This document shows positions 1 through 64,000 of a stretch of 64,000 bases of DNA, piece after piece. This DNA is from Micromonospora terminaliae (lineage in GTDB: Bacteria > Actinomycetota > Actinomycetes > Mycobacteriales > Micromonosporaceae), in the NCBI RefSeq assembly GCF_009671205.1, contig NZ_CP045309.1:2232001-2296000 (forward strand), given 5' to 3'. A model generated the notes under the pieces. The model did no database searches. It was not told where the DNA came from and saw only the letters and a list, made by a program, of their open reading frames with translations. Every line of letters begins with the position of its first letter. Position 1 is the stretch's first letter. The position numbers were made by a program, and so were the translations under genes.

Positions 1-690
1 TGGTGTTCTCCCAGGTCTTGATTCGCGCTGCCCCGTTAGTTGAGCGCAATAATTTCCACCCTGGCACATTTTGCCTCAGGCAACTGTCCTCCGGCTGGCC
101 TGACCCACACGCCCGGTCAGCGCGAGAAACCCCCGATCTTGGTGACCCGGTCGTCAGCCGTTGAGCCACCAACTTGTTCACGCCCCGGCCGCGGCGTCCC
201 CGGTGGCTCGGGTCGGTCCAACTGCCCGCTCCAGCTTGCGGGCAGCGGCTGTGGCCAGGAATGCGCGATGATGCCCCGGAGCTGTCGGGACAGCAGCGGC
301 ACGCCCCCCGACGCGGGGCGCCGCCAGCGGGTGGGTGCGGCGCATCCGGATGAAGACGGGCGCTGACCCCACGATCGGGGATGCTCAGGATCGAGACCCC
401 AGCGGCCCTGGTGCTTCTGACACATAAGTCCGGGTCGTTGAGTTGCCCGAGCTGCACGCCGCAGCGAGACCAGGTCCACCTCGGGGCCGTGCCGCGGCGG
501 TGAACCTGGTCGTCGCGAGGCCGAGTTCGGACCGCCGCTTCCGCCGAACGAGCAGCCGGAGATCCACGGCGTCCTCGTCGGTCCGCCGGTTCCTTGGGCC
601 GGCCTCGACGCCTGACTTCAGGGCGCTCGGGTCGTGCACGGGTTGGTTCGGGCGGATGGAGGCGCCTCGGATGGCCGCCCCGCTAGAAGA
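1..690. other. No gene recognised
   Basis: Short open frames exist on both strands, but none has a recognisable family, a convincing ribosome binding site or a consistent codon pattern. The sequence precedes the stop codon of the GH3 lipoprotein gene. It may contain gene remnants, but nothing can be named. Confidence 0.5.
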
Positions 691-1953
691 TCAGTGGAGA
701 CGGGCCCGTAGGTCGGCGATCCGATCCGCCGCTGCGATGAAGCCGGCGGTGTCGAGCTTGCCCCCGGTCTGCGCGTCGACCAGGGCGGCCGTGGCGGCTT
801 CGCCCTGACTGACATCACGGGCGGAGCACAGGATGAGATCCATGCCGGCGGTCGCGGCGGCGACCGCGCGCTGGCCGGTGCTGCCGTAGGCAGCCAGCGC
901 ACCGGCTTCCAGGGCATCGGTGACGGTTACTCCGGTGAACCCGATGCGACCGCGCAGTTCCTGCCTGACCACGGTCGGCGACAGGCCGGCCGGGCGGTTC
1001 GGGTCCAACGCCGGGTAGACGGCCCAGGACAGCATGACGAGGTCGACGCCGCTGGCGACGGCGGCCGGGTACGGGAACTCGTCGGTGCCGCGCATCGTGC
1101 CCAGCGACTGGGACAGGGTGACCGGCCGGGTGTCGGTGTTCTGTGCCGTTGCCGCCCGCCCGAGTCCGGGGAAGTGCTTGGCGGTGGCGGCCACGCCGGT
1201 GCGCTGCTGGGCGGTGATGAACGCCCGCCCCAGGTGCGCGACGGTGGAGGGGTCCGCGCTGTAGGAGCGCTGATACTGGTCGATGAAGTTGCCTGCAGTG
1301 GCATAGACGTCGAGAACCGGGGCGAGGTTGACGTTCATGCCGACCGCGGCGAGGGTGCGGCCGGCTCCGGTGCCTGCCGCGGTCGCCGCGGCCACCGGAT
1401 CGGCGGACTGGCCGATCCGCTTCGCCGACAGCGCGGGCGCCCCCGGTAGCCGCCGGATCAGGCCACCCTCCTGGTCGACCATCAGCAGCAGCGGCACGTG
1501 GACCGGGCTTTGCGCCTGGGCTCGTCGTAACTGGGCGATCACATTGCTGATCTGGGCGATGCTGGCGATGTTCTCCCCGAAGAAGATCACCCCGGCGGCC
1601 TCACCGGCGCGGATGATCCTCAACAGGCTCGCCGGTGGTGTCAACCCGGGATAGGAGTAGATGATCCGCTGCCCGGCCAGTTGCCGCCTGGTCAGGCCGG
1701 CCGACCTGGTCGGCGCCGGCACGGACGGTACCGGCGCGGGGGACGCGCCCGGGGCCGTCGTGGGCGGCGTGATCGACATGGACGGCGATGCCATCCGTCC
1801 ACCACCCGACCCACCAGACGCGGACCAGGTGGAGCGTGCCGCATCAGGGGCGGGCGGCCCCGGCGTGGGGGTGCGCGAGGACTGGCAGGCGACCATGGCA
1901 AGGCCGAGCGTCCCGGCCGCGAGTACGACGCGCACCTTCGCCGCTGGGTACAT
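691..1953 (-). CDS. Glycoside hydrolase family 3 lipoprotein (beta-N-acetylhexosaminidase-like)
   Basis: This is predicted to be a cell-surface hydrolase acting on N-acetylglucosaminyl (NagZ-type) linkages, probably in cell-wall turnover. The chosen ATG at 1953 is preceded by a GGGGAGGTGG ribosome binding site and gives a lipoprotein signal with lipobox MVAC (Cys23). A longer upstream extension lacks such a site. A Pro/Ser-rich linker leads into the GH3 barrel, with DQEGG near the substrate site, KHFPGLG near residue 258 and a candidate nucleophile Asp in VTVTDALEAG near residue 342. The usual NagZ D-S-H after KHFPG is replaced by N-T-D, so the acid/base mechanism may differ. About 420 aa suits a GH3 N-terminal-domain-only protein. 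Confidence 0.85.
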   Translation of the reverse strand: MYPAAKVRVVLAAGTLGLAMVACQSSRTPTPGPPAPDAARSTWSASGGSGGGRMASPSMSITPPTTAPGASPAPVPSVPAPTRSAGLTRRQLAGQRIIYSYPGLTPPASLLRIIRAGEAAGVIFFGENIASIAQISNVIAQLRRAQAQSPVHVPLLLMVDQEGGLIRRLPGAPALSAKRIGQSADPVAAATAAGTGAGRTLAAVGMNVNLAPVLDVYATAGNFIDQYQRSYSADPSTVAHLGRAFITAQQRTGVAATAKHFPGLGRAATAQNTDTRPVTLSQSLGTMRGTDEFPYPAAVASGVDLVMLSWAVYPALDPNRPAGLSPTVVRQELRGRIGFTGVTVTDALEAGALAAYGSTGQRAVAAATAGMDLILCSARDVSQGEAATAALVDAQTGGKLDTAGFIAAADRIADLRARLH

Positions 1954-2559
1954 GGCCACCTCCCCACAGCCCACACCGATCCCGGCGCGCCTGACAGGAA
2001 CCGGCAACCAGTCGACGGTGACCAGTCCGCGGTGTCCCGATCTCATCCGCCGGCGACGATGAACGGTGCATCCGCTCCCGCGGCGATCGCCAGCGATGCG
2101 CCTGCCGGTATGGGTGCCTCCCTGCGTCACCGGACCTCGTGCGGCGGCTCTATCAGCAGTATGTGCGCGACATTCGTCGGTGACTAGTCGCCCACATCAT
2201 CGCGCGACCGGCCATTGACTAACCTTCCCCCGGCTCCGGACTCTTTGGCGATGACGGCCCTCTGGCCTGCGATGATGGGGGCGAGCGGGCCTGCATCACC
2301 TTCCAGAGAAGACCGAAGAGGTCACCGCGCGGACCGCGTCGGTGCAGCTGTCGGCTGTACACCCGCCTCGGACGCGGTACCGGCGGCGCCGCGCGGTGGG
2401 CAGGCCGACCTCCAAACGTGGTGCGCCCTGGGATTACGTGGTGCGCGCACATGTCGTCGACCGCGCGCTGCGATCCGTCAGGGTCGCGCGGACTGCGCCG
2501 CCCGTTCGTGTCGAGGTGAGCGTGCCGCGATCTCGAGCGCCGGACACTAGATTCACTCC
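1954..2559. other. Intergenic, no gene recognised
   Basis: These 606 bases separate the divergent GH3 and SRPBCC genes. The GH3 ribosome binding site lies at the left edge and a promoter-like TAGATT at the right edge. The short open frames in between have no recognisable product. Confidence 0.5.
2548..2553 (+). promoter_or_regulatory. -10 box, candidate leaderless promoter
   Basis: TAGATT fits the actinobacterial TANNNT -10 pattern and ends 6 nt before the ATG of the SRPBCC gene. No Shine-Dalgarno is present, so transcription probably starts at the A of the start codon. Confidence 0.5.
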
Positions 2560-3018
2560 ATGTACTCGACCCAGGTATCCCAACTCATCAAGGCACCGCG
2601 CTCAGCCGTCTATCGGGCACTGCTGGACCCGGCCGCGGTCGCCAAGTGGCGCGTCCCAACCGGCATGAGCGGGCATGTTCATGAGTTCGACGCGCGCGAG
2701 GGTGGCAGGTTGCGCGTCTCGCTCACCTACGAGGCACCGGACAACACCGGCAAGTCGACAGCACACACCGACAGCTACCACGGCAACTTCGTCAAGATTG
2801 TGCCCGACCAGCAGGTGGTCGAGGTGATCGAGTTCGAGACCGACGATCCTACGTTGCGTGGCGCGATGACCATGATCACGACGCTCACCGACGTGGACGG
2901 TGGCACCGAAGTCGTCGTTGTGCATGACGGAATTCCCGACGCCATCCCGGCCGAAGACAACGAGATGGGTACGCGCATGGCCCTGGCGAACCTCGCCAGC
3001 CTCGTTGAACTCGGCTAG
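2560..3018 (+). CDS. SRPBCC / AHSA1-like domain protein
   Basis: This 152-aa single-domain protein belongs to the START-like (SRPBCC, AHSA1/polyketide cyclase) superfamily, which binds hydrophobic ligands in a deep cavity. The N-terminal helix pattern IKAPRSAVYRALLDP followed by a KW doublet is typical, as are the alternating beta strands and the long C-terminal helix ending in NLASLVELG. The ATG follows a TAGATT -10 box by 6 nt, which suggests a leaderless message. The ligand and role are unknown, and there is no operon partner: the nearest genes are divergent upstream or about 290 bp downstream. Confidence 0.8.
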   Translation: MYSTQVSQLIKAPRSAVYRALLDPAAVAKWRVPTGMSGHVHEFDAREGGRLRVSLTYEAPDNTGKSTAHTDSYHGNFVKIVPDQQVVEVIEFETDDPTLRGAMTMITTLTDVDGGTEVVVVHDGIPDAIPAEDNEMGTRMALANLASLVELG

Positions 3019-3307
3019 GGCCCGTGTCAAAGGCCCAGCCGGCCGGGGCGACGATGTGCCAAGCGCCTGGCCACCGAGGTTGGCGGGCAGGGACAGCTCC
3101 AGCTGCCCCGACCAGACGCCGGCAATGGCTCCGGCCACGGATGCACCACCACCATCACCCCGAGACCTACGCCGACTGCTCCGTCGCCGGCAGCCTTCTT
3201 GTCGACCAGCCGCTTGTCCCGCCGTGCTAACCAAGAGGCGTAGGCGCTGGCGCTGAACGGATCGGGTACTGCGGCTGGCCTACTTCCCGAAGGGCTGGTG
3301 GTACCAG

Positions 3308-4261
3308 GTGAGAGCAGTGGTGTACGACCGGTACGGGCCCCCGGATGGGTTGCGGATCGAGAACCTCCCCAAGCCTTCCCCTGCTGCCCGACAGGTGCTG
3401 GTCAAGGTTGCGGCGACCTCGGTGAATCTGAGCGATTGGGAGACTCTGCAAGGCTCGCCACTGTATTCGCGCATCGGTGGGCTGCGCTCCCCGGCACACC
3501 GGACCCTCGGCTCGGACATCGCCGGATGGGTCGACGCGGTGGGTCCCGCCGTCACTCGGTTTCGACCCGGTGACGAGGTGTACGGCGACAACCTCGTGCT
3601 CAAGGGCGGTTTCGCCGAGTACGCGATCGCGCCCGAATCGGTCCTGGCCCGCAAGCCCGCCGCCCTGACCTTCGCCGAGGCGTCGGCGATCCCGCAGGCG
3701 GGCGTGATCGCCCAGCAGGGCACCGCGGGCGCCGCAGCTGGCAGCCGGGTCCTTATCAACGGCGCCGGCGGGGGATCCGGCGCATTCGCGATCCAGCTAG
3801 CCAAACGACTCGGCGCTCAGGTAACCGGCGTCGACAACGCGAGCAAGCTCGACTTCATGTGGTCCGCCGGCGCGGATGAGGTGATCGACTACTGGAGCCG
3901 GGACTTCACCCGCAGCGGCCCGTACGATCTCATCCTCGATCTGGTCGCGCACCGATCGGTGTTCGCCTACCGCCGGGCACTGGCCCCCGGCGGCCGCTAC
4001 CGGTGCGTCGGCGGATCGGTCCCGGCGCTGCTGCGCGTCCTGACGATCGGCGCGGTGGCCGGCCGGCTCACCCACCGCCGGCTCGGCGTGCTCGCCGTCC
4101 GGGAAGGCCCGACCCACTTCGAACCGGTGGCCGATCTCTGCGTGGCGGGTGACCTCGTCATCCACATCGACCGGGCCTTCACGCTCGACGAGACGCCCGA
4201 GGCGTTGGCCCACGTGGGTAAGGGACGCGCCCTTGGAAAGGTCGTCGTGAACGTCAACTGA
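3308..4261 (+). CDS. MDR-superfamily quinone oxidoreductase-like protein
   Basis: This 317-aa NAD(P)H-dependent reductase of the zinc-independent medium-chain dehydrogenase/reductase type probably acts on quinones or activated alkenes. The N-terminal half carries the GroES-like fold with the D-x-A-G-x-V segment, then a proline break and a Rossmann nucleotide-binding motif GAGGGSGAFAIQLAKRLGA near residues 150-170. The C-terminal segment ending in GKGRALGKVVVNVN is typical. The start is GTG at 3308 with only a weak upstream GGCTGGTGG. Structural zinc cysteines are absent. It is more distantly related to the three MDR genes at 41.6-47.8 kb and stands alone on its strand. Confidence 0.85.
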   Translation: MRAVVYDRYGPPDGLRIENLPKPSPAARQVLVKVAATSVNLSDWETLQGSPLYSRIGGLRSPAHRTLGSDIAGWVDAVGPAVTRFRPGDEVYGDNLVLKGGFAEYAIAPESVLARKPAALTFAEASAIPQAGVIAQQGTAGAAAGSRVLINGAGGGSGAFAIQLAKRLGAQVTGVDNASKLDFMWSAGADEVIDYWSRDFTRSGPYDLILDLVAHRSVFAYRRALAPGGRYRCVGGSVPALLRVLTIGAVAGRLTHRRLGVLAVREGPTHFEPVADLCVAGDLVIHIDRAFTLDETPEALAHVGKGRALGKVVVNVN

Positions 4262-4359
4262 CCAGCGACCGCAGATTCACCGCGGCCGGTGGAGTCGACG
4301 GGCGTTAAGGCGCCGAGCGGGCGCCCGGCGCGGTCGCTGCTCTGCAATGCTCTTGTACC

Positions 4360-4791
4360 GTGACTTCTTTTCGCCGCTTGGTGACTTCAGGATCACCGCT
4401 GGAACCGGAGATCGGCTTCTCACGCGCCGTGCGGATAGGGCGGTACGTATCCGTGGCCGGCACCGCGCCGATCGCGGACGACGGTGCCACGGCCGGTCCG
4501 GGAGATGTGTACGCGCAATCCGTGCGTTGCCTGGACATCGCCGAGCAAGCGCTGCGCGAGGCCGGCGCAACGCTGGCAGACGTCATCAGAACCAGGGTCA
4601 TGCTTGTTGACATCGCCCGTTGGCGAGAGGCGGCGCGCGCACATGGCGAACGGTTCTCTCAGGTGCGACCGGCGTGTACCTTTGTAGAAGTATCGCGTTT
4701 CATCAATCCAGAGTGGTTGGTGGAGTTCGAGGTCGACGCCGTCGTCGCAACAACCGACCCGGGAGACTCCGTTACTCACGAAGGACCGTGA
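4360..4791 (+). CDS. RidA / YjgF-YER057c family protein
   Basis: This protein of about 143 aa belongs to the RidA family. Such proteins typically hydrolyse reactive enamine/imine intermediates or act in amine catabolism. Landmarks are the SGSPLEPEIGFSRAVRIG start, the central GPGDVYAQS segment with A-L-R-E-A-G helices, and R-T-R-V-M-L-V-D-I before the C-terminal PACTFVEVSRF. The catalytic-type Arg of the VIRTRVML segment and a Glu in the FVEVS segment are present. GTG at 4360 gives the usual length. The gene follows the MDR reductase by about 100 bp on the same strand and may be co-transcribed. Confidence 0.82.
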   Translation: MTSFRRLVTSGSPLEPEIGFSRAVRIGRYVSVAGTAPIADDGATAGPGDVYAQSVRCLDIAEQALREAGATLADVIRTRVMLVDIARWREAARAHGERFSQVRPACTFVEVSRFINPEWLVEFEVDAVVATTDPGDSVTHEGP

Positions 4792-4848
4792 GGCGGTCGT
4801 GCGGATTGGTGTCTCGAATCGTGTCGCGCCAGCATCCTGATGTGCCGC

Positions 4849-4953
4849 CTAGCGCTCGTCACGCAAGGTAACCAGTTCACGGTGCACCACTGTCGGGTCG
4901 GCGCGCACCATCGCCAGTTCCTCGGCCGACAATCTGCGTCCGATCAACACCAT
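4849..4953 (-). pseudogene. Truncated N-terminal fragment, possibly DUF1877-like
   Basis: An ATG at 4953 opens a 34-codon frame reading MVLIGRRLSAEELAMVRADP and ending at a stop. It resembles the beginning of small actinobacterial DUF1877-type proteins but lacks the rest of the domain. The remainder of the 4792-5146 gap shows nothing recognisable. I treat it as a gene remnant with low confidence; it could be a chance frame. Confidence 0.25.
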
Positions 4954-5146
4954 GCCCACGCAGCGGTCCTCTTCCCGTCGGGGGTGTGCCGTTCCGCGCT
5001 CACCGTTTTCGTGACGCGGACCGTGCCGCAACCGGCTCTCCGCCGGGGTCCGGCTGTCCTGCTGGGCTTCGTTCTCAGGGTTGCAGAATGCGGAGCGGGC
5101 CGGCCGGGACCGGCGGGTGGCCGTCCCGACCGGCCGTCGACTCAGC

Positions 5147-6016
5147 TCACCTGCTCAGGAGTGGTTGCCAGCCGCCGCGGTAGCGCAGGCCGCCAGGTTG
5201 CAGCCGGATCTGGTCGTGCACTGTTCCGGAGACCCGCTCGGTTCGTATCGCCTCGGGCCGGTCCACCACGACGCAGACGTCCTCGCCGGGCCACCACCAG
5301 CCGCAGGAGCGAGCCAGATCGGCCCAGGCGTTGAGGTGTTCGGCCTCGTCCGGCCCGTACCGGGCAAGGCCGAGCCGGTGCAGCACGTCGTAGTAGGCGA
5401 TCCAGGAGGCGTCCTGCTGCCCGTACCAGCACACGGGTACCGGGCCGTCACCCGCGAGCGCCGCACGCACGGGCAGGTAGTACCCGTGTGCGAGGCTGCG
5501 GTGCAATGCCGTGCGTACGCCCTGGTGCAGCACGACAGCGAGCGGGACGCCGCTGTCGAGCCCCTGCAGAGGCGCCAGTTCGGGCCATGGCTCCTTGGTC
5601 TTGCTCGTACGCACGGGTGACAGCTCGGGATCGCTGTAAGTGACACCCGCACTCAGCGCGCCGCGCAACCGGGAGGCGATCATGGCGATGTCGCTTGCCA
5701 GCGGTGGCATCCCGCGCGGCCGCGGATCCCGGATGCACTCGTAGAGCTGATCGAGGGTGGGCCAGCCGGTGATCAGGGGGCGCGCCTTGTCGGGCGAGTC
5801 GACCCATTCGAACCGGGGTCGCGGCCGAGACGCTCTGGCGTAAATGGCGGTCAGGACGCGCTCGGCGGTCGACTTGTCGGCCGGCTGCGTGGACAGGGCG
5901 TGGTCGAGCCATTCCTGGCGGATCGGGATGGCCTGCTGCCACAGGTCGTGAGGCTTGCCGCTGCGACCGGCCTGGGAAGATGTCGCGGCGTCGTTGCGCC
6001 GCGCGGGGGCGCTCAT
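5147..6016 (-). CDS. Conserved hypothetical protein, DUF6745-like
   Basis: The 289-aa product has no signal peptide or membrane segment. The C-terminal part carries an aromatic-rich stretch, Y-Y-D-V-L-H-R-L-G, then LARSCGWWWPGEDVCVVVDR and a P-E-A-I-R-T-E-R segment. I recall this kind of pattern from actinobacterial DUF6745-type proteins of unknown function. The N-terminal half is helical and charged, starting with a polar, probably disordered tail. The ATG at 6016 has no strong ribosome binding site. Codon use is normal for the window and the gene is isolated. I assign no function. Confidence 0.6.
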   Translation of the reverse strand: MSAPARRNDAATSSQAGRSGKPHDLWQQAIPIRQEWLDHALSTQPADKSTAERVLTAIYARASRPRPRFEWVDSPDKARPLITGWPTLDQLYECIRDPRPRGMPPLASDIAMIASRLRGALSAGVTYSDPELSPVRTSKTKEPWPELAPLQGLDSGVPLAVVLHQGVRTALHRSLAHGYYLPVRAALAGDGPVPVCWYGQQDASWIAYYDVLHRLGLARYGPDEAEHLNAWADLARSCGWWWPGEDVCVVVDRPEAIRTERVSGTVHDQIRLQPGGLRYRGGWQPLLSR

Positions 6017-6343
6017 CGCGCCAGGGCGTCGCCGCCCTTCCGGTACGAGATCATGGAACGACTATGGCCCTCACCGCGGCACCGGCGCAAGGCAGTTCTC
6101 CAGCTGCAGCGCCTCACTAGCGGCGTGACAGGACGCCGAGGCGCTGGTCACTGGTCGTCGACCGATCCCGATCGCTTTCGAGAGCAAGCGGGCGAGAACC
6201 ACGTCCCGCTGACCGACCCCGGACATCACCGACAGCACAGAGGTGGCCCGGCTCCGGCGGGATCCTGACGCGGGCTCCTACGGCCCGGTTTGGCGCGCGC
6301 CGCGGTAGGGAAGGTTCGCGGTCACTTCGATGAAGGAGGCTGT
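6017..6343. other. Intergenic, no gene recognised
   Basis: This stretch lies between the DUF6745-like gene and a small coupled ORF pair. No family is recognisable in any frame. The right edge carries a strong AAGGAGG ribosome binding site for the small ORF at 6344. Confidence 0.5.
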
Positions 6344-6442
6344 ATGGAGACGTCCGCTAGCGTCGGGCGCAGTTACCGACAGTCGACACGCCTATGCGGG
6401 GCTGCGCCCGTTGCAGCGCCGACCGCGAGGGGGCGAGCCTGA
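6344..6442 (+). CDS. Small ORF (32 aa) coupled to a membrane peptide gene
   Basis: An ATG 5 nt after a strong AAGGAGG site opens a 32-codon frame that begins METSASVGRSYRQ and is basic and Ala-rich toward its end. Its stop overlaps the next start as TGATG, the arrangement of translational coupling. It has no recognised family. The strong ribosome binding site and exact overlap favour translation; the peptide may act mainly as a leader for the downstream membrane protein. Confidence 0.4.
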   Translation: METSASVGRSYRQSTRLCGAAPVAAPTARGRA

Positions 6443-6609
6443 TGGCTCGCGTCGGTCGCTACGGAATCCCAGGGTTCGTGTGGTTCCTGATCTGGCTCGT
6501 CGTCTGCATCTTGATCGTCATCCTGTTGGCAATGGTCATTCACCACTTCGGAGGCGCCTCGCTCTCGCTCAAGCTCGGCCACTTCTACCTGAACATCGGG
6601 GTCACCTGA
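6442..6609 (+). CDS. Small single-pass membrane protein (55 aa)
   Basis: The product has a short basic N-terminus (MARVGRYG) and one strongly hydrophobic helix of about 25 residues around positions 12-36, followed by a short polar tail. Topology is probably N-in. The ATG at 6442 follows a GAGGGGGCGAG purine stretch and overlaps the stop of the preceding 32-codon ORF. No family is recognised. The message may end at the perfect inverted repeat at 6655-6683. Confidence 0.6.
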   Translation: MARVGRYGIPGFVWFLIWLVVCILIVILLAMVIHHFGGASLSLKLGHFYLNIGVT

Positions 6610-6654
6610 CCTGCCGCGTCGTCGACACTTCGGCGCCGGTATTGCACAAGCCGG

Positions 6655-6683
6655 GTTGGCCGTCACCGCCGGTGACGGCCAAC
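6655..6683. promoter_or_regulatory. Perfect 13-bp inverted repeat before arsR-type gene
   Basis: GTTGGCCGTCACC and its exact reverse complement are separated by GCC. There is no T-tract. The repeat may be a terminator for the small membrane protein gene, or an operator, because its arms end in the same TTGGC core that recurs before the ArsR-type gene. Confidence 0.6.
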
Positions 6684-6705
6684 ACCGCTTGGAAGCGAGC
6701 ATGGG

Positions 6706-6738
6706 TTGGCAAAGAAGTGTTGGCCAAGATATGTTGGC
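6706..6738 (+). promoter_or_regulatory. Triple TTGGC direct repeats with -10 box
   Basis: TTGGC occurs at 6706, 6720 and 6734, exactly 14 bp apart, and the first two 14-bp units match at 11 of 14 positions. The third overlaps TATGTT (6730-6735), a TANNNT -10 box 6 nt before the ATG at 6742. This suggests a leaderless promoter covered by an autoregulatory operator. Confidence 0.5.
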
Positions 6739-6741
6739 TAC

Positions 6742-7317
6742 ATGTCGTCCGGTCAGAAGAAGCAACTCACCGATCCGCAGGCGCTGCGGGCGCTCGCCCA
6801 TCCCATCCGGCTCAAGCTTCTCGAACTGCTCACTGTCGACGGTCCGGCCTCCGGGCGACAGCTGGCCGACCGGACCGGCGAGTCCACGGCATCCATCAGC
6901 TATCACATCGGCCAGCTGGCCAAGTGGGACCTTGTCGAGCCCGCACCCGAACTGGCTGAGGGACGCGAACGGCCATGGCGAGCAACCAGCCGAGGGATCA
7001 CCTGGTCAGCGACCGGTGACGGCTCGCCGGAGTTCGTCGCCGCCTCCCGGGCGCTGCGAGAGCAGTTCATCGCCCAGCGGCTCGCCGCCCTCGACGCCTA
7101 CCAACGCCACCAGGCGGACTTCGACACCGCCTGGCAGGAAGCGGCCTGGGTCGGCGAAGACATCGGCTACCTCGACCCCGACGAGCTGGTCGAAGTAACT
7201 GAGCGCATCAAAGCCCTCATCGGCGAGTACACCGCCACCACACGGCCTCGCACGGCGAACGCCCGCCGCGTCGCCTTCTTCGGCTACGCCGTCCCCACGC
7301 CCGACGGTCCGAGCTGA
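6742..7317 (+). CDS. ArsR-family helix-turn-helix regulator
   Basis: This winged-helix repressor-like protein of about 191 aa probably controls the adjacent MFS gene. The N-terminal DNA-binding domain contains LRALAHPIRLKLLELL and a recognition region TGESTASISYHIGQLAKW, as in ArsR/SmtB proteins lacking a metal motif. The rest is helical and probably forms the dimer and sensing region. The ATG at 6742 is preferred over an upstream ATG at 6706 because TATGTT lies 6 nt before it and homology starts there. Its TGA overlaps the ATG of the MFS gene by one base, so the two are translationally coupled. Confidence 0.85.
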   Translation: MSSGQKKQLTDPQALRALAHPIRLKLLELLTVDGPASGRQLADRTGESTASISYHIGQLAKWDLVEPAPELAEGRERPWRATSRGITWSATGDGSPEFVAASRALREQFIAQRLAALDAYQRHQADFDTAWQEAAWVGEDIGYLDPDELVEVTERIKALIGEYTATTRPRTANARRVAFFGYAVPTPDGPS

Positions 7318-8630
7318 TGCTGCGCACACCAGGACTGCTCGCCCTGTTCGTCGCGAAGTTGTTGTCCACCTTCGGCTCCTGGCTCACCCTCCTGGCGCTG
7401 CCGTGGTTCGTTCTGGTGACCACCGGTTCGCCGGTGAAGATGAGCGCGGTCCTGGCCGCAGAGTTTCTTGGGGTCGTGACCCTGGGCCTGCCCAGCGGCA
7501 GGGTCGTGGCCCGGCTGGGCGTGCGGCGCACCATGCTGATCTGCGACGCGGCGCGCGTACCGTTGATGGCGCTGATTCCGCTGCTGCATCAGGCGGGATG
7601 GCTGAGCCTGCCGGCCCTGCTGGTGGTCTCGTTCAGTCTCGGTGTGTTCACTGCCCCTTATGTCTCCTCGCAGCGGCTGATCCTGGCCGACCTCCTCGGC
7701 CCGACGCGGGGCACCGACGAGAAACTTCTCGCCCGGGCCAACAGCCTGATCGACGGTGCGACCCGGGTCGCGGCCCTCGCCGGACCCGCCCTGGGCGGCC
7801 TACTCATCGCCCTGCTCGGGCCGGCCCAGGTCCTCTGGATCGACGCCGGCACCTACCTCATCTCCTACCTCATCCTGGCCTTCTTCGTCCGGCCGCCCGC
7901 TCCTGTCGTGGCCGATACGAACAGGGCGTCTCCTCGTGCGAGCGACGAGCGGGCTGCCACGTTCGCGGGCCTACGCCACGCGCTGCGCCATCGAGCACTT
8001 CGGCTCTTCGTGCTCGCCCTGACGTTGGTGACCACCTCGGTCCCCGCCGTGTTCATCTGCCTGCAAGTGCTGGTCATGGATGAGCTGGGAGGCGATCCTC
8101 GAACGCTGGGCCTACTCACCGGGGCAAACGGCGCCGGCCTCGCCATCGGCAGCCTGGTGGCCGTCGCTGGCCTCGGGCGGATGAACAACACCGCCCTCAC
8201 CGGAGCCGCCATGCTGCAGTGCGCCCCGCTGTGGCTGCTACTCGTCGATCACGCCCTCGCGGTGGCCGGCGGACTGTTTCTGGTCGGACTGGCCACGCCG
8301 TTGCTAGCCGCAACTGTCAACACCCGCGTCACCCTACGCACCCCGGCACCTATCCGACCTCACGTGATGACCGCAGTGACAACCACCGAAAACCTGGCCG
8401 CATTCGTCGGATACACCGCCGCCGGACCGGCGTTGCAACTCAGCGGGCTGCGCACCGTCCTCGCCGTCATCGCAACCCTGGCCGCCCTCGGCGCGATCAC
8501 CTTCGCCATGGCCCTACGCGCCGACGACTCGCCACCGGCCTTGCCGAATCAGCGCCCCCGGGAGCCCAGACGACACCGTCGCACCCCGGCGATCCACGAA
8601 CCCGCGACCGGGACGGAACGCAATCCATGA
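7317..8630 (+). CDS. MFS transporter (drug-efflux type)
   Basis: This inner-membrane secondary transporter has about 12 helices across 437 aa and ends in a basic, Pro/Arg-rich cytoplasmic tail. The N-terminal LLALFVAKLLSTFGSWLTL helix and the loop motif LPSGRVVARLGVRRTM between helices 2 and 3 (MFS signature A) are visible. It resembles MFS_3/enterobactin-exporter-like efflux pumps. The start codon overlaps the ArsR-type stop, so the regulator and pump form an operon, probably induced by the pump substrate. The substrate is unknown. Confidence 0.85.
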   Translation: MLRTPGLLALFVAKLLSTFGSWLTLLALPWFVLVTTGSPVKMSAVLAAEFLGVVTLGLPSGRVVARLGVRRTMLICDAARVPLMALIPLLHQAGWLSLPALLVVSFSLGVFTAPYVSSQRLILADLLGPTRGTDEKLLARANSLIDGATRVAALAGPALGGLLIALLGPAQVLWIDAGTYLISYLILAFFVRPPAPVVADTNRASPRASDERAATFAGLRHALRHRALRLFVLALTLVTTSVPAVFICLQVLVMDELGGDPRTLGLLTGANGAGLAIGSLVAVAGLGRMNNTALTGAAMLQCAPLWLLLVDHALAVAGGLFLVGLATPLLAATVNTRVTLRTPAPIRPHVMTAVTTTENLAAFVGYTAAGPALQLSGLRTVLAVIATLAALGAITFAMALRADDSPPALPNQRPREPRRHRRTPAIHEPATGTERNP

Positions 8631-8720
8631 CCCGGCACGACGCCCGCACCTGCGAGGGTAGTGGTTCGCGTCGCCGCAGGTCCCTTGCCGTAACGGCGTA
8701 TGCCCGTCAATCGATCGGTG

Positions 8721-9410
8721 TCACGGCCGTGCCGTGAGGAATCGCGTGATTGCCGCAGCGACGGCCTGGTGGTCCTCGAGCATCGGTAGGTGCCCCGTGT
8801 TCAGGTCGTTCTGCCAGGTGGCGTCTAGTCGCTGGGCGCATCGCTGTTGCAGCGTCATCGGCAGCTGATGGTCGTCGGTGGTCCGCAGGTAACCGCGCCA
8901 CCCGCTCCACGAGCGGTGCGCGGTCCGGTCTCGGTAGAGGGCGGGGGACTCGGGGGTGAAGTCGGCGATGATGCGGTTCGCGACCTCTTCGTTCAGTCCG
9001 CGGGTGAGGCCACGTCTGATCGCCGAGTCCGGCGGCCGGGTCCCGGCGATTCGCATCGCGGCACTGAGCGCCCACCGGTTCGGCGCCGGCATCGCCGAGA
9101 TGAACGATCCTCCCGGCTGCGGGATCACGGCACTGATCGCCAGGAAGGCGCTGACGCGTTCGGGCGCGAGCCGGGCAACTTCGGCGCCGATCACACCGCC
9201 GGCCGAGTGAGCGACGATCACGTAGCCGCCCGGCGGTGCGGAGTCGATGACCGCCTGGGCGTAGTCGCGCAACCGGGCTCGGCCGCTCTGCGGTCGGGAG
9301 GCGACACAGGTCTGCTGTCCTTCGCCGAGGTCGCGGCGGACGTCATCCCAGATCCAGGCGGGAAGCCCGGCGCCGCTGAGGAACATGATCGGATCGCGTG
9401 ACGTGCTCAT
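8721..9410 (-). CDS. Alpha/beta-hydrolase fold protein
   Basis: This 229-aa soluble hydrolase has the nucleophile elbow AHSAGG (Ser in G/A-H-S-x-G), an N-terminal FLSGAGLPAWIWDDV oxyanion-hole segment, and a C-terminal GHLPMLE carrying the likely catalytic His. The arrangement resembles esterases and haloalkane-dehalogenase-like enzymes. The ATG at 9410 lies 50 bp from the divergent YafY-type regulator gene, which probably controls it. The substrate cannot be inferred. Confidence 0.85.
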   Translation of the reverse strand: MSTSRDPIMFLSGAGLPAWIWDDVRRDLGEGQQTCVASRPQSGRARLRDYAQAVIDSAPPGGYVIVAHSAGGVIGAEVARLAPERVSAFLAISAVIPQPGGSFISAMPAPNRWALSAAMRIAGTRPPDSAIRRGLTRGLNEEVANRIIADFTPESPALYRDRTAHRSWSGWRGYLRTTDDHQLPMTLQQRCAQRLDATWQNDLNTGHLPMLEDHQAVAAAITRFLTARP

Positions 9411-9460
9411 GACACCATCGTCACCCCCACCGATGTCACCGGCATGTCACTATTTATTGG
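9411..9460. promoter_or_regulatory. Divergent promoter region with ATGTCAC direct repeats
   Basis: The 50-bp gap between the hydrolase and YafY-type regulator genes must hold both promoters. ATGTCAC occurs at 9433-9439 and 9444-9450, an 11-bp period of about one helical turn. It is followed by the AT-rich TATTTATTGG next to the regulator start, so the repeats are a plausible operator. Confidence 0.4.
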
Positions 9461-10156
9461 ATGAACCGCACCGACCGTCTCTACGCCCTACGTGAGGAAC
9501 TACGGCGCGCCGGGCCTGCCGGGCGCACGGCGGAGCGACTCGCCGAGGTCTTCGAGGTCAGCGTCCGCACGATCAAACGAGACATTTCGGCCCTGCAACA
9601 CGGCGGCTTCCCGGTCTGGGCTCGACCCGGCCCCGGGGGTGGCTACGTCGTTGACGCCGCCGCGACCCTCCCACCGGTGAACTTCACCGACGCCGAGGTC
9701 TCCGGCCTCGCCGCCGCCGTGGCCGCCCACCGCGGACAGCCCTTCGACAGCCACGCCCGCGCCGCCCTCGTCAAGGTACTCAGCGTGATGGACACCCGCG
9801 CACGAGAAAACGCCACCGCGTTGAACGGTCGTGTCTGGATCGATCACACCGACACACCCGGCGACGCCCGGACTCGACGCGCGATCGAGCAGGCACTCCA
9901 CGCACAACGCGTCCTCGTCGTGGACTACCGCGACCGGCATGGCACGCCCACCACCCGGCAACTCGATCCCGTACTCCTGGCCCGCACCCGTGGAAACTGG
10001 TACCTCATCGCGCACTGTCGCACCCGTCAAGCGATCCGCTGGCTCCGCCTCGACCGCGTCAGCGCCGCCCACCTCACCACCCAGCCCGCCGCTCATATCC
10101 CCATCGAAGCCATTGGCACACCGCCCACCACCGCCGAAGCCATCGCCGACCTGTGA
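9461..10156 (+). CDS. YafY/WYL-domain helix-turn-helix regulator
   Basis: This 231-aa regulator has an N-terminal HTH_11-type winged helix (RTAERLAEVFEVSVRTIKRD) followed by a wing with P-G-G-G-Y, then a WYL domain around residues 140-215 with WYLIAHC and IRWLRLDRV. WYL domains bind ligands such as nucleic acids or small molecules. The gene is divergent from the alpha/beta-hydrolase, which is its likely target. Length and domain order are normal for the family. Confidence 0.9.
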   Translation: MNRTDRLYALREELRRAGPAGRTAERLAEVFEVSVRTIKRDISALQHGGFPVWARPGPGGGYVVDAAATLPPVNFTDAEVSGLAAAVAAHRGQPFDSHARAALVKVLSVMDTRARENATALNGRVWIDHTDTPGDARTRRAIEQALHAQRVLVVDYRDRHGTPTTRQLDPVLLARTRGNWYLIAHCRTRQAIRWLRLDRVSAAHLTTQPAAHIPIEAIGTPPTTAEAIADL

Positions 10157-10246
10157 CGCCACCCGCCATCGCCGACCGGCGGCCGTGGCCGTCGCCGAAA
10201 CCCATTGGCCCGAGCCGTCCGGCTGTTCATCGCCGAGGACCTGGAC

Positions 10247-11425
10247 CTAGTGACCGGCCAGGTCGGCTACGTCACCGGCGGCCCGCACGGCTGACCGCGC
10301 ACGCTGCTCAGGACGCACGGCCCGCTCCGGCCGGCGCCGGGTGGCGATGGCGTAGCCCGTGGTGGTGACGCCCAGTGCCACTCCCCAGCAAAGGAACACC
10401 AGCAGGGTGCCGGTCACCGCCCACCCCTCACGCACCTGCGACCAGTGCGTCTCGCCGCGGAGAACCTGCCGCACGAGCACGGCGACGCTCAGGATGCCGT
10501 AGGTGACCAGCGCGAGCGCCACCACCCCGGCGGGGACCACCGCCAACAGCGGGGGAACCCGTCTGTCGCGCAGCCCCGGCAGCCAGTGCGGGAACCGCTG
10601 CCCCCAGCGCTGCACCAACCCGAGTACGAGCAGGCCGGCCAGCGGCGGGACGAGGGTGATCGCCACGCCCGTCCCCGTCGAAAGGCTCCGGTGGATGTCG
10701 TCCAGCTCCCGCTGCGGGATCCCGAACGGAACGCCAAGCGCCCACAGCCCGTGCGGCACCGCCCAGCCGGCCACCGGCAGGGCCACCGTCACGTACGCCC
10801 AGCGGCGGGTCCACCGCGGCACCGGCTGGTAGCCGGCCGCCTGCGCACCGCGCCGCGGAGCGCAGGCGTTCGTGAGCCCGGCGAACAGCAGACCGCCGGT
10901 CGCCAGCACGAGGCGCGCGCCGAGATCGCGCCAGTCCGAGGGGCGTCCCACCAACGCCGCAGGGATCTCGAAGAGCAGATGCAGCGGGAAGGACAGGACC
11001 AGGAGCAGCGCCGCGGCCGCCCCACCACCGGCGACCGAGTAGCGGCCGGGGAACCGGACCAGCCACACGACCAGCACCGCGAGGACGGCGCCCACTCCCA
11101 CCGCTCCCCACCCCGCCCGCAACGGCAGCGTCTCGACCAGATCCGCGCCGCACCCGCCGGTCGGGTCGACCAGATGGGTGCGGTCGCAGGCCGTGTACCC
11201 CCACCGGCCCCCCGAGATCCAGTACGCCCGCACGGTCACCTCGACGACGACGAACACGACGCAGGCCACCGCCCACCGCCGGACCCGAGCAGCGGCAGCC
11301 GAACGGGAGGAACGAGCCGAAAGACCGGACCTGCCGACCGCCTGCGGAGCGGCGCGGCGACGTGCGGGACCGGTTGCCACGCCGTCCGGGACCTGGACCC
11401 GCTGGGGCCGTTGCCGCCACGTCAT
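10247..11425 (-). CDS. Multi-pass membrane protein of unknown function
   Basis: The product has about 392 aa with roughly eight to nine hydrophobic helices, a basic N-terminal tail rich in Arg/Ala/Ser and a basic C-terminal tail. The ATG at 11425 follows a GAGAGGG purine stretch; an upstream in-frame ATG at 11572 would add a low-complexity extension without a ribosome binding site. An extracellular loop between helices 1 and 2 contains two Cys residues around CDRTHLVDPTGGC, possibly a disulfide. No family is recognised. It is isolated on the minus strand. Confidence 0.7.
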   Translation of the reverse strand: MTWRQRPQRVQVPDGVATGPARRRAAPQAVGRSGLSARSSRSAAAARVRRWAVACVVFVVVEVTVRAYWISGGRWGYTACDRTHLVDPTGGCGADLVETLPLRAGWGAVGVGAVLAVLVVWLVRFPGRYSVAGGGAAAALLLVLSFPLHLLFEIPAALVGRPSDWRDLGARLVLATGGLLFAGLTNACAPRRGAQAAGYQPVPRWTRRWAYVTVALPVAGWAVPHGLWALGVPFGIPQRELDDIHRSLSTGTGVAITLVPPLAGLLVLGLVQRWGQRFPHWLPGLRDRRVPPLLAVVPAGVVALALVTYGILSVAVLVRQVLRGETHWSQVREGWAVTGTLLVFLCWGVALGVTTTGYAIATRRRPERAVRPEQRARSAVRAAGDVADLAGH

Positions 11426-11723
11426 CGCGTGACCCTCTCGGCCACGGCCGGTGTGCGCAGCCCGGGACGGACCGGACAAGGCTTGTTGCTCATGAGGCCA
11501 TGCTCCGTGCCGACCCGCGGGGCTGTCCTCCCACCGCGGCGGGACCCCGTTCCCTCCACCGGGGGAGTGCACACTGTTAGGAGGTGCAGTCCGGTGCGAG
11601 CGAGCAGATCGCCGCGGACATGGTCATGCCCGGGCCGACGTGGCCGGTGCCGCCCAGCCGGCCGAGACCTACCTGCGCCGCGCCGCCCAGGTGGAGCCGG
11701 GTTCGGGCACCAGGAAGATCCGG
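11426..11723. other. Intergenic, no gene recognised
   Basis: About 300 bases lie between the membrane protein start and the YdeI-family stop. Open frames run through in several phases, as is common at this GC content, without recognisable homology. Confidence 0.45.
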
Positions 11724-12329
11724 TTACGGCGATGTCGAGGGCTTGGCCTTCTGCGGATGGATGGTCTCGTGGCGGGCCAGCATGGCGACGAACTCGGCGA
11801 TCTTCCGCTGGCGGGTCTCTGCTCGTTTGACGGCGTTGACGCGGTGGATGAGAGAGAACCGGTTGGTCTTGGTGAGGACGTCGAACATGGCCTGGGCGTC
11901 GGGGTCGGCGGCGATGGCGGCCAGCAGGTCGTCCGGCACCTCGGCTTCCGACGGCGGGGCGTAGGCGGCCGCCCACCGCCCGTCCGCCTTCGCGGCTTCC
12001 ACCGCGGCGCGACCCGGCGGCAGCATCCGGCCCTCCGCCTCCAGGCGGGCCACGTGGGCGACGTTGCGCTGCGACCAGGAACTGCGGGCCCGGCGCGGGG
12101 TGAACCGGATCCAGGAGGTCTCCTGGTCTCCTCTCCGGGCCTGACCGTCGATCCAGCCGAAACACAGGGCCTCGTCGACCGCCTGCTGCCAGGTCAGCGT
12201 CGTGACCGTGCCGCCCTTCTTGGTCAGGGCCAGCCAGACACCGGGCGACGTGTCGTGGTTGGCCGACAACCACGCCCGCAGCGCGTCGGCATCCGCGACG
12301 ATCAACTCATCCAGTTCGGCGCTCCCCAT
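11724..12329 (-). CDS. YdeI/OmpD-associated family protein
   Basis: This 201-aa cytosolic protein belongs to the YdeI family (bacteriocin-protection-type annotation; molecular role poorly known). Characteristic segments are the N-terminal SPGVWLALTKK, the ALCFGWIDGQ motif near residue 60, FTPRRARSSWS, and the helical C-terminus with the ETRQRKIAEFVAMLARHE pattern. The length is typical. The gene's 5' end faces the IS605-type element, whose left end is about 160 bp away. Confidence 0.85.
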   Translation of the reverse strand: MGSAELDELIVADADALRAWLSANHDTSPGVWLALTKKGGTVTTLTWQQAVDEALCFGWIDGQARRGDQETSWIRFTPRRARSSWSQRNVAHVARLEAEGRMLPPGRAAVEAAKADGRWAAAYAPPSEAEVPDDLLAAIAADPDAQAMFDVLTKTNRFSLIHRVNAVKRAETRQRKIAEFVAMLARHETIHPQKAKPSTSP

Positions 12330-12499
12330 GACGGCAGGCTACCGCCCGGCCGTTGCCGTGGCCTCCGCCTGTCGCGCACAGCGTCGACCCTCGGCCGGAC
12401 CGGCTGGTGAACACCGTCAGCACAGCGGGGGAGTGTCGTGCTTCGGCCGGGGACCGACGGCGGGCGTGGCTACCGGAATGCGGGCCAGTGCTCCGGCCT

Positions 12500-12970
12500 T
12501 CAGGCCGGGGGTGAGGGCCCGCGCTGGGAGGGCCGCTGGGCCCGAGCAGTGCCTTGACCGGGACGGTTCTGCTGCTCGATGTACTGCTTCACGACGCTCA
12601 GCGGTGCCCCGCCGACGGACCCGGCGAAGTACGAGCCCGACCACAGCTTGTTGGCCCGGTAGTAATGATGCACGAGGTCGGGGAACTCCTGCCGCAGCCG
12701 CCGTGAGGAGACGCCCTTGAGGCTGTTGACCAGCCGGGCCACCGCGACTTTGGGTGGGAAGTTGACCAGCAGGTGCACGTGGTTGTTCTCGCCGTTGAAC
12801 TCGACCAGCTCCGCCTCGAAGTCGGTGCACACGTCCCGCATGATCGCCTCCATCCGGGTCAGATGCCGGTCGGCGAACACCTTGTGCCGGAACTTCGTCA
12901 CGAAAACCAAGTGGACGTGCATTGCGAAAACGCAGTGCCTGCCAGTGCGAATGCCTTGAGATTCGGCCAT
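12500..12970 (-). CDS. tnpA: IS200/IS605 TnpA transposase (Y1 HUH)
   Basis: This 156-aa single-strand transposase has the HUH metal-binding motif HVHLLV near residue 64 and a single catalytic tyrosine in VVKQYIEQQ near residue 128. The N-terminal VFAMHVHLVFVTKFRHKVF strand is typical of the family. TnpA dimers excise and insert single-stranded element DNA at hairpin ends. The stop codon lies inside the left-end hairpin. The C-terminal tail is low-complexity (RAQRPSQRGPSPPA). It is divergent from tnpB, with about 26 bp between the likely starts. Confidence 0.93.
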   Translation of the reverse strand: MAESQGIRTGRHCVFAMHVHLVFVTKFRHKVFADRHLTRMEAIMRDVCTDFEAELVEFNGENNHVHLLVNFPPKVAVARLVNSLKGVSSRRLRQEFPDLVHHYYRANKLWSGSYFAGSVGGAPLSVVKQYIEQQNRPGQGTARAQRPSQRGPSPPA

Positions 12971-12996
12971 AGCCCAACATGATACCGTGTGCCTTT

Positions 12997-14229
12997 GTGC
13001 AGCTCCGTTACCAGTTCCGCGTGTATCCGACGCCCGGCCAGCAGATCGAGCTGGCTCGGGCGTTCGGGTGCGCGCGGGTGGTGTTCAACGACGGGCTGCG
13101 TGCACGGCAGGAAGCCCGCGAGCAAGGCTTGCCGTACGTCTCGGACGCCGAGCTGTCCAAGCGGGTCATCACGCAGGCCAAGGCGACCCCGGAACGGGCG
13201 TGGCTGGGCGAGGTGTCGGCCGTGGTGTTGCAGCAGGCTCTCGCGGACCTGAACACCGCGTACCGCAACTTCTTCGCCTCGATCACTGGCAAGCGCAAGG
13301 GCCGCAAGATGGCCCCGCCCCGGTTCCGGTCCCGCAAGGACAACCGGCAGGCCATCCGGTTCACGAAAAACTCCCGGTTCAAGGTGCTCGACAACGGCCG
13401 CCTGCGGCTGCCGAAGATCGGCGACGTGACGGTGCGCTGGTCCCGGTCGCTGCCCTCGGACCCGTCCAGCGTGACGATCATCCGGGACGCGGCCGGGCGA
13501 CACTTCGCCTCGTTCGTCGTCCAGACCGGGGACGAGCTGCTGCCCGAGCTGGACTCGGAGGTCGGGATCGACCTGGGCCTGACGCACTTCGCGGTCCTCT
13601 CGGATGGCACGAAGGTGGCCGCTCCGAAGTTCCTGCGCCGCGCGGCCCGCAAACTCAAGCGGCTGCAACAGGACTTGTCCCGCAAGCAGCGGGGCAGCAG
13701 CAACCGCAAGAAGGCCGTCGTGAAGGTCGCCAGGGCACACGTCCGCGTGGCCGACACCCGGCGCGACTGGCAGCACAAACTGTCCACGGCGATCATCCGC
13801 GAGAACCAAGCGGTGTACGTCGAGGATCTGTGCGTCGCCGGTCTCGCCCGGACCCGGCTGGCCAAAAGCGTCCACGACGCCGGGTGGGCCAGCTTCACCG
13901 CCATGCTGGAGTACAAAGCGGCCCGGCACGGGCGCACCTTCGGGCGGGTGAACCGATTTTTCCCGTCGACCCGCATGTGCTCCCAGTGTGGCCGAATCAA
14001 CGACAAGATGGCACTCAACGTCCGAGCGTGGGACTGCCCCTGCGGAGCAGCCCACGACCGAGACGCCAACGCCGCCATCAACGTGCTCGCCGCCGGACAG
14101 GCGGAGAGTCGAAACGACCGTGGAGCGCAGGTAAGACCGGGTCTCCTCCCGGCACCGCGTGGCGAAGCGGTAACCCACCCGGATGCCGCGCGGTCCACGC
14201 GCAGCATGGAGGGAATCTCCGCCCTTTAG
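12997..14229 (+). CDS. tnpB: TnpB RNA-guided nuclease of IS605 family
   Basis: This protein of about 410 aa belongs to the TnpB family, ancestral to Cas12 and guided by an omega-RNA from the element's right end. The RuvC-like catalytic residues are visible: Asp in GIDLGLTHFAVL near residue 187, Glu in VYVEDLCVAG, and Asp in HDRDANAAIN. A zinc finger with CSQCG and CPCG precedes the last of these. The N-terminus QLRYQFRVYPTPGQQ is typical, so GTG at 12997 is preferred to the ATG at 12979. The C-terminal end overlaps the predicted omega-RNA and right-end hairpin. All three catalytic acids are present. Confidence 0.93.
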   Translation: MQLRYQFRVYPTPGQQIELARAFGCARVVFNDGLRARQEAREQGLPYVSDAELSKRVITQAKATPERAWLGEVSAVVLQQALADLNTAYRNFFASITGKRKGRKMAPPRFRSRKDNRQAIRFTKNSRFKVLDNGRLRLPKIGDVTVRWSRSLPSDPSSVTIIRDAAGRHFASFVVQTGDELLPELDSEVGIDLGLTHFAVLSDGTKVAAPKFLRRAARKLKRLQQDLSRKQRGSSNRKKAVVKVARAHVRVADTRRDWQHKLSTAIIRENQAVYVEDLCVAGLARTRLAKSVHDAGWASFTAMLEYKAARHGRTFGRVNRFFPSTRMCSQCGRINDKMALNVRAWDCPCGAAHDRDANAAINVLAAGQAESRNDRGAQVRPGLLPAPRGEAVTHPDAARSTRSMEGISAL

Positions 14230-14262
14230 GGCGGAGAGGATGTCAAGATCAGCCGGTCGCCG
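14120..14262 (+). ncRNA. Predicted omega-RNA scaffold plus guide
   Basis: By analogy with characterised TnpB systems, the omega-RNA spans the 3' part of tnpB and the right end, and its guide is the host sequence directly beyond the element. The conserved hairpin at 14216-14237 fits the scaffold. The guide would begin near 14245 and read into the lysX upstream region. Boundaries are inferred. Confidence 0.5.
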
Positions 14263-14289
14263 GGGGTCACCGGCACGAGGGAGGCCACG

Positions 14290-17200
14290 TTGAGCCCGAG
14301 CACCGCGCCGCGGACGGTGGGAGACGCGCGGCGCGCCGGCCGGGACTGGCGACGCCAGGTGCCGCGGGCCTTCGCGACGCTTCTCTGGGTGGTCGCGGTG
14401 GTCTGCGCGCTGGCCGCGCTGAGCAGCGCCGTCCGCTCCGACATCCAGCCGGTCCGCACCGCCATCGACGCCCTGCTGCTGCCCGCCCCGGCGAACCTGG
14501 CGTACGCGGTCTTCCTCGGCACCCTCGCCTCGGCGGTGCTGCGCCGCAAGCGGCTGGCGTACTGGGTGCTGCTCGTCTACTTCACCCTCACCCTGGCCGT
14601 CGGCGTGCTGGCCGGCGTGCTGCTGCTGGTGATCGGCAGCAACGACCTCACCGACGACGCCGGCGAGCGGCTGTTCACCTCGCTGGAGACGGTCGGGGTC
14701 TGGGTCGGCATCGCCTTCGCCGCCGGGGCGCTGGCCCTGCTGCTGGCCGCCCGCCGGGAGTTCTACGCCCGGGTGCGCAGCGGCAGCCTCTGGCGGGCCC
14801 TCGGGGTCTTCCTCGGGCTGGCCGCGGCCGCGGTCGGGCTCGGCTACCTGCTGCTCCTCGTCGAGCCCGGCAGCCTGCGCACCTGGGTGGACCGGCTCGG
14901 CTACGCCGTCGAGAAGGTGTTCGGCGGGGCCGTCACCCTGGACGTCACCCGGCAGGGACAGGCGCCCGGCTGGGTCAACCTGCTGCTCGGCGCCTTCGGC
15001 GGGATCGCCTTCGTCGCCGGCCTGTTCACCCTGCTCCGGTCGCAGCGGGCCGCCGCCGTGCTGCACCCCGACGAAGAAGAGCGGATCCGGGAACTGCTCG
15101 CCCGGCACGGCGGGCGCGACTCGCTCGGCTACTTCGCCACCCGCCGGGACAAGGCGGCGATCTTCTCGGCCAGCGGCAAGGCGGCCATCACCTACCGGGT
15201 GGTCAACGGGGTCAGCCTGGCCAGCGGCGACCCGGTGGGGGACCCGGAGGCGTGGGGGCCGGCCATCGAGGCCTGGCTCGAACAGACCGGCGCGTACGCC
15301 TGGACCCCGGCGGTGATGGGCGCCAGCGAGGCGGGCGCCAGGGCGTACCACCGGCACGGGCTCAAGGTGCTGCACCTGGGCGACGAGGCGATCCTGCTGG
15401 CCCGCGAGTTCGACCTGGACGGGCGGGACATGCGCCCGGTCCGCCAGGCCGTGCACCGGGTGGAGCGCGCCGGCTACACGGCCCGGGTGCGCCGGCACGC
15501 GGACATCCCGGCGGGGGAGCTGTCCGAGCTGGCCAGGCTGGCGACGACCTGGCGGGACACCGAGCACGAGCGGGGCTTCTCGATGGCACTGGGCCGGCTC
15601 GGCGACCCGGCGGACGGCGACTGCGTGCTGGTCGAGGCGCGGGACGCGGACGGCCGGGTGCGGGCGTTGCTGTCGCTGAGCCCGTGGGGCGCCGACGGGC
15701 TCTCCCTGGACCTGATGCGCCGGGACCGGTCCGCCGAGAACGGGATCACCGAGTTCCTGGTGGCGGCGCTGATGGGTGAGGCGCCCCGGCTCGGCGTCGA
15801 GCGGGTGTCGCTGAACTTCGCGGTGTTCCGGTCGGTCTTCGAGCAGGGCGCGAGGATCGGCGCCGGCCCGGTCATCCGGCTCTGGCGGCACACCCTGCTC
15901 TTCTTCTCTCGCTGGTGGCAGCTGGAGTCGCTGTACCTGTCCAACGCCAAGTACCAGCCGCACTGGACGCCGCGCTACCTGTGCTTCGGTGAGCGCCGGG
16001 AGCTGGCCCGGGTGGGCCTCGCCGCGGCGGTCGCCGAGGGCTTCCTCGCCTTGCCGGGCGGCCGCCCCACCCCGCTGCACGGCGTGCCGCCGGCCGGCGG
16101 CGCGGTGGGCTACGTGCCGCCGGCCGCCGCGACGGTCCGGGCCGTGCCGCCGGAGCCGGCCGCGACGCAGCCGCCCGAGCAGATCCGGGTACGCCTGGAG
16201 AAGCTCGACCGGCTGCGCGCCGAGGGTGTCGACCCGTACCCGGTGGGCTTCCCGCGTACCGACGACTGCGCGGCGGTGCGGGCGCGGCACGCCGGGCTGG
16301 CCCCGGACACCGGCACCGGGGAGACCGTGTCGGTGGCCGGCCGGGTGCTGCTGGTCCGCGACCACGGGCGGATCTGCTTCGCGACGATCCGCGACGGCAG
16401 CGGCGACCTCCAGCTGGTGCTGGAGCACGACCTGGTCCGGTGGCGCGCCACCGTCGACATCGGCGATCACGTGGGCGCCACCGGCGAGGTGTACGCGACC
16501 CGGCGCGGCGAGGTGTCGGTGCGGGTGGCCTGCTGGCAGCTGACCGCCAAGTGCCTGCGCCCGCTGCCGGACAAGCACCACGGGCTCGCCGACCCGGAGG
16601 CCCGGGTCCGGCAGCGCTACCTCGACCTCGCCATCGATCCGGAGGCGCGGGACCTGCTGCGGGCCCGCGGCACCCTCCTGCACAGCCTGCGGCGCTCCCT
16701 GGCCGACCGGGACTTCCTGGAAGTGGAGACCCCGATCCTCCAACGGGTGCACGGCGGCGCCAACGCCCGCCCGTTCGTCACCCACAGCAACGCCTACGAC
16801 CTGCGGCTGAGCCTGCGCATCGCGCCGGAGCTCTACCTGAAACGGCTGGCCGTCGGCGGGATGGAGCGGGTGTACGAGCTGGGCCGAGCGTTCCGCAACG
16901 AGGGCGTTGACCACAGCCACAACCCGGAGTTCACGGTGCTGGAGGCGTACCAGGCGTACGCGGACTACCACGTGATGCGCGAGCTGGCCCGTGAGCTGAT
17001 CGTCGCGGCGGCGGTCGCGGTGCACGGGTCGCCGGTGGTGCGCCGCCCCGGGACGCGCGACACCGTGGACATCGGGGGCGAGTGGCCGGTCCGTACGGTC
17101 AACGAGGCGATCTCCGCGGCGCTCGGCGAGGAGGTCACCGCCGACACCGACCTGGCCGCCCTGCGCCGGCTCTGCGACACCGCCGGGATCGCGTACGACC

Positions 17201-17625
17201 CGCGGTGGGAGCGCGGCGCGGTGCTGCTGGAGCTGTACGAACGGCTGGTCGAGGCGCGCACCGACGAGCCGACGTTCTACCTGGACTTCCCGGCCGACGT
17301 CTCGCCGCTGACCCGGCAGCACCGGAACGACCCGCGGCTGGCGGAGCGGTGGGACCTGGTCGCGTTCGGAATGGAGCTGGGGACCGCGTACTCGGAGCTG
17401 GTCGATCCGACCGAGCAGCGGCGCCGGCTCACCGCGCAGTCGTTGCACGCGGCCGGCGGCGACCCCGAGGCGATGGAGCTGGACGAGGACTTCCTCACCG
17501 CGCTGGAGTACGCCATGCCGCCCACCGGCGGCCTGGGCCTCGGTGTGGATCGGCTGCTCATGCTGCTCACCGGCCGGTCGATCCGGGAGACGCTGCCCTT
17601 CCCGCTGGTCCGGGACTCCTCGTGA
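14290..17625 (+). CDS. lysX: Bifunctional lysyl-phosphatidylglycerol synthase / lysine-tRNA ligase LysX
   Basis: LysX makes lysyl-tRNA and transfers lysine to phosphatidylglycerol, giving a cationic lipid that protects against antimicrobial peptides. The 1111-aa product has an N-terminal MprF-like membrane region (about six helices to residue 255), a DUF2156-type aminoacyl-transferase domain (about 260-570), a Pro/Ala linker, an OB-fold anticodon-binding domain (about 680-770) and a class II synthetase core. Motif 2 is FRNEGVDHSHNPEFT near residue 868 and motif 3 is GLGLGVDRLLMLLTG near 1080. The start is TTG at 14290 after GAGGGAGG. An IS605-type element ends about 45 bp upstream, possibly altering the promoter. 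The stop overlaps the next gene. Confidence 0.95.
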   Translation: MSPSTAPRTVGDARRAGRDWRRQVPRAFATLLWVVAVVCALAALSSAVRSDIQPVRTAIDALLLPAPANLAYAVFLGTLASAVLRRKRLAYWVLLVYFTLTLAVGVLAGVLLLVIGSNDLTDDAGERLFTSLETVGVWVGIAFAAGALALLLAARREFYARVRSGSLWRALGVFLGLAAAAVGLGYLLLLVEPGSLRTWVDRLGYAVEKVFGGAVTLDVTRQGQAPGWVNLLLGAFGGIAFVAGLFTLLRSQRAAAVLHPDEEERIRELLARHGGRDSLGYFATRRDKAAIFSASGKAAITYRVVNGVSLASGDPVGDPEAWGPAIEAWLEQTGAYAWTPAVMGASEAGARAYHRHGLKVLHLGDEAILLAREFDLDGRDMRPVRQAVHRVERAGYTARVRRHADIPAGELSELARLATTWRDTEHERGFSMALGRLGDPADGDCVLVEARDADGRVRALLSLSPWGADGLSLDLMRRDRSAENGITEFLVAALMGEAPRLGVERVSLNFAVFRSVFEQGARIGAGPVIRLWRHTLLFFSRWWQLESLYLSNAKYQPHWTPRYLCFGERRELARVGLAAAVAEGFLALPGGRPTPLHGVPPAGGAVGYVPPAAATVRAVPPEPAATQPPEQIRVRLEKLDRLRAEGVDPYPVGFPRTDDCAAVRARHAGLAPDTGTGETVSVAGRVLLVRDHGRICFATIRDGSGDLQLVLEHDLVRWRATVDIGDHVGATGEVYATRRGEVSVRVACWQLTAKCLRPLPDKHHGLADPEARVRQRYLDLAIDPEARDLLRARGTLLHSLRRSLADRDFLEVETPILQRVHGGANARPFVTHSNAYDLRLSLRIAPELYLKRLAVGGMERVYELGRAFRNEGVDHSHNPEFTVLEAYQAYADYHVMRELARELIVAAAVAVHGSPVVRRPGTRDTVDIGGEWPVRTVNEAISAALGEEVTADTDLAALRRLCDTAGIAYDPRWERGAVLLELYERLVEARTDEPTFYLDFPADVSPLTRQHRNDPRLAERWDLVAFGMELGTAYSELVDPTEQRRRLTAQSLHAAGGDPEAMELDEDFLTALEYAMPPTGGLGLGVDRLLMLLTGRSIRETLPFPLVRDSS

Positions 17626-18326
17626 GCCGCGCCCGGGCGCTGCCGGGGCTGACGCTCGCACTGGCCGGAGTCCTCTACGCGTCGTGGCTGATCGGACCCC
17701 TGCTGAACCCGGCGTTCGGCCTCCTCGACGGGTACGCCAGCGAACTGGCCGCCCGGGACCAGCCGTACCACCTGGTGTTCGGCCTGGGGGACCTGGTCGC
17801 CGGCGCGCTCGCGTCGGCGACCGGGCTGGCGCTGGCCCGCCGGGCTCGGGGCGGGCCGCGGTGGGCGTGGTGGGCGCTGGTCGCCTTCGGCGTGGCCACC
17901 GCACTGGACGGCACGGTGAGCTCGATGGACTGCGCGCCCTCGGTCGACGCGCGGTGCGCCCGGCTGGCGGAGGCGGGCGCGCTGTCGTGGCGGAACCAGT
18001 GGCACTCGGTCAGCTCGGCGCTGGCGATCGCCGCCGCGCTGGCCTCCCTGTTGGCGCTGCTGATGAGCCGGCGCGGTCGCCCCGCCTCGTTCCGCTGGGG
18101 GCTCGCGGTGGCCGGGGTGCTGCTGGTGGGCACGGCCGGCACGCTGGCCGAGCTGGTCCACCCGGACGCGGCGCTCGGCGCCTGGCAGCGGGTGCAGCTC
18201 CTCGGCCTCTCCGGCTGGCTGCTCTACGCCAGCGGCATCGTCGTCACCCAGGGCAACTCCGCGTCCTCGGCCGGCACCCGGCGGGCGTCGAGTGCCGAAC
18301 CCGGCCAGCAGCGTGGGGCTGCGTGA
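17622..18326 (+). CDS. DUF998 family membrane protein
   Basis: This 234-aa protein has about six hydrophobic helices. The first helix (LTLALAGVLYASWLIGPLL) and the following NPAFGLLDGYASELAARDQP loop are typical of DUF998 proteins. The GTG start overlaps the lysX stop as GTGA, so it is translated as the second gene of a lysX operon. It has no known enzymatic role; co-occurrence with lysX suggests a part in envelope modification. The tail is polar and Ser/Ala-rich. Confidence 0.82.
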   Translation: MSRARALPGLTLALAGVLYASWLIGPLLNPAFGLLDGYASELAARDQPYHLVFGLGDLVAGALASATGLALARRARGGPRWAWWALVAFGVATALDGTVSSMDCAPSVDARCARLAEAGALSWRNQWHSVSSALAIAAALASLLALLMSRRGRPASFRWGLAVAGVLLVGTAGTLAELVHPDAALGAWQRVQLLGLSGWLLYASGIVVTQGNSASSAGTRRASSAEPGQQRGAA

Positions 18327-18486
18327 CAGGGTGCCGGTCTGCCGCCAGGGCCGCTGCCTTCATGGTGGCCGACGAACAGGGCGCCGTGGTCACTCCCCGC
18401 GCCCGCCGGGCGGTTCGCAGCCACCACCACCGATTTGCCCGGTAGGACGAGGGGGAGATCAGTCACCCGAGTATCCACAGAAATGG

Positions 18487-18631
18487 ATGTGGTCGGGCTG
18501 GCCGTCACGGTAACTGAGCACATATGTGCCGAACCAGCGCTCCGGCCGCCATCTTCGCGAAACTCCGGGTCACCCCGTCCGACGACGCCAACCGCCGGGT
18601 GCTGGCCGTGCTGGGCCACCTGAGACGCTGA
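18487..18631 (+). pseudogene. Remnant of a LuxR-family regulator C-terminus
   Basis: One frame gives IFAKLRVTPSDDANRRVLAV followed by LGHLRR and a stop. This matches the end of NarL/LuxR regulators, where the recognition helix is followed by I-F-x-K-L-x-x-P-P-S-D-D. An upstream frame gives LAVTVTEHICA, resembling the preceding helix, so at least one frameshift separates them. No receiver domain remains. It lies in the 344-bp gap between the DUF998 and DHFR-like genes; the rest of the gap shows nothing. Confidence 0.45.
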
Positions 18632-18670
18632 CCGGTCAGCAGCACCCCGGGCCGGCGGGATCACCCCAGC

Positions 18671-19264
18671 TCACGCCGGTGTGTAGGTGTTCACGACGAT
18701 GCCGCACGCGTACGACCTGGAGCGCACAAGTGTCAGCCGCAGCCCACCGGTCACGGAGTGGAACAGCGACTGCCCGCGGCCCACCGCCGTCGGATTGACG
18801 TAGAACTGGTACTCGTCGACCAGGCCCGCGGCGGCGAGAGCGGCGGCGAATCCGGTGCCGCCGAAGGCGATCATGTCGCCGCCCGGCTCCGGCTTGAGAC
18901 GCGCGATGGTCGCCGCGAGCCCGCCGGCTGCCGGTCGGGTGCGCGGCCATGGGAACTGGCCGCGTTCGCCGGTCGAGAACACGATCTTCTCCACCTCGCC
19001 GATCCGGCGGGCGAACGCGTAGTCGGGGTCGTCGGGATGATCCGCCGCGCTCCGCGCCCAGTGGTCGAGGTAGCCCTCCTCAACCATTTTGCGGCTCAGG
19101 AGGATCCGGTCGACCGCGCGGAGCGTCTCGTTGAAGTCCCGCCTGAGCTCGTCGTCCCATGACCAGTGCTGCCCCCAGTCCCAGACCGCCCACCGCACCG
19201 CCGGGTCGGCCGCTTCGACGTAGCCGTCGGCGGACGTCTGCATCTGAACGATGAGCCTGCTCAC
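18671..19264 (-). CDS. Dihydrofolate reductase-fold (RibD C-terminal) protein
   Basis: This 197-aa protein of the RibD_C/DHFR superfamily is probably an NAD(P)H-dependent reductase of unknown substrate. Family features are the N-terminal SRLIVQMQTSADGYV, the DRILLSRKMVEEGYL segment, and the nucleotide-binding MIAFGGTGFAAALAAAGLVD followed by DEYQFYVNP and the GRGQSLF turn. A second paralogous family member lies at 61201-61824. The gene is divergent from the HxlR-type regulator, which probably controls it; candidate operator repeats lie between them. Confidence 0.87.
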   Translation of the reverse strand: MSRLIVQMQTSADGYVEAADPAVRWAVWDWGQHWSWDDELRRDFNETLRAVDRILLSRKMVEEGYLDHWARSAADHPDDPDYAFARRIGEVEKIVFSTGERGQFPWPRTRPAAGGLAATIARLKPEPGGDMIAFGGTGFAAALAAAGLVDEYQFYVNPTAVGRGQSLFHSVTGGLRLTLVRSRSYACGIVVNTYTPA

Positions 19265-19358
19265 GCGGGATCACCGGCCAGTGCGACGCGCGCCCAGTCC
19301 CGCAGCCAGGTGGGGGTGGTGGCTTGAGCGATGACGACGTACGTGCGGCGGCTGCTCG

Positions 19359-19403
19359 ACTGGTAGTTTTTCAGCACCAGTTCACGGTAGAGCTGACTGG
19401 TAG
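19359..19403. promoter_or_regulatory. ACTGGT repeats, candidate HxlR operator
   Basis: ACTGGTAG occurs at 19359-19366 and again at 19396-19403, with the inverted core ACCAGT at 19376-19381 between them. The spacer is AT-rich (TTTTTC). The cluster sits in the divergent promoter region and ends about 30 bp before the HxlR-type start. Confidence 0.45.
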
Positions 19404-19431
19404 GAAAATGCAACCGGTATGGAGGCGTGGA

Positions 19432-19878
19432 ATGTCCCTGACGCGGCGGTCCCTGTGCCCGATCAGCCAGGCGTTGGAGCTCGTCGGCGACAGGTGGAGC
19501 CTGCTGATCGTCAGGGACCTCGCGTTCGCCGGAAAACGCCGCTTCCGCGAGCTGCTGCAGTCCGAGGAGGGCATCTCGACCACCGTGCTGTCGGACCGGC
19601 TCGCGCGGCTGGTCGAAGCCGGCGTGCTGACGCGGCACGGCCATCCCCACCACCGGCAGATGGCCGTGTACAGCCTGACGCCCATGGGCGTTGACCTGCT
19701 CGATGTCGTGGTCAGCCTGGGCATCTGGGGCAGGCGGCATCTCGCGGTGACGGATGCGAGCGGCACCCCCGTCGCGGACCTGGAGCGGGGCGGACAAGCC
19801 GCCCTGGAAGAGCTCAAGCGACGGACGCTGCAGGAACACGTGGTGAACAGCTCCGCAGACGGGACCTCCGAGCCCTGA
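19432..19878 (+). CDS. HxlR-family transcriptional regulator
   Basis: This winged-helix regulator of about 148 aa contains the HxlR hallmark CPISQALELVGDRWSLLIVR, with Cys10 as a possible redox or electrophile sensor, then the recognition region EGISTTVLSDRLARLVEAG and wing residues around TRHGHPHHRQMAVYSLT. The ATG at 19432 follows GGAGG by 6 nt and is preferred over the ATG at 19408. It is divergent from the DHFR-like reductase gene, its probable target. Confidence 0.9.
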   Translation: MSLTRRSLCPISQALELVGDRWSLLIVRDLAFAGKRRFRELLQSEEGISTTVLSDRLARLVEAGVLTRHGHPHHRQMAVYSLTPMGVDLLDVVVSLGIWGRRHLAVTDASGTPVADLERGGQAALEELKRRTLQEHVVNSSADGTSEP

Positions 19879-19902
19879 CGTGGTCGGCTCAGTGCGGAGC
19901 CG

Positions 19903-20349
19903 TCACTCGCAGATCCGCCAGTCGCCGTCTTCCTTGACCAGGGTGAGCACCTGGGTCCCGCCGGCGCCGTCGGGTAGGAGCCAGCGCACGTCGGCCCGCC
20001 CGCCGACCCGGCCGTTGCTGTTGGTGACGTTCACGCCGACGATCTCGTAACCGGTGGAGGTGAACTGCGCGGACTGCTGGCGGACGAAGTCGGCCTGGCT
20101 CTGCCGGTCCCGCAGCCGGCGGCAGAGTTGCCCGTAGGCCGTCGGGAAGTCCCGGGCGACCATCGCCGCGGCGAAGGTGTCGACACGCTCGTGCGCCGGC
20201 CCCCTGGCCTCCCGGGCCAGGTTCCACAGCAGGCCGCCGCCGATGAGCCCACCGAGGCAGCAGAGGGAGAGCACCAGACCGACGACGATGAGCACCGTCC
20301 GTCTCGTACGCGGGTTCTTCGGTGGCACCATGACCGGCTCGTATGCCAT
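19903..20349 (-). CDS. Membrane-anchored protein with NTF2-like extracytoplasmic domain
   Basis: The 148-aa product has a basic cytoplasmic N-terminus (KNPRTRR), one transmembrane helix around residues 18-42 and an extracytoplasmic domain of about 100 residues. The latter begins with a helix like those of DUF4878/NTF2-like proteins (VDTFAAAMVARDFPTAYGQL), contains two Cys (in QLCRRL and the C-terminal DWRICE), and ends in beta strands. The ATG at 20349 gives MAYEPVMVPPKNP. The function is unknown. Confidence 0.7.
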   Translation of the reverse strand: MAYEPVMVPPKNPRTRRTVLIVVGLVLSLCCLGGLIGGGLLWNLAREARGPAHERVDTFAAAMVARDFPTAYGQLCRRLRDRQSQADFVRQQSAQFTSTGYEIVGVNVTNSNGRVGGRADVRWLLPDGAGGTQVLTLVKEDGDWRICE

Positions 20350-20432
20350 AGCCCGCACGGTAGGAAGACCGCGCAACCGGGCGGACGTTGACGCGCGCCC
20401 GGACGGAGGGCCTCAGTGGGCACGACGGCGGC

Positions 20433-20720
20433 TCATGCCGGTGACGCCGCGCGCGCCCGGGCGGCCGTGGGTCGTCCGGCGTCGGCAGCGAGGTCGAGCG
20501 GCCGCAGGATGCTGTGCGTGACGACGACTTCCGCACCGCCACGCCGGCGCAGGTCGCCGACGGCGCGGTGCAGCACCGTCAGGCTGGCGGCCGAGAGCCG
20601 GACGATGGCGTCGATGTCCGCGGCGATCCACCATGCGTCGACCGCGCAGGCTCGGCTCGCAGGTACTCCAGCAAGCGGCTGCCGGGTGTAGCCGCGGTCA
20701 GCCGGACGCAGACCAGCGCT
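20433..20720 (-). pseudogene. Frameshifted Lrp/AsnC-family C-terminal domain
   Basis: One minus-strand frame reads ALVCVRLTAATPGSRLLEYL then RAEPA; the continuation VDAWWIAADIDAIVRL followed by LRRRGGAEVVVTHSILRPL lies in another frame. Joined, they look like the ligand-binding domain of an Lrp/AsnC regulator. The switch occurs near 20640-20650 and fits two extra bases. The N-terminal HTH is not visible, so this is a remnant. Confidence 0.45.
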
Positions 20721-20861
20721 TCGTGCCGCCGCTCCGGCCCGTCGCTGGGCGACGCCGGGGCTGCGGGCGAGGTCGGGTACGCGGGCAGCGCCGAGGACGG
20801 CGGTGTCGAGGATGGGGCACCGGGCGTGACCTCGGGTGTCCACCGGTACGGCCGTCTCTCG

Positions 20862-20961
20862 ATCACGGTATCGGTCCGCGATTCCACCGCCTCAACCGTC
20901 GTAACGTCATGTCGCCATCGTGGCGAGTCGGCCTCGGCGAATCCGGTACCGATACCGTGAT
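20862..20961. repeat. 100-bp element with terminal inverted repeats
   Basis: ATCACGGTATCGGT at 20862-20875 is exactly inverted at 20948-20961. Extending inward, 20 of 23 positions match, including a shared GATTC. The roughly 54-bp interior has no gene. The structure resembles a miniature inverted-repeat element or a large operator. No target-site duplication is evident at the flanks. Confidence 0.55.
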
Positions 20962-21019
20962 TTGACGGTGCCCCGGCCGTTCTTGACACGTCGTTGACGG
21001 GCAGGCGGCGGTGCCCGGG

Positions 21020-21188
21020 TGCTACGGATACGGCCGTGGATGTTGCTGCCGCCGCTGCTGGTCGTCGGGTAGTGCCCGATGCGCCGGGTCGGTGTTGTCG
21101 TCGGCGCACCAGTCTCCGCTGGCGCCCCCGTTGCGGCTGGTGTCGATGACCTCGCGTTTGCCCGGGATGCCCATGCCGTTGAGGGCGG
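21020..21188 (-). pseudogene. GH6 cellulase fragment, copy of part of the 54.6-56.0 kb gene
   Basis: The minus-strand frame reads ALNGMGIPGKREVIDTSRNG and then GASGDWCADDNTD, the same stretch found in the intact GH6 cellulase. At nucleotide level 21056-21188 matches 55131-55262 with about four substitutions and one inserted base, which shifts the frame after DNTD. The similarity weakens toward 21020. It is a non-functional fragment of a catalytic domain from a close relative of that gene. Confidence 0.8.
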
Positions 21189-21364
21189 GTTCGTGGCCGG
21201 AACTCGGGCGGGATCTGGAGGTGAAACGGCCGCCCCTGCTGCCCGCCCGAAAGCATGACCGTGGCCCGATCCGGGCGCCCGGCGGCGTGCTGCCTGTCAT
21301 TCTTAGCGGGCCAGAGCCTGCCACCGGTCTTCGGCGCTCTGCTCGGCGCTCAAGGAGGGGCCGG

Positions 21365-21562
21365 ATGACCGGTGCGGCGGAGCAGTTCGATCTCCTCGTG
21401 GTCGGCGGTGGGAAGATCAACACGGGTACGCGCCCCCATCTGCCCGCCATTCCAGACGATGGCCGAAGGGCTCACCGACCCCCGTACCTGAGGTCCGACC
21501 GCACGCCGCGCCAGGCGCCGGCCGGACGCGGTCGCCGCGCGCCGGAGCGCTGCGATGCGTGA
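21365..21562 (+). pseudogene. Internally deleted pyridine nucleotide-disulfide oxidoreductase
   Basis: After a strong AAGGAGGGG site the ATG at 21365 opens MTGAAEQFDLLVVGGGK, the FAD-binding start of MerA-like oxidoreductases. It then jumps directly to INTGTRPHLPAIP, a motif normally about 100 residues further on. The redox-active Cys pair and everything between are missing. Downstream the frame degenerates and overlaps the GH15 start. The intact AAGGAGGGG site may still drive translation of a stub. Confidence 0.6.
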
Positions 21563-23378
21563 GGCGACGATCAGCGATCACGGGTTCCTCGCCGACGGAC
21601 ACAGCGCCGTGCTCGTCGACCGGACGGGCTCGGTGAACTGGTGGTGCCCGCAGCGCTTCGACGCACCGTCGGTGTTCGGCCGGCTCCTCGACCCCGAGGC
21701 CGGACACTGGTCCATCCGCCCCGTGCACGACGCGCGCACCGAATGGGCGTACCTGCCCGACACCCTGGTGCTGCGAACGGTGCACACCACGGCGCAGGGC
21801 GCGGTGGCCGTGCTCGACGCCCTCGCGTTGGAGCCCGGCGCCCGGGGACATGACGTCGGCCTGCGCTCTCCCCGCCTGCTCGCCAGGATCGTGCACGGGC
21901 TCTCCGGGGCCGTGTCGATGCGCCTGCACTACCGGCCCCGCTTCGAATACGGCCGCGTCGTCGCCTACCTGCACGAGCAGGACGGCGTGCTGATCGCCAG
22001 CGCCGGCGCCGCCCGGCTGACGCTGCGCGCGAGTGTCCCACTGACCTGCGGCGAGGGCGAGGCACACGCTGACTTCATTGTGCGCAACGGGCAGACGGAG
22101 ACCTTCACCCTCGCCTACGCGCCGGCCTACGACACCGACCCGCAGGCCGAGCACGACGCCCAGGACGTCGTCGACAACGCCGCGTCGGGGTGGCTGTCGT
22201 GGCTGAACCTGCACGAGTACCAGGGCCTGTATCGAGAACAGGTCCGACGGAGCGCCCTGGTCGTCCAAGGCATGACCTACCGTCCCAGCGGTGCGGTCGT
22301 GGCCGCGGCGACCACCTCCCTCCCTGAACAACCCGGTGGTGAACGGAACTACGACTACCGCTTCGTCTGGGCGCGCGACTTCAGCTTCACTCTCGAGGCG
22401 TTGTGGCGGGCGGCCTGCTCGGACGAGGTCAACAGACAGTTCGCGTGGCTGGGCAGGGCGATCGGCCGGATCGGCGACGACCCGGTGCCGATCATGTACG
22501 GGGTGGCGGGCGAGCGGGACCTCACCGAACACCGCCTCGAGCACCTCGCGGGCTACGCCGACAGCCGACCGGTCACGATCGGCAACGATGCGTGGCAGCA
22601 GCGCCAGACCGACGTGCCGGGTGAGGCGCTCGGCGCGGCGTGGCTGATGCGCGAGCACCTCGACGACCCACTGCCCGCGGACGTGCGGCAACTGCTGCGG
22701 GCGCTTGCCGACCGGACGGTGACCGATTGGCGGCGTCCCGACGCCGGCATGTGGGAGGCCCGCGACACGCAGCGGCACCACCTCTCGTCGAAGGTGCTCT
22801 GCTGGACGGCGCTGGACCGGGCGGTGCGCTTCGGTGCGCGGCTCGGTGAGCCGGCCGACATCGCCCGCTGGGCGGACGCCCGTGACCAGGTGCGCGACAC
22901 CGTGCTGACCCGTGGCTGGAACGCATCTCTCGGCGCCTACGCGGGCACCCTGGACGGCGACGACCTGGATGCCTCCGTGCTGCTCATGCCGCTGGTCGGC
23001 TTCCTCGCGGCAGACGCACCCCGGATGCGCTCCACCATCTCGGTGGTGGAGCAACGGTTGGCCCACGAGGGACTGCTGCGCCGCTGGGAGGGCGACCCGG
23101 CCGGCTTCGTCATCTGCTCGTTCTGGCTGGTGGGCTGCCTAGCCCTGTCCGGTGAGCGCGACCGGGCGCAGCGGCTGTTCGAGGACCTCGTCGGCCGGGC
23201 CAACGACCTGGGACTGTTCGCCGAGCAGATCGACCCCTACACCGGCGAGCAACTGGGCAATTTCCCACAGGCCTTCTCGCACATCGGTCTCATCAACGCC
23301 GCCGGAGGGCTGAGCGACCTGGTGGGCAGCACCGCCGGTATGGGCGCACCACCGGACCACCGCATCCCCAGGGACTGA
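21555..23378 (+). CDS. Glycoside hydrolase family 15 protein (glucoamylase/trehalase-like)
   Basis: This 607-aa cytosolic GH15 enzyme has no signal peptide. It probably hydrolyses alpha-glucosidic linkages; actinobacterial members of this architecture include trehalases, but specificity cannot be read here. It has an N-terminal beta domain (ISDHGFLADGHSAVLVD, VNWWCPQRFDAPSVFG) and an (alpha/alpha)6 barrel with YDYRFVWARDFSF. The candidate catalytic acid is Glu in DAGMWEARD near residue 400 and the base is Glu in LFAEQIDP near 556. The length is typical. The ATG follows GGAGCG and lies inside a decayed oxidoreductase frame. A B12-binding protein gene follows at about 105 bp. Confidence 0.92.
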   Translation: MREATISDHGFLADGHSAVLVDRTGSVNWWCPQRFDAPSVFGRLLDPEAGHWSIRPVHDARTEWAYLPDTLVLRTVHTTAQGAVAVLDALALEPGARGHDVGLRSPRLLARIVHGLSGAVSMRLHYRPRFEYGRVVAYLHEQDGVLIASAGAARLTLRASVPLTCGEGEAHADFIVRNGQTETFTLAYAPAYDTDPQAEHDAQDVVDNAASGWLSWLNLHEYQGLYREQVRRSALVVQGMTYRPSGAVVAAATTSLPEQPGGERNYDYRFVWARDFSFTLEALWRAACSDEVNRQFAWLGRAIGRIGDDPVPIMYGVAGERDLTEHRLEHLAGYADSRPVTIGNDAWQQRQTDVPGEALGAAWLMREHLDDPLPADVRQLLRALADRTVTDWRRPDAGMWEARDTQRHHLSSKVLCWTALDRAVRFGARLGEPADIARWADARDQVRDTVLTRGWNASLGAYAGTLDGDDLDASVLLMPLVGFLAADAPRMRSTISVVEQRLAHEGLLRRWEGDPAGFVICSFWLVGCLALSGERDRAQRLFEDLVGRANDLGLFAEQIDPYTGEQLGNFPQAFSHIGLINAAGGLSDLVGSTAGMGAPPDHRIPRD

Positions 23379-23484
23379 CCGGGCCGCCGGTCCGGGCGGA
23401 GGCCCATTCCGGCAGCCGGCTCTCCGCCACGCATCCGCACCGCGCTCTCCGGACGAACCACCGGTAGGAACCGCATACCCGGGA

Positions 23485-24120
23485 GTGCGACTGGTGCTGA
23501 AGACTCCGATGCCGTCCGAGGCCGTGGAGACGGCGCGCAAGCGCCTCACCCTGGCCGCCGAGGACCTGAACGCCGACCGCGTCGCCGCGCTCGTCGCCGA
23601 CCTGACGGTCGAGTGGGGGGTCGCGGGGCCGTGGGAGCAGGTCTGCGTACCGGCGCTCACGGCCCTGCGCGGCCACACCGCCGCGGAGATCGCCGTCGAG
23701 CATGCGCTCTCCGAGGGGGTACGCGTGGGGCTCGACGTGTTCCGGCGCGACCGGCCGACAGCGGCCCACGGTGTGCTGCTCGCCGGCGCGGAACACGAGA
23801 CGCACAGCCTCGGCCTGCACGCGCTCAGCGCCGCGCTGCGGGAGCGTTCCGTCGGCAGTCTGCTGCTCGGCCCGGCCCTGCCCTGGGCCGCCCTGGCGGA
23901 CGCCACGTACCGGACGCGGCCGCGGACGGTGGTGGTCTGGTCGCAGACGCCGGTCACCGGGCGCGCGTACCGTCTCGTGCGCTTCGCCCGGGACTTCCCC
24001 TCGCTCCGGGTGCACGGCGCCGGCCCGGGCTGGATCGAGCCGCTGACGCGTCCGGTGAGTCACCTGGCGTCACTGCCGGCTGCGGTCGCCGCCTGCCTTC
24101 CACCCGCCGAGCGCGGGTGA
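23485..24120 (+). CDS. Cobalamin-binding-domain protein lacking a DNA-binding domain
   Basis: The 211-aa product resembles the C-terminal part of MerR-type B12-sensing regulators. It has a helical bundle (residues about 15-80) followed by a Rossmann-like domain with ETHSLG at residues 105-110, a variant (E for D) of the DxHxxG motif whose His ligates cobalt. The MerR winged helix normally present at the N-terminus is absent. The GTG at 23485 starts within what would be the linker. It may be a stand-alone sensor, a truncated regulator or a corrinoid protein. Its partner is unknown. Confidence 0.65.
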   Translation: MRLVLKTPMPSEAVETARKRLTLAAEDLNADRVAALVADLTVEWGVAGPWEQVCVPALTALRGHTAAEIAVEHALSEGVRVGLDVFRRDRPTAAHGVLLAGAEHETHSLGLHALSAALRERSVGSLLLGPALPWAALADATYRTRPRTVVVWSQTPVTGRAYRLVRFARDFPSLRVHGAGPGWIEPLTRPVSHLASLPAAVAACLPPAERG

Positions 24121-24213
24121 CGCCGCGACCCATATGTGGGCGGCGCTGGCGGCCGACGACCGGGCGCAGTTGCCCACGGCACCCGGTGCGACCGTGACGC
24201 GCGGCGGACCGGG

Positions 24214-25038
24214 TCAGCGGAACTGGAGCCGGTTGACCGCGTCGAAGACCCGGGCGCCGAGCAGCCGGCGGGTGTGGACCATGGCCGAGGCGGCGGCGGT
24301 GACCAGGTAGCGGGTGCGGGGCCGGCGGGCGGTCACGGCCCGCTCGATCACGCGGGCCACCGTGTCCGGCGTCGCCGACAGCAGCTTGTTCTCGTACGAC
24401 CGGGCCATCACCGTGTCCACGGTGGTCACCATCTCCCGGTAGGGGCCCGACGGGTCGGCGCCGGCGCCGAGCGACGACGAGGCCACCGCGCCGAAACCGG
24501 TGCGGATCAGTCCCGGCTCGACGATCGCCACATCCACGCCGAACGGGCGGACCTCCTGGCGCAGCGCGTCGGAGATCGCCTCCACGGCGTACTTGCTGGA
24601 GTGGTAGTAGCCGCCGCCGGGGAAGACGAGACGGCCGCCCATCGAGCTGACGTTGATGATGCGGCCCCGGCCGGCCCGGCGCATGCCGGGCAGCACGAGC
24701 TGGGTGAGCCGGGCGAGCCCGAAGACGTTCGTCTCGAACTGGGCGCGCACGCGGTCGAGCGGGGTCTCCTCGATCGGGCCGTACTCCCCGTAGCCCGCGT
24801 TGTTGACCAGCACGTCGACGTGGCCGTGCGCGGCCTCGACCGCGGCCACCGCGGTGCGCATGGAGTCCTCGTCGGTCACGTCGAGGGGGAGGAGCCGGGC
24901 GCCGGTGTCGGCCAGGTCGGTGATCGCGTCGAGCTTGCGGGCGGTCGCGTAGACGGTGAGGCCGGGACGGCGGGCGAGCCGGCGGACGGTGGCCCGGCCG
25001 ATTCCGGAGGAGGTGCCGGTGATCAGGACGGTGGTCAT
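24214..25038 (-). CDS. Short-chain dehydrogenase/reductase
   Basis: This 274-aa classical SDR has the NAD(P) motif TGTSSGIG at residues 7-14, the NNAG motif in VDVLVNNAGYGEYG, the catalytic Ser in INVSS, and Tyr/Lys in YHSSKYA. An Arg after the second strand (TARK) suggests NADP preference. The start overlaps the stop of the upstream tetR-type gene by 4 bp, so they form one operon. The substrate is unknown. Confidence 0.92.
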   Translation of the reverse strand: MTTVLITGTSSGIGRATVRRLARRPGLTVYATARKLDAITDLADTGARLLPLDVTDEDSMRTAVAAVEAAHGHVDVLVNNAGYGEYGPIEETPLDRVRAQFETNVFGLARLTQLVLPGMRRAGRGRIINVSSMGGRLVFPGGGYYHSSKYAVEAISDALRQEVRPFGVDVAIVEPGLIRTGFGAVASSSLGAGADPSGPYREMVTTVDTVMARSYENKLLSATPDTVARVIERAVTARRPRTRYLVTAAASAMVHTRRLLGARVFDAVNRLQFR

Positions 25039-25601
25039 GCGGGGTCTCCCAGCTGTGCGGGCAGGCCGGCGACGAGCAGCGCGACGCCGTCGCGCAGCCG
25101 CCGCCGGGGCAGGTCGGGGTCGGTGAGGTCGGCCTCCAGGCCGCGGGTGAGCGCGACCAGCACGTCGGCCACCGCGCGGGCCCGCGGCCCGGCGGCGTCG
25201 GCCAGCGCGCCAGCCACCACGTCGGTCAGCTCCCGGGTGTACGCCTCGACGAGGTCGCCGGTGAGCTTGGCGCTGGTGTCGAGCAGCTCGGTCGCGTGGG
25301 GGCTCTCCCGGTGCAGCTTCAGGGTGAGTTCCAGCTTGGCGGCGAGCACGTCGTGCAGGCGGTGGGTGAGGTCGTCGCCGGGGGTGGCGGCCGCCTGGCG
25401 GGCCTGGGCGAGCGAGCCGTCGAAGAGCCGCTCGGCCAGCCGCCGGTAGGCGTCGTCCTTGTTGCGGACGTACTGGTAGACCGCCGGCCGGGACATGCCG
25501 GCCGCCGCGGCGATGTCATCCATGGTCGTGCGCCGCATCCCGTGCCGGGTGAAGCACTCGTACGCCGCGGTCAGGATCGTGTCGAGGCGCTCAGCTGACA
25601 T
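25035..25601 (-). CDS. TetR-family regulator
   Basis: This 188-aa regulator has an N-terminal TetR HTH (ILTAAYECFTRHGMRRTTMD, then AAGMSRPAVYQYVRNKDD) and a helical ligand-binding domain. It is the first gene of a two-gene operon with an SDR, whose substrate or product may be the effector. A palindrome and direct repeats of TCAGCTGACA lie over the start region, suggesting autoregulation. Confidence 0.9.
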   Translation of the reverse strand: MSAERLDTILTAAYECFTRHGMRRTTMDDIAAAAGMSRPAVYQYVRNKDDAYRRLAERLFDGSLAQARQAAATPGDDLTHRLHDVLAAKLELTLKLHRESPHATELLDTSAKLTGDLVEAYTRELTDVVAGALADAAGPRARAVADVLVALTRGLEADLTDPDLPRRRLRDGVALLVAGLPAQLGDPA

Positions 25602-25634
25602 GCTGACGATTGTTGCACATACTGTCAGCTGACA
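25591..25634. promoter_or_regulatory. TCAGCTGACA repeats, candidate TetR operator
   Basis: TCAGCTGACA occurs at 25591-25600, inside the first codons, and at 25625-25634, where it forms the perfect 12-bp palindrome TGTCAGCTGACA (25623-25634). The 34-bp period brackets the likely promoter. Confidence 0.45.
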
Positions 25635-25704
25635 CCGGACGGACCCCGTTGTGAGAGCGCGCGGAGCGGCGCCCGGCGGATGCCGGACGCCGCCCCGCCG
25701 CGCG

Positions 25705-26355
25705 TCAGGGCAGGTCGATCGGGCGCAGCACCCGGTCGACCGCGTGGGCGATCTGCTTGTTGCCCTTGTTGATGTCGTAGCGCACGACCCGGGCGTCGCG
25801 GTCGCTGGTGTCGGCGTCGACCAGCCGCACCTGCCGGCCGTACCAGCAGTGCCTGACGTCGACCTCGACGGTGGCGCCGAGCGCGGTGGTCAGCTCCGCC
25901 CCGTCGGCCTTGAGCGCCGCCTTGCGGTCGATCGTGGCGCCCGGCACCACGTGGTAGAGCAGCACGTCCTCCACGGTGTCCGTGCCGAGGCCGGCGACCG
26001 CGTCGAACGCCGCCCGCTCGCGGGGCAGCGTGCGGGCGTGGGTGATGTCGCGGACCAGCTCGCGGAACGCGTGGTCGTTGGGCACGAACGCGGTCAGCGG
26101 GACCGACCCGTCGGTCAGCACCTTGACCGGCGAGTCCGGCTTCGCCTGCAACACCGCGAGCACCGCCGCGGTCAGCACGTCGAAGTCCCGCGGGTTGCGG
26201 TCGAAGCCGCTGGTGTCGGCCGTGAGCACGGCGGCCAGCGAGCGAGTCCCGGACGGCGCGGTGGCCGCCTGCGCGGGCGCGGCGAGGGCGGTGGTGGCCA
26301 TGGCCGCAGCCGTGGCGCCCACCGCGACACGGGCGGCGACGCGAGACATGTTCAT
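25705..26355 (-). CDS. Secreted fasciclin-domain protein
   Basis: The 216-aa protein has an N-terminal signal peptide (hydrophobic core VAVGATAAAMATTALAAPAQA, cleaved after an A-x-A) and a single fasciclin (FAS1) domain. Characteristic blocks are SLAAVLTAD, the FVPNDHAFRELV box (H1-type) and VLLYHVVPGATI (H2-type), ending with VDRVLRPIDLP. FAS1 domains mediate adhesion or matrix interactions. It is monocistronic, and the divergent neighbour is a sensor kinase. Confidence 0.88.
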   Translation of the reverse strand: MNMSRVAARVAVGATAAAMATTALAAPAQAATAPSGTRSLAAVLTADTSGFDRNPRDFDVLTAAVLAVLQAKPDSPVKVLTDGSVPLTAFVPNDHAFRELVRDITHARTLPRERAAFDAVAGLGTDTVEDVLLYHVVPGATIDRKAALKADGAELTTALGATVEVDVRHCWYGRQVRLVDADTSDRDARVVRYDINKGNKQIAHAVDRVLRPIDLP

Positions 26356-26494
26356 GGGTTACGCCTTTCGTCGATGGACCCAAGCGGTGACTGTCGTCAC
26401 GACCCTTGTTCGCCGCGCGGGACCCGGACGGATGCACCCGAGAGAGCGTCACCGCCGCCCGCACCATCGCCGGGGCCGCCGCCGGCCGCTGCCG

Positions 26495-26500
26495 TACCTT
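26495..26500 (+). promoter_or_regulatory. -10 box of a leaderless histidine kinase transcript
   Basis: TACCTT fits TANNNT and ends 6 nt before the ATG at 26507. No Shine-Dalgarno is visible upstream, supporting a leaderless start and this choice of start codon. Confidence 0.45.
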
Positions 26501-26506
26501 GACGGC

Positions 26507-27685
26507 ATGGGACGACTCGAGCGGTGGCGCCGGGCCGCCGCCGCGCATCCGACGGTCGTCGACGCGCTGCCGGCCGCCGTGCTCTTCGCGGCGAGCCTCC
26601 TGCCGGTGAACCCACCCGGCGGCCCTCCGCGCGCCCCGCTCACGGCCGGCGCGGTGCTCCTCGCCCTGGTCGGCTCCGCGGCCCTGGTCCTCCGGCGCCG
26701 GCACCCGCTGCCGGTCCTCGCCGTGGTCACCGTCGTGGCGGCCACCGCGCTGCTCGCCCAGCAGGCCCGGGGACCGTTGGTGCTCACCGTGGCCCTGGCG
26801 GCGTACACGGTGGCCACCCGGACCGATCGGCGGACCGCCGTGGCGGCCGGCGCGGCCAGCGCCCTCCTGCTCGGCGCCTGCGCCGTCGTCGCGCTGGGCG
26901 TCGGCTGGCTCGATCCCGCCGTGGTGGTGCTGGTGCTCTGGTTCGGCGTGGCCGTCGCCGCCGGCGACGCGGTACGCAGCCGGCGCGCGTACGTGGCGGT
27001 GCTGGAGGAGCGGGCACGGCGGGCGGAGCAGACCCGCGAGGCGGAGGCCCGCCGCCGGGTCACCGAGGAGCGGCTGCGCATCGCCCGGGAGCTGCACGAC
27101 GTGGTGGCCCACCACATCGCGGTGATCAACGTGCAGGCCGGCGTGGCGGGGCACGTGCTGCGGCAGCGGCCGGACGCGGCCGAGGAGGCCCTCGGGCACG
27201 TACGCTCCGCCGCGCGGACCGTCCTCGACGAGATGGCCACCCTGCTCGGCGTCCTGCGCCGCCAGGAGGAGCCCGAATCCCCGACCGAACCCGCCCCCAG
27301 CCTGACCCGGCTCGACACCTTCGTCGACGGTTTCGCGGCCGGCCAGCCGGTGCGGTGGACGCTGAGCGGGCAGCCCCGCCCGCTGCCCAGCGCGGTCGAC
27401 GTAGCCGCGTACCGGATCATCCAGGAGTCGCTGACCAACGCCCATCGGCACGCCCCGGGCGCCCCCGTCATGGTCCACCTGCGCTACGCCCCGACCGGGC
27501 TCACCGTCGAGGTACGCGACCAGGGCGCCGGCGCGGGATCCGAACCGGGCGCCGGCCTCGGCCTGCTCGGCATGCGGGAACGCGCCGAGGCGGTGGGCGG
27601 CGCCTTCCACGCCGGCCCGCACCCCGACGGGGGCTTCGTGGTCCGCGCCGACCTGCCCGTCCCGCAGGACAAGGAGAACGCATGA
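26507..27685 (+). CDS. NarL-type sensor histidine kinase
   Basis: This 392-aa membrane kinase has about five N-terminal transmembrane helices without a large sensor domain, a short coiled stretch (EERARRAEQTREAEARRRV), a HisKA_3 domain with phospho-acceptor His in ARELHDVVAHHI, and an HATPase_c domain with the N box near ESLTNAHRHA and the G box GAGLGLLGMRERAEAVGG. It phosphorylates the response regulator encoded next, with which its stop overlaps (ATGA). The likely output is the adjacent ABC exporter. The start is supported by a leaderless-type promoter. Confidence 0.92.
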   Translation: MGRLERWRRAAAAHPTVVDALPAAVLFAASLLPVNPPGGPPRAPLTAGAVLLALVGSAALVLRRRHPLPVLAVVTVVAATALLAQQARGPLVLTVALAAYTVATRTDRRTAVAAGAASALLLGACAVVALGVGWLDPAVVVLVLWFGVAVAAGDAVRSRRAYVAVLEERARRAEQTREAEARRRVTEERLRIARELHDVVAHHIAVINVQAGVAGHVLRQRPDAAEEALGHVRSAARTVLDEMATLLGVLRRQEEPESPTEPAPSLTRLDTFVDGFAAGQPVRWTLSGQPRPLPSAVDVAAYRIIQESLTNAHRHAPGAPVMVHLRYAPTGLTVEVRDQGAGAGSEPGAGLGLLGMRERAEAVGGAFHAGPHPDGGFVVRADLPVPQDKENA

Positions 27686-28359
27686 CGGTCCGGGTGCTGC
27701 TCGCCGACGACCAGACCCTCATCCGCGCCGGATTCCGGGTGCTGATCGACTCGGCGCCCGACCTGACCGTGGTGGGGGAGGCGGCCACCGGCCGGGAGGC
27801 GGTCGCGCGGGCGCGCACCACGCGCGCCGACGTCGTGCTCATGGACATCCGCATGCCCGACCTGGACGGACTGGCCGCCACCCGCGAGATCACCGCCGAC
27901 GAGGACCTGGCGGGCGTACGCGTGCTCATCCTGACCACCTTCGAGGTCGACGAGTACGTCTTCGAGGCGCTCCGCGCCGGCGCCAGCGGCTTCCTCGGCA
28001 AGGGCGTGGAGCCGGGCGAACTGCTCGACGCCATCCGTACCGTCGCGGCCGGCGACGCCCTGCTGTCCCCGAAGGCCACCCGAGGGCTGATCGCTCGGTT
28101 CCTGGCCCAGCCCGAGCCGGAGCCGCCGGCCAGCCCGGACCGGCTGCGGGCGCTCACCGACCGGGAACGGGAGGTGCTGACGCTGGTCGCCACGGGGCTG
28201 AGCAACGAGCAGATCGCCCAGCGGCTGGTGGTGTCCCCGCTCACCGCCAAGACCCATGTGAACCGGGCCATGGCCAAGCTCGGCGCGCGGGACCGGGCAC
28301 AGCTCGTGGTGTTCGCCTACCAGACCGGGCTCGTCCGGGCGGACCCGCCGACGCAGTAG
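27682..28359 (+). CDS. NarL/LuxR-family response regulator
   Basis: This 225-aa regulator has a receiver domain with acidic residues in LLADDQ, phospho-acceptor Asp in VVLMDIRMP, Thr in LTTF and Lys in FLGKGV, followed by a LuxR HTH (LTDREREVLTLVATGLSNEQ, then LVVSPLTAKTHVNRAMAKLG). It overlaps the kinase gene by 4 bp after an AAGGAG site. It probably activates the downstream ABC transporter. Confidence 0.93.
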   Translation: MTVRVLLADDQTLIRAGFRVLIDSAPDLTVVGEAATGREAVARARTTRADVVLMDIRMPDLDGLAATREITADEDLAGVRVLILTTFEVDEYVFEALRAGASGFLGKGVEPGELLDAIRTVAAGDALLSPKATRGLIARFLAQPEPEPPASPDRLRALTDREREVLTLVATGLSNEQIAQRLVVSPLTAKTHVNRAMAKLGARDRAQLVVFAYQTGLVRADPPTQ

Positions 28360-28450
28360 GGCGACGGTCGGCGTACCGCGGCCGCGGTACGCGCAGGTGT
28401 CCGCGCCTGGCCGACGCGGCGGCCGACGTACGCGGGCGACGGTTGGTCAC

Positions 28451-29371
28451 ATGATCGAAGTGACCGGACTCAGCAAGCGCTACGGCGACAAGCTCGCCGT
28501 GGACTCCCTGACCTTCCAGGTCAGACCAGGCACCGTCACCGGCTTCCTGGGCCCCAACGGGGCCGGGAAGTCCACCACCATGCGGATGATCCTCGGCCTG
28601 GACGCCCCGACCGCCGGCACCGCGACGGTGAACGGCCGGCCCTACGCCGACCACCCCGCCCCGCTGCGGGAGATCGGCGCCCTGCTGGAGGCGAAGGCGG
28701 TGCACACCGGCCGATCCGCCCGTAACCACCTGCTCGCCCTGGCCGCGACGCACGGCATCGGCCGCCACCGGGTCGACGAGGTGATCGACCTGGTCGGCCT
28801 GCACGAGGTGGCCGGCAAACGGGCCGGCGGCTTCTCGCTCGGCATGGGCCAGCGGCTGGGCATCGCCGCCGCGCTGCTGGGCGACCCACGCGTGGTGATG
28901 CTCGACGAGCCGGTCAACGGCCTCGACCCGGACGGCATCCGGTGGATCCGCGACCTGCTCAAGGGCCTCGCCGCCGAGGGACGGACCGTCTTCGTCTCCT
29001 CCCACCTGATGAGTGAGATGGCGCAGACCGCCGAGCACCTGATCGTGGTGGGCCGCGGCCGGCTGATCGCCGACGTCTCCCTCGCCGAGTTCACCCGCCG
29101 GGCCTCCCGCGCCACCGTCCGCGTCCGCTCGCCGCAAGCCACCGCGCTGCGCGACGTGCTGGCCGGGCCGACGGTGGCGATCACCGGCGGCGAGCCGGGC
29201 CTGCTGGAGGTCACCGGCCTGACCCGGGAGCAGGTCGGCGAACGGGCGGCGGCGGCCGGCCTCACCCTGCACGAGCTCTCCGCCACCGAGGCCTCCCTGG
29301 AGGAGGCGTTCATGACCATGACCCGAGACGCCGTCGAGTACGCCGGCACCTCCGAGGGGAACCCGCGATGA
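28451..29371 (+). CDS. ABC transporter ATP-binding protein (DrrA-type)
   Basis: This 306-aa ATPase has Walker A GPNGAGKST, signature FSLGMGQR (LSxGQ-like), Walker B VVMLDEP and a switch His in SSHLMSE. The C-terminal extension is typical of export ATPases for drugs or lantibiotics. The ATG at 28451 begins MIEVTGLSKRYG. It overlaps the permease gene by 4 bp and follows the two-component genes by about 90 bp, so it probably belongs to their regulon. Confidence 0.92.
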   Translation: MIEVTGLSKRYGDKLAVDSLTFQVRPGTVTGFLGPNGAGKSTTMRMILGLDAPTAGTATVNGRPYADHPAPLREIGALLEAKAVHTGRSARNHLLALAATHGIGRHRVDEVIDLVGLHEVAGKRAGGFSLGMGQRLGIAAALLGDPRVVMLDEPVNGLDPDGIRWIRDLLKGLAAEGRTVFVSSHLMSEMAQTAEHLIVVGRGRLIADVSLAEFTRRASRATVRVRSPQATALRDVLAGPTVAITGGEPGLLEVTGLTREQVGERAAAAGLTLHELSATEASLEEAFMTMTRDAVEYAGTSEGNPR

Positions 29372-30195
29372 CCACGACCGCCACCCTGCCCGCCACCATC
29401 CCCACCGACGCCCGGGTCACCGGCCTCCGGGTGGTCCGCGCCGAATGGATCAAGTTCCGTTCACTGCGGTCCTCCCTGATCATGCTGGCCGCCACCGTGG
29501 TCGTCTTCGCCGCGCTCGGCCTCGGCTTCTCGGCGTTCCTGGCCGACGCCACCATCGAGCCCGGCACCCCCGCACCGCCCGGCGGGCCGTCCTCCCTCGA
29601 CTCGCTCGGCGCGAGCCTCGGCGGAGTCAACCTCGCCCAGCTGCTCATCGGCACCCTGGGCGTGCTGCTGGCCGCGGGGGAGTACTCCACCGGCATGATC
29701 CGCTCCTCGCTCGCCGCGGTACCCCGGCGCTGGCCGGTGCTCGCCGGCAAGGTCACGGTCCTGGCCGGCGTGTCCCTCACCGTGCTCGTGCCGACCGTGC
29801 TGCTCACCTTCCTCGGCGGGCAGACGCTGCTGGGCGACAAGGCCATCTCCCTCGCCGACGACGGTGCGCTCCGGGCGGTCCTCGGCGCCGCGGCCTACCT
29901 GACCGGGGTCGGCGTGCTCGGCCTGGCGCTCGGCTCGTTGCTGCGGAACACCGCCGGCGCGCTGACCAGCGTGGTGGCCCTGCTGCTGGTCGTGCCCGGG
30001 GTGGTCTCCCTGCTGCCGGAGACCTGGTCGGAGGCGGTCTCGCCCTACCTGCCCTCCAACGCCGGTCAGGCGGTGATGACCGTCGGGGCCCACCCGGACC
30101 TGCTGACTCCGGGAGCCGGGGCGGCCGTCCTCCTGGCGTGGCTGGTGGCTCTCGTCGGCGCCGCCGTCGTCCTGCTGCGCCGCCGCGACGCCTGA
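29368..30195 (+). CDS. ABC-2-type transporter permease
   Basis: This 275-aa membrane protein has about six helices, starting with a cytoplasmic segment and the WIKFRSLRSS motif common in ABC-2 permeases before helix 1. An extracytoplasmic loop follows helix 1, and a central GEYSTGMIRSSLAAVPRR segment is typical. It partners with the preceding ATPase (ATGA overlap). Substrate unknown; possibly lipids or an antimicrobial compound, given control by a NarL-type pair. Confidence 0.88.
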   Translation: MTTTATLPATIPTDARVTGLRVVRAEWIKFRSLRSSLIMLAATVVVFAALGLGFSAFLADATIEPGTPAPPGGPSSLDSLGASLGGVNLAQLLIGTLGVLLAAGEYSTGMIRSSLAAVPRRWPVLAGKVTVLAGVSLTVLVPTVLLTFLGGQTLLGDKAISLADDGALRAVLGAAAYLTGVGVLGLALGSLLRNTAGALTSVVALLLVVPGVVSLLPETWSEAVSPYLPSNAGQAVMTVGAHPDLLTPGAGAAVLLAWLVALVGAAVVLLRRRDA

Positions 30196-30308
30196 GCGGT
30201 GGAAGGTGGCGGGTCGCGTACGCCATCGGTCGTTCGATCATTGTCGACGCCGGCCCGCTGCCGTACGCTCGTGCTCGGCCCGCCCTCACGGTCCTGTGAG
30301 GAGCAGTC

Positions 30309-31562
30309 ATGCCCTTGAACCGCCTGCTGACCCTGGGGGTCGGCGTCTGCGCGGTCGCCACGCTCACCCTACCGGCCGCGTCCGCGTCGGCCGCACCGTC
30401 CACCCATCGCACCGGCGGCAGCCTGGTGCTCGTCGGCGGCGCCCTCGCCGACGACAACAGCGAGATCTACGGCGACATCGTCCGGCTGGCCGGCGGCCCC
30501 GGAAAGGCCCGCATAGGCATCGTCACCGCCGCCGCCCCGGTGCCCGCCGAGGACCCCGACGCCGACACCCCCGACTGCAACAACAGCGTCTGCAACGGCG
30601 ACTACTACGCGGACCTGTTTCGGACCTACGGCGTGGCCGACGCCCAGTGGATCCCCATCGACCTGGACCACCCGGCCGCGGCCGACGACCCGGCCGTGGT
30701 CCGGCAGATCGAGTCGATGACCGGCTTCTTCTTCGGCGGCGGAGACCAGTACCGCTACGTCACGACCATGACGCGCGGTGCGCCGCAGCGCGACAGTGCG
30801 GCGCTTGCCGCCATCCGGCGCAAGCTGCGGCACGGAGCGGTGGTCGCCGGCACCAGCGCCGGCGCCCAGATCATGGCCGGTCGGGACATGATCACCGGCG
30901 GTTCCACCGAGCCGGGACTTCGCGACGGCGCGAAGCCCGGCTACTTCGACGACCCGGGCGTGCTCGGCTACCTGCCGCACGGCGGGTTCGGCTTCTTCAC
31001 CGCCGGCCTGGTCGACACCCACTTCTCCCGCCGGGGCCGGGAGGCGCGCTCCATCCGGCTGGCCTCGGACACCCACCACCAGCGGGTGTTCGGGCTCGAC
31101 GAGAACACCGCCCTGGAGGTCACCGGCGTCGGCGGGCGCGCCCAGTCCCTGCGGGTGCTCGGGCAGCGCGGCGTCAGCGTGCTCGACCTGCGCCGCGCCC
31201 GGGTGACCGACCACGGCGGCGTGTGGGGCATCGAGGGCGTGCGGTGGAGCCGGCTCACCGCCGGGGACGCCTACCGGGCCGCCGGGTGGCGCACCGTGGT
31301 GGCCGCCGGCAAGCCGGCCGTCACCCCGGCGGACGGGCCGTGCGATGTCGCGCCCTCGACGGACGTCTTCTACGACTACGCCATGGTCGGGCTGGTCGAG
31401 GGGCTGGCCGCGCGGCGCGGCTGCGCGTCGGTCGGCGGCACCTCGTACGAGAAGAACCCGCAGTGGGAGGCCCACCTGACCCCGGGGGCCGGCTTCGCGG
31501 CGTACCGGGGGCAGACGGCGACCACCTTCACCGGCGTGGTGATCGGTATCGCCCCCGCCTGA
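30309..31562 (+). CDS. Secreted cyanophycinase-family serine exopeptidase (1)
   Basis: Cyanophycinases cut multi-L-arginyl-poly-L-aspartate into beta-Asp-Arg dipeptides. This 417-aa protein has a signal peptide (hydrophobic core then PAASASAAP), so it is extracellular. The peptidase S51 fold shows LVLVGGALAD, FFFGGGDQYRYV, nucleophile Ser in VAGTSAGAQIMAG near residue 185, His in VDTHFSRRGR, and Glu in FGLDENTAL. All triad positions are filled. The RBS is GAGGAG. A 21-bp hairpin terminator follows. It is likely the first enzyme of a cyanophycin locus with a second cyanophycinase, an RpiR regulator and a transporter. Confidence 0.88.
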   Translation: MPLNRLLTLGVGVCAVATLTLPAASASAAPSTHRTGGSLVLVGGALADDNSEIYGDIVRLAGGPGKARIGIVTAAAPVPAEDPDADTPDCNNSVCNGDYYADLFRTYGVADAQWIPIDLDHPAAADDPAVVRQIESMTGFFFGGGDQYRYVTTMTRGAPQRDSAALAAIRRKLRHGAVVAGTSAGAQIMAGRDMITGGSTEPGLRDGAKPGYFDDPGVLGYLPHGGFGFFTAGLVDTHFSRRGREARSIRLASDTHHQRVFGLDENTALEVTGVGGRAQSLRVLGQRGVSVLDLRRARVTDHGGVWGIEGVRWSRLTAGDAYRAAGWRTVVAAGKPAVTPADGPCDVAPSTDVFYDYAMVGLVEGLAARRGCASVGGTSYEKNPQWEAHLTPGAGFAAYRGQTATTFTGVVIGIAPA

Positions 31563-31584
31563 CCGGACCGACCTCCGCCGTCCT

Positions 31585-31633
31585 GACCCGGCGGCGCGCT
31601 CCCGCCCCCGTTGCGGGAGCGCGCCGCCGGGTC
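31585..31633 (+). terminator. Strong hairpin terminator
   Basis: A perfect 21-bp GC-rich stem (31585-31605 with 31613-31633) and a 7-nt loop lie 22 bp after the first cyanophycinase stop. There is no T-tract, as usual in actinomycetes. Confidence 0.75.
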
Positions 31634-31675
31634 GGTGTCGTTCCGGCCCGGATCATCGTCGGCCGACGCGGAACT

Positions 31676-31728
31676 GTAACAGAGGTTACTTATTGAGACT
31701 TGTGATTAACAGCTGTAACTTCTGTTTC
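31676..31728. promoter_or_regulatory. GTAAC-N4-GTTAC operator pair
   Basis: GTAAC-AGAG-GTTAC lies at 31676-31689 and a degenerate copy GTAAC-TTCT-GTTTC at 31715-31728, 39 bp apart, in an unusually AT-rich stretch before the second cyanophycinase gene. The same box occurs before the transporter operon at 34205-34218. MurR/RpiR regulators bind palindromes of this general kind, so the linked RpiR protein is the likely ligand. Confidence 0.6.
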
Positions 31729-31756
31729 ATCGATCCGTGGCCCCCCGGAGGTGCCC

Positions 31757-33184
31757 ATGTCCCGTGCCCGCAACCCCCGCCGACTCACGCTGGTGGCGGC
31801 CTCCGCCGCGCTCCTCACCCTCGCCCCGATCGGGGTCACCGCCGCCCACGCCCAGGTCACCCGGGTCCGGCAGGGCAGCGCCACCGACGCGAGCCGGACG
31901 GCCTGGTCCGGCCCGGCGTACACCATGAACGGCTCGGGCGGGATCGTCACCGCGACGATGAGCCGGGCGGTCGACGCCATCCGCGGCGGCACCGGCGCGA
32001 TCGACGTGGTGGTCGTGGCCGGCTCCGGCTCCGGGACCCCGGAGTGCGACGTCATCACCCCGCTGACCGGCGTCAACTCCTGCACGACGCTCACCCTGAC
32101 CGCCGCCCGGGACGGCAACGACAGCCAGGTCAACACCGACATCCGCAACGCCGAGTTCGTCTACTTCGCCGGCGGCGACCAGTGCAACTACGTGGCCTGG
32201 AAGGGCACGGCGCTGGAGGTGTCGGTGGAGTCGGTGGTCGCCAAGGGCGGCGGGGTCGGCGGCGGCAGCGCGGGCCACCACGTGAACAGCGACATCGTGT
32301 ACGACGCCTGCACCGCGAGCGCCACCTCGGCGACGGCGCTGGCCAACCCGTACGACCGATCGCTGACCTTCACCACCGGCATGTTCCGCTGGCCGAACTA
32401 CGCCGACACGATCAACGACTCGCACTTCGTCACCCGCGACCGGATGGGCCGCACCATGGCGTTCGTGGCGCGGGCCGTGAAGGACGGCCGGACCAGTGGC
32501 GGCAGGGCCTGGGGCGTCGGCGTCGAGGAGGGCGCTTCGCTCTACATCGACCGCAACGGCCTGGCCACGTTGAGCGGACCCAGCGCGTACGTCGTGCTCG
32601 GCGACCACCAGCCCGAGGTCGCCGTCTCGGGCCAGCCGCTCACCTACACGAACTTCAAGATCTGGAAGCTGACCAGTGGTCAGACCTACGACTTCGCCAA
32701 CCGTCCCACCTGCGGCTACTACCTCAAGAGCGTGCGGGCCGGGGTGCCCGACGGCAGCCTCTACAGCGGCACGCCGGTCACCGACTGCTCGTCGACGCCG
32801 CCACCCTCCGGCGGGTCCGCCTACGCCGAGGTCGAGCCGAACGACTCGCGCACGGCCGCCAACGTCATCACCGCGCTGACGTACCCGGCGACCGTCACGG
32901 GCGACATGAAGAGCAGCACCGACCGGGACTACTTCGCCCTGACCCTCGCAAGTGGGCAGACGCTCACGGCCGCCTGCGCGATCCCCACCGCCTACGACGC
33001 CGACCTCTACCTGCTCAGCTCCAACGGAAGCACGCTGACCCGGTCGGTGAACGACGGCGCCGGCACCGACGAGTCGGTCACCCTGACCCGGACGGCGTCC
33101 GGCTCGGCGACCTACTACCTCGACCTGGAGGCGTACTCCGGCTCCGGCGCCGCCGACTACTCCTGCACCCTCACCCGGTCCTGA
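31757..33184 (+). CDS. Secreted cyanophycinase with C-terminal PPC domain (2)
   Basis: This protein of about 475 aa has a signal peptide ending near AHAQ, an S51 peptidase domain and a C-terminal pre-peptidase (PPC) beta-sandwich of about 115 residues that starts at YAEVEPNDSRTAANVI. Catalytic landmarks are FVYFAGGDQCNYV, Ser in VGGGSAGHHV, His in INDSHFVTRD and Glu in VGVEEGASLYI. The PPC domain may bind insoluble cyanophycin or be removed on secretion. The ATG at 31757 follows GGAGG by 6 nt. It is preceded by two RpiR-type boxes and followed by a strong terminator. It is a paralogue of the upstream enzyme but clearly diverged. Confidence 0.87.
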   Translation: MSRARNPRRLTLVAASAALLTLAPIGVTAAHAQVTRVRQGSATDASRTAWSGPAYTMNGSGGIVTATMSRAVDAIRGGTGAIDVVVVAGSGSGTPECDVITPLTGVNSCTTLTLTAARDGNDSQVNTDIRNAEFVYFAGGDQCNYVAWKGTALEVSVESVVAKGGGVGGGSAGHHVNSDIVYDACTASATSATALANPYDRSLTFTTGMFRWPNYADTINDSHFVTRDRMGRTMAFVARAVKDGRTSGGRAWGVGVEEGASLYIDRNGLATLSGPSAYVVLGDHQPEVAVSGQPLTYTNFKIWKLTSGQTYDFANRPTCGYYLKSVRAGVPDGSLYSGTPVTDCSSTPPPSGGSAYAEVEPNDSRTAANVITALTYPATVTGDMKSSTDRDYFALTLASGQTLTAACAIPTAYDADLYLLSSNGSTLTRSVNDGAGTDESVTLTRTASGSATYYLDLEAYSGSGAADYSCTLTRS

Positions 33185-33200
33185 CCCGGCATCCCCCATC

Positions 33201-33238
33201 GGCCGTGGGGCGGGGCACCGCCGTCCCGCCCCACGGCC
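33201..33238 (+). terminator. Hairpin terminator after second cyanophycinase
   Basis: A perfect 14-bp stem (33201-33214 with 33225-33238) and a 10-nt loop lie 16 bp after the stop codon. A second 10-bp hairpin follows at 33241-33267. Confidence 0.75.
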
Positions 33239-33240
33239 TT

Positions 33241-33276
33241 GCCGTCCCGGGCGCATCCCGGGACGGCCGTTAGGCT
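33241..33276 (+). promoter_or_regulatory. Hairpin and leaderless promoter of rpiR gene
   Basis: The hairpin GCCGTCCCGG / CCGGGACGGC (33241-33267) abuts TAGGCT (33271-33276), a TANNNT box 6 nt before the GTG start at 33283. This suggests independent, leaderless transcription of the regulator. The hairpin may add termination or act as an operator. Confidence 0.5.
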
Positions 33277-33282
33277 CGGCGC

Positions 33283-34167
33283 GTGTCGAATCCCGATCCT
33301 GTCGAGGAACCCCACGGCGTGGGCGTCGCCGCGCTGGTCCGCCAGCGGCTCGGCGAGTGCAGCCCGGCCGAACGCCGGGTCGCCCGCGCCCTGCTCGCCT
33401 CCTACCCGGCCGCCGGGCTGGGCACGGTCGCGGCGCTGGCCGAGCGTGCCGAGGTGAGCGCCCCGACGGTGCTGCGCTTCCTGTCCCGGCTCGGCTTCGG
33501 CGGCTACCCCGAGTTCCAGCGGGCGCTGCGGGAGGAACTGGCCGAGCGGGAGACCTCACCGCTGACGGCGTACCGGGCGGCCGAGCGCACCGGCGCGCCA
33601 CCGGAGGGCGCGCTGCCCCGGGCCGCCGCGACGCTGCCCGAGGCGGTGGCCGGGACGCTCGCCGAGCTGCCGCAGGGTGAGCTGGACGCCGCCGTACGCC
33701 TCTTCGCCGACCAGCAGCTGCGGGTCACCGCGGCCGGCGGCCGTTTCTCCGCGCTGCTCGCCCACTACCTGGTGCTGCACCTCATGCAGGTACGTGGCAA
33801 CAGCCGGCTGCTCCCGGCCAGCCCCGTGGAGCGCACCGACATGCTGGTCGACGTGGGGCGGCGCGATCTGGTCGTGCTCTTCGACTTCCGTCGCTACGAG
33901 GAGGCGACCCTGGCGCTGGCCCGGAACGTCACGGCGCGGGGCGCCAAGGTGGTGCTCTTCACCGACCGGTGGCTGTCCCCGGTCGCCGGCCTCGCCGAGG
34001 TGGTGCTGCCCAGCCGGGTCGACTCGCCCTCGCCGTACGACAGCTTCGCCCCGACCCTGGCGCTGGTGGAGACCCTGGTCGCGGCGCTGATCGACCGGCT
34101 CGGGCCGGTGGCGGGCGCCCGGCTCAAGGCCATGGAGGCGGCGCAGCAGGCCTTCGGGGAGGACTGA
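33283..34167 (+). CDS. MurR/RpiR-family transcriptional regulator
   Basis: The 294-aa regulator has an N-terminal HTH_6 domain (GTVAALAERAEVSAPTVLRF, then LSRLGFGGYPEFQRAL) and a C-terminal SIS domain (about residues 130-270) that in this family binds phosphosugars or other small ligands. It sits between the second cyanophycinase and the amino-acid transporter genes, both of which carry GTAAC-N4-GTTAC boxes. It therefore probably represses both until a degradation product (for example beta-Asp-Arg, Arg or Asp) is present. The GTG start is leaderless. Its ligand is inferred only from neighbours. Confidence 0.9.
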   Translation: MSNPDPVEEPHGVGVAALVRQRLGECSPAERRVARALLASYPAAGLGTVAALAERAEVSAPTVLRFLSRLGFGGYPEFQRALREELAERETSPLTAYRAAERTGAPPEGALPRAAATLPEAVAGTLAELPQGELDAAVRLFADQQLRVTAAGGRFSALLAHYLVLHLMQVRGNSRLLPASPVERTDMLVDVGRRDLVVLFDFRRYEEATLALARNVTARGAKVVLFTDRWLSPVAGLAEVVLPSRVDSPSPYDSFAPTLALVETLVAALIDRLGPVAGARLKAMEAAQQAFGED

Positions 34168-34174
34168 CCCCGAC

Positions 34175-34218
34175 GTTACAGAAAATTGTAATCTCGCCGA
34201 GACCGTAACGTCAGTTAC
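34175..34218. promoter_or_regulatory. Operator boxes before transporter operon
   Basis: TTACA-GAAAAT-TGTAA (34176-34191) and GTAAC-GTCA-GTTAC (34205-34218) lie between the rpiR stop and the binding-protein gene, 45-90 bp before its ATG. The second matches exactly the architecture of the box before the second cyanophycinase. Confidence 0.6.
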
Positions 34219-34262
34219 AGTCCGGGGGCTGGTTGACACCTGGCCCCCGGAAGGACACCCCC

Positions 34263-35210
34263 ATGCGCATCCGCCAGTTCGCCCTGCTCGGCGCGACCGC
34301 GGCGCTGCTCGCCGCCACCGCCGCCTGTGGCGGCTCCACCTCCGCCGCCGATTCCGCCGCCGAGAAGATCAAGCCCGTCTCCGTCAGCATCGAGGGCGTG
34401 GGCGCGGTCGCCACCGACAACGACCTCGCGAAGAAGGTGCCCGCCGACGTGCGCGGGCGGGGCGGCATCACCGTCGCCACCAACGCCCCCTACCAGCCGT
34501 TCATCGACTTCAAGGTCGAGGGGAAGACCGACGAGTTCAAGGGCCTGGACTACGACCTGTTCCAGGCCGCCTCGGCCCGGCTCGGGCTGACCGCGACCTT
34601 CTCCCAGCAGCCCTTCGACGGCCTGGTCCCCGGCCTCCAGGCCGGCAAGTACGACGCCATCGCCGGCGGCATCACCGACAAGAAGGAGCGCCAGCAGGTC
34701 GCCACCTTCGTCGACTACTCGGCCTCCGGCACCGGCTTCCTGGTCGCCACCGGCAACCCCCTCGGCGTCAGGACCGTCGCCGACCTGTGCGGGCGCAAGG
34801 TCGCCGTGCAGAAGGCCAGCAACCAGGCGAAGAACCTGACCGCGTACGCCAAGGAGAGCTGCACCGGCAAGGCCGTCGAGGTCAAGGAGTACCCGGAGAA
34901 CCCGCAGGCGGTGCAGGCGCTGATCGCCGGCAACGTCGACGCGGTCGCCGCCACCAAGGTCAACCTGGTCGACACCGCCGCGTCGCTCACCGGCAAGGCC
35001 GAACTGGTCGACGACCCGGCCGCGCCCAACGGCTGGCTGGCCAGCCCGAACGGCTTCGGCTTCCTCAAGGCCAACAAGGAACTCGCCGAGGCGTACCGGG
35101 CCGCCGTGCAGTCGCTGATCGACGACGGCACCTACGACAAGATCCTCGCCCGGTGGAAGCAGACCCCCATCGCCGTCAAGCAGGCCACCGTCGACAAGGC
35201 CATCGACTGA
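34263..35210 (+). CDS. Amino-acid ABC transporter substrate-binding lipoprotein
   Basis: This lipoprotein of about 315 aa has a signal peptide and lipobox ATAAC (Cys near residue 22), followed by a family 3 solute-binding domain (polar amino acids, opines): GITVATNAPYQPFIDFKVEG, GLDYDLFQAASARLGL, YDAIAGGITDKKERQQV. It is the first gene of a four-gene operon with permease, ATPase and M20 peptidase. Context suggests capture of cyanophycin breakdown products such as Arg, Asp or beta-Asp-Arg. The ATG follows GGAAGGA. A hairpin after the gene may give it higher mRNA levels than the permease. Confidence 0.9.
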   Translation: MRIRQFALLGATAALLAATAACGGSTSAADSAAEKIKPVSVSIEGVGAVATDNDLAKKVPADVRGRGGITVATNAPYQPFIDFKVEGKTDEFKGLDYDLFQAASARLGLTATFSQQPFDGLVPGLQAGKYDAIAGGITDKKERQQVATFVDYSASGTGFLVATGNPLGVRTVADLCGRKVAVQKASNQAKNLTAYAKESCTGKAVEVKEYPENPQAVQALIAGNVDAVAATKVNLVDTAASLTGKAELVDDPAAPNGWLASPNGFGFLKANKELAEAYRAAVQSLIDDGTYDKILARWKQTPIAVKQATVDKAID

Positions 35211-35248
35211 CCCCGGCGGACCACCACCCCTGATCCGCGGTCGTCGGG

Positions 35249-35271
35249 CGCCCTCCACTTCCGTGAGGGCG
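35249..35271 (+). terminator. Intercistronic hairpin between binding protein and permease genes
   Basis: A 7-bp stem CGCCCTC / GAGGGCG with a 9-nt loop lies in the 118-bp gap. It may act as an attenuating or mRNA-stabilising structure that favours binding-protein expression. Confidence 0.4.
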
Positions 35272-35328
35272 GGCCCGGAGAGGCGCCCGGCGACCGCCGC
35301 CACCTTCCTCCGCAGGAGGCACCGCAGA

Positions 35329-36183
35329 ATGACCACCGACACCCCGGCGGTGCGAGTCGTCCCCGTCCGCCACTACGGGCGCTGGCTGACCGCGCTGATC
35401 GTGTTCGGACTGACCGCCCTGTTCCTCCGGGCGCTGCTGAGCAGCCCCAACCTCGAACCCGGCACCATCGCCCATTACCTGTTCAAGGACTACGTCCTCG
35501 ACGGCGTCGTCACCACGCTCTGGCTGACCCTGCTGGCCATGCTCCTCGGCACCGCCGGCGGGATCCTGCTCGCCGTGATGCGGCTGTCGGAGAACCCGGT
35601 GCTGCGCGGCGTCTCCTGGACCTTCATCTGGATCTTCCGGGGCACCCCGCTGCTCGTGCAGATCATCTTCTTCGGCTTCCTCGGCGCGCTGTTCCCCCGC
35701 ATCACCCTGACCGTGCCGCTCACCGGCACCGTCCTGTTCGACCGCCCCACCAGCGTGGTGGTCACCGGCACCGTCGCCGCCGTGCTCGCCCTGTCCCTCA
35801 ACGAGATGGCCTACGCCGCGGAGGTGATCCGCGGCGGCATCCTCGCCGTGGACGGCGGGCAGACCGAGGCCGCCGCCGCGCTCGGCATGAGCCCCACGCT
35901 GACCCTGCGCCGCGTGGTGCTGCCCCAGGCCATGCGGGTCATCATCCCGCCGATGGGCAACGAGACCATCACCATGCTGAAGTCCACGGCCCTGGTGTCG
36001 ATCATCGCCGGACGCGACCTCATGACCGCCGTGCAGACCGTCTACCAGAACAACTACAAGGTGATCCCGCTGCTCGTGGTGGCGGCGATCTGGTACCTCG
36101 CCCTGGTCAGCCTCCTCTCGGCCGGCCAGTGGCTGATCGAGCGGCGCTTCGGCCGCGGCTTCGCCCGAGGAGGCGTGCGATGA
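35329..36183 (+). CDS. Amino-acid ABC transporter permease (HisMQ type)
   Basis: The 284-aa permease has about five to six helices. The conserved EAA loop reads [28 protein letters not shown], and [20 protein letters not shown] starts the transport domain. The ATG at 35329 gives [11 protein letters not shown]. It is coupled to the ATPase gene by an ATGA overlap. A single permease suggests a homodimer or a fused-type system of the polar amino-acid uptake family. Confidence 0.9.
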
Positions 36184-36941
36184 CTCCGATGGTGCGTGCC
36201 GAGGGCGTCACCAAGCGGTTCGGCACCGTCGAGGTGCTCAAGGGCGTCGACCTGACCGTCCGGCCCGGCGAGGTGGCCTGCCTGCTCGGCCCCTCCGGCT
36301 CCGGCAAGTCCACCTTCCTGCGCTGCATCAACCACCTGGAGCGCATCGACGGCGGCCAGCTCTGGGTCGACGGCGACCTCGTCGGCTACCGCCGCCAGGG
36401 CGACAAGCTCCACGAGCTCAAGGCCCGCGAGGTGGCCGTGCGCCGCCGGGACATCGGCATGGTCTTCCAGCGGTTCAACCTCTTTCCCCACCTCACCGCG
36501 CTCGGCAACGTCATCGAGGCGCCCGTCCGCGTCCTCGGCACCCCCCGCGACAAGGCCCGGGAGCAGGCCATGCGGCTGCTCGACCGGGTCGGGCTCACCG
36601 AGCGCGCCGGCAACTACCCGAGCCAGCTCTCCGGCGGCCAGCAGCAGCGCGTCGCCATCGCCCGGGCCCTGGCCATGCGCCCGAAACTGATGCTCTTCGA
36701 CGAACCCACCTCCGCGCTCGACCCGGAACTGGTCGGCGAGGTGCTGGACGTCATGAAGGGCCTCGCCGCCGACGGCATGACCATGGTCGTGGTCACCCAC
36801 GAGATGGGCTTCGCCCGCGAGGTCGCCGACCAGGTCGCCTTCCTCGACGCGGGCGTGGTCGTCGAGGCCGGCACGCCGGCCGAGGTGCTCGGCAGCCCGC
36901 GCCACGACCGCACCCGCGCCTTCCTCGACAAGGTGCTCTGA
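36180..36941 (+). CDS. Amino-acid ABC transporter ATP-binding protein
   Basis: The 253-aa ATPase has Walker [11 protein letters not shown]-loop in [18 protein letters not shown], signature LSGGQQQR, Walker B LMLFDEP and the H-loop in [12 protein letters not shown], all typical of GlnQ/HisP. It energises the preceding permease and binding protein. Its stop overlaps the ATG of the M20 peptidase gene by one base, placing uptake and intracellular hydrolysis in one transcript. Confidence 0.93.
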
Positions 36942-38110
36942 TGGACCCACTGATCGCGGCCGCCGGCGACCGGCTGGCCACCTACCACGACCGGCTCGCC
37001 CGACTGGTCGCCGTCGACACCGGCTCCGGGCACGTCGACGGTCTGCGGGCCGCCGCCGACCTGGTGCAGACCTGGTGCCTGGCCGCCGGGCTGGCCGTCG
37101 AGCGGGAGCCGGTCGCCGACCCGGCCGGAACGCCGCTCGGCGACGTGCTCATCGCCCGCCGCCGCGGCACCGGCACCCGCCGCATCCTGCTCGCCGGGCA
37201 CCTCGACACGGTCTTCCCGGCCGGCACGGCCACCGCCCGGCCGTTGCGGGTCCACGACGGCCGGGCGTACGGGCCCGGGGTCAGCGACGACAAGGGCGGC
37301 CTGCTCGCCGGCCTCGCCGCCGTCGAGGTGCTCACCGCGCTGAACCTCGACGGGTACGGGGAAATCGTGCTGGTCTGCACCCCGGACGAGGAGATCGGTT
37401 CGCCGGGCAGCCGGCCGCTGCTGCGTACCCTCGGGGCCGAGGCCGACGTGGCGCTCTGCCTGGAGTGCGCCCGCGACAACGGCGACCTGGTGTCGGCGCG
37501 CAAGGGGGTTGCCGACCTGGAGGTGACCCTGCGCGGGCGGGCCGCGCACGCCGGCATCGAGCCCGAACGCGGCGCGAACGCCCTGCTGGCCGCCGCCCGG
37601 CTCACCGTGGCGCTGGACCAGCTCAACGGCCGCTGGCCCGGGGTGACGGTGAACGTCGGGGTGCTGGAGGCCGGCGGCCGGCCCAACGTGGTGGCCGACC
37701 GGGCCCGGATGCTCGTCGACCTGCGCGCGTGGCACACCGGCGAGTACGAGGCCGCACTCGCCGAGATCCGCCGGCTGGTGGCCGCGCCGTCGGTCTCCGG
37801 CGTCCGCGCCGAACTGGCTGTGCACGCCCCCACCCCGCCCTGGGAACCCGGTCCGGCCGGGCGCCGGCTCATCGAGCTGGCCGCGAAGGTCGGCGCCGGA
37901 ATCGGCGTGCCCGTGTCGCACACCGCCACCGGCGGCTGCGCCGACGCGAACCTGCTGGCGGAGGCCGGGGCGGCGGTGCTGGACGGGCTCGGCCCGATCG
38001 GCGGCGCCGATCACAGCCCGGGGGAGTGGCTGGACCTCGACTCGGTGGTCCCGCGGGTGGCCCTGCTCGCGGGCCTGATCGACATGGTCGGCGTGGCCGA
38101 CCGGCCCTGA
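36941..38110 (+). CDS. M20-family metallopeptidase (CPG2-like)
   Basis: This 389-aa cytosolic zinc peptidase has metal ligands in AGHLDTVF (His), [10 protein letters not shown] (Asp), DEEIGSPGS (catalytic Glu and metal Glu), CLECARDNG (Glu) and GADHSPGEW (His). A dimerisation domain lies between with [14 protein letters not shown]. The nearest architecture is glutamate carboxypeptidase/ArgE-like. As the last gene of the transporter operon it probably hydrolyses an imported dipeptide or acylated amino acid. In a cyanophycin locus beta-Asp-Arg is the obvious candidate, although known beta-aspartyl dipeptidases are from other families. The substrate is inferred. Confidence 0.88.
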
Positions 38111-38374
38111 CGCTCGGCGCTGGGCAACAGAGTGCGCCGTCCGACGGCTGTCACCGAGCAGTGAACGACAGGGGCCACGCCGTGTGGGAATTCCGGTGGC
38201 CTTGACAGCCGCCGGAACCAGAGGGGGTGCGCGATGCCGCATGCCTCTCCGCCCGATGTGCTCTCATGTCTGGGGCGGCATCTTTGGTCACCTTCTTCGC
38301 CGGGTCGGCGGAGTTCGTCGGGCCCGCCGCCACCGACATTGCGTTGAGCGCCGTGCAGCGAAACGGAGGTGGTT

Positions 38375-39073
38375 GTGCAACCGACGTGGCTCGTGATGCT
38401 CGCGTGGGCCTCGCTCCTCGTGGTGCTGGCCAGCACCGCCGTTGTCGCTGTTGATCAATTTGTCCTTGGCTATCGTCAGCCAGCCAAGATCATGGAGATA
38501 GTCTGGCCGGCAACCGCCCTCTACCTCGGCCCGGCAGCCGTCCTGACCTACCGAAAATGGGGGAGACCCCAGTCTCGCCGGTGGCTCGACCGGCACGGCA
38601 AGCCGCCCAGGACGTCGCGCCATGCTCCCACGACAATCCAAACTTATCATTGCGCGACGCACTGCACTCTGGGTGTCATCATTGCTACGCCCATCATCTA
38701 CGGCATAGGCCTCGAGATCTTCGGCAGCACACTGTGGCCTGAAGTCGTCGGCGACTATCTAGGCGCAGTGGCCATCGGTATCGCATTTCGCTACTCCACC
38801 GAGGAGCACACCGGCGGTCGGCGAGCGTGGGCCGCCGTGCGGAAATTCCTCCGCGGCGACCTGCTGACGGTGTCCGTCTTCGAGCTCGCCCTATTGGGTT
38901 GGCTGGCGCTGATGCATCTTCGCGTCTTCCACGAGACCCTGCGGCCTGGTAGTCCCGTTTTCTGGTTCATCATCCAGGTCGGGTTGATCATCGGCTTCTT
39001 CGCCGCGTGGCCGCCGACCTTGTTGCTGATCCGCCGTGGTGTCAAGACCGAATTGCTGGGCACGCCGAAGTAG
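38375..39073 (+). CDS. DUF4396 family membrane protein
   Basis: The product of about 232 aa has roughly six hydrophobic helices. The signature CATHCTLGVIIA with two Cys and a His lies at the start of the third helix, as in DUF4396 proteins, which may bind metal there. The GTG at 38375 follows GGAGG by 5-6 nt. Less GC-rich codons than in neighbouring genes (several AT-ending ones) hint at a different origin. The function is unknown; the divergent-side neighbours are cydAB. The 264-bp gap upstream has no recognisable gene. Confidence 0.7.
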   Translation: MQPTWLVMLAWASLLVVLASTAVVAVDQFVLGYRQPAKIMEIVWPATALYLGPAAVLTYRKWGRPQSRRWLDRHGKPPRTSRHAPTTIQTYHCATHCTLGVIIATPIIYGIGLEIFGSTLWPEVVGDYLGAVAIGIAFRYSTEEHTGGRRAWAAVRKFLRGDLLTVSVFELALLGWLALMHLRVFHETLRPGSPVFWFIIQVGLIIGFFAAWPPTLLLIRRGVKTELLGTPK

Positions 39074-39154
39074 GTGGCGATGTACACGATGTTCAGGACC
39101 GACTCGGCCGTCGTCTACACGGCTGAGAGGTTCCTGCCGCCGGCGTGAACTGGA

Positions 39155-40150
39155 TCAGGTGGTGTCCAGATGACCGCGCTGGTGCAGGACGAACAGCAGC
39201 GCCATGGCCGGAACGACGAGCAGGAGCGCCGCGGCGGCGACGACGCTGAGCGACGCCAGGGTCGCGTCGGGTGCTGCGGCCTCGTCGATGCGTAGCTGGG
39301 TGCCCAGCAGGTACGGGTACTGCGCGACGCCCCAGCCGACCACCACCGTGCCGGCCGCGCCGACGGCGAGCGCCTGCAGTAACCGCGGCGCCGCCCGATG
39401 CAGCAGCGCGAGGCTGGCCAGCCCGCATGCCGCGGAGATCAGCACCAACGGCAGGCCGCGCCCGGTCAGCCCGTCGAACAGACGCCCGGCGTCGGCGTGC
39501 AGGATGGCGATCCCCGCCAGCGCCACCGCGCCAGTCACCACGGCGCTGGCCCGGGCCCGACGGCGGAACCAGACCTCCAGGCGGGCGTCGGCGCGCGTAC
39601 GGGCTTCGGCGGTGAGGAACACCGCGGCGACGAACGCGCACACCCCGACCGCGAGCACTCCGCCGAGCAGCGACGTGGGGTTGACCCAGCTCGTCACGGG
39701 ATCGCCGTGCCCGCCGGCGGGCACCCGCCCGGAGGCGATCCCACCGGCGACCGTGCCGAGGAAGAACGGCGTGATCACCGACGAGGTGGCGAACGCCGCC
39801 CCGGTCGCCCGCTGCTGGTCGGTCCTCACCACCACCTTCCGGAACGCGAAGCCGCTGCCGCGGACCACGATGCCCAGGGCGGCGAGGCCCAGCGGAATGT
39901 AGAGCGTGGTCGTGATGGCGGCGAACGCGGAGGGGAAGCCGGTCCAGAGCATCACCAGGCAGAAGATCAGCCACACGTGGTTGGCCTCCCACACCGGCGC
40001 CAACGTCTGATCGATCAGGTGCCTCGATTCGCGCCCACGTCGGGCACCACCGGCGGTGAGATCCCAGAACCCGGCGCCATAGTCGGCGCCCCCGAGCACG
40101 GCGTAGGCGGTGACCCCGATGAACAACACGACGGCGGCGAACGTGCTCAT
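39155..40150 (-). CDS. cydB: Cytochrome bd ubiquinol oxidase subunit II
   Basis: This 331-aa integral membrane protein partners with CydA in the bd-type quinol oxidase, which reduces oxygen with high affinity without pumping protons. The N-terminal VTAYAVLGGADYGAGFWDL and VWEANHVWLIFCLVMLWTGF are family signatures, and about eight helices are predicted. The ATG at 40150 overlaps the cydA stop by 4 bp. No cydDC assembly genes lie nearby. Confidence 0.94.
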   Translation of the reverse strand: MSTFAAVVLFIGVTAYAVLGGADYGAGFWDLTAGGARRGRESRHLIDQTLAPVWEANHVWLIFCLVMLWTGFPSAFAAITTTLYIPLGLAALGIVVRGSGFAFRKVVVRTDQQRATGAAFATSSVITPFFLGTVAGGIASGRVPAGGHGDPVTSWVNPTSLLGGVLAVGVCAFVAAVFLTAEARTRADARLEVWFRRRARASAVVTGAVALAGIAILHADAGRLFDGLTGRGLPLVLISAACGLASLALLHRAAPRLLQALAVGAAGTVVVGWGVAQYPYLLGTQLRIDEAAAPDATLASLSVVAAAALLLVVPAMALLFVLHQRGHLDTT

Positions 40151-41574
40151 GGCTGCCCCGCCGCCGGCGTGGCCTCCGGGCCCCGGGCCGGGCCGTACGG
40201 CACGTCCGTCTCGGCCGCCCCGCCCTGGTCGCGCCAACGGCGGCGCAGCAGCCGCAGGACGTACACGGTGGTGGCGCCGACCGCGACGTACAGCGCGAGG
40301 GTGGCGGCGAAGAACAGCCACAGGTTGCCGGACGTGGTGACCGCGTCCCGGGTGAGGAGGTGACCGGTGACCGTCCACGGCTGCCGGCCGACCTCGGTGA
40401 CCACCCACCCCGCCTCCAGCGCCACCACCGCGAGCACACCACTGACCGTCGTCGCCCGCAGGAACCATCTGCTGCGCGGCAGGTCACGGCGACGCCACCA
40501 GGCCAGGGCGTACCAGGCGGAGAGGCCCAGCAGTGCCGTGCCGATGCCGACCATGGTGTCGAAGCTCAGGTGGACGATCGCGACCAGGCGGTCCGGTGGT
40601 CGCACCTCGGCGGGGATGGCGTCCAGCCCCTGGATTCGGGTGGACGGCGAGTAGCCGGACAACAGCGACGCCCCCGAGGGAATCTCGATGCCGCCGTGCA
40701 CCTTCCCGTTCGCGTAGTAGCCGCCCAGCACCTCCGGCACGTGGGTGCCCGTGGTCGGGACGGCCTCGATCGCGGCGAACTTCGCCGGTTCGTTCCGGTA
40801 GACCTCGCGCGCGGCGATGTCGCCGACGAAGATCTGCAGCGGGGTGACCAGCGCCGCGACGGTCAGCGGTATCGCCAGGCCGAGCCGGTGGTACCGGTCG
40901 CGGCGACCGCGCAGCATCCCGGCGGCGTACACGCCGGCGACGACGAACCCGGCGACCATGTACGCGGCCAGCAGCATGTGGACGGCCTCGAACCCGAAGG
41001 CCCCGTTGAAGATCACCTCCAGCGGGCGGACCTCCACGATCTCGCCGTCCCGCATGGTGAATCCGCCCGGCTGGTTCATCCACGCGTTCGCCGCGACCAC
41101 CGACAGCGTGCCGCCGATCCCGGAGAGCACCACCGGCACACCGGTCCAGAAATGCGGCCATGGTCGCATCCGCTGCCACCCGAAGACGTAGATCGCGACG
41201 AAGATCGCCTCCAGGAAGAAGAACAGACCCTCGATCGCGAACGGGATGCCGAACGCCGCGCCGTAGGTGCCCATCAGCCGCGGCCACAGCAGCCCGAGCT
41301 CGAACGACAGCACCGTCCCGGACACCGCGCCGACGGCGAACAGCACCGCCGCCACCTGCGACCAGCGCCGGGCCAGCAGCAGCGCCGTCTCGTCGTTGCG
41401 ACGGATGCCCCGGGCGTTCGCGATGAGCATCAGGAAGGTGAAGGCCACCCCGAACGGCACCAGGATGATGTGGAAGCCGAGGGTGAAGGCCATCTGCTCG
41501 CGGGCCGGCAGCAGCTGCGCCGGATCGGCCGGCACCAGGCTGGCGCCGACCGTCACCAGTGACAGTCCAGGCAT
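40147..41574 (-). CDS. cydA: Cytochrome bd ubiquinol oxidase subunit I
   Basis: The 475-aa haem-bearing subunit shows REQMAFTLGFHIILVPFGVA with the haem-ligand His, EGLFFFLEAIF with the buried Glu residues, the FEAVHMLLAAYM His/Met region, and the GRQPW motif in TEVGRQPWTV. The Q loop is short, as in actinobacterial and CIO-type oxidases. It is followed directly by cydB with an ATGA overlap. It supports respiration at low oxygen or under nitrosative stress, fitting the redox genes downstream. Confidence 0.95.
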   Translation of the reverse strand: MPGLSLVTVGASLVPADPAQLLPAREQMAFTLGFHIILVPFGVAFTFLMLIANARGIRRNDETALLLARRWSQVAAVLFAVGAVSGTVLSFELGLLWPRLMGTYGAAFGIPFAIEGLFFFLEAIFVAIYVFGWQRMRPWPHFWTGVPVVLSGIGGTLSVVAANAWMNQPGGFTMRDGEIVEVRPLEVIFNGAFGFEAVHMLLAAYMVAGFVVAGVYAAGMLRGRRDRYHRLGLAIPLTVAALVTPLQIFVGDIAAREVYRNEPAKFAAIEAVPTTGTHVPEVLGGYYANGKVHGGIEIPSGASLLSGYSPSTRIQGLDAIPAEVRPPDRLVAIVHLSFDTMVGIGTALLGLSAWYALAWWRRRDLPRSRWFLRATTVSGVLAVVALEAGWVVTEVGRQPWTVTGHLLTRDAVTTSGNLWLFFAATLALYVAVGATTVYVLRLLRRRWRDQGGAAETDVPYGPARGPEATPAAGQP

Positions 41575-41659
41575 GGCCGGTGTTACCCGGTCAGGGCGGC
41601 TGGAAACGTACCTGTGGGGTGAGAATCAGGCAGAGGGGTACGGGCACCGGCGGCAGTGA

Positions 41660-42610
41660 CTAGTCGGCGACGTGGATGACGACCTTGCCGCGGCGTTTGG
41701 CCGTCTCGAGCGCCTCGTAGCCGGAACGCGTCTCGGTGAGGGGCAGCACCCGGTCCAGCACGGGCCTCAACCGGCCGTTGTCGACGAGCTCGGCGATGGA
41801 ACGCAGTGCGTTCTGGTCGGGCTCGACGATGAAGTACACCCCGCGGACGCCGTGCCGGGCCGCTTCCTGCTCATCCGGTGGGGTGACGAGGGTGACCAGC
41901 ACACCGCCCGGTTTCAGGACCGACCAGGACCGCGACTGCGTGGCTCCTCCGACGAGATCGACGACCACGTCCACGTCGCGGACGTGATCCTCGAAGCGGT
42001 CGTGGGCGTAGTCGATGACCTGCTCGGCACCCAGACCTTCGACGAATTCCCGGTCGGCGGCCGCAGCCGTGGCGCTGACGCGAGCACCCAGACCAGCCGC
42101 GAGCTGCACCACGTAGATCCCCACGCCGCCGGCGCCGCCCTGCACCAGCACGTGCTGACCGGCCTGCAGGTCGGCGTGGTCCACCAGGGCCTGCCACGCA
42201 CTCAACGCGGCCAGTGGGAGCGCTGCGGCGTGGTCGTGGTCGACGCTGGCGGGCTTGGCGGCCAGGACGGCCGCGGGCAGGGCGACGTACTCGGCGGCCG
42301 CGCCATCGCTGGTGAACGGGATCAACCCGTAGACGGCCTCTCCCTCGGCGGGGCTCTCCACCCCCGTCCCGCACGTGGCGACGACTCCGGAGAACTCGTG
42401 CGACGGGATGATCGGCGTGCGCTCCGGCCCTGACCCGTCGGAGCTGTGCGTCCACGTCTGGGGCCAGGTGAGCTCGGTGGGTGTCATGGAAGCAGCCTTC
42501 ACGGCCACCAGCACCTCACCGGGCCCCGGCTCAGGCCTGGGAGCCTCCTCGTACACGAGCTGCTCCGGCCCGCCTCTGGTGTGAGCTCTCACGGCGTGCA
42601 TCGTGCTCAT
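41660..42610 (-). CDS. MDR-superfamily NADP-dependent oxidoreductase
   Basis: This 316-aa zinc-independent reductase has a GroES-like domain (EQLVYEEAPRPEPGPGEVLV, PSHEFSGVV) and a Rossmann domain with LVQGGAGGVGIYVVQLAAGL near residue 150. The C-terminal EALETAKRRGKVVIHVAD is typical of quinone-oxidoreductase-like MDRs. The ATG at 42610 follows GGGAGGAGG. It is the first of three such genes on this strand between 41.6 and 47.8 kb. The probable role is detoxification of quinones or unsaturated carbonyls. Confidence 0.88.
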   Translation of the reverse strand: MSTMHAVRAHTRGGPEQLVYEEAPRPEPGPGEVLVAVKAASMTPTELTWPQTWTHSSDGSGPERTPIIPSHEFSGVVATCGTGVESPAEGEAVYGLIPFTSDGAAAEYVALPAAVLAAKPASVDHDHAAALPLAALSAWQALVDHADLQAGQHVLVQGGAGGVGIYVVQLAAGLGARVSATAAAADREFVEGLGAEQVIDYAHDRFEDHVRDVDVVVDLVGGATQSRSWSVLKPGGVLVTLVTPPDEQEAARHGVRGVYFIVEPDQNALRSIAELVDNGRLRPVLDRVLPLTETRSGYEALETAKRRGKVVIHVAD

Positions 42611-42892
42611 GCGAACTGCTGCCTCCTCCCGGCCGCATGTGGTCAGCGCCGCCGCCGTCCCTGGGGAGTAACTGCAGGCTGACTCCCGCATTATCTGGCG
42701 GTTCGGCAGCTCGCCCGTGGGACTTCCGTAACCCTTGCCCCTTCGGTTCCCCAAGCGCGCTGCGCTGGCCCTCCGCACCGTCGATGGGACGGCAGCGTGG
42801 TGACGAGCGCCCGCCCTCGGTGCGTGTCGCGAGCCCGAGCGGGTAATGGTCCCCAGCACGCCGACCCTTGACACCGCGACGAGGAGCGAGCG
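42611..42892. other. Divergent intergenic region
   Basis: This region lies between the MDR gene and the YkgB-like gene. The only visible control element is a GAGGAGCGAG ribosome binding site before 42893. No coding sequence is recognisable. Confidence 0.45.
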
Positions 42893-43360
42893 ATGGGCAC
42901 ACGACACGCCTCGGCCGATGGCCTCGCCTCCGTAGGCCACTCGGTCCTGCGCTCCGCCCTGGCGACGAACATCCTGTGGATCGGCGCCCTCAAGTTCAAG
43001 CAGTACGAGGTCGAGAATGACGAGCCCCTGGTCACCTCGAGTCCGCTGTTCTCGCGGTTCCGCGAGAAGCTGGGCGCCCAGAAGCTCAACCGGCTCATCG
43101 GGATCACGGAGCTCACCGTGGGTTCTCTGATCGCCGCGAAGCCGCTGGCGCCCAGAGCGTCGGCACTCGGTAGCTTCGGAGCGGTCGGGATGTTCCTCAC
43201 CACGCTCAGCTTCCTGGCCACGACCCCGGAGGTTCGGCAGGAAAAGCAGGGGATCCTGAGCCTCTCCCTGCTGGGGCAGTTCGTGTTGAAGGACACCGTG
43301 CTCCTCGGTGCCGCTCTCCTGACAGCTGCCGACTCGCTGCGCGCCGCCCGCCATCGATAA
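42893..43360 (+). CDS. DUF417 / YkgB-like membrane protein
   Basis: This 155-aa protein has four hydrophobic helices. The first region ATNILWIGALKFKQYEVEND, with the W-I-G-x-x-K-F-x-x-Y-E pattern, is the DUF417 (YkgB) signature, and GITELTVGSLIA follows. Members are often induced by reactive chlorine or other oxidants, for example near RclR-type systems in enterobacteria. That agrees with the surrounding reductases, but the role here is inferred. Confidence 0.82.
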   Translation: MGTRHASADGLASVGHSVLRSALATNILWIGALKFKQYEVENDEPLVTSSPLFSRFREKLGAQKLNRLIGITELTVGSLIAAKPLAPRASALGSFGAVGMFLTTLSFLATTPEVRQEKQGILSLSLLGQFVLKDTVLLGAALLTAADSLRAARHR

Positions 43361-43401
43361 GTTCCGGGCTGTGCACGCCCGACAGCGACAGTGCCCGGCT
43401 C

Positions 43402-43806
43402 CTACGACTCGCGGGTCTCCGGCGCGCCGTCCGTGGTCGCAGCCACGGCTTTTCTGAGCGCCGACTCGGCGGCAGCACGATCGGAGTAGCCGGGGTGCCG
43501 GGCGTCGATCAGATCGGCATAGACGGTCGTTCGCGAGAGGTAGTCGACCACGAAGGGGCAGATTGCGGTGACGGTGCCCTCGCGGGAGCGGATCTCGTCG
43601 AGTACCCGCCCCACCATCGCGCCCGCCACGCCCTGGTGTTGATGACCCGGCTCGACTTCCGTGTGCCGGAGGGCGTACCGATTGGGCCTGAGGTGGGTGT
43701 AGTAGAGCCAGCCGACCAGCTCGCCGCCGCGGAAGAGCTCAAAGCGGCCATGAGCCACGCTGTCGACCAGTTCCTCGGCCACCTGTGCCTGTCCTTCACT
43801 GCTCAT
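43402..43806 (-). CDS. GNAT-like N-acetyltransferase (1)
   Basis: This 134-aa protein of the small YjdJ-type GNAT group has an acetyl-CoA-binding region in HTEVEPGHQHQGVAGAMVGR, with a QGVAGA turn in place of the canonical Q/RxxGxG/A, and the C-terminal strand TVTAICPFVVDYL followed by ADLIDARHPGYSD. The ATG at 43806 follows GGGTGAG. It is paralogous to the protein at 46273-46761 (shared TVT-x-x-CP-x-V and HPG pattern). The substrate is unknown. Confidence 0.78.
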   Translation of the reverse strand: MSSEGQAQVAEELVDSVAHGRFELFRGGELVGWLYYTHLRPNRYALRHTEVEPGHQHQGVAGAMVGRVLDEIRSREGTVTAICPFVVDYLSRTTVYADLIDARHPGYSDRAAAESALRKAVAATTDGAPETRES

Positions 43807-43840
43807 CGACTCACCCGTCCACATGTCGTTACGCACGTGA

Positions 43841-45103
43841 TCAAACAGTCTGACTCTGGACTTCGAACTCACCATGCTGGCTGTTCCTGACTGTGCCGAC
43901 GTGCGGGTTGCGTGCGGCAAGGACGGTGAGCAGGGCGGCGACGAGGGCAAGTGCGCCGTATCCGACGACGATCTGCGACAGCGCGAAGGTGTTCGAAAGT
44001 TCCCCGGAGATGAGGCTGGGGAAGGCGGCGCCGCTGTAGCAGAGGACGTAGATGACGCTGAAGATCGGTGCCCGATCGGCCAGTGTGCTGCCGTGCAGCA
44101 GGCCGCGGGTGGCGGCGCTGATGGCGATGCCCTGACCGGCGCCGGCGACGATGGTCGCGGCGATGAACACCGCCAGCGTCCCGATGGTGATCGCGGTGAT
44201 GATGCCGATCCACCCGGCCAGGAAGACCATCATGCCGATGCGCTGGGCCGCCGCGGAGGTGAAACGGCCGCCGAGGGGAGCGCCGAGAACGCTGGGGGCC
44301 ATGTAGGCGGCGAACACCAGTCCGAGGACGAGCGGGCTGTGGGTGTGGAGCCGATCGTCGACCAGCGCGGGCACGAACGCCTGGTAGAAGGCTCCGGTCG
44401 CCCAGGTGGCCAGGAACACCGCTGCCGCGACGGGGAGCAGATGCCTGACCCGGCCCGGCACGCGGACCTGCGGTAGCAGTGATCGCCACGCGCCCGGCGT
44501 CGGCTTCGCGGTTTCCGGGCTGATGAGGACGAGTGCGGCGGACAGTACGAGGAGACCGGCGCAGACCAGGTAGACGAGGTCGCGTGGCCAGGGACCGAAT
44601 TGGACCAGGGCGCCGGAGGCGATGGCACCGAGGGTGAGGCCGAGCATGGGTCCCTGGCTGGAGGCGACGGCAGCCAACCACTCCGGCCTGCTGGGTGCGG
44701 CGTCGACGATGTAGGACGTGAGGCTGGTGCTGGCCAGGCCGGAACCGACCCCCATCAGTAGCCGACCGGCCAGCAGGGTGCCGATGGCGTGCACGTTCAG
44801 CAGCAGCAGACAGCCCAGCAGGAGCAGGCCGAGGCTGGCGATCGCGGTGGGCCGCCGGCCCAGATGACTGGACAGTCGCCCCAGCACCAACAGTGCGGCG
44901 ATCGTGCCGACAGCGGTGGTGACGACGGCCATCGAGATGCCGGCGTTGGTGAACCCTTCCTCAGCCCGGTAGACGTTGAACAGGGGGATCGGCGCGGCCG
45001 ACGCGGCAAACGTGGCCACCAGGGAGACCACCGCGGACAAGAATGCCAGCCGGAGCGTCCCGCCCCGGCGAGCCTGTTCGATCACTGGTGCCATGTGCTG
45101 CAT
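43841..45103 (-). CDS. MFS transporter (multidrug type)
   Basis: This 420-aa protein has 12 predicted helices. The motif A-type loop LGRLSSHLGRRPTAI follows helix 2, and motif C-like glycines occur in helix 5 (GPMLGLTLGAIASGAL). It resembles proton-driven drug exporters. It lies between the GNAT (1) gene and the second MDR gene on the same strand, consistent with a detoxification cluster. The start at 45103 follows AAGGAAAAGG. Confidence 0.87.
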   Translation of the reverse strand: MQHMAPVIEQARRGGTLRLAFLSAVVSLVATFAASAAPIPLFNVYRAEEGFTNAGISMAVVTTAVGTIAALLVLGRLSSHLGRRPTAIASLGLLLLGCLLLLNVHAIGTLLAGRLLMGVGSGLASTSLTSYIVDAAPSRPEWLAAVASSQGPMLGLTLGAIASGALVQFGPWPRDLVYLVCAGLLVLSAALVLISPETAKPTPGAWRSLLPQVRVPGRVRHLLPVAAAVFLATWATGAFYQAFVPALVDDRLHTHSPLVLGLVFAAYMAPSVLGAPLGGRFTSAAAQRIGMMVFLAGWIGIITAITIGTLAVFIAATIVAGAGQGIAISAATRGLLHGSTLADRAPIFSVIYVLCYSGAAFPSLISGELSNTFALSQIVVGYGALALVAALLTVLAARNPHVGTVRNSQHGEFEVQSQTV

Positions 45104-45202
45104 CGATACGTGCCTTTTCCTTGTGGTGAACCGGCCCCGGAGTCTTGGAGGCCCAGGTGGCTGATGTTGATCCGGGCGGGCCCGATTGCTGGCCCCGGGT
45201 CC

Positions 45203-46147
45203 TCACGGACGAACGCGGATGACCGTCTTCCCCTTGGTCCGCCCGGTCGGGTTGAGGGCGGCCACGGCGTCATCGAGGGCCGCCACGCTGCCGATGTTCG
45301 TCCGCACCCGGCCGTCCCGGACCCGCTGGGCGACCTCACCCAGCTGGGCGCGGTCGGACACCACGACGAAATCGATCGCCAGGCCATCCGTGGGCCTCGC
45401 CTGCGGCGGCCCGGTGACGGTCACCAGCGTTCCTCCGGGTCGAACCAGACCCGCGGACCGCTCCTGGATGTCGCCGCCGATGACATCGAAGACCAGATCG
45501 ACTGCGCCGACGTCCTCCAGGGCGTCGTTGTCGAGGTCGACGAACTCGTGCGCACCGAAGTCGACCGCCGCCTGCCGGGCGCCCGCACGTCCGGTGCCGA
45601 TGACGTAGGCGCCGGCCTCACGGGCGAGCTGCGCCGCCATCGAACCGACTGCGCCGGCCGCGCCGTGCACCAGGATGGTCTGCCCCTCCCGGAGGCGGCC
45701 GTGATCGAACAGCCCCTGCCACGCGGTCAGGCCCGCCATCGCGACGCCAGCGCCCACCGTGAAGTCGACGTCGCCCGGCAGCGGCGCGAGGTTGCGCGCC
45801 TCGACGACGACGTACTCCGCCAACGTGCCGTCGCGAGTCCAGTCCGTCAGGCCGAACACCCGCTGTCCCACGGACAACCCCGTGGTTCCGTAGCTGAAAG
45901 CGGTGACCACCCCGGCCACCTCGTGGCCGGGAATCGACGGCGTCCGGTCCCGGCCCAGGCGATCGATCCAGGTCGAGGGCCACTCCAGCTCGTTCCCGGT
46001 GAATCCCGACGCATGTACGGCAACGAGGACATCGCCGTAGTTCGCGCCCTCAAGGCTGGCGAGCCTCGCCGTGTCCGGCTGGGGCCGCTCCACGAGCCTC
46101 ATCCCCGCCGTTCCCGCGGCCCGGTCCGTCACCACGATGGCTTTCAT
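45203..46147 (-). CDS. MDR-superfamily oxidoreductase (tandem paralogue A)
   Basis: The 314-aa reductase begins MKAIVVTDRAAGTAGMRLVE and has IPGHEVAGVV, VGQRVFGLTDWTRDGTLAEY and the Rossmann motif VHGAAGAVGSMAAQLAREAG. It is closely related to the protein at 46859-47776, from which it differs by a small insertion near residue 30 (ARLASLEGANYG). The ATG at 46147 follows GAGAGAGGTAG. The stop is followed by the MFS gene about 100 bp on. It is predicted to be a cytosolic NADPH-dependent enone/quinone reductase. Confidence 0.88.
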   Translation of the reverse strand: MKAIVVTDRAAGTAGMRLVERPQPDTARLASLEGANYGDVLVAVHASGFTGNELEWPSTWIDRLGRDRTPSIPGHEVAGVVTAFSYGTTGLSVGQRVFGLTDWTRDGTLAEYVVVEARNLAPLPGDVDFTVGAGVAMAGLTAWQGLFDHGRLREGQTILVHGAAGAVGSMAAQLAREAGAYVIGTGRAGARQAAVDFGAHEFVDLDNDALEDVGAVDLVFDVIGGDIQERSAGLVRPGGTLVTVTGPPQARPTDGLAIDFVVVSDRAQLGEVAQRVRDGRVRTNIGSVAALDDAVAALNPTGRTKGKTVIRVRP

Positions 46148-46272
46148 CCGACTACCTCTCTCAGTAAGGGCCCTCGTCCATCCGCGCGCCCACACGGACG
46201 GGACCCGATGATCTTCTTGCGCCACAGGCCTTCGGTCGCGCCCGTAGGTGCGGTCCACCCAGGTCGCCGGCA

Positions 46273-46761
46273 TCAGGGCAGGTGGATGTGCCCCTGGGTT
46301 GCTCCCGGGTGCTCGCGGTCGACGAGGTCGGCGTAGCCGGGATTGTGCGCGATGAAGGTGCGCACGACCGGGCACGTGATGGTGACCGTCTTGCCGTGCA
46401 CACGCACGTCGTCCAGGACGCGCCGGATCAGCGCCGTGGCGATGCCCTGCTTGCGGAACTCGGGGATCACCGAGGTGGCCAGCAGCACGAGCCGGTCGTC
46501 GCCGGCGACGTTGTAGGCCAGCCCGGCCACCTCTCGGTCCCCGACGATGGCCTCGTAGGTGCCGAGTTTCTCGTCGTTGACAACCCTGAGGTCGAGCGCG
46601 GGGGCGTGGGACTCGCCACCCACCTCGTCGATGAGCACGGTCTCGTCCTCGTTGAGGGTGCCGCCCTCGTCGGGGTGTCCGGCCTCGGCGAAGTGTGCAG
46701 AGGCGGAGCGGGTCGGCTCGGCAGCGCCGGTCCTGGCGGGTGCGCCGTCGCTGATGGTCAT
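46273..46761 (-). CDS. GNAT-like N-acetyltransferase (2)
   Basis: The 162-aa protein has a polar, probably disordered N-terminal 50 residues followed by a YjdJ-type GNAT fold with IPEFRKQGIATALIRRVLDD (acetyl-CoA loop Q-G-I-A-T) and TVTITCPVVRTFIAHNPGYA. It shares its C-terminal pattern with the GNAT at 43402-43806. It lies between the two tandem MDR genes on the same strand, which suggests that an oxidoreductase-GNAT unit was duplicated. Confidence 0.82.
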   Translation of the reverse strand: MTISDGAPARTGAAEPTRSASAHFAEAGHPDEGGTLNEDETVLIDEVGGESHAPALDLRVVNDEKLGTYEAIVGDREVAGLAYNVAGDDRLVLLATSVIPEFRKQGIATALIRRVLDDVRVHGKTVTITCPVVRTFIAHNPGYADLVDREHPGATQGHIHLP

Positions 46762-46858
46762 CGGATCACTCCCGGGTCGTGGCGGTAGTCGTGATCGGCC
46801 AGTCGGATGTCGTCGACGGGAGGCGAAGGCCGTCGACGCACCTCTCGCTCCGGAGTCC

Positions 46859-47776
46859 TCACGAGCGAACGCGGATGATGGTCTTTCCCTTGGCCCGCTC
46901 GGTCGGGTTGAGGGCGGCAACGGCGTCGTCGAGGGCCGCGACGGTCCCGATGTTCGTCCGCAGCCGACCATCCCTGATCCGCTGGACGACCTCGCGCAGT
47001 TGCCCGCGATCGGCCTCGACCACGAAATCAACCGTCCGGCCCTCGGCCGGCCGCGCTTCGGGCGGGCCGGCAATGGTCACCAGCGTTCCTCCGGCTCGGA
47101 CCAGACCCGCGGAACGCTTCTGGATCTCGCCGCCGATCACGTCGAAAACCAGATCGACGCCGCCGACGTCTTCCAGGGTCTCGTTGTCGAGGTCGACGAA
47201 CTCCTGCGCGCCGAAGTCCAGCGCGGTCTGGCGGTCTGCGGAACGTCCGGTGGCGACGACGTGGGCACCGGCCTCTCTGGCGAGCTGGGTCACGATCGAG
47301 CCGACTCCACCGGCCGCACCATGTACGAGGACGCTCTGCCCCGCCTGGAGGCGGCCGTGCACGAACAGTCCCTGCCACCCGGTCAGGCCTGAGATCGGCA
47401 GGCTCGCGCCCACCGTGAAGTCGACGTCGCCGGGCAGCGGCGCGAGGTTGCGCGCCTCGACGGCGGCGTACTCCGCCAGGGTGCCGTCGCGGTTCCAGTC
47501 CGTGAGGCCGAACACCCGCTGTCCCACAGACAGTCCCGTCGTGCCGTACCCGAGAGCGCTGACCACTCCGGCCAGCTCGTGTCCCGGGATCGACGGCGTC
47601 CGGTCCCGGCCACGTCGATCGGTCCAGGTGGAGGGCCAGGTCAGCTCACCCGGAGTGAAACCCGACGCATGAACCCGAACAACGACGTCGTTCAGGGCCG
47701 GTTCCGGCTCGGGCCGCTCCACCAGCCTCATCCCGGCCATCCCGGCAGCCTGGTCCGTCACCACGATCGCCTTCAT
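46859..47776 (-). CDS. MDR-superfamily oxidoreductase (tandem paralogue B)
   Basis: The 305-aa reductase begins MKAIVVTDQAAGMAGMRLVE and shares long identical blocks with paralogue A, such as VEARNLAPLPGDVDFTVGA and a C-terminus with KGKTIIRVRS. The Rossmann motif is VHGAAGGVGSIVTQLAREAG. The ATG at 47776 has a GGAG site; an in-frame start 7 codons earlier is possible. It is the promoter-proximal gene of the minus-strand cluster and is divergent from msrA across a 413-bp region with two TGGAC-N6-GTCCA-type boxes. Confidence 0.88.
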   Translation of the reverse strand: MKAIVVTDQAAGMAGMRLVERPEPEPALNDVVVRVHASGFTPGELTWPSTWTDRRGRDRTPSIPGHELAGVVSALGYGTTGLSVGQRVFGLTDWNRDGTLAEYAAVEARNLAPLPGDVDFTVGASLPISGLTGWQGLFVHGRLQAGQSVLVHGAAGGVGSIVTQLAREAGAHVVATGRSADRQTALDFGAQEFVDLDNETLEDVGGVDLVFDVIGGEIQKRSAGLVRAGGTLVTIAGPPEARPAEGRTVDFVVEADRGQLREVVQRIRDGRLRTNIGTVAALDDAVAALNPTERAKGKTIIRVRS

Positions 47777-47987
47777 GGGAACTGTCTCCTCGGTCATTTG
47801 TCTTCTGATGCGGACGTTTCAGGCAGGGAAGGCCCGTTTCGGCATCGGATGCCATGGGTTACGGGACGCGGTGGGCCGGTCTGGACAGCGCCGGCCCGCC
47901 ACGGACATTCGATGGGCGCGGGTCGCTCACGACGAACGCGGTTGGTGGCTTTCCAGCCGGAGGCCCCGAACCTAGCCCCGGCGAAAC

Positions 47988-48003
47988 TGGTCCGTCAAGT
48001 CCA
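47988..48003. promoter_or_regulatory. TetR-type operator box 1 (TGGTC-N6-GTCCA)
   Basis: This box matches the recurrent 16-bp pattern TGGAC-N6-GTCCA with one substitution. It lies midway between paralogue B and msrA, so it could serve either gene. Confidence 0.5.
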
Positions 48004-48099
48004 GTCTGAGGACAAGCGGGTACTACGGTGGGAGCCATCTTTCCCAGGTAGTATGGCCGCTGTGACGGTTCCGCTCCCACCGCTTCCGGACACTTTACC

Positions 48100-48115
48100 T
48101 GGACCTTCTGGTCCA
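48100..48115. promoter_or_regulatory. TetR-type operator box 2 (TGGAC-N6-GTCCA)
   Basis: This is a perfect copy, TGGAC-CTTCTG-GTCCA, and its edge reaches the expected -35 position of the msrA promoter. It is therefore well placed for repression. Confidence 0.6.
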
Positions 48116-48137
48116 CGCGGCGTGGGGCCGGCGAGAG

Positions 48138-48143
48138 TACAAT
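48138..48143 (+). promoter_or_regulatory. msrA -10 box
   Basis: TACAAT is a near-consensus actinobacterial -10 element, 46 bp before the msrA GTG. The -35 position would fall near 48115-48120, overlapping operator box 2. Confidence 0.5.
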
Positions 48144-48189
48144 CGGCGCACCGAGTGCGCTTCACCCGATGACGAGTAGGGGAGACGAC

Positions 48190-48696
48190 GTGACCACCGA
48201 GAAGGCGATCCTCGCCGGCGGCTGCTTCTGGGGGATGGAGGAGCTGTTCCGGCGTCAGCCCGGCGTCGTTTCCACGCGCGTCGGCTACAGCGGCGGCGAC
48301 GTCCCGAACGCCACCTACCGCAACCACGGAACCCACGCGGAGTCCATCGAGGTCGTCTACGACACCGAGAAGACCGACTTCCGCGCGCTGCTCGAGTTCT
48401 TCTTCCAGATCCACGACCCCTCGACGAAGAACCGCCAGGGCAACGACATCGGCACCAGCTACCGCTCGGCGATCTTCTACACCAGCGACGAGCAGAAGCG
48501 GGTCGCCGAGGACACCATCGCCGACGTCGACGCCTCGGGCCTGTGGCCCGGCAAGGTCGTCACCGAGGTCACCCCGGCAGGCGACTTCTGGGAGGCTGAG
48601 CCCGAGCACCAGAACTACCTGCAGACCTACCCCGACGGCTACACCTGCCACTTTCCCCGCCCCGGGTGGAAGCTGCCGAAGCGGGCGACGGCCTGA
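48190..48696 (+). CDS. msrA: Peptide methionine sulfoxide reductase MsrA
   Basis: The 168-aa enzyme reduces methionine-S-sulfoxide in proteins. The active-site Cys lies in [10 protein letters not shown] (residue about 13), followed by the family blocks [20 protein letters not shown] and [12 protein letters not shown]. No clear C-terminal resolving Cys pair is seen, except a Cys in [11 protein letters not shown]. The GTG at 48190 follows AGTAGGGGAG. Two TGGAC-N6-GTCCA-type boxes upstream link it to the nearby TetR protein and to osmC. Confidence 0.95.
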
Positions 48697-48921
48697 CACC
48701 TCCGGCGCGCGGACCCCCGTCCGCGCGCCGACCCGAGGGCCGAGGTGTGCGTGACAGCACGAGCGGATGCCGCGCCGGCCGGAGCGGTGGCGGCGGGGCG
48801 AGGACCGAATAGTCCCGAAAGACTCGCCGTCGATGATCTCCCGAACGTGGCGTCCCGGTTAGGCAAGCGGGCCGCGGGCGCACTCGTCATTCACCAGGCC
48901 GTGGATGCCGCCCGCGCCGGA

Positions 48922-48938
48922 TGGACTCCAAGGTTCCA
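48922..48938. promoter_or_regulatory. Imperfect operator box upstream of tetR gene
   Basis: TGGAC-TCCAAG-GTTCCA resembles the 16-bp box with one extra base in the right half. It lies 44-60 bp upstream of the TetR start, a plausible autoregulatory position. Confidence 0.4.
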
Positions 48939-48969
48939 TTTTCCCAGGGGCTCAGCTGGCGGCGCTGGA

Positions 48970-48975
48970 TACACT
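48970..48975 (+). promoter_or_regulatory. -10 box of leaderless tetR transcript
   Basis: TACACT fits TANNNT and lies 6 nt before the ATG at 48982. No ribosome binding site is visible. Confidence 0.5.
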
Positions 48976-48981
48976 TGAGCG

Positions 48982-49641
48982 ATGAGCGACGAGCAGGTGG
49001 CTGCTGCGCCGACGAATCGGCGGAGGATCAGTCAACGGGGCCTCGCCACGCGGGAGCGGATCCTCGAGGCGGCGAACCGGCTCATGTTCGTGCGCGGAGT
49101 GAACGCGACGACCCTTGACGACGTCCGCGAGGCAAGCCAGACCAGCAAGTCACAGCTCTACCACCACTTCGCCGACAAGCAGGAGCTCGTGCGAGCCCTG
49201 GTCAGATATCGAGGCGCGCTCGTGCTTCAGCGCGAGCGCGGAGGGCTCGAGCGACTGAGATCGTTCTCCGGGCTGGTCCGGTGGCGCAACGCGTTGGTCA
49301 AGGCCAACTCGCTGAACAACGGCAGATACGGGTGCGGCCTCGGGTCGATGGCGGTCGAGCTGTCCGATCAAGATGAGCAGGCTCGATCGATGCTGCTGGA
49401 GACGTTCGCGGCGTGGGAAAAGCTGATCAGTGATGGTCTGCACCGGATGCGGGACAGCGGCGCCCTGCGCCAGGACGCCGACCCGGAGAAGCTGGCCACG
49501 GGGTTGATGGCAGCTCTGCAGGGCGGCTACCTGCTGGCGAACGCCGCACACAACGTCGCACCCATGGAAGTTGCGCTGGACATGGCGCTGGAACACATCA
49601 AGTCGTACCTCACGCAGCCGTCCGGCGAGCCGACCCGCTGA
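48982..49641 (+). CDS. TetR-family regulator, probable redox regulator
   Basis: The 219-aa regulator has a TetR HTH (RERILEAANRLMFVRGVNAT, then ASQTSKSQLYHHFADKQELV) and a ligand domain with a C-terminal TetR_C-like helix set (LATGLMAALQGGYLLANAAH). A Cys in RYGCGLGSMAVELSDQDEQA (near residue 116) could sense oxidants. The recurrent TGGAC-N6-GTCCA box upstream of msrA and osmC, with an imperfect copy before this gene, suggests it represses those genes. The start is leaderless. Confidence 0.9.
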   Translation: MSDEQVAAAPTNRRRISQRGLATRERILEAANRLMFVRGVNATTLDDVREASQTSKSQLYHHFADKQELVRALVRYRGALVLQRERGGLERLRSFSGLVRWRNALVKANSLNNGRYGCGLGSMAVELSDQDEQARSMLLETFAAWEKLISDGLHRMRDSGALRQDADPEKLATGLMAALQGGYLLANAAHNVAPMEVALDMALEHIKSYLTQPSGEPTR

Positions 49642-49696
49642 TCCAGCCCCTGTGTGCCACCCCGGTTCGTGCACGACGACAGATCCTAGCGAAGAG

Positions 49697-49712
49697 CGGA
49701 CCCGCAAGTCCA
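49697..49712. promoter_or_regulatory. Operator box 3 (CGGAC-N6-GTCCA)
   Basis: This 16-bp box has one mismatch to TGGAC-N6-GTCCA. It lies in the 307-bp gap before osmC, 98 bp before box 4. Confidence 0.5.
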
Positions 49713-49794
49713 GTTTCGGGTATGCCGTTGATCGAGCCCAGCAGAAATGCTCCTTGTTCCAGGCTGTCTGACGGCCGTGGTCTGAGCGATCAAT

Positions 49795-49810
49795 TGGACG
49801 ATATAGTCCA
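49795..49810. promoter_or_regulatory. Operator box 4 (TGGAC-N6-GTCCA)
   Basis: This is a perfect copy, TGGAC-GATATA-GTCCA, about 140 bp before the osmC ATG. The ATAT centre extends the palindrome. Confidence 0.6.
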
Positions 49811-49948
49811 TCGGAGGCTAGCCTGCGGAGGTACCCGGTCGCGGGGGTGACACGCCCGGCCAGAGCTTCCGCCCACACGGCGCCTCGGGCTGCTGCTGAT
49901 CCGCGTCGCTGGACCCTCACTACCAGGATCTACAGGAAGGCGCGGCTG

Positions 49949-50377
49949 ATGAAAACCGACCAGGATCGTGTCGTCGCATCCGCTCGGGCTGTCCTGCCGG
50001 CAACCGAGCGCCGGCGCACGGACATGACCACCCGCGGCTTCACGTTCGTCGCCGATGAACCGCACAACGGCGCGGTCGGCGACGGCCCCACACCGACGGA
50101 GTACCTGTTGATGGCGCTCGCGTCGTGCACGGCTCAGACACTGCGGCAGTACGTCGACTACAAGTACGACACCGCCGGTGACATCACCGTCGAGATCGAC
50201 TACCACGAACCCGAGCAGGAGGGCGCAGAGCGGTACCTGCAGCGCACCATCACGCTCAGCGAAGAGCCTGACCCGGACGACTTGAAGGTGATGCACGACA
50301 TCGCCGAGAAGTCCCCGGTGACCCTGCTGATCCAGTTCGCGTGGAGCGTGCGGACCGAGTTCGTCGGGCCGCGCTGA
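49949..50377 (+). CDS. OsmC/Ohr-family protein
   Basis: The 142-aa protein belongs to the OsmC family, which reduces organic hydroperoxides with two cysteines. The region GPTPTEYLLMALASCTAQTL carries one Cys (near residue 62) in the usual SCT context. The N-terminal Cys of classical Ohr is absent, as in the YhfA-type OsmC subgroup, so peroxidase activity is uncertain. The ATG at 49949 follows CAGGAAGG. Two operator-like boxes upstream place it in the msrA/TetR regulon. Confidence 0.87.
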   Translation: MKTDQDRVVASARAVLPATERRRTDMTTRGFTFVADEPHNGAVGDGPTPTEYLLMALASCTAQTLRQYVDYKYDTAGDITVEIDYHEPEQEGAERYLQRTITLSEEPDPDDLKVMHDIAEKSPVTLLIQFAWSVRTEFVGPR

Positions 50378-50531
50378 CGTCAGGCCGGGCGCTGCTCGGC
50401 GATCAGGCCGAGCAGCACGCGGCCGCAGCCGGGGCAGCGCGATCAGTACTGAACCGAGCGGTCGGCTGCCGCCTTGCGGCACGTGATCCGGCTGTCCCTG
50501 CTGACAGGGCCAGCGCGCCGGAAGGTGACGT

Positions 50532-52457
50532 GTGACCGGAACCAGGATGAGCGGCCGAACGATCTGGAAGCGGAATCCAGCGGCACCGCTGCGAGCCTTT
50601 CTGCGGACCGAGTCCGGCAGCGCCGGCGTGCTCGTGGCCGCCATCGTCGCCGCACTGCTCTGGGCCAACATCGACCCCGGCTCGTACGAGGCCCTCTGGC
50701 GTACCCAACTGTCGCTACGCCTGGGACACCTCGAGCTCTCTCGCGACCTGCACACCTGGATCAACAGCGGCCTGATGACGCTGTTCTTCCTGGTCGTCGG
50801 CCTTGAGACGCGGCGCGAGTTCGACCTCGGCGACCTACGCGACCGGCGCCGTTTCGTGCTGCCCGCCGTGGCCGGCGTGATCGGCATGCTGATCCCGGTG
50901 CTGATCTTCCTGGTGATCAACCACGGCGGGCCGGGCGCCCATGGCTGGGGCGTGGCCATGTCGACCGACACCGCCCTCGCGCTGGGCCTGCTGGCACTGC
51001 TCGGCCGCGGCGTGCCTGACCGGGTCCGAATCTTCCTGCTCACCGTGTTCGTGGTCGACGACGTGATCGCACTCGTCGTCATCGCCCTGGTCTACAGCGA
51101 CGACATCAAGACGACGCCCATCGTGGTGGCCGTAGCGGCGTTCGCGGTCATGCTGGCCGTCCGCGCGGCAGGCGTCCGACGTGGTGCGGCGTACGTGCCG
51201 GCCGCCATCGTGATGTGGGGCGCGCTGTTGGTCAGCGGAGTCGACCCGGTGGTGGCCGGCCTGGCCATCGGGCTGGCCGCGTTCGCCTACTCTCCCGGCC
51301 GCGCCGAGCTCGAGCAGGTCAGCGGGCTGTTCCGGTCGTTCCGTGAGCAGCCGACGCCCAAGCTCGCGCGTACGGCTTCGATCGGCCTCGCGAACACCCT
51401 GTCGCCCAACGACCGCCTTCAGCGCATCTACCACCCCTGGTCCAGCTACGTCATCGTGCCGCTGTTCGGCCTGGCCAACGCCGGCATCGGCATCGACGGG
51501 CCGTTCCTGGCCCAGGCGTTCGCGTCGCCGGTCACCTGGGGCGTGCTGCTCGGGTACGTCGTCGGCAAGCCGCTCGCCGTGATCGGCACCTCGGCCGGGC
51601 TGACCTGGATCTCACAGGGCCGCATCCGTCCCGCCGTGGGCTGGGCGGGCGTGCTCGGCAGCGGCACGATCGCCGGTGTCAGCTTCACGGTGTCGCTGCT
51701 GATCGCCAGCCTGGCCTTCACCGGTGACCAACTGGCCGAGGCCAAGGTCGGGGTGCTCAGCGCCGCGATCGTCTCCTCGGCGCTGACCTGGGCCGCGTTC
51801 CGCCTCACCAACAGGTTGCCCAGGGACAGGCGGACCCGGGCGCTCTTCGGCGACATGACTGAGCTGACCGACCTCGTCCCGGACGTCGACGAGAAGCGGG
51901 ACCACGTCCGCGGCCCAGCCGATGCGTCGGTCACGCTCGTGCAGTACGGCGACTTCCAGTGCCCGTACTGCGGGAAGGCCGAGCCGGCCGTCCGGGAGTT
52001 GCTGGGCCACGCCGACCTGCGTTTCGTGTGGCGTCACCTGCCCCTGCCGGACGTGCACCCGCAAGCCCGGCTGGCAGCCGAGGCCGCCGAAGCGGCGGCC
52101 GCTCAGGGCAAGTTCTGGCAGATGCACGATCTGCTGCTCGACCACCAGGACAAGCTGAACCTCACCGATCTGATCAGGTACGCCGGCGACCTCGGCCTGG
52201 ATCAGGAACGCTTCCACGACGACCTGAAACGTCACGCCCACGCCGGCCGCATCGAAAGCGACATCGACTCGGCCGACGACAGCGGAGTGTCCGGGACCCC
52301 GACGTTCTTCATCAACGGCCGCCGCCACTACGGCGCCTACGACGTCACGACCTTGACCGCCGCCGTTCGTATGGCCCGAGCCCGGGCCCGCCTCGGCCGT
52401 GACGCGCCAGCGACCCGTGAAGAAGCCCGTTCCGTCGACCCGACAGCACGCCGGTAG
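50532..52457 (+). CDS. nhaA: NhaA Na+/H+ antiporter fused to a DsbA-like thioredoxin domain
   Basis: The 641-aa fusion has an N-terminal NhaA antiporter (about residues 15-430; NhaA blocks FFLVVGLETRREFDLGDLRD, WGVAMSTDTALALGLLALLG, FLLTVFVVDDVIALVVIAL with the Asp pair) and a C-terminal DsbA-type domain (about 455-630) with CPYC in YGDFQCPYCGKAEP near residue 476 and cis-Pro in SGTPTFFINGRRHYG. NhaA exchanges sodium for protons. The fused oxidoreductase could sit in the cytosol or outside, depending on helix number. GTG at 50532 is used; ATG 50547 is an alternative. It follows osmC, consistent with redox/ion stress. Confidence 0.93.
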   Translation: MTGTRMSGRTIWKRNPAAPLRAFLRTESGSAGVLVAAIVAALLWANIDPGSYEALWRTQLSLRLGHLELSRDLHTWINSGLMTLFFLVVGLETRREFDLGDLRDRRRFVLPAVAGVIGMLIPVLIFLVINHGGPGAHGWGVAMSTDTALALGLLALLGRGVPDRVRIFLLTVFVVDDVIALVVIALVYSDDIKTTPIVVAVAAFAVMLAVRAAGVRRGAAYVPAAIVMWGALLVSGVDPVVAGLAIGLAAFAYSPGRAELEQVSGLFRSFREQPTPKLARTASIGLANTLSPNDRLQRIYHPWSSYVIVPLFGLANAGIGIDGPFLAQAFASPVTWGVLLGYVVGKPLAVIGTSAGLTWISQGRIRPAVGWAGVLGSGTIAGVSFTVSLLIASLAFTGDQLAEAKVGVLSAAIVSSALTWAAFRLTNRLPRDRRTRALFGDMTELTDLVPDVDEKRDHVRGPADASVTLVQYGDFQCPYCGKAEPAVRELLGHADLRFVWRHLPLPDVHPQARLAAEAAEAAAAQGKFWQMHDLLLDHQDKLNLTDLIRYAGDLGLDQERFHDDLKRHAHAGRIESDIDSADDSGVSGTPTFFINGRRHYGAYDVTTLTAAVRMARARARLGRDAPATREEARSVDPTARR

Positions 52458-52496
52458 CGTGACATGTCTCCGGACGTGGGTGACGTATCCGGCCAG

Positions 52497-54482
52497 CTAC
52501 TGGATGCGGGTGACCAGACCCGCCCACGGGTCGGCGAGCAGGAGGTCCAGTCGGCCGTCGCCGGTGATGTCGGCGGCCGCGAATCCGTACCTGCTGATGT
52601 CGGCGGCCGAGTACGGCTGGTAGATGACCTGGCGTCCCAGCCAGCCGTCCGGGCGTTGCAGTATCCCGCCGACGCCGGGGAACCCGGTGTGCGTGGTCAA
52701 CACGTCCAGCAGGCTGTCACCGTTCATGTCGGCGAGCAGCACGCCCGCGGGGTTGTCCCGGGACGGGTACACCCGCCACGTGCCGAGCGTGCCCGCCGCA
52801 TCCCGGGTCAGCATCTCCAGGCGACCGGAGGGACTGTTCCCCCCGACGCTGACCACCAGGTCCGCGCGGCCGTCGCCGTTCACGTCGCCCGCCGCGAACG
52901 AGCCGATGAACTCCCACGGGTCCGGGGGTACGGCGTACTCGACCGGTGCCGAGAACTCCCGCGGCGTGAGCTGGGTGAGCACCGAGATCACGTGATCGCG
53001 GAGGACAGCGACGTCCGGCCGGTCGTCTCCGGCAAGGTCCGCGACCACCACCTCGCCGTACTGCGGGAACAGACTGACCGGTCCGCCGAACGCCCCGCCG
53101 CCGGTGCCGTAGCGCACCATCGCGCCGGCGGCCCCGCCGACGACCAGATCCCGTACGCCGTCACCGTCGAGGTCGAGGACACGGGCGGAGGTGACCGAGG
53201 TGCCGAACGACACCGGTGTCGGGGCGGCCAACCCCTGCGGGGTCTGCCGGTAGACGTCGACGCCGTCCCCGCCGGTCATCACCAGGTCCGCTCGGCTGTC
53301 CCCGTCGACGTCGGCGATGGTCGGCGTGAGGCCGCCCCCGCTCGGCGAGATGGCGTGGTACCGGGGCGCCGCCAGGGTGTGATCGGCCTGCTGCACGAAC
53401 AGGTCGAACCCGACCTCGTAGGACTGCTCCACGGTCCGCTGGCTGGTGACCACCACGTCGTTCAGGCCGTCACCGGTCAGGTCCCCGCCCGCCAGGGCTA
53501 TCGCCTGCCCGGTCACCGCCCGCGCCTGCGCCGGCTGTAGCGTCAGCGACCCGTACGCCGCATGGGCGGTGGAGGTGACCGGTCCTGACCCGCTGGCACC
53601 CGTCACCGGCAGCACGTCACCCTGGTGCTGGGCCGAGAACGTCAGCGACTGCGCGCCCATCTGCACCACATGCTCTGCCCGGCCGCTGCCCAGCTCAACC
53701 TGTTTGAGCCAGGAACCGTTGAGGTAGAAGTCCACCGGGCCGGTCGGTCGGGAGCCGTCGGCGTTGCGTACCTCGGCGCTGAGCAGCACCCACTGTCCCG
53801 GTTCCGCATTCGGCGGGTACACCGTGAAGTCCATTTTCGTCGCCGGACCCGCGTGCCCGGAGACGTCGGGGGAGGTCCCGGTCGCCCCGTTGGGCGCCAC
53901 GGCACGAACTGAATATCCGTAGTGGCTGCCGCTGACGACGTTCTCGTCGCGGTACATGGTCGCCGTGGTCGAACCGATGGCCGTCCAGGTCTCGTACGGT
54001 GCGACCCGTAGGACCTCGTAACGGGCGGCGCCCGGCACCGCCTCCCACCGCACGTCCATGGAAGATCCTGTGGCGTTGACGTACACCCCGGCCGGCGCGG
54101 TGAACGCCGTCACGGCGTTGGCCTCCGTCGAGTAGGCCGACAGCTTCTTGCCGTATCCCGACTGGACCACGTAGAAGTACCGGGTGGCCGGCGTGAGGGC
54201 GGTGTCGGTGAACGACGTCGTCGGGACCGTGCCGACCACGGTGTACGGGCCGCCGGACACGGTGGCGCGCAGCACGCGGTAGAACGAGGTCGACGCGGTC
54301 GAGTTCCACGAGATCACGGCGGTGCTCGTGCCGGTGGCACGGGCGCTCACGCCCGCCGGTGGTACCAGGGAACCGGCCGCCGCGGCCGGTGGTGCGCACA
54401 CCAGTGTCAGCGTCGCGCAGGTGATCATGGCGGCAACCAGGGCACCGGACCGCCGGCCCGGGGAGAACTTGAACCGGATCAT
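52497..54482 (-). CDS. Secreted FN3 and FG-GAP/VCBS repeat protein
   Basis: The 661-aa protein has a signal peptide (core AAMITCATLTLVCAPPAAAA), two fibronectin type III domains (about 38-125 and 126-212), an Ig-like domain (about 215-310), and a C-terminal beta-propeller of FG-GAP/VCBS repeats. Calcium-type loops such as DLTGDGLNDVVV, DVDGDSRADLVM, DLDGDGVRDLVV and DVNGDGRADLVV recur about every 50-60 residues. No catalytic domain is seen, so a binding or adhesion role is likely. It is adjacent to, and on the same strand as, the GH6 cellulase, but a terminator hairpin lies between them. Confidence 0.87.
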   Translation of the reverse strand: MIRFKFSPGRRSGALVAAMITCATLTLVCAPPAAAAGSLVPPAGVSARATGTSTAVISWNSTASTSFYRVLRATVSGGPYTVVGTVPTTSFTDTALTPATRYFYVVQSGYGKKLSAYSTEANAVTAFTAPAGVYVNATGSSMDVRWEAVPGAARYEVLRVAPYETWTAIGSTTATMYRDENVVSGSHYGYSVRAVAPNGATGTSPDVSGHAGPATKMDFTVYPPNAEPGQWVLLSAEVRNADGSRPTGPVDFYLNGSWLKQVELGSGRAEHVVQMGAQSLTFSAQHQGDVLPVTGASGSGPVTSTAHAAYGSLTLQPAQARAVTGQAIALAGGDLTGDGLNDVVVTSQRTVEQSYEVGFDLFVQQADHTLAAPRYHAISPSGGGLTPTIADVDGDSRADLVMTGGDGVDVYRQTPQGLAAPTPVSFGTSVTSARVLDLDGDGVRDLVVGGAAGAMVRYGTGGGAFGGPVSLFPQYGEVVVADLAGDDRPDVAVLRDHVISVLTQLTPREFSAPVEYAVPPDPWEFIGSFAAGDVNGDGRADLVVSVGGNSPSGRLEMLTRDAAGTLGTWRVYPSRDNPAGVLLADMNGDSLLDVLTTHTGFPGVGGILQRPDGWLGRQVIYQPYSAADISRYGFAAADITGDGRLDLLLADPWAGLVTRIQ

Positions 54483-54588
54483 CAGTACCCCCCGTTGCCG
54501 GCGTTCGCCCAGTGTCTTGTTTGTACCCTCACCGCGGCCGCACCGCGAGTCCTGCCGCTGACGGCGCGGCGGTAGCCGCGGGAGAGGA

Positions 54589-54625
54589 CGGCCCGGCGCG
54601 GAGAGTGGTCCTCCGCGCCGGGCCG
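54589..54625 (-). terminator. Hairpin terminator of GH6 gene
   Basis: A perfect 15-bp stem (54589-54603 with 54611-54625) and 7-nt loop lie just past the GH6 stop codon, in the orientation of its transcription. Confidence 0.75.
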
Positions 54626-54642
54626 GGGGGATCGGGTGGGCG

Positions 54643-55989
54643 TCAGCTGGCCACGCAGGTGGCCGTCGCGCCCGGGCCGGTGCCGGTGCCCTGGAAGCCG
54701 AAGTTGGTCGACTGCCTGGCCCCGACGTGTCCGTTGTAGCTCACGTTGGTGAACCGGACGGTGCCGCTGGTGCCGCTGGCCTGGGCGTTCCAGGCGCCGG
54801 TGATCGCGGCGCCGCCGGGCAGCGTGATGGTCACGGTCCAGCCGTTGATGTCCGCGGAGCCGGCGGTGACCGTCACGCTCGCGGTGAACCCGCCGGACCA
54901 CTGGTTGACCGCCACCGACGCGGAGCAGCCGTTGCCGGTCGGCGGCGTGGTGGTGGGGGGAGCGGTGGTGGGCGGCGTGGTTGTCGGCGGCGCGGTGGTG
55001 GGCGGGTTGGGCGCACCGTTGGCCAGGCTGTAGGCGAGGTCGGGCTGGAACGAGCCGGCCGTGTAGCGGCAGCCGTCCGCTTCCCCGGGCGGCTTCACCC
55101 AGAGGTACGCGTCGATGTTGGCGTCGCCGGTGCTGGTCGTCGGGTACTGCCCGATGCGCCGGTCGGTGTTGTCGTCGGCGCACCAGTCTCCGCTGGCGCC
55201 CCCGTTGCGGCTGGTGTCGATGACCTGGCGCTTGCCCGAGATGCCCATGCCGTTGAGGGCGGAGATGACCGCCCGGCCGAAGTTCGCCTCGCCGGAGGTC
55301 GAGTTGAAGTTCGACACGTTGGTGAAGAAGCCGTCGGCGTACTGTACGCCGGCGGCCCGGAGCCGGTTGGCCGTCTCGCTCGCGCTGTTCCAGGTGGAGT
55401 GGCCGCCGTCGAGGTACACCTTGGCGTTGGGGTTGGCCGACTTGATGGTCTGGGTGGCCGTCGCGATCGCCTGGTTGCGCGCGCTGATCTCGCCGCTGCT
55501 CAGGCACGTCTGCAGGGCGAGCGAGTCGGTTTCCAGGATGATCAGGACCGTCTGGTTGCCGAGTCCTCTGGCGAAGTTGGACACCCAGGTCTGGTACTGG
55601 TTGAGGTCCGGCGCCCCGCCTGCGCTGGCCCCGCCGCAGTCCCGGTTGGTGATCTCGTACACCGACAGCACCGGGATCTGCTGCGCCGCGTTGGCGGCGC
55701 CGATGAACCCGGAGACCTCGGACTGCACGGTCGACGGGTTGAAGTTGGCGAACCAGCGGGCCTGCGGCTGACTCGCGATCTTGTCCCGGATGACGGCGGC
55801 ACGCGAGTCGCCGGGGTTGGCGGCGACCCAGCGGACGACGGCCGAACTCGGGTCGCGGTAGAGCGATCCGGACACCGTGCCGGCGGACGCGCCGCCCACC
55901 GCGAGGCAGACGCCGGCGGCGGCGGTGCCCGCGATCGCCGCCACACTGATGGCCGCCGATCTGCGGCGCCGGGGGGAGAGGATAGCCAC
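54643..55989 (-). CDS. Secreted GH6 cellulase with C-terminal CBM2
   Basis: The 448-aa extracellular cellulase has a signal peptide (RRRRSAAISVAAIAGTAAAG, cleaved near GASA), a GH6 domain, a Pro/Thr linker and a CBM2 cellulose-binding module. GH6 landmarks are IPVLSVYEITNRDCGGASAG, candidate acid Asp in IILETDSLAL, DTSRNGGASGDWC and base-region WVKPPGEADG. The linker repeats TTAPPTTTPP. CBM2 begins CSASVAVNQW with conserved Trp in NGWTVT and ITGAWNAQ. The GTG at 55989 follows AGGAGG by 9 nt. A CebR-type box lies about 40 bp upstream. A fragment nearly identical to part of this gene lies at 21056-21188. Confidence 0.93.
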   Translation of the reverse strand: MAILSPRRRRSAAISVAAIAGTAAAGVCLAVGGASAGTVSGSLYRDPSSAVVRWVAANPGDSRAAVIRDKIASQPQARWFANFNPSTVQSEVSGFIGAANAAQQIPVLSVYEITNRDCGGASAGGAPDLNQYQTWVSNFARGLGNQTVLIILETDSLALQTCLSSGEISARNQAIATATQTIKSANPNAKVYLDGGHSTWNSASETANRLRAAGVQYADGFFTNVSNFNSTSGEANFGRAVISALNGMGISGKRQVIDTSRNGGASGDWCADDNTDRRIGQYPTTSTGDANIDAYLWVKPPGEADGCRYTAGSFQPDLAYSLANGAPNPPTTAPPTTTPPTTAPPTTTPPTGNGCSASVAVNQWSGGFTASVTVTAGSADINGWTVTITLPGGAAITGAWNAQASGTSGTVRFTNVSYNGHVGARQSTNFGFQGTGTGPGATATCVAS

Positions 55990-56027
55990 GACGTGTTTCC
56001 TCCTGATCACATAGATGTGTCTAAGTT

Positions 56028-56045
56028 CATGGGAGCGTTCCCATG
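56028..56045. promoter_or_regulatory. CebR-type operator
   Basis: The palindrome contains TGGGAGCGTTCCCA, one base from the consensus TGGGAGCGCTCCCA bound by the cellobiose-responsive LacI-family repressor CebR in actinomycetes. It lies about 40 bp before the cellulase start, so induction by cello-oligosaccharides is expected. Confidence 0.8.
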
Positions 56046-56133
56046 GACGGTAGCGGAGGCGCGCCCCGCTGCCAAGATGTGAAGACTCGTCGATGAGGCT
56101 GGCCGACGGCCGAACCGTCCGGAGGATGATCAC

Positions 56134-56379
56134 GTGCGAGACAGGGGAGAGTGGACGGCTGCGACCGCAGGCGCGACGATCGAGTTCCTGCCGGGTCAGG
56201 GCGACGACCCCGCGTCGGTGGAGAACATCGATGCCCGCATCTACCGCGACGACGGCGTGTGCCACCACGCGACCTTCATGACGCCGGACGAGATCGCCCG
56301 CGTCCTGACGCGTTGGGTGCGGGCCGACCCGGGTAGGGATGATCGATTGCCGGCGGGCGGCGAGCCGGACGCGGTGTAG
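56134..56379 (+). CDS. Small conserved actinobacterial protein of unknown function
   Basis: The 81-aa product has no signal or membrane segment. It begins with a beta-rich segment (GATIEFLPGQGDDP) and contains a DARIYRDDGVCHHATFMT stretch with one Cys and two His, followed by a helix (PDEIARVLTRWVRADPG). The GTG at 56134 follows GGAGG by 8 nt. It is isolated and divergent from the cellulase gene. No family is assigned. Confidence 0.6.
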   Translation: MRDRGEWTAATAGATIEFLPGQGDDPASVENIDARIYRDDGVCHHATFMTPDEIARVLTRWVRADPGRDDRLPAGGEPDAV

Positions 56380-56449
56380 GGTGCGCGACGGTTGACGTCA
56401 CGCGCGTTGGTGGTCTGACGCGTTCCCGCGCGGAAGGTGGAGTCGCACG

Positions 56450-57208
56450 GTGCTCAGGATGGTGCTGTGGAGGTCGGTCGCGGTGGTCGCCGTCTGTGTG
56501 GCGACCGCGTGCGACTCGTCAGCTGCCCGCCCGGCGGATCCGCCAGCGGGCGCGACGACTCCCTCCACCGCGCAGGCGACCGCCTCGGCCACCACCACGA
56601 AGGCAGCTTCCCCGGCAGTTCCGGCGACCGGTGGATCCGGCTACTCCCCGGCGCTGTCCATGCGCCTGGTGACCACGGACGCACTGCCGGCCGGGTTCAC
56701 CGTGGAGGGGATCGCGACAACCATGCCGCGCGATGCCGGAGACCAGCGCCCGGCCGCCGACGTTCCCTGTTCGGACATGATCCCGCTGTTGTCGGGCAGG
56801 CGGCTGACCGGGACCCCGTCGGCGATGGCCGCAGTCACCGTCAGCCATGACGCGGAGCCCGGCTGGCCCTGGGTGGCGAACGAGGTCCTCAGAACCTACG
56901 CCGATGACGGCGCACGTCGAGCCATGACCGACCTGCGAACCTTCGTCGGCCGTTGCCCCACCGTCGTGGCGTCGTCCGGCGACAGGTACCGCTACGCGGT
57001 GGCGCCAGGACCGCGGCTGGGCGACGACAGTGTTCACCTCAGCAGCCACACCTCCGGTGCCGAGACGCTGGAATGGGACAGCATCCTCGTCCGGACCGGA
57101 ACCGCTCTGGTGGTCGTCCATGAGGAGGGGAACAGACCCGGCGGCGACACACACCTCACCCAGCTCGCCGAGGCCGCGCTCCGCACCTACCAGGCGACCG
57201 GATCCTGA
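56450..57208 (+). CDS. Lipoprotein of unknown function
   Basis: The 252-aa product has a lipoprotein signal with lipobox ATAC (Cys near residue 21), a Pro/Ala/Thr/Ser-rich spacer and a sensor-like extracytoplasmic domain of about 170 residues. Two Cys in DVPCSDMIPLL and FVGRCPTVV could form a disulfide. The pattern resembles mycobacterial LpqN/PknH-like extracytoplasmic domains, but this is only suggestive. The GTG at 56450 lies 7 nt after GGAAGGTGGAG. The next small lipoprotein-like gene follows by about 40 bp. Confidence 0.7.
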   Translation: MLRMVLWRSVAVVAVCVATACDSSAARPADPPAGATTPSTAQATASATTTKAASPAVPATGGSGYSPALSMRLVTTDALPAGFTVEGIATTMPRDAGDQRPAADVPCSDMIPLLSGRRLTGTPSAMAAVTVSHDAEPGWPWVANEVLRTYADDGARRAMTDLRTFVGRCPTVVASSGDRYRYAVAPGPRLGDDSVHLSSHTSGAETLEWDSILVRTGTALVVVHEEGNRPGGDTHLTQLAEAALRTYQATGS

Positions 57209-57246
57209 GGGCCTCAGGTGCTGGTGGTGGCCGAGGGTTCGTACCC

Positions 57247-57801
57247 ATGACGGCGCGCAGGTCGGTGCTGCTGGCCGTGTGCGGCGCGGCCGCTGCCGTG
57301 CTGCTGGCGGTCGTCGGGTGCGCCACAGCGGGATTCCTGCTCAGCGGTGACGATCCGACGGACCCGCGCACGTGCCAGGAGTCCGTGCAGGTCGCGGAGG
57401 CGAAGGTCCGCACCGGCCGGTGGGACCCGCCCACCGACCTGCCGGACCTCGGCGACTACCCGGAGATCCACTGGCAGCTGCGCGCCCCAGGGAACCCGTG
57501 TTCGAGGATGCCCGGCCCTACCGACTTCGCGTACCAGGGCGTGGTCCGGCTGCGACCGGGGGACGCGCAGGCATTGGCGAAGCGGTACGAGTTCGTGCCG
57601 TGGGCATCAGTCAAAAAGGATGAACTTCCGCACGGCAGCAGCCCCGCGGACGTGTGGCCGGCGCTGGTGCCGTTCCTGCCGAGCGAGCCGCGGTGGCTGC
57701 ACAGCAGGTCCTACAACGAAACCCCTCCGTCGCCGCGGTGGCGGGTCGCGTTTCTCGATGTCGAGCACCAGACGCTGTTGTTCATGCTCAACGACCACTA
57801 A
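57247..57801 (+). CDS. Membrane-anchored or lipoprotein of unknown function
   Basis: The 184-aa product has an N-terminal hydrophobic segment ending in VVGC (Cys near residue 25), compatible with a lipobox or a signal anchor. The extracytoplasmic part contains two further Cys (DPRTCQESVQ and GNPCSRMPG) and several Trp residues, ending in RWRVAFLDVEHQTLLFMLND. No family is recognised. It is probably co-transcribed with the preceding lipoprotein. Confidence 0.65.
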   Translation: MTARRSVLLAVCGAAAAVLLAVVGCATAGFLLSGDDPTDPRTCQESVQVAEAKVRTGRWDPPTDLPDLGDYPEIHWQLRAPGNPCSRMPGPTDFAYQGVVRLRPGDAQALAKRYEFVPWASVKKDELPHGSSPADVWPALVPFLPSEPRWLHSRSYNETPPSPRWRVAFLDVEHQTLLFMLNDH

Positions 57802-57918
57802 CCGGCGCCTGCCCAGCCCGCGCGGCTACCAGGGCCGAACGTAGGGCGACGGATCACAGATTCGGCTCGATCCGGTCCCCGGGCCGATCGGTGCACTCGG
57901 CGGTCCGGCGCCTGCTCC

Positions 57919-57924
57919 TAAGCT
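57919..57924 (+). promoter_or_regulatory. -10 box, candidate leaderless promoter
   Basis: TAAGCT fits TANNNT and lies 7 nt before the GTG at 57932. No ribosome binding site is present. Confidence 0.45.
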
Positions 57925-57931
57925 CTCCAAC

Positions 57932-58867
57932 GTGCCCCTCAAGATCTCCTCACTTCTCCGGCTGCCGAGCTACGACCTCGTCGACCACTACCCCGATCTC
58001 GCGCCGCTGCGGCGCGCGCTGCACGCCGAGGACTGGCCGGCCGTCGTCGCCTTCTTCGACCAGTTGCCGGAGCACGACGACCCGACAGTCGCCACCGCGA
58101 TGGTCGCCGAGACGAAGGGTGTGGAGACGTTCCTGCGGACGGCGGGAGGCGGGCCGGCCGGGTCGACCCTGGCCGGTACGTTGCTCGGCGCCCGGTTGGT
58201 GTGGATGGCGTGGCAGGCCCGGGGGTCGGCGCGGGCCCGGTACACCAGCAACCGCCAGTTCGCGTCCTTCCACGAGATCCTCCGCGAGGCCGAGCGGGTG
58301 CTCGGCGACGTGACCGCGGAGGAGCCGGGCAACATCGCCGCGTGGACGGCCCGGCTGCGTACCGCCCGGGGCCTCCAGATGGGGCAGGCGGAGGCGAACC
58401 GGCGGTACGAGCGCGCCGCGAAGGCACGGTCCGATCCGTTCTATGCCCAGCTGACCCACGTCCAGCAGCTGTGCCCGAAGTGGGGCGGTTCGCTGGACCA
58501 GCTGCTCGGCTTCGCGCGGCGCTGCGCCGCGGCGTCGCCGCCCGGGTCGCTCAACGCGGCGGCCGTGGCCGAGGCCCACCTGGAGTTCGCGTACGAGTCG
58601 GGCATCGCCCACCTGCGTTCGCCGGCCGTGCTCGACGAGATCCGGGACGCCGTGGCCAGGTCGGTCGGGCACCCGGACTACCGGCCCGTGCACGGTTGGG
58701 TCCAGGCCGAGTGCAGCTTCTCGTACGTCCTCTGGCTAGCCGGTGACCGGTCCGGCGCCGCCGCCCGGCTGGCTGCGCTCGGCAACCGCATCACCATCTA
58801 CCCCTGGGGCAGCCCCCGGGAACTCCGCAGCGTGCGGCGGAAGCTCCGCGGGGCCGACGCGCGGTGA
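57932..58867 (+). CDS. Hypothetical alpha-helical repeat protein, DUF4034-like
   Basis: The 311-aa soluble protein is predicted to be almost entirely helical, with TPR-like helix pairs. Segments such as LHAEDWPAVVAFFDQLPEHD at the start and AAWTARLRTARGLQMGQAEA recall DUF4034-type actinobacterial proteins. It has no catalytic motif, signal or membrane segment. The GTG start is supported by a leaderless promoter. The function is unknown. Confidence 0.65.
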   Translation: MPLKISSLLRLPSYDLVDHYPDLAPLRRALHAEDWPAVVAFFDQLPEHDDPTVATAMVAETKGVETFLRTAGGGPAGSTLAGTLLGARLVWMAWQARGSARARYTSNRQFASFHEILREAERVLGDVTAEEPGNIAAWTARLRTARGLQMGQAEANRRYERAAKARSDPFYAQLTHVQQLCPKWGGSLDQLLGFARRCAAASPPGSLNAAAVAEAHLEFAYESGIAHLRSPAVLDEIRDAVARSVGHPDYRPVHGWVQAECSFSYVLWLAGDRSGAAARLAALGNRITIYPWGSPRELRSVRRKLRGADAR

Positions 58868-58992
58868 TGCGGCCCGCGGTCGACGGCGTACCCGCGCTGT
58901 TCGTCGTCGCGGCAGACGGGCCGGGATGGCTCGACGCTCCCGGCGGCTCGCCTCGCGGTCGGGTCCTGTGCGGCCGGCGGCGGCGCGGCGGC

Positions 58993-58998
58993 TAGGCT
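58993..58998 (+). promoter_or_regulatory. -10 box for leader ORF and mmcQ-like gene
   Basis: TAGGCT lies exactly 6 nt before the ATG at 59005, giving a predicted leaderless transcript whose first codons are those of a 12-codon ORF. Confidence 0.5.
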
Positions 58999-59004
58999 TC
59001 CCGG

Positions 59005-59043
59005 ATGCAGGAGGCGGTGTCCGGAAGCGACCTCGATGGCTGA
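59005..59043 (+). CDS. 12-codon leaderless leader ORF (MQEAVSGSDLDG)
   Basis: The ORF starts at the predicted transcription start and ends with TGA at 59041-59043, overlapping the ATG of the MmcQ-like gene at 59036 in another frame. Ribosomes starting leaderlessly could terminate here and reinitiate, coupling translation of the two. No amino-acid run typical of attenuators is seen. Its reality rests on promoter spacing only. Confidence 0.35.
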   Translation: MQEAVSGSDLDG

Positions 59044-59422
59044 CGCGGACGACGTCCGTCACCTCGCGCTGGCGCTGCCTCACGTGGTCGAGATCGACAG
59101 TGACGGCTTCGACTTCCGGGTCGGCGGCAAGGGATTCGTCTGGTCCTACCCCGAGCGCAGACCCGGCTCGCCGCGCCGCATCCGGACCGACATCGCGGTG
59201 CTGTACGTGGGCGACGAGGCGGAGAAGCAGGCGTTGCTCCTCGGCGAGCCGGAGGTCTTCTTCACGACGCCCGCGTACGACGGCCTGCCCCTGGTCATGC
59301 TGCGCCTGACACAGGTGAGCGCCGACCGGTTGACGGAGCTCGTCACCGACGCGTGGCGCATGCGTGCCCCCGACTCGCTCGTCGGTGACCTCGATGACGG
59401 CGACGGCCACCCGTCCACCTGA
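59036..59422 (+). CDS. MmcQ/YjbR family protein
   Basis: The 128-aa protein belongs to the MmcQ/YjbR (DUF419) family, a double-wing DNA-binding-like fold of unknown role. Typical segments are the N-terminal DVRHLALALPHVVEID, FRVGGKGFVWSYPER and EVFFTTPAYDGLPLVMLRL, with a C-terminal helix LTELVTDAWRM. The ATG at 59036 overlaps the end of a short leaderless ORF. Confidence 0.87.
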   Translation: MADADDVRHLALALPHVVEIDSDGFDFRVGGKGFVWSYPERRPGSPRRIRTDIAVLYVGDEAEKQALLLGEPEVFFTTPAYDGLPLVMLRLTQVSADRLTELVTDAWRMRAPDSLVGDLDDGDGHPST

Positions 59423-59448
59423 GCGCGGAGGGCCCGGTCGGGCAGGGC

Positions 59449-60204
59449 TCAGAGCCAGGGTGGTGGGCCCTCGAAGGCGAGAGCGTAAACGTCGAACAGG
59501 ACCGCCGCCTCCACGCCCAGCGCCGGCCCGCCCTGACGGGCCGCCCAGGTCAGGAACGGCCCGGGCTCCGGTCCGGCCACTCCCAGGCCCTGGGTGTATT
59601 CCGCGTGCGCGGCCAGCGAGGCGATGCCGCGCCGCAACGGTTCACCGGTGACGTCCACGCCGTGCGTGGGACGCTCGGCGCCGCCGAAGCAGACGTAGCG
59701 CACCCCGCCCCAGGGCGGCAGCCCCTCGTCCACCAGCTCCGGGAAGATCCACCGGTTGCCGGCGTCGCGGGCGGCGTCCAGCGTGGCCAGTCCCACCGCC
59801 CGGTGGTCGGCCTGGTTCGTCATACCGCCCACCATGCGGACGGTGAACGCGCCCGAGACGATCACCTCGGGCCGGTGGCGGCGGATCGCCCGCACGATGT
59901 CGCGGCGCAGGTCCGGCCCGTACTCGACGACGCCGTCGCGGTGGTCGAGGAACTCCACGACGTGTACGCCGACCTCCCGGGCCCCGGCGCGCTCCTCCTC
60001 CTCGCGCAGCGGCCCGGCCTGGTCCGGGTGCATACCGTCGATCCCCGCCTCGCCCCGGGTGGCCAACAGATAGGTGACCTGCTTGCCCTGAGCGGTCCAG
60101 CGGGCGATCGCCGAGGCCGCACCGTACTCGATGTCGTCCGGGTGTGCGACCACCGCGAGGCAGCGGTCCCAGTCCTCCGGCAGCGCCGGCAGCAACTCGT
60201 CCAC
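59449..60204 (-). CDS. PIG-L family deacetylase
   Basis: The 251-aa zinc-dependent N-acetyl-sugar deacetylase-like protein has the metal motif AHPDD near residue 20 and a second metal His in QADHRAVG near residue 135. The family includes MshB and Mca of mycothiol metabolism, but this could be another substrate class. The GTG at 60204 is chosen because TACGGT lies 7 nt upstream (leaderless) and homology starts there. It is divergent from the esterase gene, with about 85 bp between the starts. Confidence 0.88.
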   Translation of the reverse strand: MDELLPALPEDWDRCLAVVAHPDDIEYGAASAIARWTAQGKQVTYLLATRGEAGIDGMHPDQAGPLREEEERAGAREVGVHVVEFLDHRDGVVEYGPDLRRDIVRAIRRHRPEVIVSGAFTVRMVGGMTNQADHRAVGLATLDAARDAGNRWIFPELVDEGLPPWGGVRYVCFGGAERPTHGVDVTGEPLRRGIASLAAHAEYTQGLGVAGPEPGPFLTWAARQGGPALGVEAAVLFDVYALAFEGPPPWL

Positions 60205-60289
60205 GGTCCCGACCGTAACGGCCCGGTCACCCGTCCGGTACCGCCGTGTCGGCGACACCGACCTCCGCCGGGCCGGTGATACTGACCGG

Positions 60290-61204
60290 GTGGACCCCAA
60301 CCGGCTCCACCCGCAGGCGCGGGCGGCCATGCGAGTCCAGCAGCGCGTCCCGCTCACCCGGGCCAACCTGCCGGCCGCACGGCTCAGCATGGTCCAGGCG
60401 ACGCCCGCCGAGGTGGGCACCGGGCCGGCGATCCGGTCCGTGACGACCGTCGACGCCGGTGGCGTGCCCGCCCGCCTCTACCGCGACGGCGACGACGACG
60501 CGAAGCCGGTGGTCCTCTACGCGCACGGCGGCGGCTGGGTGATGGGCGGTGTGGACACCCACGACGGGCTCTGCCGGCACCTGGCGGCCGAGTCCGGCTG
60601 GGCCGTGCTGTCCGTGGACTACCGGCTCGCGCCCGAGCATCCGTACCCGGCGCCGGTGGACGACATGGTGCGCGCGCTCACCTGGCTGCGCGGGCCCGAG
60701 GCGCCCCGGCACGGCCTCGACCCACACCGGACAGCGGTGGCCGGTGACTCCTCGGGAGGGCACCTGGCGGCGGTGACCGCCCGGCGTGCCCGGGACGCCG
60801 GAATCCGGCTGGCGGGACAGCTCCTCGTCTGCCCGGTCATCGACCCCACGGCGGACTACCCGGCGCTGGACGAGTACGGCCTGGACCGGGAGGAGATGCG
60901 CTTCTTCTGGGACGCGTTCGCCCCACCCGGCGTGGACCGTACGCAGCCGGATCTGAACCCCCTGCGGGCCGACCTCAGCGGCCTGCCGCCCGCCGTGGTC
61001 GTCACCGCCGAGTTCGACCTGCTGTCCGCCGAGGGGGAGCGGTACGCCGCCGGACTGCTGGCCGCGGGCGTTCCCGTCACCGCGACCCGCTACCAGGGGC
61101 TCATCCACAACTTCCCGCGGAAGCTGGCCCTGTTCGACGCCGCCCACGTCGCCCTGGCGCAGCTGGCCGCCGCGCTGCACCGCTGGTCCGAGGAGGAACC
61201 ATGA
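60290..61204 (+). CDS. HSL-family alpha/beta-hydrolase (esterase/lipase)
   Basis: The 304-aa hydrolase has the hormone-sensitive-lipase oxyanion motif HGGGW near residue 82, the nucleophile elbow GDSSGG (Ser near 151), Asp in TAEFDLLSAEGE and His in YQGLIHNF. It hydrolyses small esters; the substrate is unknown. The GTG at 60290 has GATACT 6 nt upstream, possibly leaderless. The stop overlaps the next start (ATGA), so it is co-translated with a DHFR-like reductase. Confidence 0.9.
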   Translation: MDPNRLHPQARAAMRVQQRVPLTRANLPAARLSMVQATPAEVGTGPAIRSVTTVDAGGVPARLYRDGDDDAKPVVLYAHGGGWVMGGVDTHDGLCRHLAAESGWAVLSVDYRLAPEHPYPAPVDDMVRALTWLRGPEAPRHGLDPHRTAVAGDSSGGHLAAVTARRARDAGIRLAGQLLVCPVIDPTADYPALDEYGLDREEMRFFWDAFAPPGVDRTQPDLNPLRADLSGLPPAVVVTAEFDLLSAEGERYAAGLLAAGVPVTATRYQGLIHNFPRKLALFDAAHVALAQLAAALHRWSEEEP

Positions 61205-61824
61205 GCACCACCGAACGGCACGGCCCCGTGAAGGCCGGCATCACCGTGTCACTGGACGGCTACGTCACCGGACCCGACGATCACGCGGGCCAGGGCCTCG
61301 GCATCGGCGGCGAGCGGCTCCACTACTGGGTGATGGGCGGGCCGTGGACCTACGACACGGAACGCGAACCCGGCGCCGGCATGACCGACGCGGACCGTGC
61401 CTACTTCGACGCGCTGCTCGACGGGACGAGCGCCGGCCTGTGCGGCCGGGGCATGTACGACAGCGCCGGCGCCTGGGGCGGCCGGAACCCGTTCGGCGGC
61501 ACCATGGTCGTGCTCACCCACCGCACCGCGGACCAGCCCGACCCGAGCACCGGCTTCCTCATGGTCGACGGGTTCGAGGAAGCCCTCGCGGCGGCCCGCC
61601 GCGCGGCCGGGGGCGGCGGCGTCGCCATCGGCGGGGGCGCCGACGTCATCCGGCAGGCGCTCACGGCGGGAGTGGTCGACGAACTCGGCATCACCACCGC
61701 CCCGGTCGTCCTCGGCCGGGGGAAGCGGCTGTTCGAGGGCTTCGACCGCGACATCGATCTCGAGATCCTCTCGGTCCACCAGTCGCCGTACGCCGTCCAT
61801 GTGCGGTACGCCGTCGTGCGGTGA
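61201..61824 (+). CDS. Dihydrofolate reductase-fold (RibD C-terminal) protein
   Basis: The 207-aa reductase of the RibD_C family contains VKAGITVSLDGYVTGPDD, a cofactor-binding GGGVAIGGGADVIRQALTAG segment and VDELGITTAPVVLGRGKRLF. It is coupled to the preceding esterase. It is a distant paralogue of the protein at 18671-19264. The substrate is unknown. Confidence 0.88.
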   Translation: MSTTERHGPVKAGITVSLDGYVTGPDDHAGQGLGIGGERLHYWVMGGPWTYDTEREPGAGMTDADRAYFDALLDGTSAGLCGRGMYDSAGAWGGRNPFGGTMVVLTHRTADQPDPSTGFLMVDGFEEALAAARRAAGGGGVAIGGGADVIRQALTAGVVDELGITTAPVVLGRGKRLFEGFDRDIDLEILSVHQSPYAVHVRYAVVR

Positions 61825-61991
61825 GCCCGACTCGACCGTTCGCCGTTCGTCAGGCACCGCTCGCCGCAGTGGACCGACCGTTCCCGGCCACTGGGCCGTC
61901 GCTCAACTCGCGGCCATGACCAGCGAGAACTACAGTCGGCTGGAGCACCCCCGGATAGATCGCGACACATATCACGGTGAGGAGCGAGTCG

Positions 61992-63575
61992 ATGGCCAAC
62001 CCTGCCGGCATCGAGGTCACCGGGCCCATGCACCCCCGGTACGACGAGATTCTCACCCCCGAGGCCTTGAGTTTCCTCGCCGACCTGCACCGCGCCTTCG
62101 ACGCCCGCCGCCGCGAGCTGCTCGACCGGCGCAAGCGGCGCGAGGCCGAGCTCGCCTCGGGCGCGCTGTTCGACTTCCTCCCCGAGACCCGGGAGATCCG
62201 CGAGTCCGACTGGCGGGTCGCCGACCCCGCGCCGGGCCTGGTCGACCGCCGGGTGGAGATCACCGGCCCGACGGACGCCAAGATGACCATCAACGCGCTC
62301 AACTCCGGTGCGAAGGTGTGGCTGGCCGACCACGAGGACGCCAACACCCCGCTCTGGGAGAACGTCATCGCCGGCCAGCTCAACCTGCGCGACGCGATCG
62401 ACCGCAAGCTCGACTTCACCTCACCGGACGGCAAGCAGTACGCCCTGCACGACGGTGAGCTGGCCACCATCGTGGTCCGGCCGCGCGGCTGGCACCTCAC
62501 CGAGAAGCACATCCTGGTCGACGGCGAGCGCACCTCCGGCAGCCTGGTCGACTTCGGCCTCTACTTCTTCCACTGCGCCCGCCGGCAGCTCGACCGCGGC
62601 GCCGGGCCCTACTTCTACCTGCCCAAGATGGAGAGCCACCTCGAGGCGCGCCTGTGGAACGACGTCTTCCTGCTCGCCCAGGAGCGCCTCGGCATCCCGC
62701 GCGGCACCATCCGGGCCACCGTGCTGATCGAGACGTTCCCGGCCGCGTTCGAGATGGACGAGATCCTCTACGAACTGCGCGAGCACTCCGCCGGGCTGAA
62801 CGCCGGCCGGTGGGACTACATGTTCAGCGTGATCAAGAAGTTCCGCACCCGGGGCGCCGACTTCCTGCTGCCCGACCGGAACTCGGTGACCTTGACGGTG
62901 CCGTTCATGCGCGCGTACACCGAACTGCTGGTGCGGACCTGCCACCGGCGCGGGGCCCACGCCATCGGCGGGATGGCCGCGTTCATCCCCAGCCGCCGTG
63001 ACCCCCAGGTCAACGAGACGGCGCTGGCGAAGGTCCGCGACGACAAGACGCGGGAGGCGGGCGACGGGTTCGACGGCTCCTGGGTCGCCCACCCCGACCT
63101 GGTGCCGATCTGCCGGGAGGTCTTCGACCGGGTCCTCGGTGACCGGCCCAACCAGCTCGACCGCACCCGCGACGAGGTCCGGGTGACCGCCGCCGAGCTG
63201 CTCGACGTCCGGTCCACCCCGGGGCAGCACACCGAGGCCGGGCTGCGTAACGCGGTCAGCGTCGGCGTGCAGTACCTGGCCACCTGGCTGCGCGGCTCCG
63301 GCGCGGTGGCCATCTACAACCTCATGGAGGACGCGGCCACCGCGGAGATCTCCCGCAGCCAGGTGTGGCAGTGGCTGCACAACGACGTCAGCCTCGACGA
63401 CACCGGCGAGCGCGTCACCCGGGAACTGGTCGAACGGATCGCCGACGAGGAGATCGGGAAACTGCCCGGCGCACCCGGCGACTACGCCGAAGCCCGCGCG
63501 CTGTTCATGGAGGTCGCCGTCGCCGATGACTTCGCCGACTTCCTGACCGTGCCCGCGTACGAACGGATGCCCTGA
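61992..63575 (+). CDS. aceB: Malate synthase A
   Basis: The 527-aa enzyme condenses glyoxylate with acetyl-CoA to malate in the glyoxylate shunt. Conserved segments include [19 protein letters not shown], the glyoxylate/Mg site [35 protein letters not shown] and [17 protein letters not shown]; the catalytic-region Asp lies in [15 protein letters not shown]. The length is typical of the A isoform. The ATG at 61992 follows GAGGAGCG. A GlcD-like FAD oxidase gene, which would supply glyoxylate from glycolate, follows after about 30 bp. Confidence 0.96.
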
Positions 63576-63605
63576 CCGACGACCGACGCGACGGTGGAGG
63601 TGGCG

Positions 63606-64000
63606 ATGAGCACGACCACGACGGACCTCGACGCTCTCGCCGCCGCCCTGCGGGCCGCCATCGGCGCCGACCGGGTGATCACCGATCGGCAGGAGCTGCG
63701 CACCTACGAGTGCGACGGGCTGGCCCAGTACAAGGTGATCCCCGCGCTGGTCGCGCTCCCCGCCGACGCGGAACAGTGCGCCGCCGTCGTGCGGGCCTGC
63801 GTCGCCGCGGGTACGCCGTTCGTGGCCCGCGGCTCCGGCACCGGGCTCTCCGGCGGCGCCCTGCCCCGCGCCGACGGCGTCCTCGTGGTCACCTCGCAGA
63901 TGCGCGACATCCTGGAGATCGCGCCGGACGACGAGCGGGCGGTGGTGCAGCCCGGCGTCATCAACCTGGCGGTCACCCGCGCGGCCACCCCACACGGCTA
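63606..64000 (+). CDS. FAD-linked oxidase, GlcD-like (partial, runs off window)
   Basis: The visible N-terminal 131 residues show a FAD_binding_4 (PCMH) domain: YECDGLAQYKVIPALVALPA and the pyrophosphate loop ARGSGTGLSGGA, then VVQPGVINLAV. This is characteristic of glycolate oxidase GlcD or D-lactate dehydrogenase. The ATG at 63606 follows GGTGGAGG. With malate synthase upstream it suggests conversion of glycolate to malate. The C-terminal half lies beyond the window. Confidence 0.85.
   Translation, partial: MSTTTTDLDALAAALRAAIGADRVITDRQELRTYECDGLAQYKVIPALVALPADAEQCAAVVRACVAAGTPFVARGSGTGLSGGALPRADGVLVVTSQMRDILEIAPDDERAVVQPGVINLAVTRAATPHG

Follow-up and report, generated by a model that had tools for sequence, protein, structure and literature searches.

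A conserved seven-gene locus of Micromonospora terminaliae as a candidate system for cyanophycin scavenging with a putative M20 dipeptide hydrolase

Cyanophycin is a nitrogen store of cyanobacteria; could an actinomycete carry a locus devoted to its depolymerization outside the cell, import of the released dipeptide and cleavage of this dipeptide in the cytosol? The question was raised by an earlier note on a 64 000-nucleotide stretch of the M. terminaliae genome (hereafter, the window), which described a contiguous and co-oriented gene set at positions 30309–38110. The ORF listing of the window bore this out, with all seven genes as placed, contiguous and on the + strand. Two neighbors were tried as further members of the module and rejected: an ABC exporter pair (28397–30195) adjoined the module only in G193 (24 loci), and a DUF4396 gene (38369–39073) was beside it in none of 24 loci.

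The first two genes, ORF1 (30309–31562, + strand, 417 aa) and ORF2 (31757–33184, + strand, 475 aa), had been read as two secreted S51 cyanophycinases. At the N terminus of both products lies a hydrophobic stretch of the kind seen in exported proteins (as judged by a plain hydropathy check, not by a signal-peptide predictor), and ORF1 scored 36.2 bits with Pfam Peptidase_S51, above the cut-off of 23.9; to this extent the description stood. ORF2, on the other hand, had no Pfam S51 match in the domain search, and both proteins were below the cut-off of 126.6 bits for the NCBIfam cyanophycinase model TIGR02069 (106 bits for ORF1, 48 bits for ORF2). We therefore classed ORF1 as a CphE-type cyanophycinase and ORF2, which is below the curated cut-offs and only distantly related to other S51 proteins, as divergent cyanophycinase-like, neither being a member of TIGR02069. 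The C-terminal PPC-type domain of ORF2 scored 23.5 bits (cut-off 25.9); in a Microtetraspora relative the PPC domain reached 34.5 bits.

The catalytic Ser, His and Glu, said to be complete, are indeed all present in both window proteins (S183, H238 and E265 in ORF1; S171, H223 and E258 in ORF2). Among relatives the claim held for the Ser nucleophile of the GxSxG motif and for His, found in 72 of 73 non-redundant rows for ORF1 and in 78 of 79 for ORF2, with no residue at these positions in the remaining row of either alignment, but the acid varied: Glu was seen in 62/72 relatives in the column of E265 and in 44/78 in the column of E258, alignment shifts included. The latter count is low partly because one-residue shifts displace an E-E pair; across five ORF2-type proteins from three phyla E258 is invariant.

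One could ask if these proteins are exported proteases acting on something else, such as isopeptides of the cell wall or surface, or alpha-Asp peptides as for peptidase E (also an S51 member), the locus then serving general scavenging of peptide nitrogen. The divergence of ORF2, the scores of both proteins below cyanophycinase cut-offs and the variable acid position speak for it; still, we consider it very unlikely, as the nearest relatives of solved structure are cyanophycinases and most of the residues named as binding substrate in CphB/CphE (PMC3235067) are conserved. Q147, D236, T237, R242, R244 and R247 of ORF1 agree with the binding set of CphE, and the five substrate-binding residues (Gln, Asp and three Arg) are all present in both window proteins, those of ORF2 being Q142, D221, R227, R229 and R232. 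In the relatives of ORF1 four of the five were kept in 72/72, and R242 was Arg in only 20/72; in the relatives of ORF2 they were kept in 78/78, except Asp (77/78). For the predicted model of ORF2 the best PDB match was the cyanophycinase 7uqv (Foldseek E 4.6e-10); with middling model confidence (pLDDT 69, stretches near S171 and H223 <50) this match supports the fold only. The next matches, which covered its C-terminal part, were collagen-binding/PPC domains of collagenases; other beta-rich matches, including bacterial toxin domains, were discarded as low-TM chance matches.

Gene neighborhoods of relatives on plasmids also argue against a substrate other than cyanophycin. In a Priestia megaterium plasmid an ORF2-like cyanophycinase gene adjoins aspartate ammonia-lyase (ORF2 is 30.6% identical to a cyanophycinase from a Priestia plasmid), and in one Pseudoalteromonas plasmid neighboring ORF1-like and ORF2-like genes lie beside IadA and a YfcC-type transporter. 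Extracellular CphE is described in PMC3235067 for Pseudomonas alcaligenes (CphEal), P. anguilliseptica and Bacillus megaterium. By the features described there, rather than by the CphEal sequence, ORF1 is like CphE: exported, similar in length, with Ser/His/Glu, a Thr just ahead of the catalytic His, and the same Gln/Asp/Arg set; ORF2 differs from it in having Ser before His and a PPC domain.

The domain search also found the remaining components that had been named. The MurR/RpiR-family regulator (33283–34167, + strand, 294 aa) has HTH_6 and SIS domains. The transporter is of the polar amino-acid (PAAT) type, with a solute-binding protein of family 3 (SBP; 34263–35210, + strand; SBP_bac_3, PF00497), a likely lipoprotein, a permease of the HEQRo type (35329–36183, + strand; TIGR01726) and an ATPase (36180–36941, + strand; PF00005), all above cut-off. 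The M20 metallopeptidase (36941–38110, + strand, 389 aa) has the M20 and dimerization (M20_dimer) domains. The SBP start is TTG 34233 in the ORF listing; ATG 34263 looks likelier. The ATPase gene shares 4 bases with the permease gene before it and 1 base with the M20 gene after it.

Do these genes belong together? In a sample of 200 genomes of the family, own genome included, long-type ORF1, SBP and full M20 were found in the same 21 genomes, and ORF2 in 20 of those 21 (G172 being without it); in the 20 carriers other than M. terminaliae the module genes were clustered, in several orders. We then turned to other genomes, with 80 non-redundant loci that range from Micromonosporaceae as far as Streptomyces and Kitasatospora (duplicate contigs were taken out; L127 and L148 repeat the modules of L145 and L139). 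All seven genes were within 7–10.5 kb in 70 of the 80 loci, arranged in ten gene orders, and SBP-permease-ATPase-M20 were collinear in all 75 loci holding all four. The earlier note had named as refuting evidence that the genes are rarely together; in the sampled genomes they were nearly always together, so that this check did not refute it, and such counts of co-occurrence and clustering indicate that the grouping is not due to chance.

Some genes of these types were seen apart from the module. G134 has an extra ORF1 standing alone, and in G221 and L142 ORF2-type genes do so. The G221 relative (36%, from another actinobacterial family) has no transporter or M20 gene adjoining, by visual inspection; it speaks against a strict rule by which an ORF2-like gene would imply the module.

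As to control by one regulator, the palindrome GTAAC-N4-GTTAC has three exact places in the 6.74-Mb genome, two of them in the locus: GTAACAGAGGTTAC upstream of ORF2 (31676–31689) and GTAACGTCAGTTAC upstream of the transporter genes (34205–34218). A second copy before ORF2, with one mismatch, starts 39 bp past the start of the first (31715–31728); no strand is assigned to these operator-like sites. A nearly locus-specific palindrome common to ORF2 and the transporter fits the idea of one regulator. In this genome no copy precedes ORF1 itself, which is thus only a possible member of the same regulon. In loci of the Catellatospora-type order, ORF1 is divergent from ORF2 and the palindrome in the intergenic region is common to both. 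With the motif originally taken from the window and then counted in the 80 loci, its density over the 320 nt that precede ORF1, ORF2 and SBP reached 1.87 per kb, versus 0.011 per kb elsewhere; at ≤1 mismatch it was not found in 20 of the 80 loci, mostly Streptomyces. From this distribution we infer that the RpiR protein may bind the GTAAC-N4-GTTAC sites. A point against it is that RpiR proteins usually sense sugar phosphates, not peptides.

Which enzyme would split the dipeptide? The product of the last gene shows no N-terminal hydrophobic export stretch in the simple hydropathy check and is presumably cytosolic. Its di-metal ligands H87, D116, E151, E175 and H358 are kept in 72/72 rows. The nearest solved structure is carboxypeptidase G2 (CPG2, 1cg2), which it matches with 166 bits over nearly the full length and with which it shares the complete di-metal ligand set; the best NCBIfam match, below cut-off, is a glutamate carboxypeptidase subfamily. 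These similarities would suit an alternative that keeps the extracellular half of the pathway and lets the transporter take free arginine, aspartate or ordinary peptides, with the M20 enzyme acting on another cytosolic substrate (e.g. C-terminal glutamate) and an unrecognized enzyme splitting beta-Asp-Arg. The SBP, with lysine/arginine/ornithine as its best NCBIfam subfamily (below cut-off), would agree as well. We regard this alternative as unlikely, since the M20 gene is collinear with the transporter genes throughout and stays clustered with the cyanophycinase genes in all the gene orders seen; in addition, IadA appears to occupy in the Pseudoalteromonas plasmid cluster the slot held here by M20.

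The residue Arg324 of CPG2, which recognizes glutamate, is not kept either: in the column aligned to it (T298 of the M20 protein) there was Thr in 26, Cys in 45 and Ala in 1 of 72 rows, never Arg. The same column had no Arg in 41 other close M20 homologues, so its loss argues against CPG2 specificity, not for beta-Asp-Arg. A comparison with 42 close homologues revealed no convincing module-specific residues, and these homologues keep nearly all conserved residues of the module M20; they were chosen among 120 matches listed, without genomic context, and some of them may be module members.

Three kinds of enzyme are known for this step: IadA, IaaA and CphZ, the last being the family called ‘cyanophycin dipeptide hydrolase’. 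For that family the AstE/AspA profile (AstE_AspA_cat) was picked from its annotation in PMC10206079; only these three kinds of profile were searched, which leaves some room for the unrecognized enzyme. IadA was found in none of the 21 carrier genomes (E ≤ 1e-20), IaaA in none of the 21 and none of 25 further carriers (E ≤ 1e-5), and AstE/AspA in none of the 21 over cut-off, with two weak sub-cut-off matches, elsewhere in this genome (G000) and in G193; positive controls were detected. The M20 enzyme is thus likely the beta-Asp-Arg hydrolase of the locus. The reaction proposed for it, beta-Asp-Arg to Asp and Arg, is that of these three enzymes (PMC10206079); the folds differ, and M20 is not among the known beta-Asp-Arg hydrolases.

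Cyanophycin synthetase CphA1 was above cut-off in 4 of the 21 carriers and not in this genome. The protein that scored highest here with TIGR02068 (207.9 bits over model positions 156–473) was considered as an own synthetase but rejected as not CphA1; by visual inspection the protein looks like GNAT plus ATP-grasp.

A cyanophycin utilization locus, in which cyanophycinase genes cluster with those for a transporter and a dipeptidase and serve environmental scavenging, was described by Ben Hania et al. (2017, as cited in PMC10206079). The locus studied here is like it in having cyanophycinase genes clustered with a transporter, and unlike it in having M20 rather than IadA or IaaA in the dipeptidase slot, a polar amino-acid ABC transporter, RpiR with a common palindrome and an actinomycete host. 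Open-licence literature gave no paper joining cyanophycin and Micromonospora and, among the matches listed, no such cluster (cyanophycinase with RpiR or M20, or in actinomycetes, or cyanophycin with Streptomyces). Loci of this kind are known from other phyla; new here are the RpiR regulator and the palindromic site, the PPC domain fused to the second cyanophycinase, and M20 as the likely dipeptidase.

Taken together, the locus is quite probably one for actinomycete scavenging of cyanophycin, or of a very close Asp-isopeptide polymer, with M20 splitting the dipeptide; clustering, binding residues and palindrome favor the sequence of external depolymerization, import and cytosolic cleavage that had been suggested. 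ORF1 and ORF2, as exported S51 serine hydrolases, would cut the poly-Asp backbone extracellularly to yield beta-Asp-Arg (or beta-Asp-Lys), and the PPC domain may hold ORF2 on the polymer or the surface. The SBP, a likely lipoprotein, would import the dipeptide together with the ATPase and the one permease, and M20 would then hydrolyze this dipeptide to Asp and Arg in the cytosol. That would mean splitting an N-acyl bond on an alpha-amino acid, a kind of chemistry also carried out by ArgE, DapE and carboxypeptidase G2. Through the GTAAC-N4-GTTAC sites, RpiR would control both ORF2 and the unit formed by the transporter and M20 genes.

We lean, somewhat less firmly, to the view that M20 adds a fourth type of beta-Asp-Arg hydrolase, unrelated to IadA, IaaA and CphZ, and that it is dedicated to a scavenging regulon of actinomycetes under RpiR control; in carriers of CphA1 it may serve the cell’s own store. 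This reading names one specific gene, M20, as that of the dipeptide hydrolase. Isoaspartyl dipeptidases are still undiscovered in Firmicutes and Bacteroidota (PMC10206079), and the M20 solution in Actinomycetota, if true, would offer a new enzyme type to seek there. The exported cyanophycinases, one of them PPC-fused, could help to produce beta-Asp-Arg dipeptides, and the locus offers a compact, directly testable promoter/operator set. If the reading is true, many soil actinomycetes would be predicted to live on cyanobacterial nitrogen reserves.

The seven genes at 30309–38110 of the window lie on the plus strand and, by gene calls and domain searches, encode an exported S51 protein of 417 aa (ORF1, 30309–31562), an exported S51-like protein of 475 aa with a C-terminal PPC-type domain (ORF2, 31757–33184), a MurR/RpiR regulator (33283–34167), a family-3 solute-binding protein (SBP, 34263–35210), a polar amino-acid permease (35329–36183), a polar amino-acid ATPase (36180–36941) and an M20 metallopeptidase (36941–38110). 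The host genome comprises 6.74 Mb in two contigs. We saw that this co-oriented set, described in an earlier note, is real, and sequence evidence gives good support to its reading as a cyanophycin-scavenging locus. Overlaps between the permease and ATPase genes (4 bases) and between the ATPase and M20 genes (1 base) suggest that M20 is translationally coupled to the transporter. The stretch directly 5′ of the module (25976–30195) encodes a histidine kinase, a response regulator of the LuxR type and an ABC exporter. Of the 24 loci fetched, G193 alone has the exporter next to the module. Genes for cytochrome bd oxidase subunits I and II lie 3′ (39155–41574, minus strand).

In a structure–sequence search ORF1 matched solved cyanophycinases 3en0, 7uqw and 7uqv; its family profile matched solved cyanophycinases at 4.5e-23. 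ORF2 is more divergent (7uqv match at 0.01 for the single sequence, 1.5e-5 for the profile); the best PDB match of its predicted model was 7uqv (Foldseek E 4.6e-10, TM 0.70 by target length), followed, for the C-terminal part, by collagenase collagen-binding domains. Its nearest named relatives are from Micromonospora (93% and lower). The catalytic residues described for CphEal, Ser171, His224 (preceded by Thr223) and Glu251 (PMC3235067), correspond to Ser183, His238 (preceded by Thr237) and Glu265 in ORF1 and to Ser171, His223 and Glu258 in ORF2, where, unlike in CphEal, Ser222 precedes the His; the Ser/His/Glu set is complete in both proteins, as had been claimed. The CphEal binding residues Gln136, Asp222, Arg228, Arg230 and Arg233 (PMC3235067) have counterparts in ORF1 (Gln147, Asp236, Arg242, Arg244, Arg247) and ORF2 (Gln142, Asp221, Arg227, Arg229, Arg232). 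All these positions are invariant or nearly so in non-redundant relatives, except for Arg242 of ORF1 (kept in 20 of 72) and the triad acid (62 of 72 for ORF1, 44 of 78 for ORF2). The Ser, Asp, His, three Arg and Glu258 do not vary when ORF2 is aligned with relatives found in Microtetraspora, Priestia, Pseudoalteromonas and a distant actinobacterium. Frame ends were checked in seven loci with short ORF2 matches: the frame ended 0–3 residues past the S51 match in four Streptomyces loci (L143, L144, L153, L157), thus the PPC domain seems dispensable; it continued further in L146, L149 and L152.

Four of the seven proteins (ORF1, ORF2, SBP, M20) were sought in a 200-genome family sample that included the source genome. 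ORF2 was matched in 27 genomes at E ≤ 1e-3 (20 at full or near full length); SBP in 24 at E ≤ 1e-40 (21 at ≥64% identity, three at 35–41%); M20 in 23 at E ≤ 1e-60 (21 full length, two partial). ORF1 matched in 59 genomes, 21 with the long type (≥49% identity, almost end to end) and 38 with short or weak S51 matches. Carriers of ORF1, SBP and M20 were the same 21 genomes from six genera, 20 of them with ORF2 (G172 being the exception), and in the 20 besides the source genome the genes are clustered, in several orders; in the proposed neighborhood check across Micromonosporaceae, the genes thus nearly always occur together where present. One genome, G134, has an extra ORF1 copy with no other module gene adjoining. 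Partial ORF1 or M20 matches in module-free genomes (L083 of G123, L084 of G136, and G127 and G153) look like decayed remnants, suggesting loss of the module as well as gain.

Scanning a contig collection with the ORF2 alignment gave 72 loci from Micromonospora, Catellatospora, Dactylosporangium, Hamadaea, Streptacidiphilus, Streptomyces, Kitasatospora and Microtetraspora. With ten repeats of family loci and two same-contig module repeats left out, there were 80 non-redundant loci; 70 hold all seven genes, in ten orders and over 7.1–10.4 kb (RpiR was counted as best match, possibly a paralogue in some Streptomyces loci). SBP, permease, ATPase and M20 are collinear on one strand in all 75 loci holding the four. 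Among incomplete loci, L081 lacks ORF2, L118 lacks RpiR, L114 lacks ORF1, permease, ATPase and M20, and L142 is ORF2 alone; in six others (L094, L112, L123, L150, L151, L154) the missing genes fall at the end of the fetched stretch. In a 396-genome phylum sample ORF2 (E ≤ 1e-20) was found in one further genome only (G221, 36% identity), where the rest of the module is not beside it. From these distributions, the module is patchy but cohesive. A 112-kb plasmid of Kitasatospora fiedleri (plasmid 2, L163) carries a version with SBP, M20 (53% identical), RpiR and two ORF1-type cyanophycinases, in which a single annotated protein covers permease and ATPase; a search of the plasmid found no ORF2.

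A pattern search located two exact copies of the palindrome GTAAC-N4-GTTAC, at 31676 and 34205, and a one-mismatch copy at 31715; the rest of the 64-kb window has none at ≤1 mismatch. The whole genome holds one further exact copy, three in total; the 11 carrier genomes searched (of 21) have 23, with 11 in the module, where G173, G071, G137 and G172 have none. The two copies 5′ of ORF2 are 39 bp apart, as in most other Micromonospora loci. Of the sites at ≤1 mismatch in the 80 loci, 108 fall within the 320 nt 5′ of ORF1, ORF2 or SBP and 16 lie outside these stretches (1.87 versus 0.011 per kb); 60 loci have a site, those without being mostly from Streptomyces. As the motif was derived from this window, sites in near relatives are not independent support. 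We infer that RpiR binds this palindrome.

As β-Asp-Arg hydrolases PMC10206079 names IadA and IaaA, and it cites a parallel study for a third group, the 'cyanophycin dipeptide hydrolase' family, which carries M14 or aspartoacylase-like annotations. With E. coli matched as positive control in each profile search, none of the 21 carriers had IadA (TIGR01975, E ≤ 1e-20), IaaA (PF01112, E ≤ 1e-5; also none of 25 further carriers, mostly Streptomyces) or an AstE/AspA match over cut-off (PF24827; two weak matches). The cyanophycin synthetase CphA1 was over cut-off in four carriers (G044, G081, G137, G172), each with an adjoining S51 gene, yet without IadA or IaaA by profile. There is an apparent disagreement here with PMC10206079, by whose account each of 35 surveyed Actinomycetota with CphA1 has IadA/IaaA; method or sampling may be the cause. 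In these four genomes the cell's own cyanophycin might also depend on M20. A split CphA1 match in G090 is perhaps a fifth case. In the source genome no CphA1 was found over cut-off; its best match (L160 2057–4420, minus strand), with a GNAT and ATP-grasp look, is only partial and so not a cyanophycin synthetase.

On a Pseudoalteromonas xiamenensis plasmid (L162 1290–10891; a single record), adjoining ORF1-like and ORF2-like S51 genes lie beside iadA (TIGR01975, 439.5 bits, over cut-off), with genes for a YfcC-type transporter and an annotated TonB receptor; in the ORF2-like protein there, the PPC domain is N-terminal, whereas it is C-terminal in ORF2. The ORF2 search of a plasmid collection gave 11 records: this one, nine from Priestia and one PPC-domain-only match. 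On one Priestia megaterium plasmid an ORF2-like cyanophycinase (30.6% identity) adjoins aspartate ammonia-lyase. An extracellular cyanophycinase, which may or may not be this one, is mentioned for a B. megaterium strain in PMC3235067. These neighborhoods place the pair of ORF1 and ORF2 in a cyanophycin context, a known dipeptidase occupying the place of M20.

Cyanophycin-scavenging loci are already known (cited in PMC10206079), thus the module is a variant rather than a new kind; what would set it apart is control by RpiR with a near-unique site, a second cyanophycinase that is exported and bears a PPC domain, and a probable M20 last step. M20 is full length, lacks a hydrophobic N-terminus by hydropathy and is encoded by a gene fixed to the transporter genes; its di-metal ligand set is complete in 72 of 72 members of the module. 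It is the probable last step of cyanophycin scavenging, and this directly testable claim is where new knowledge would come from.
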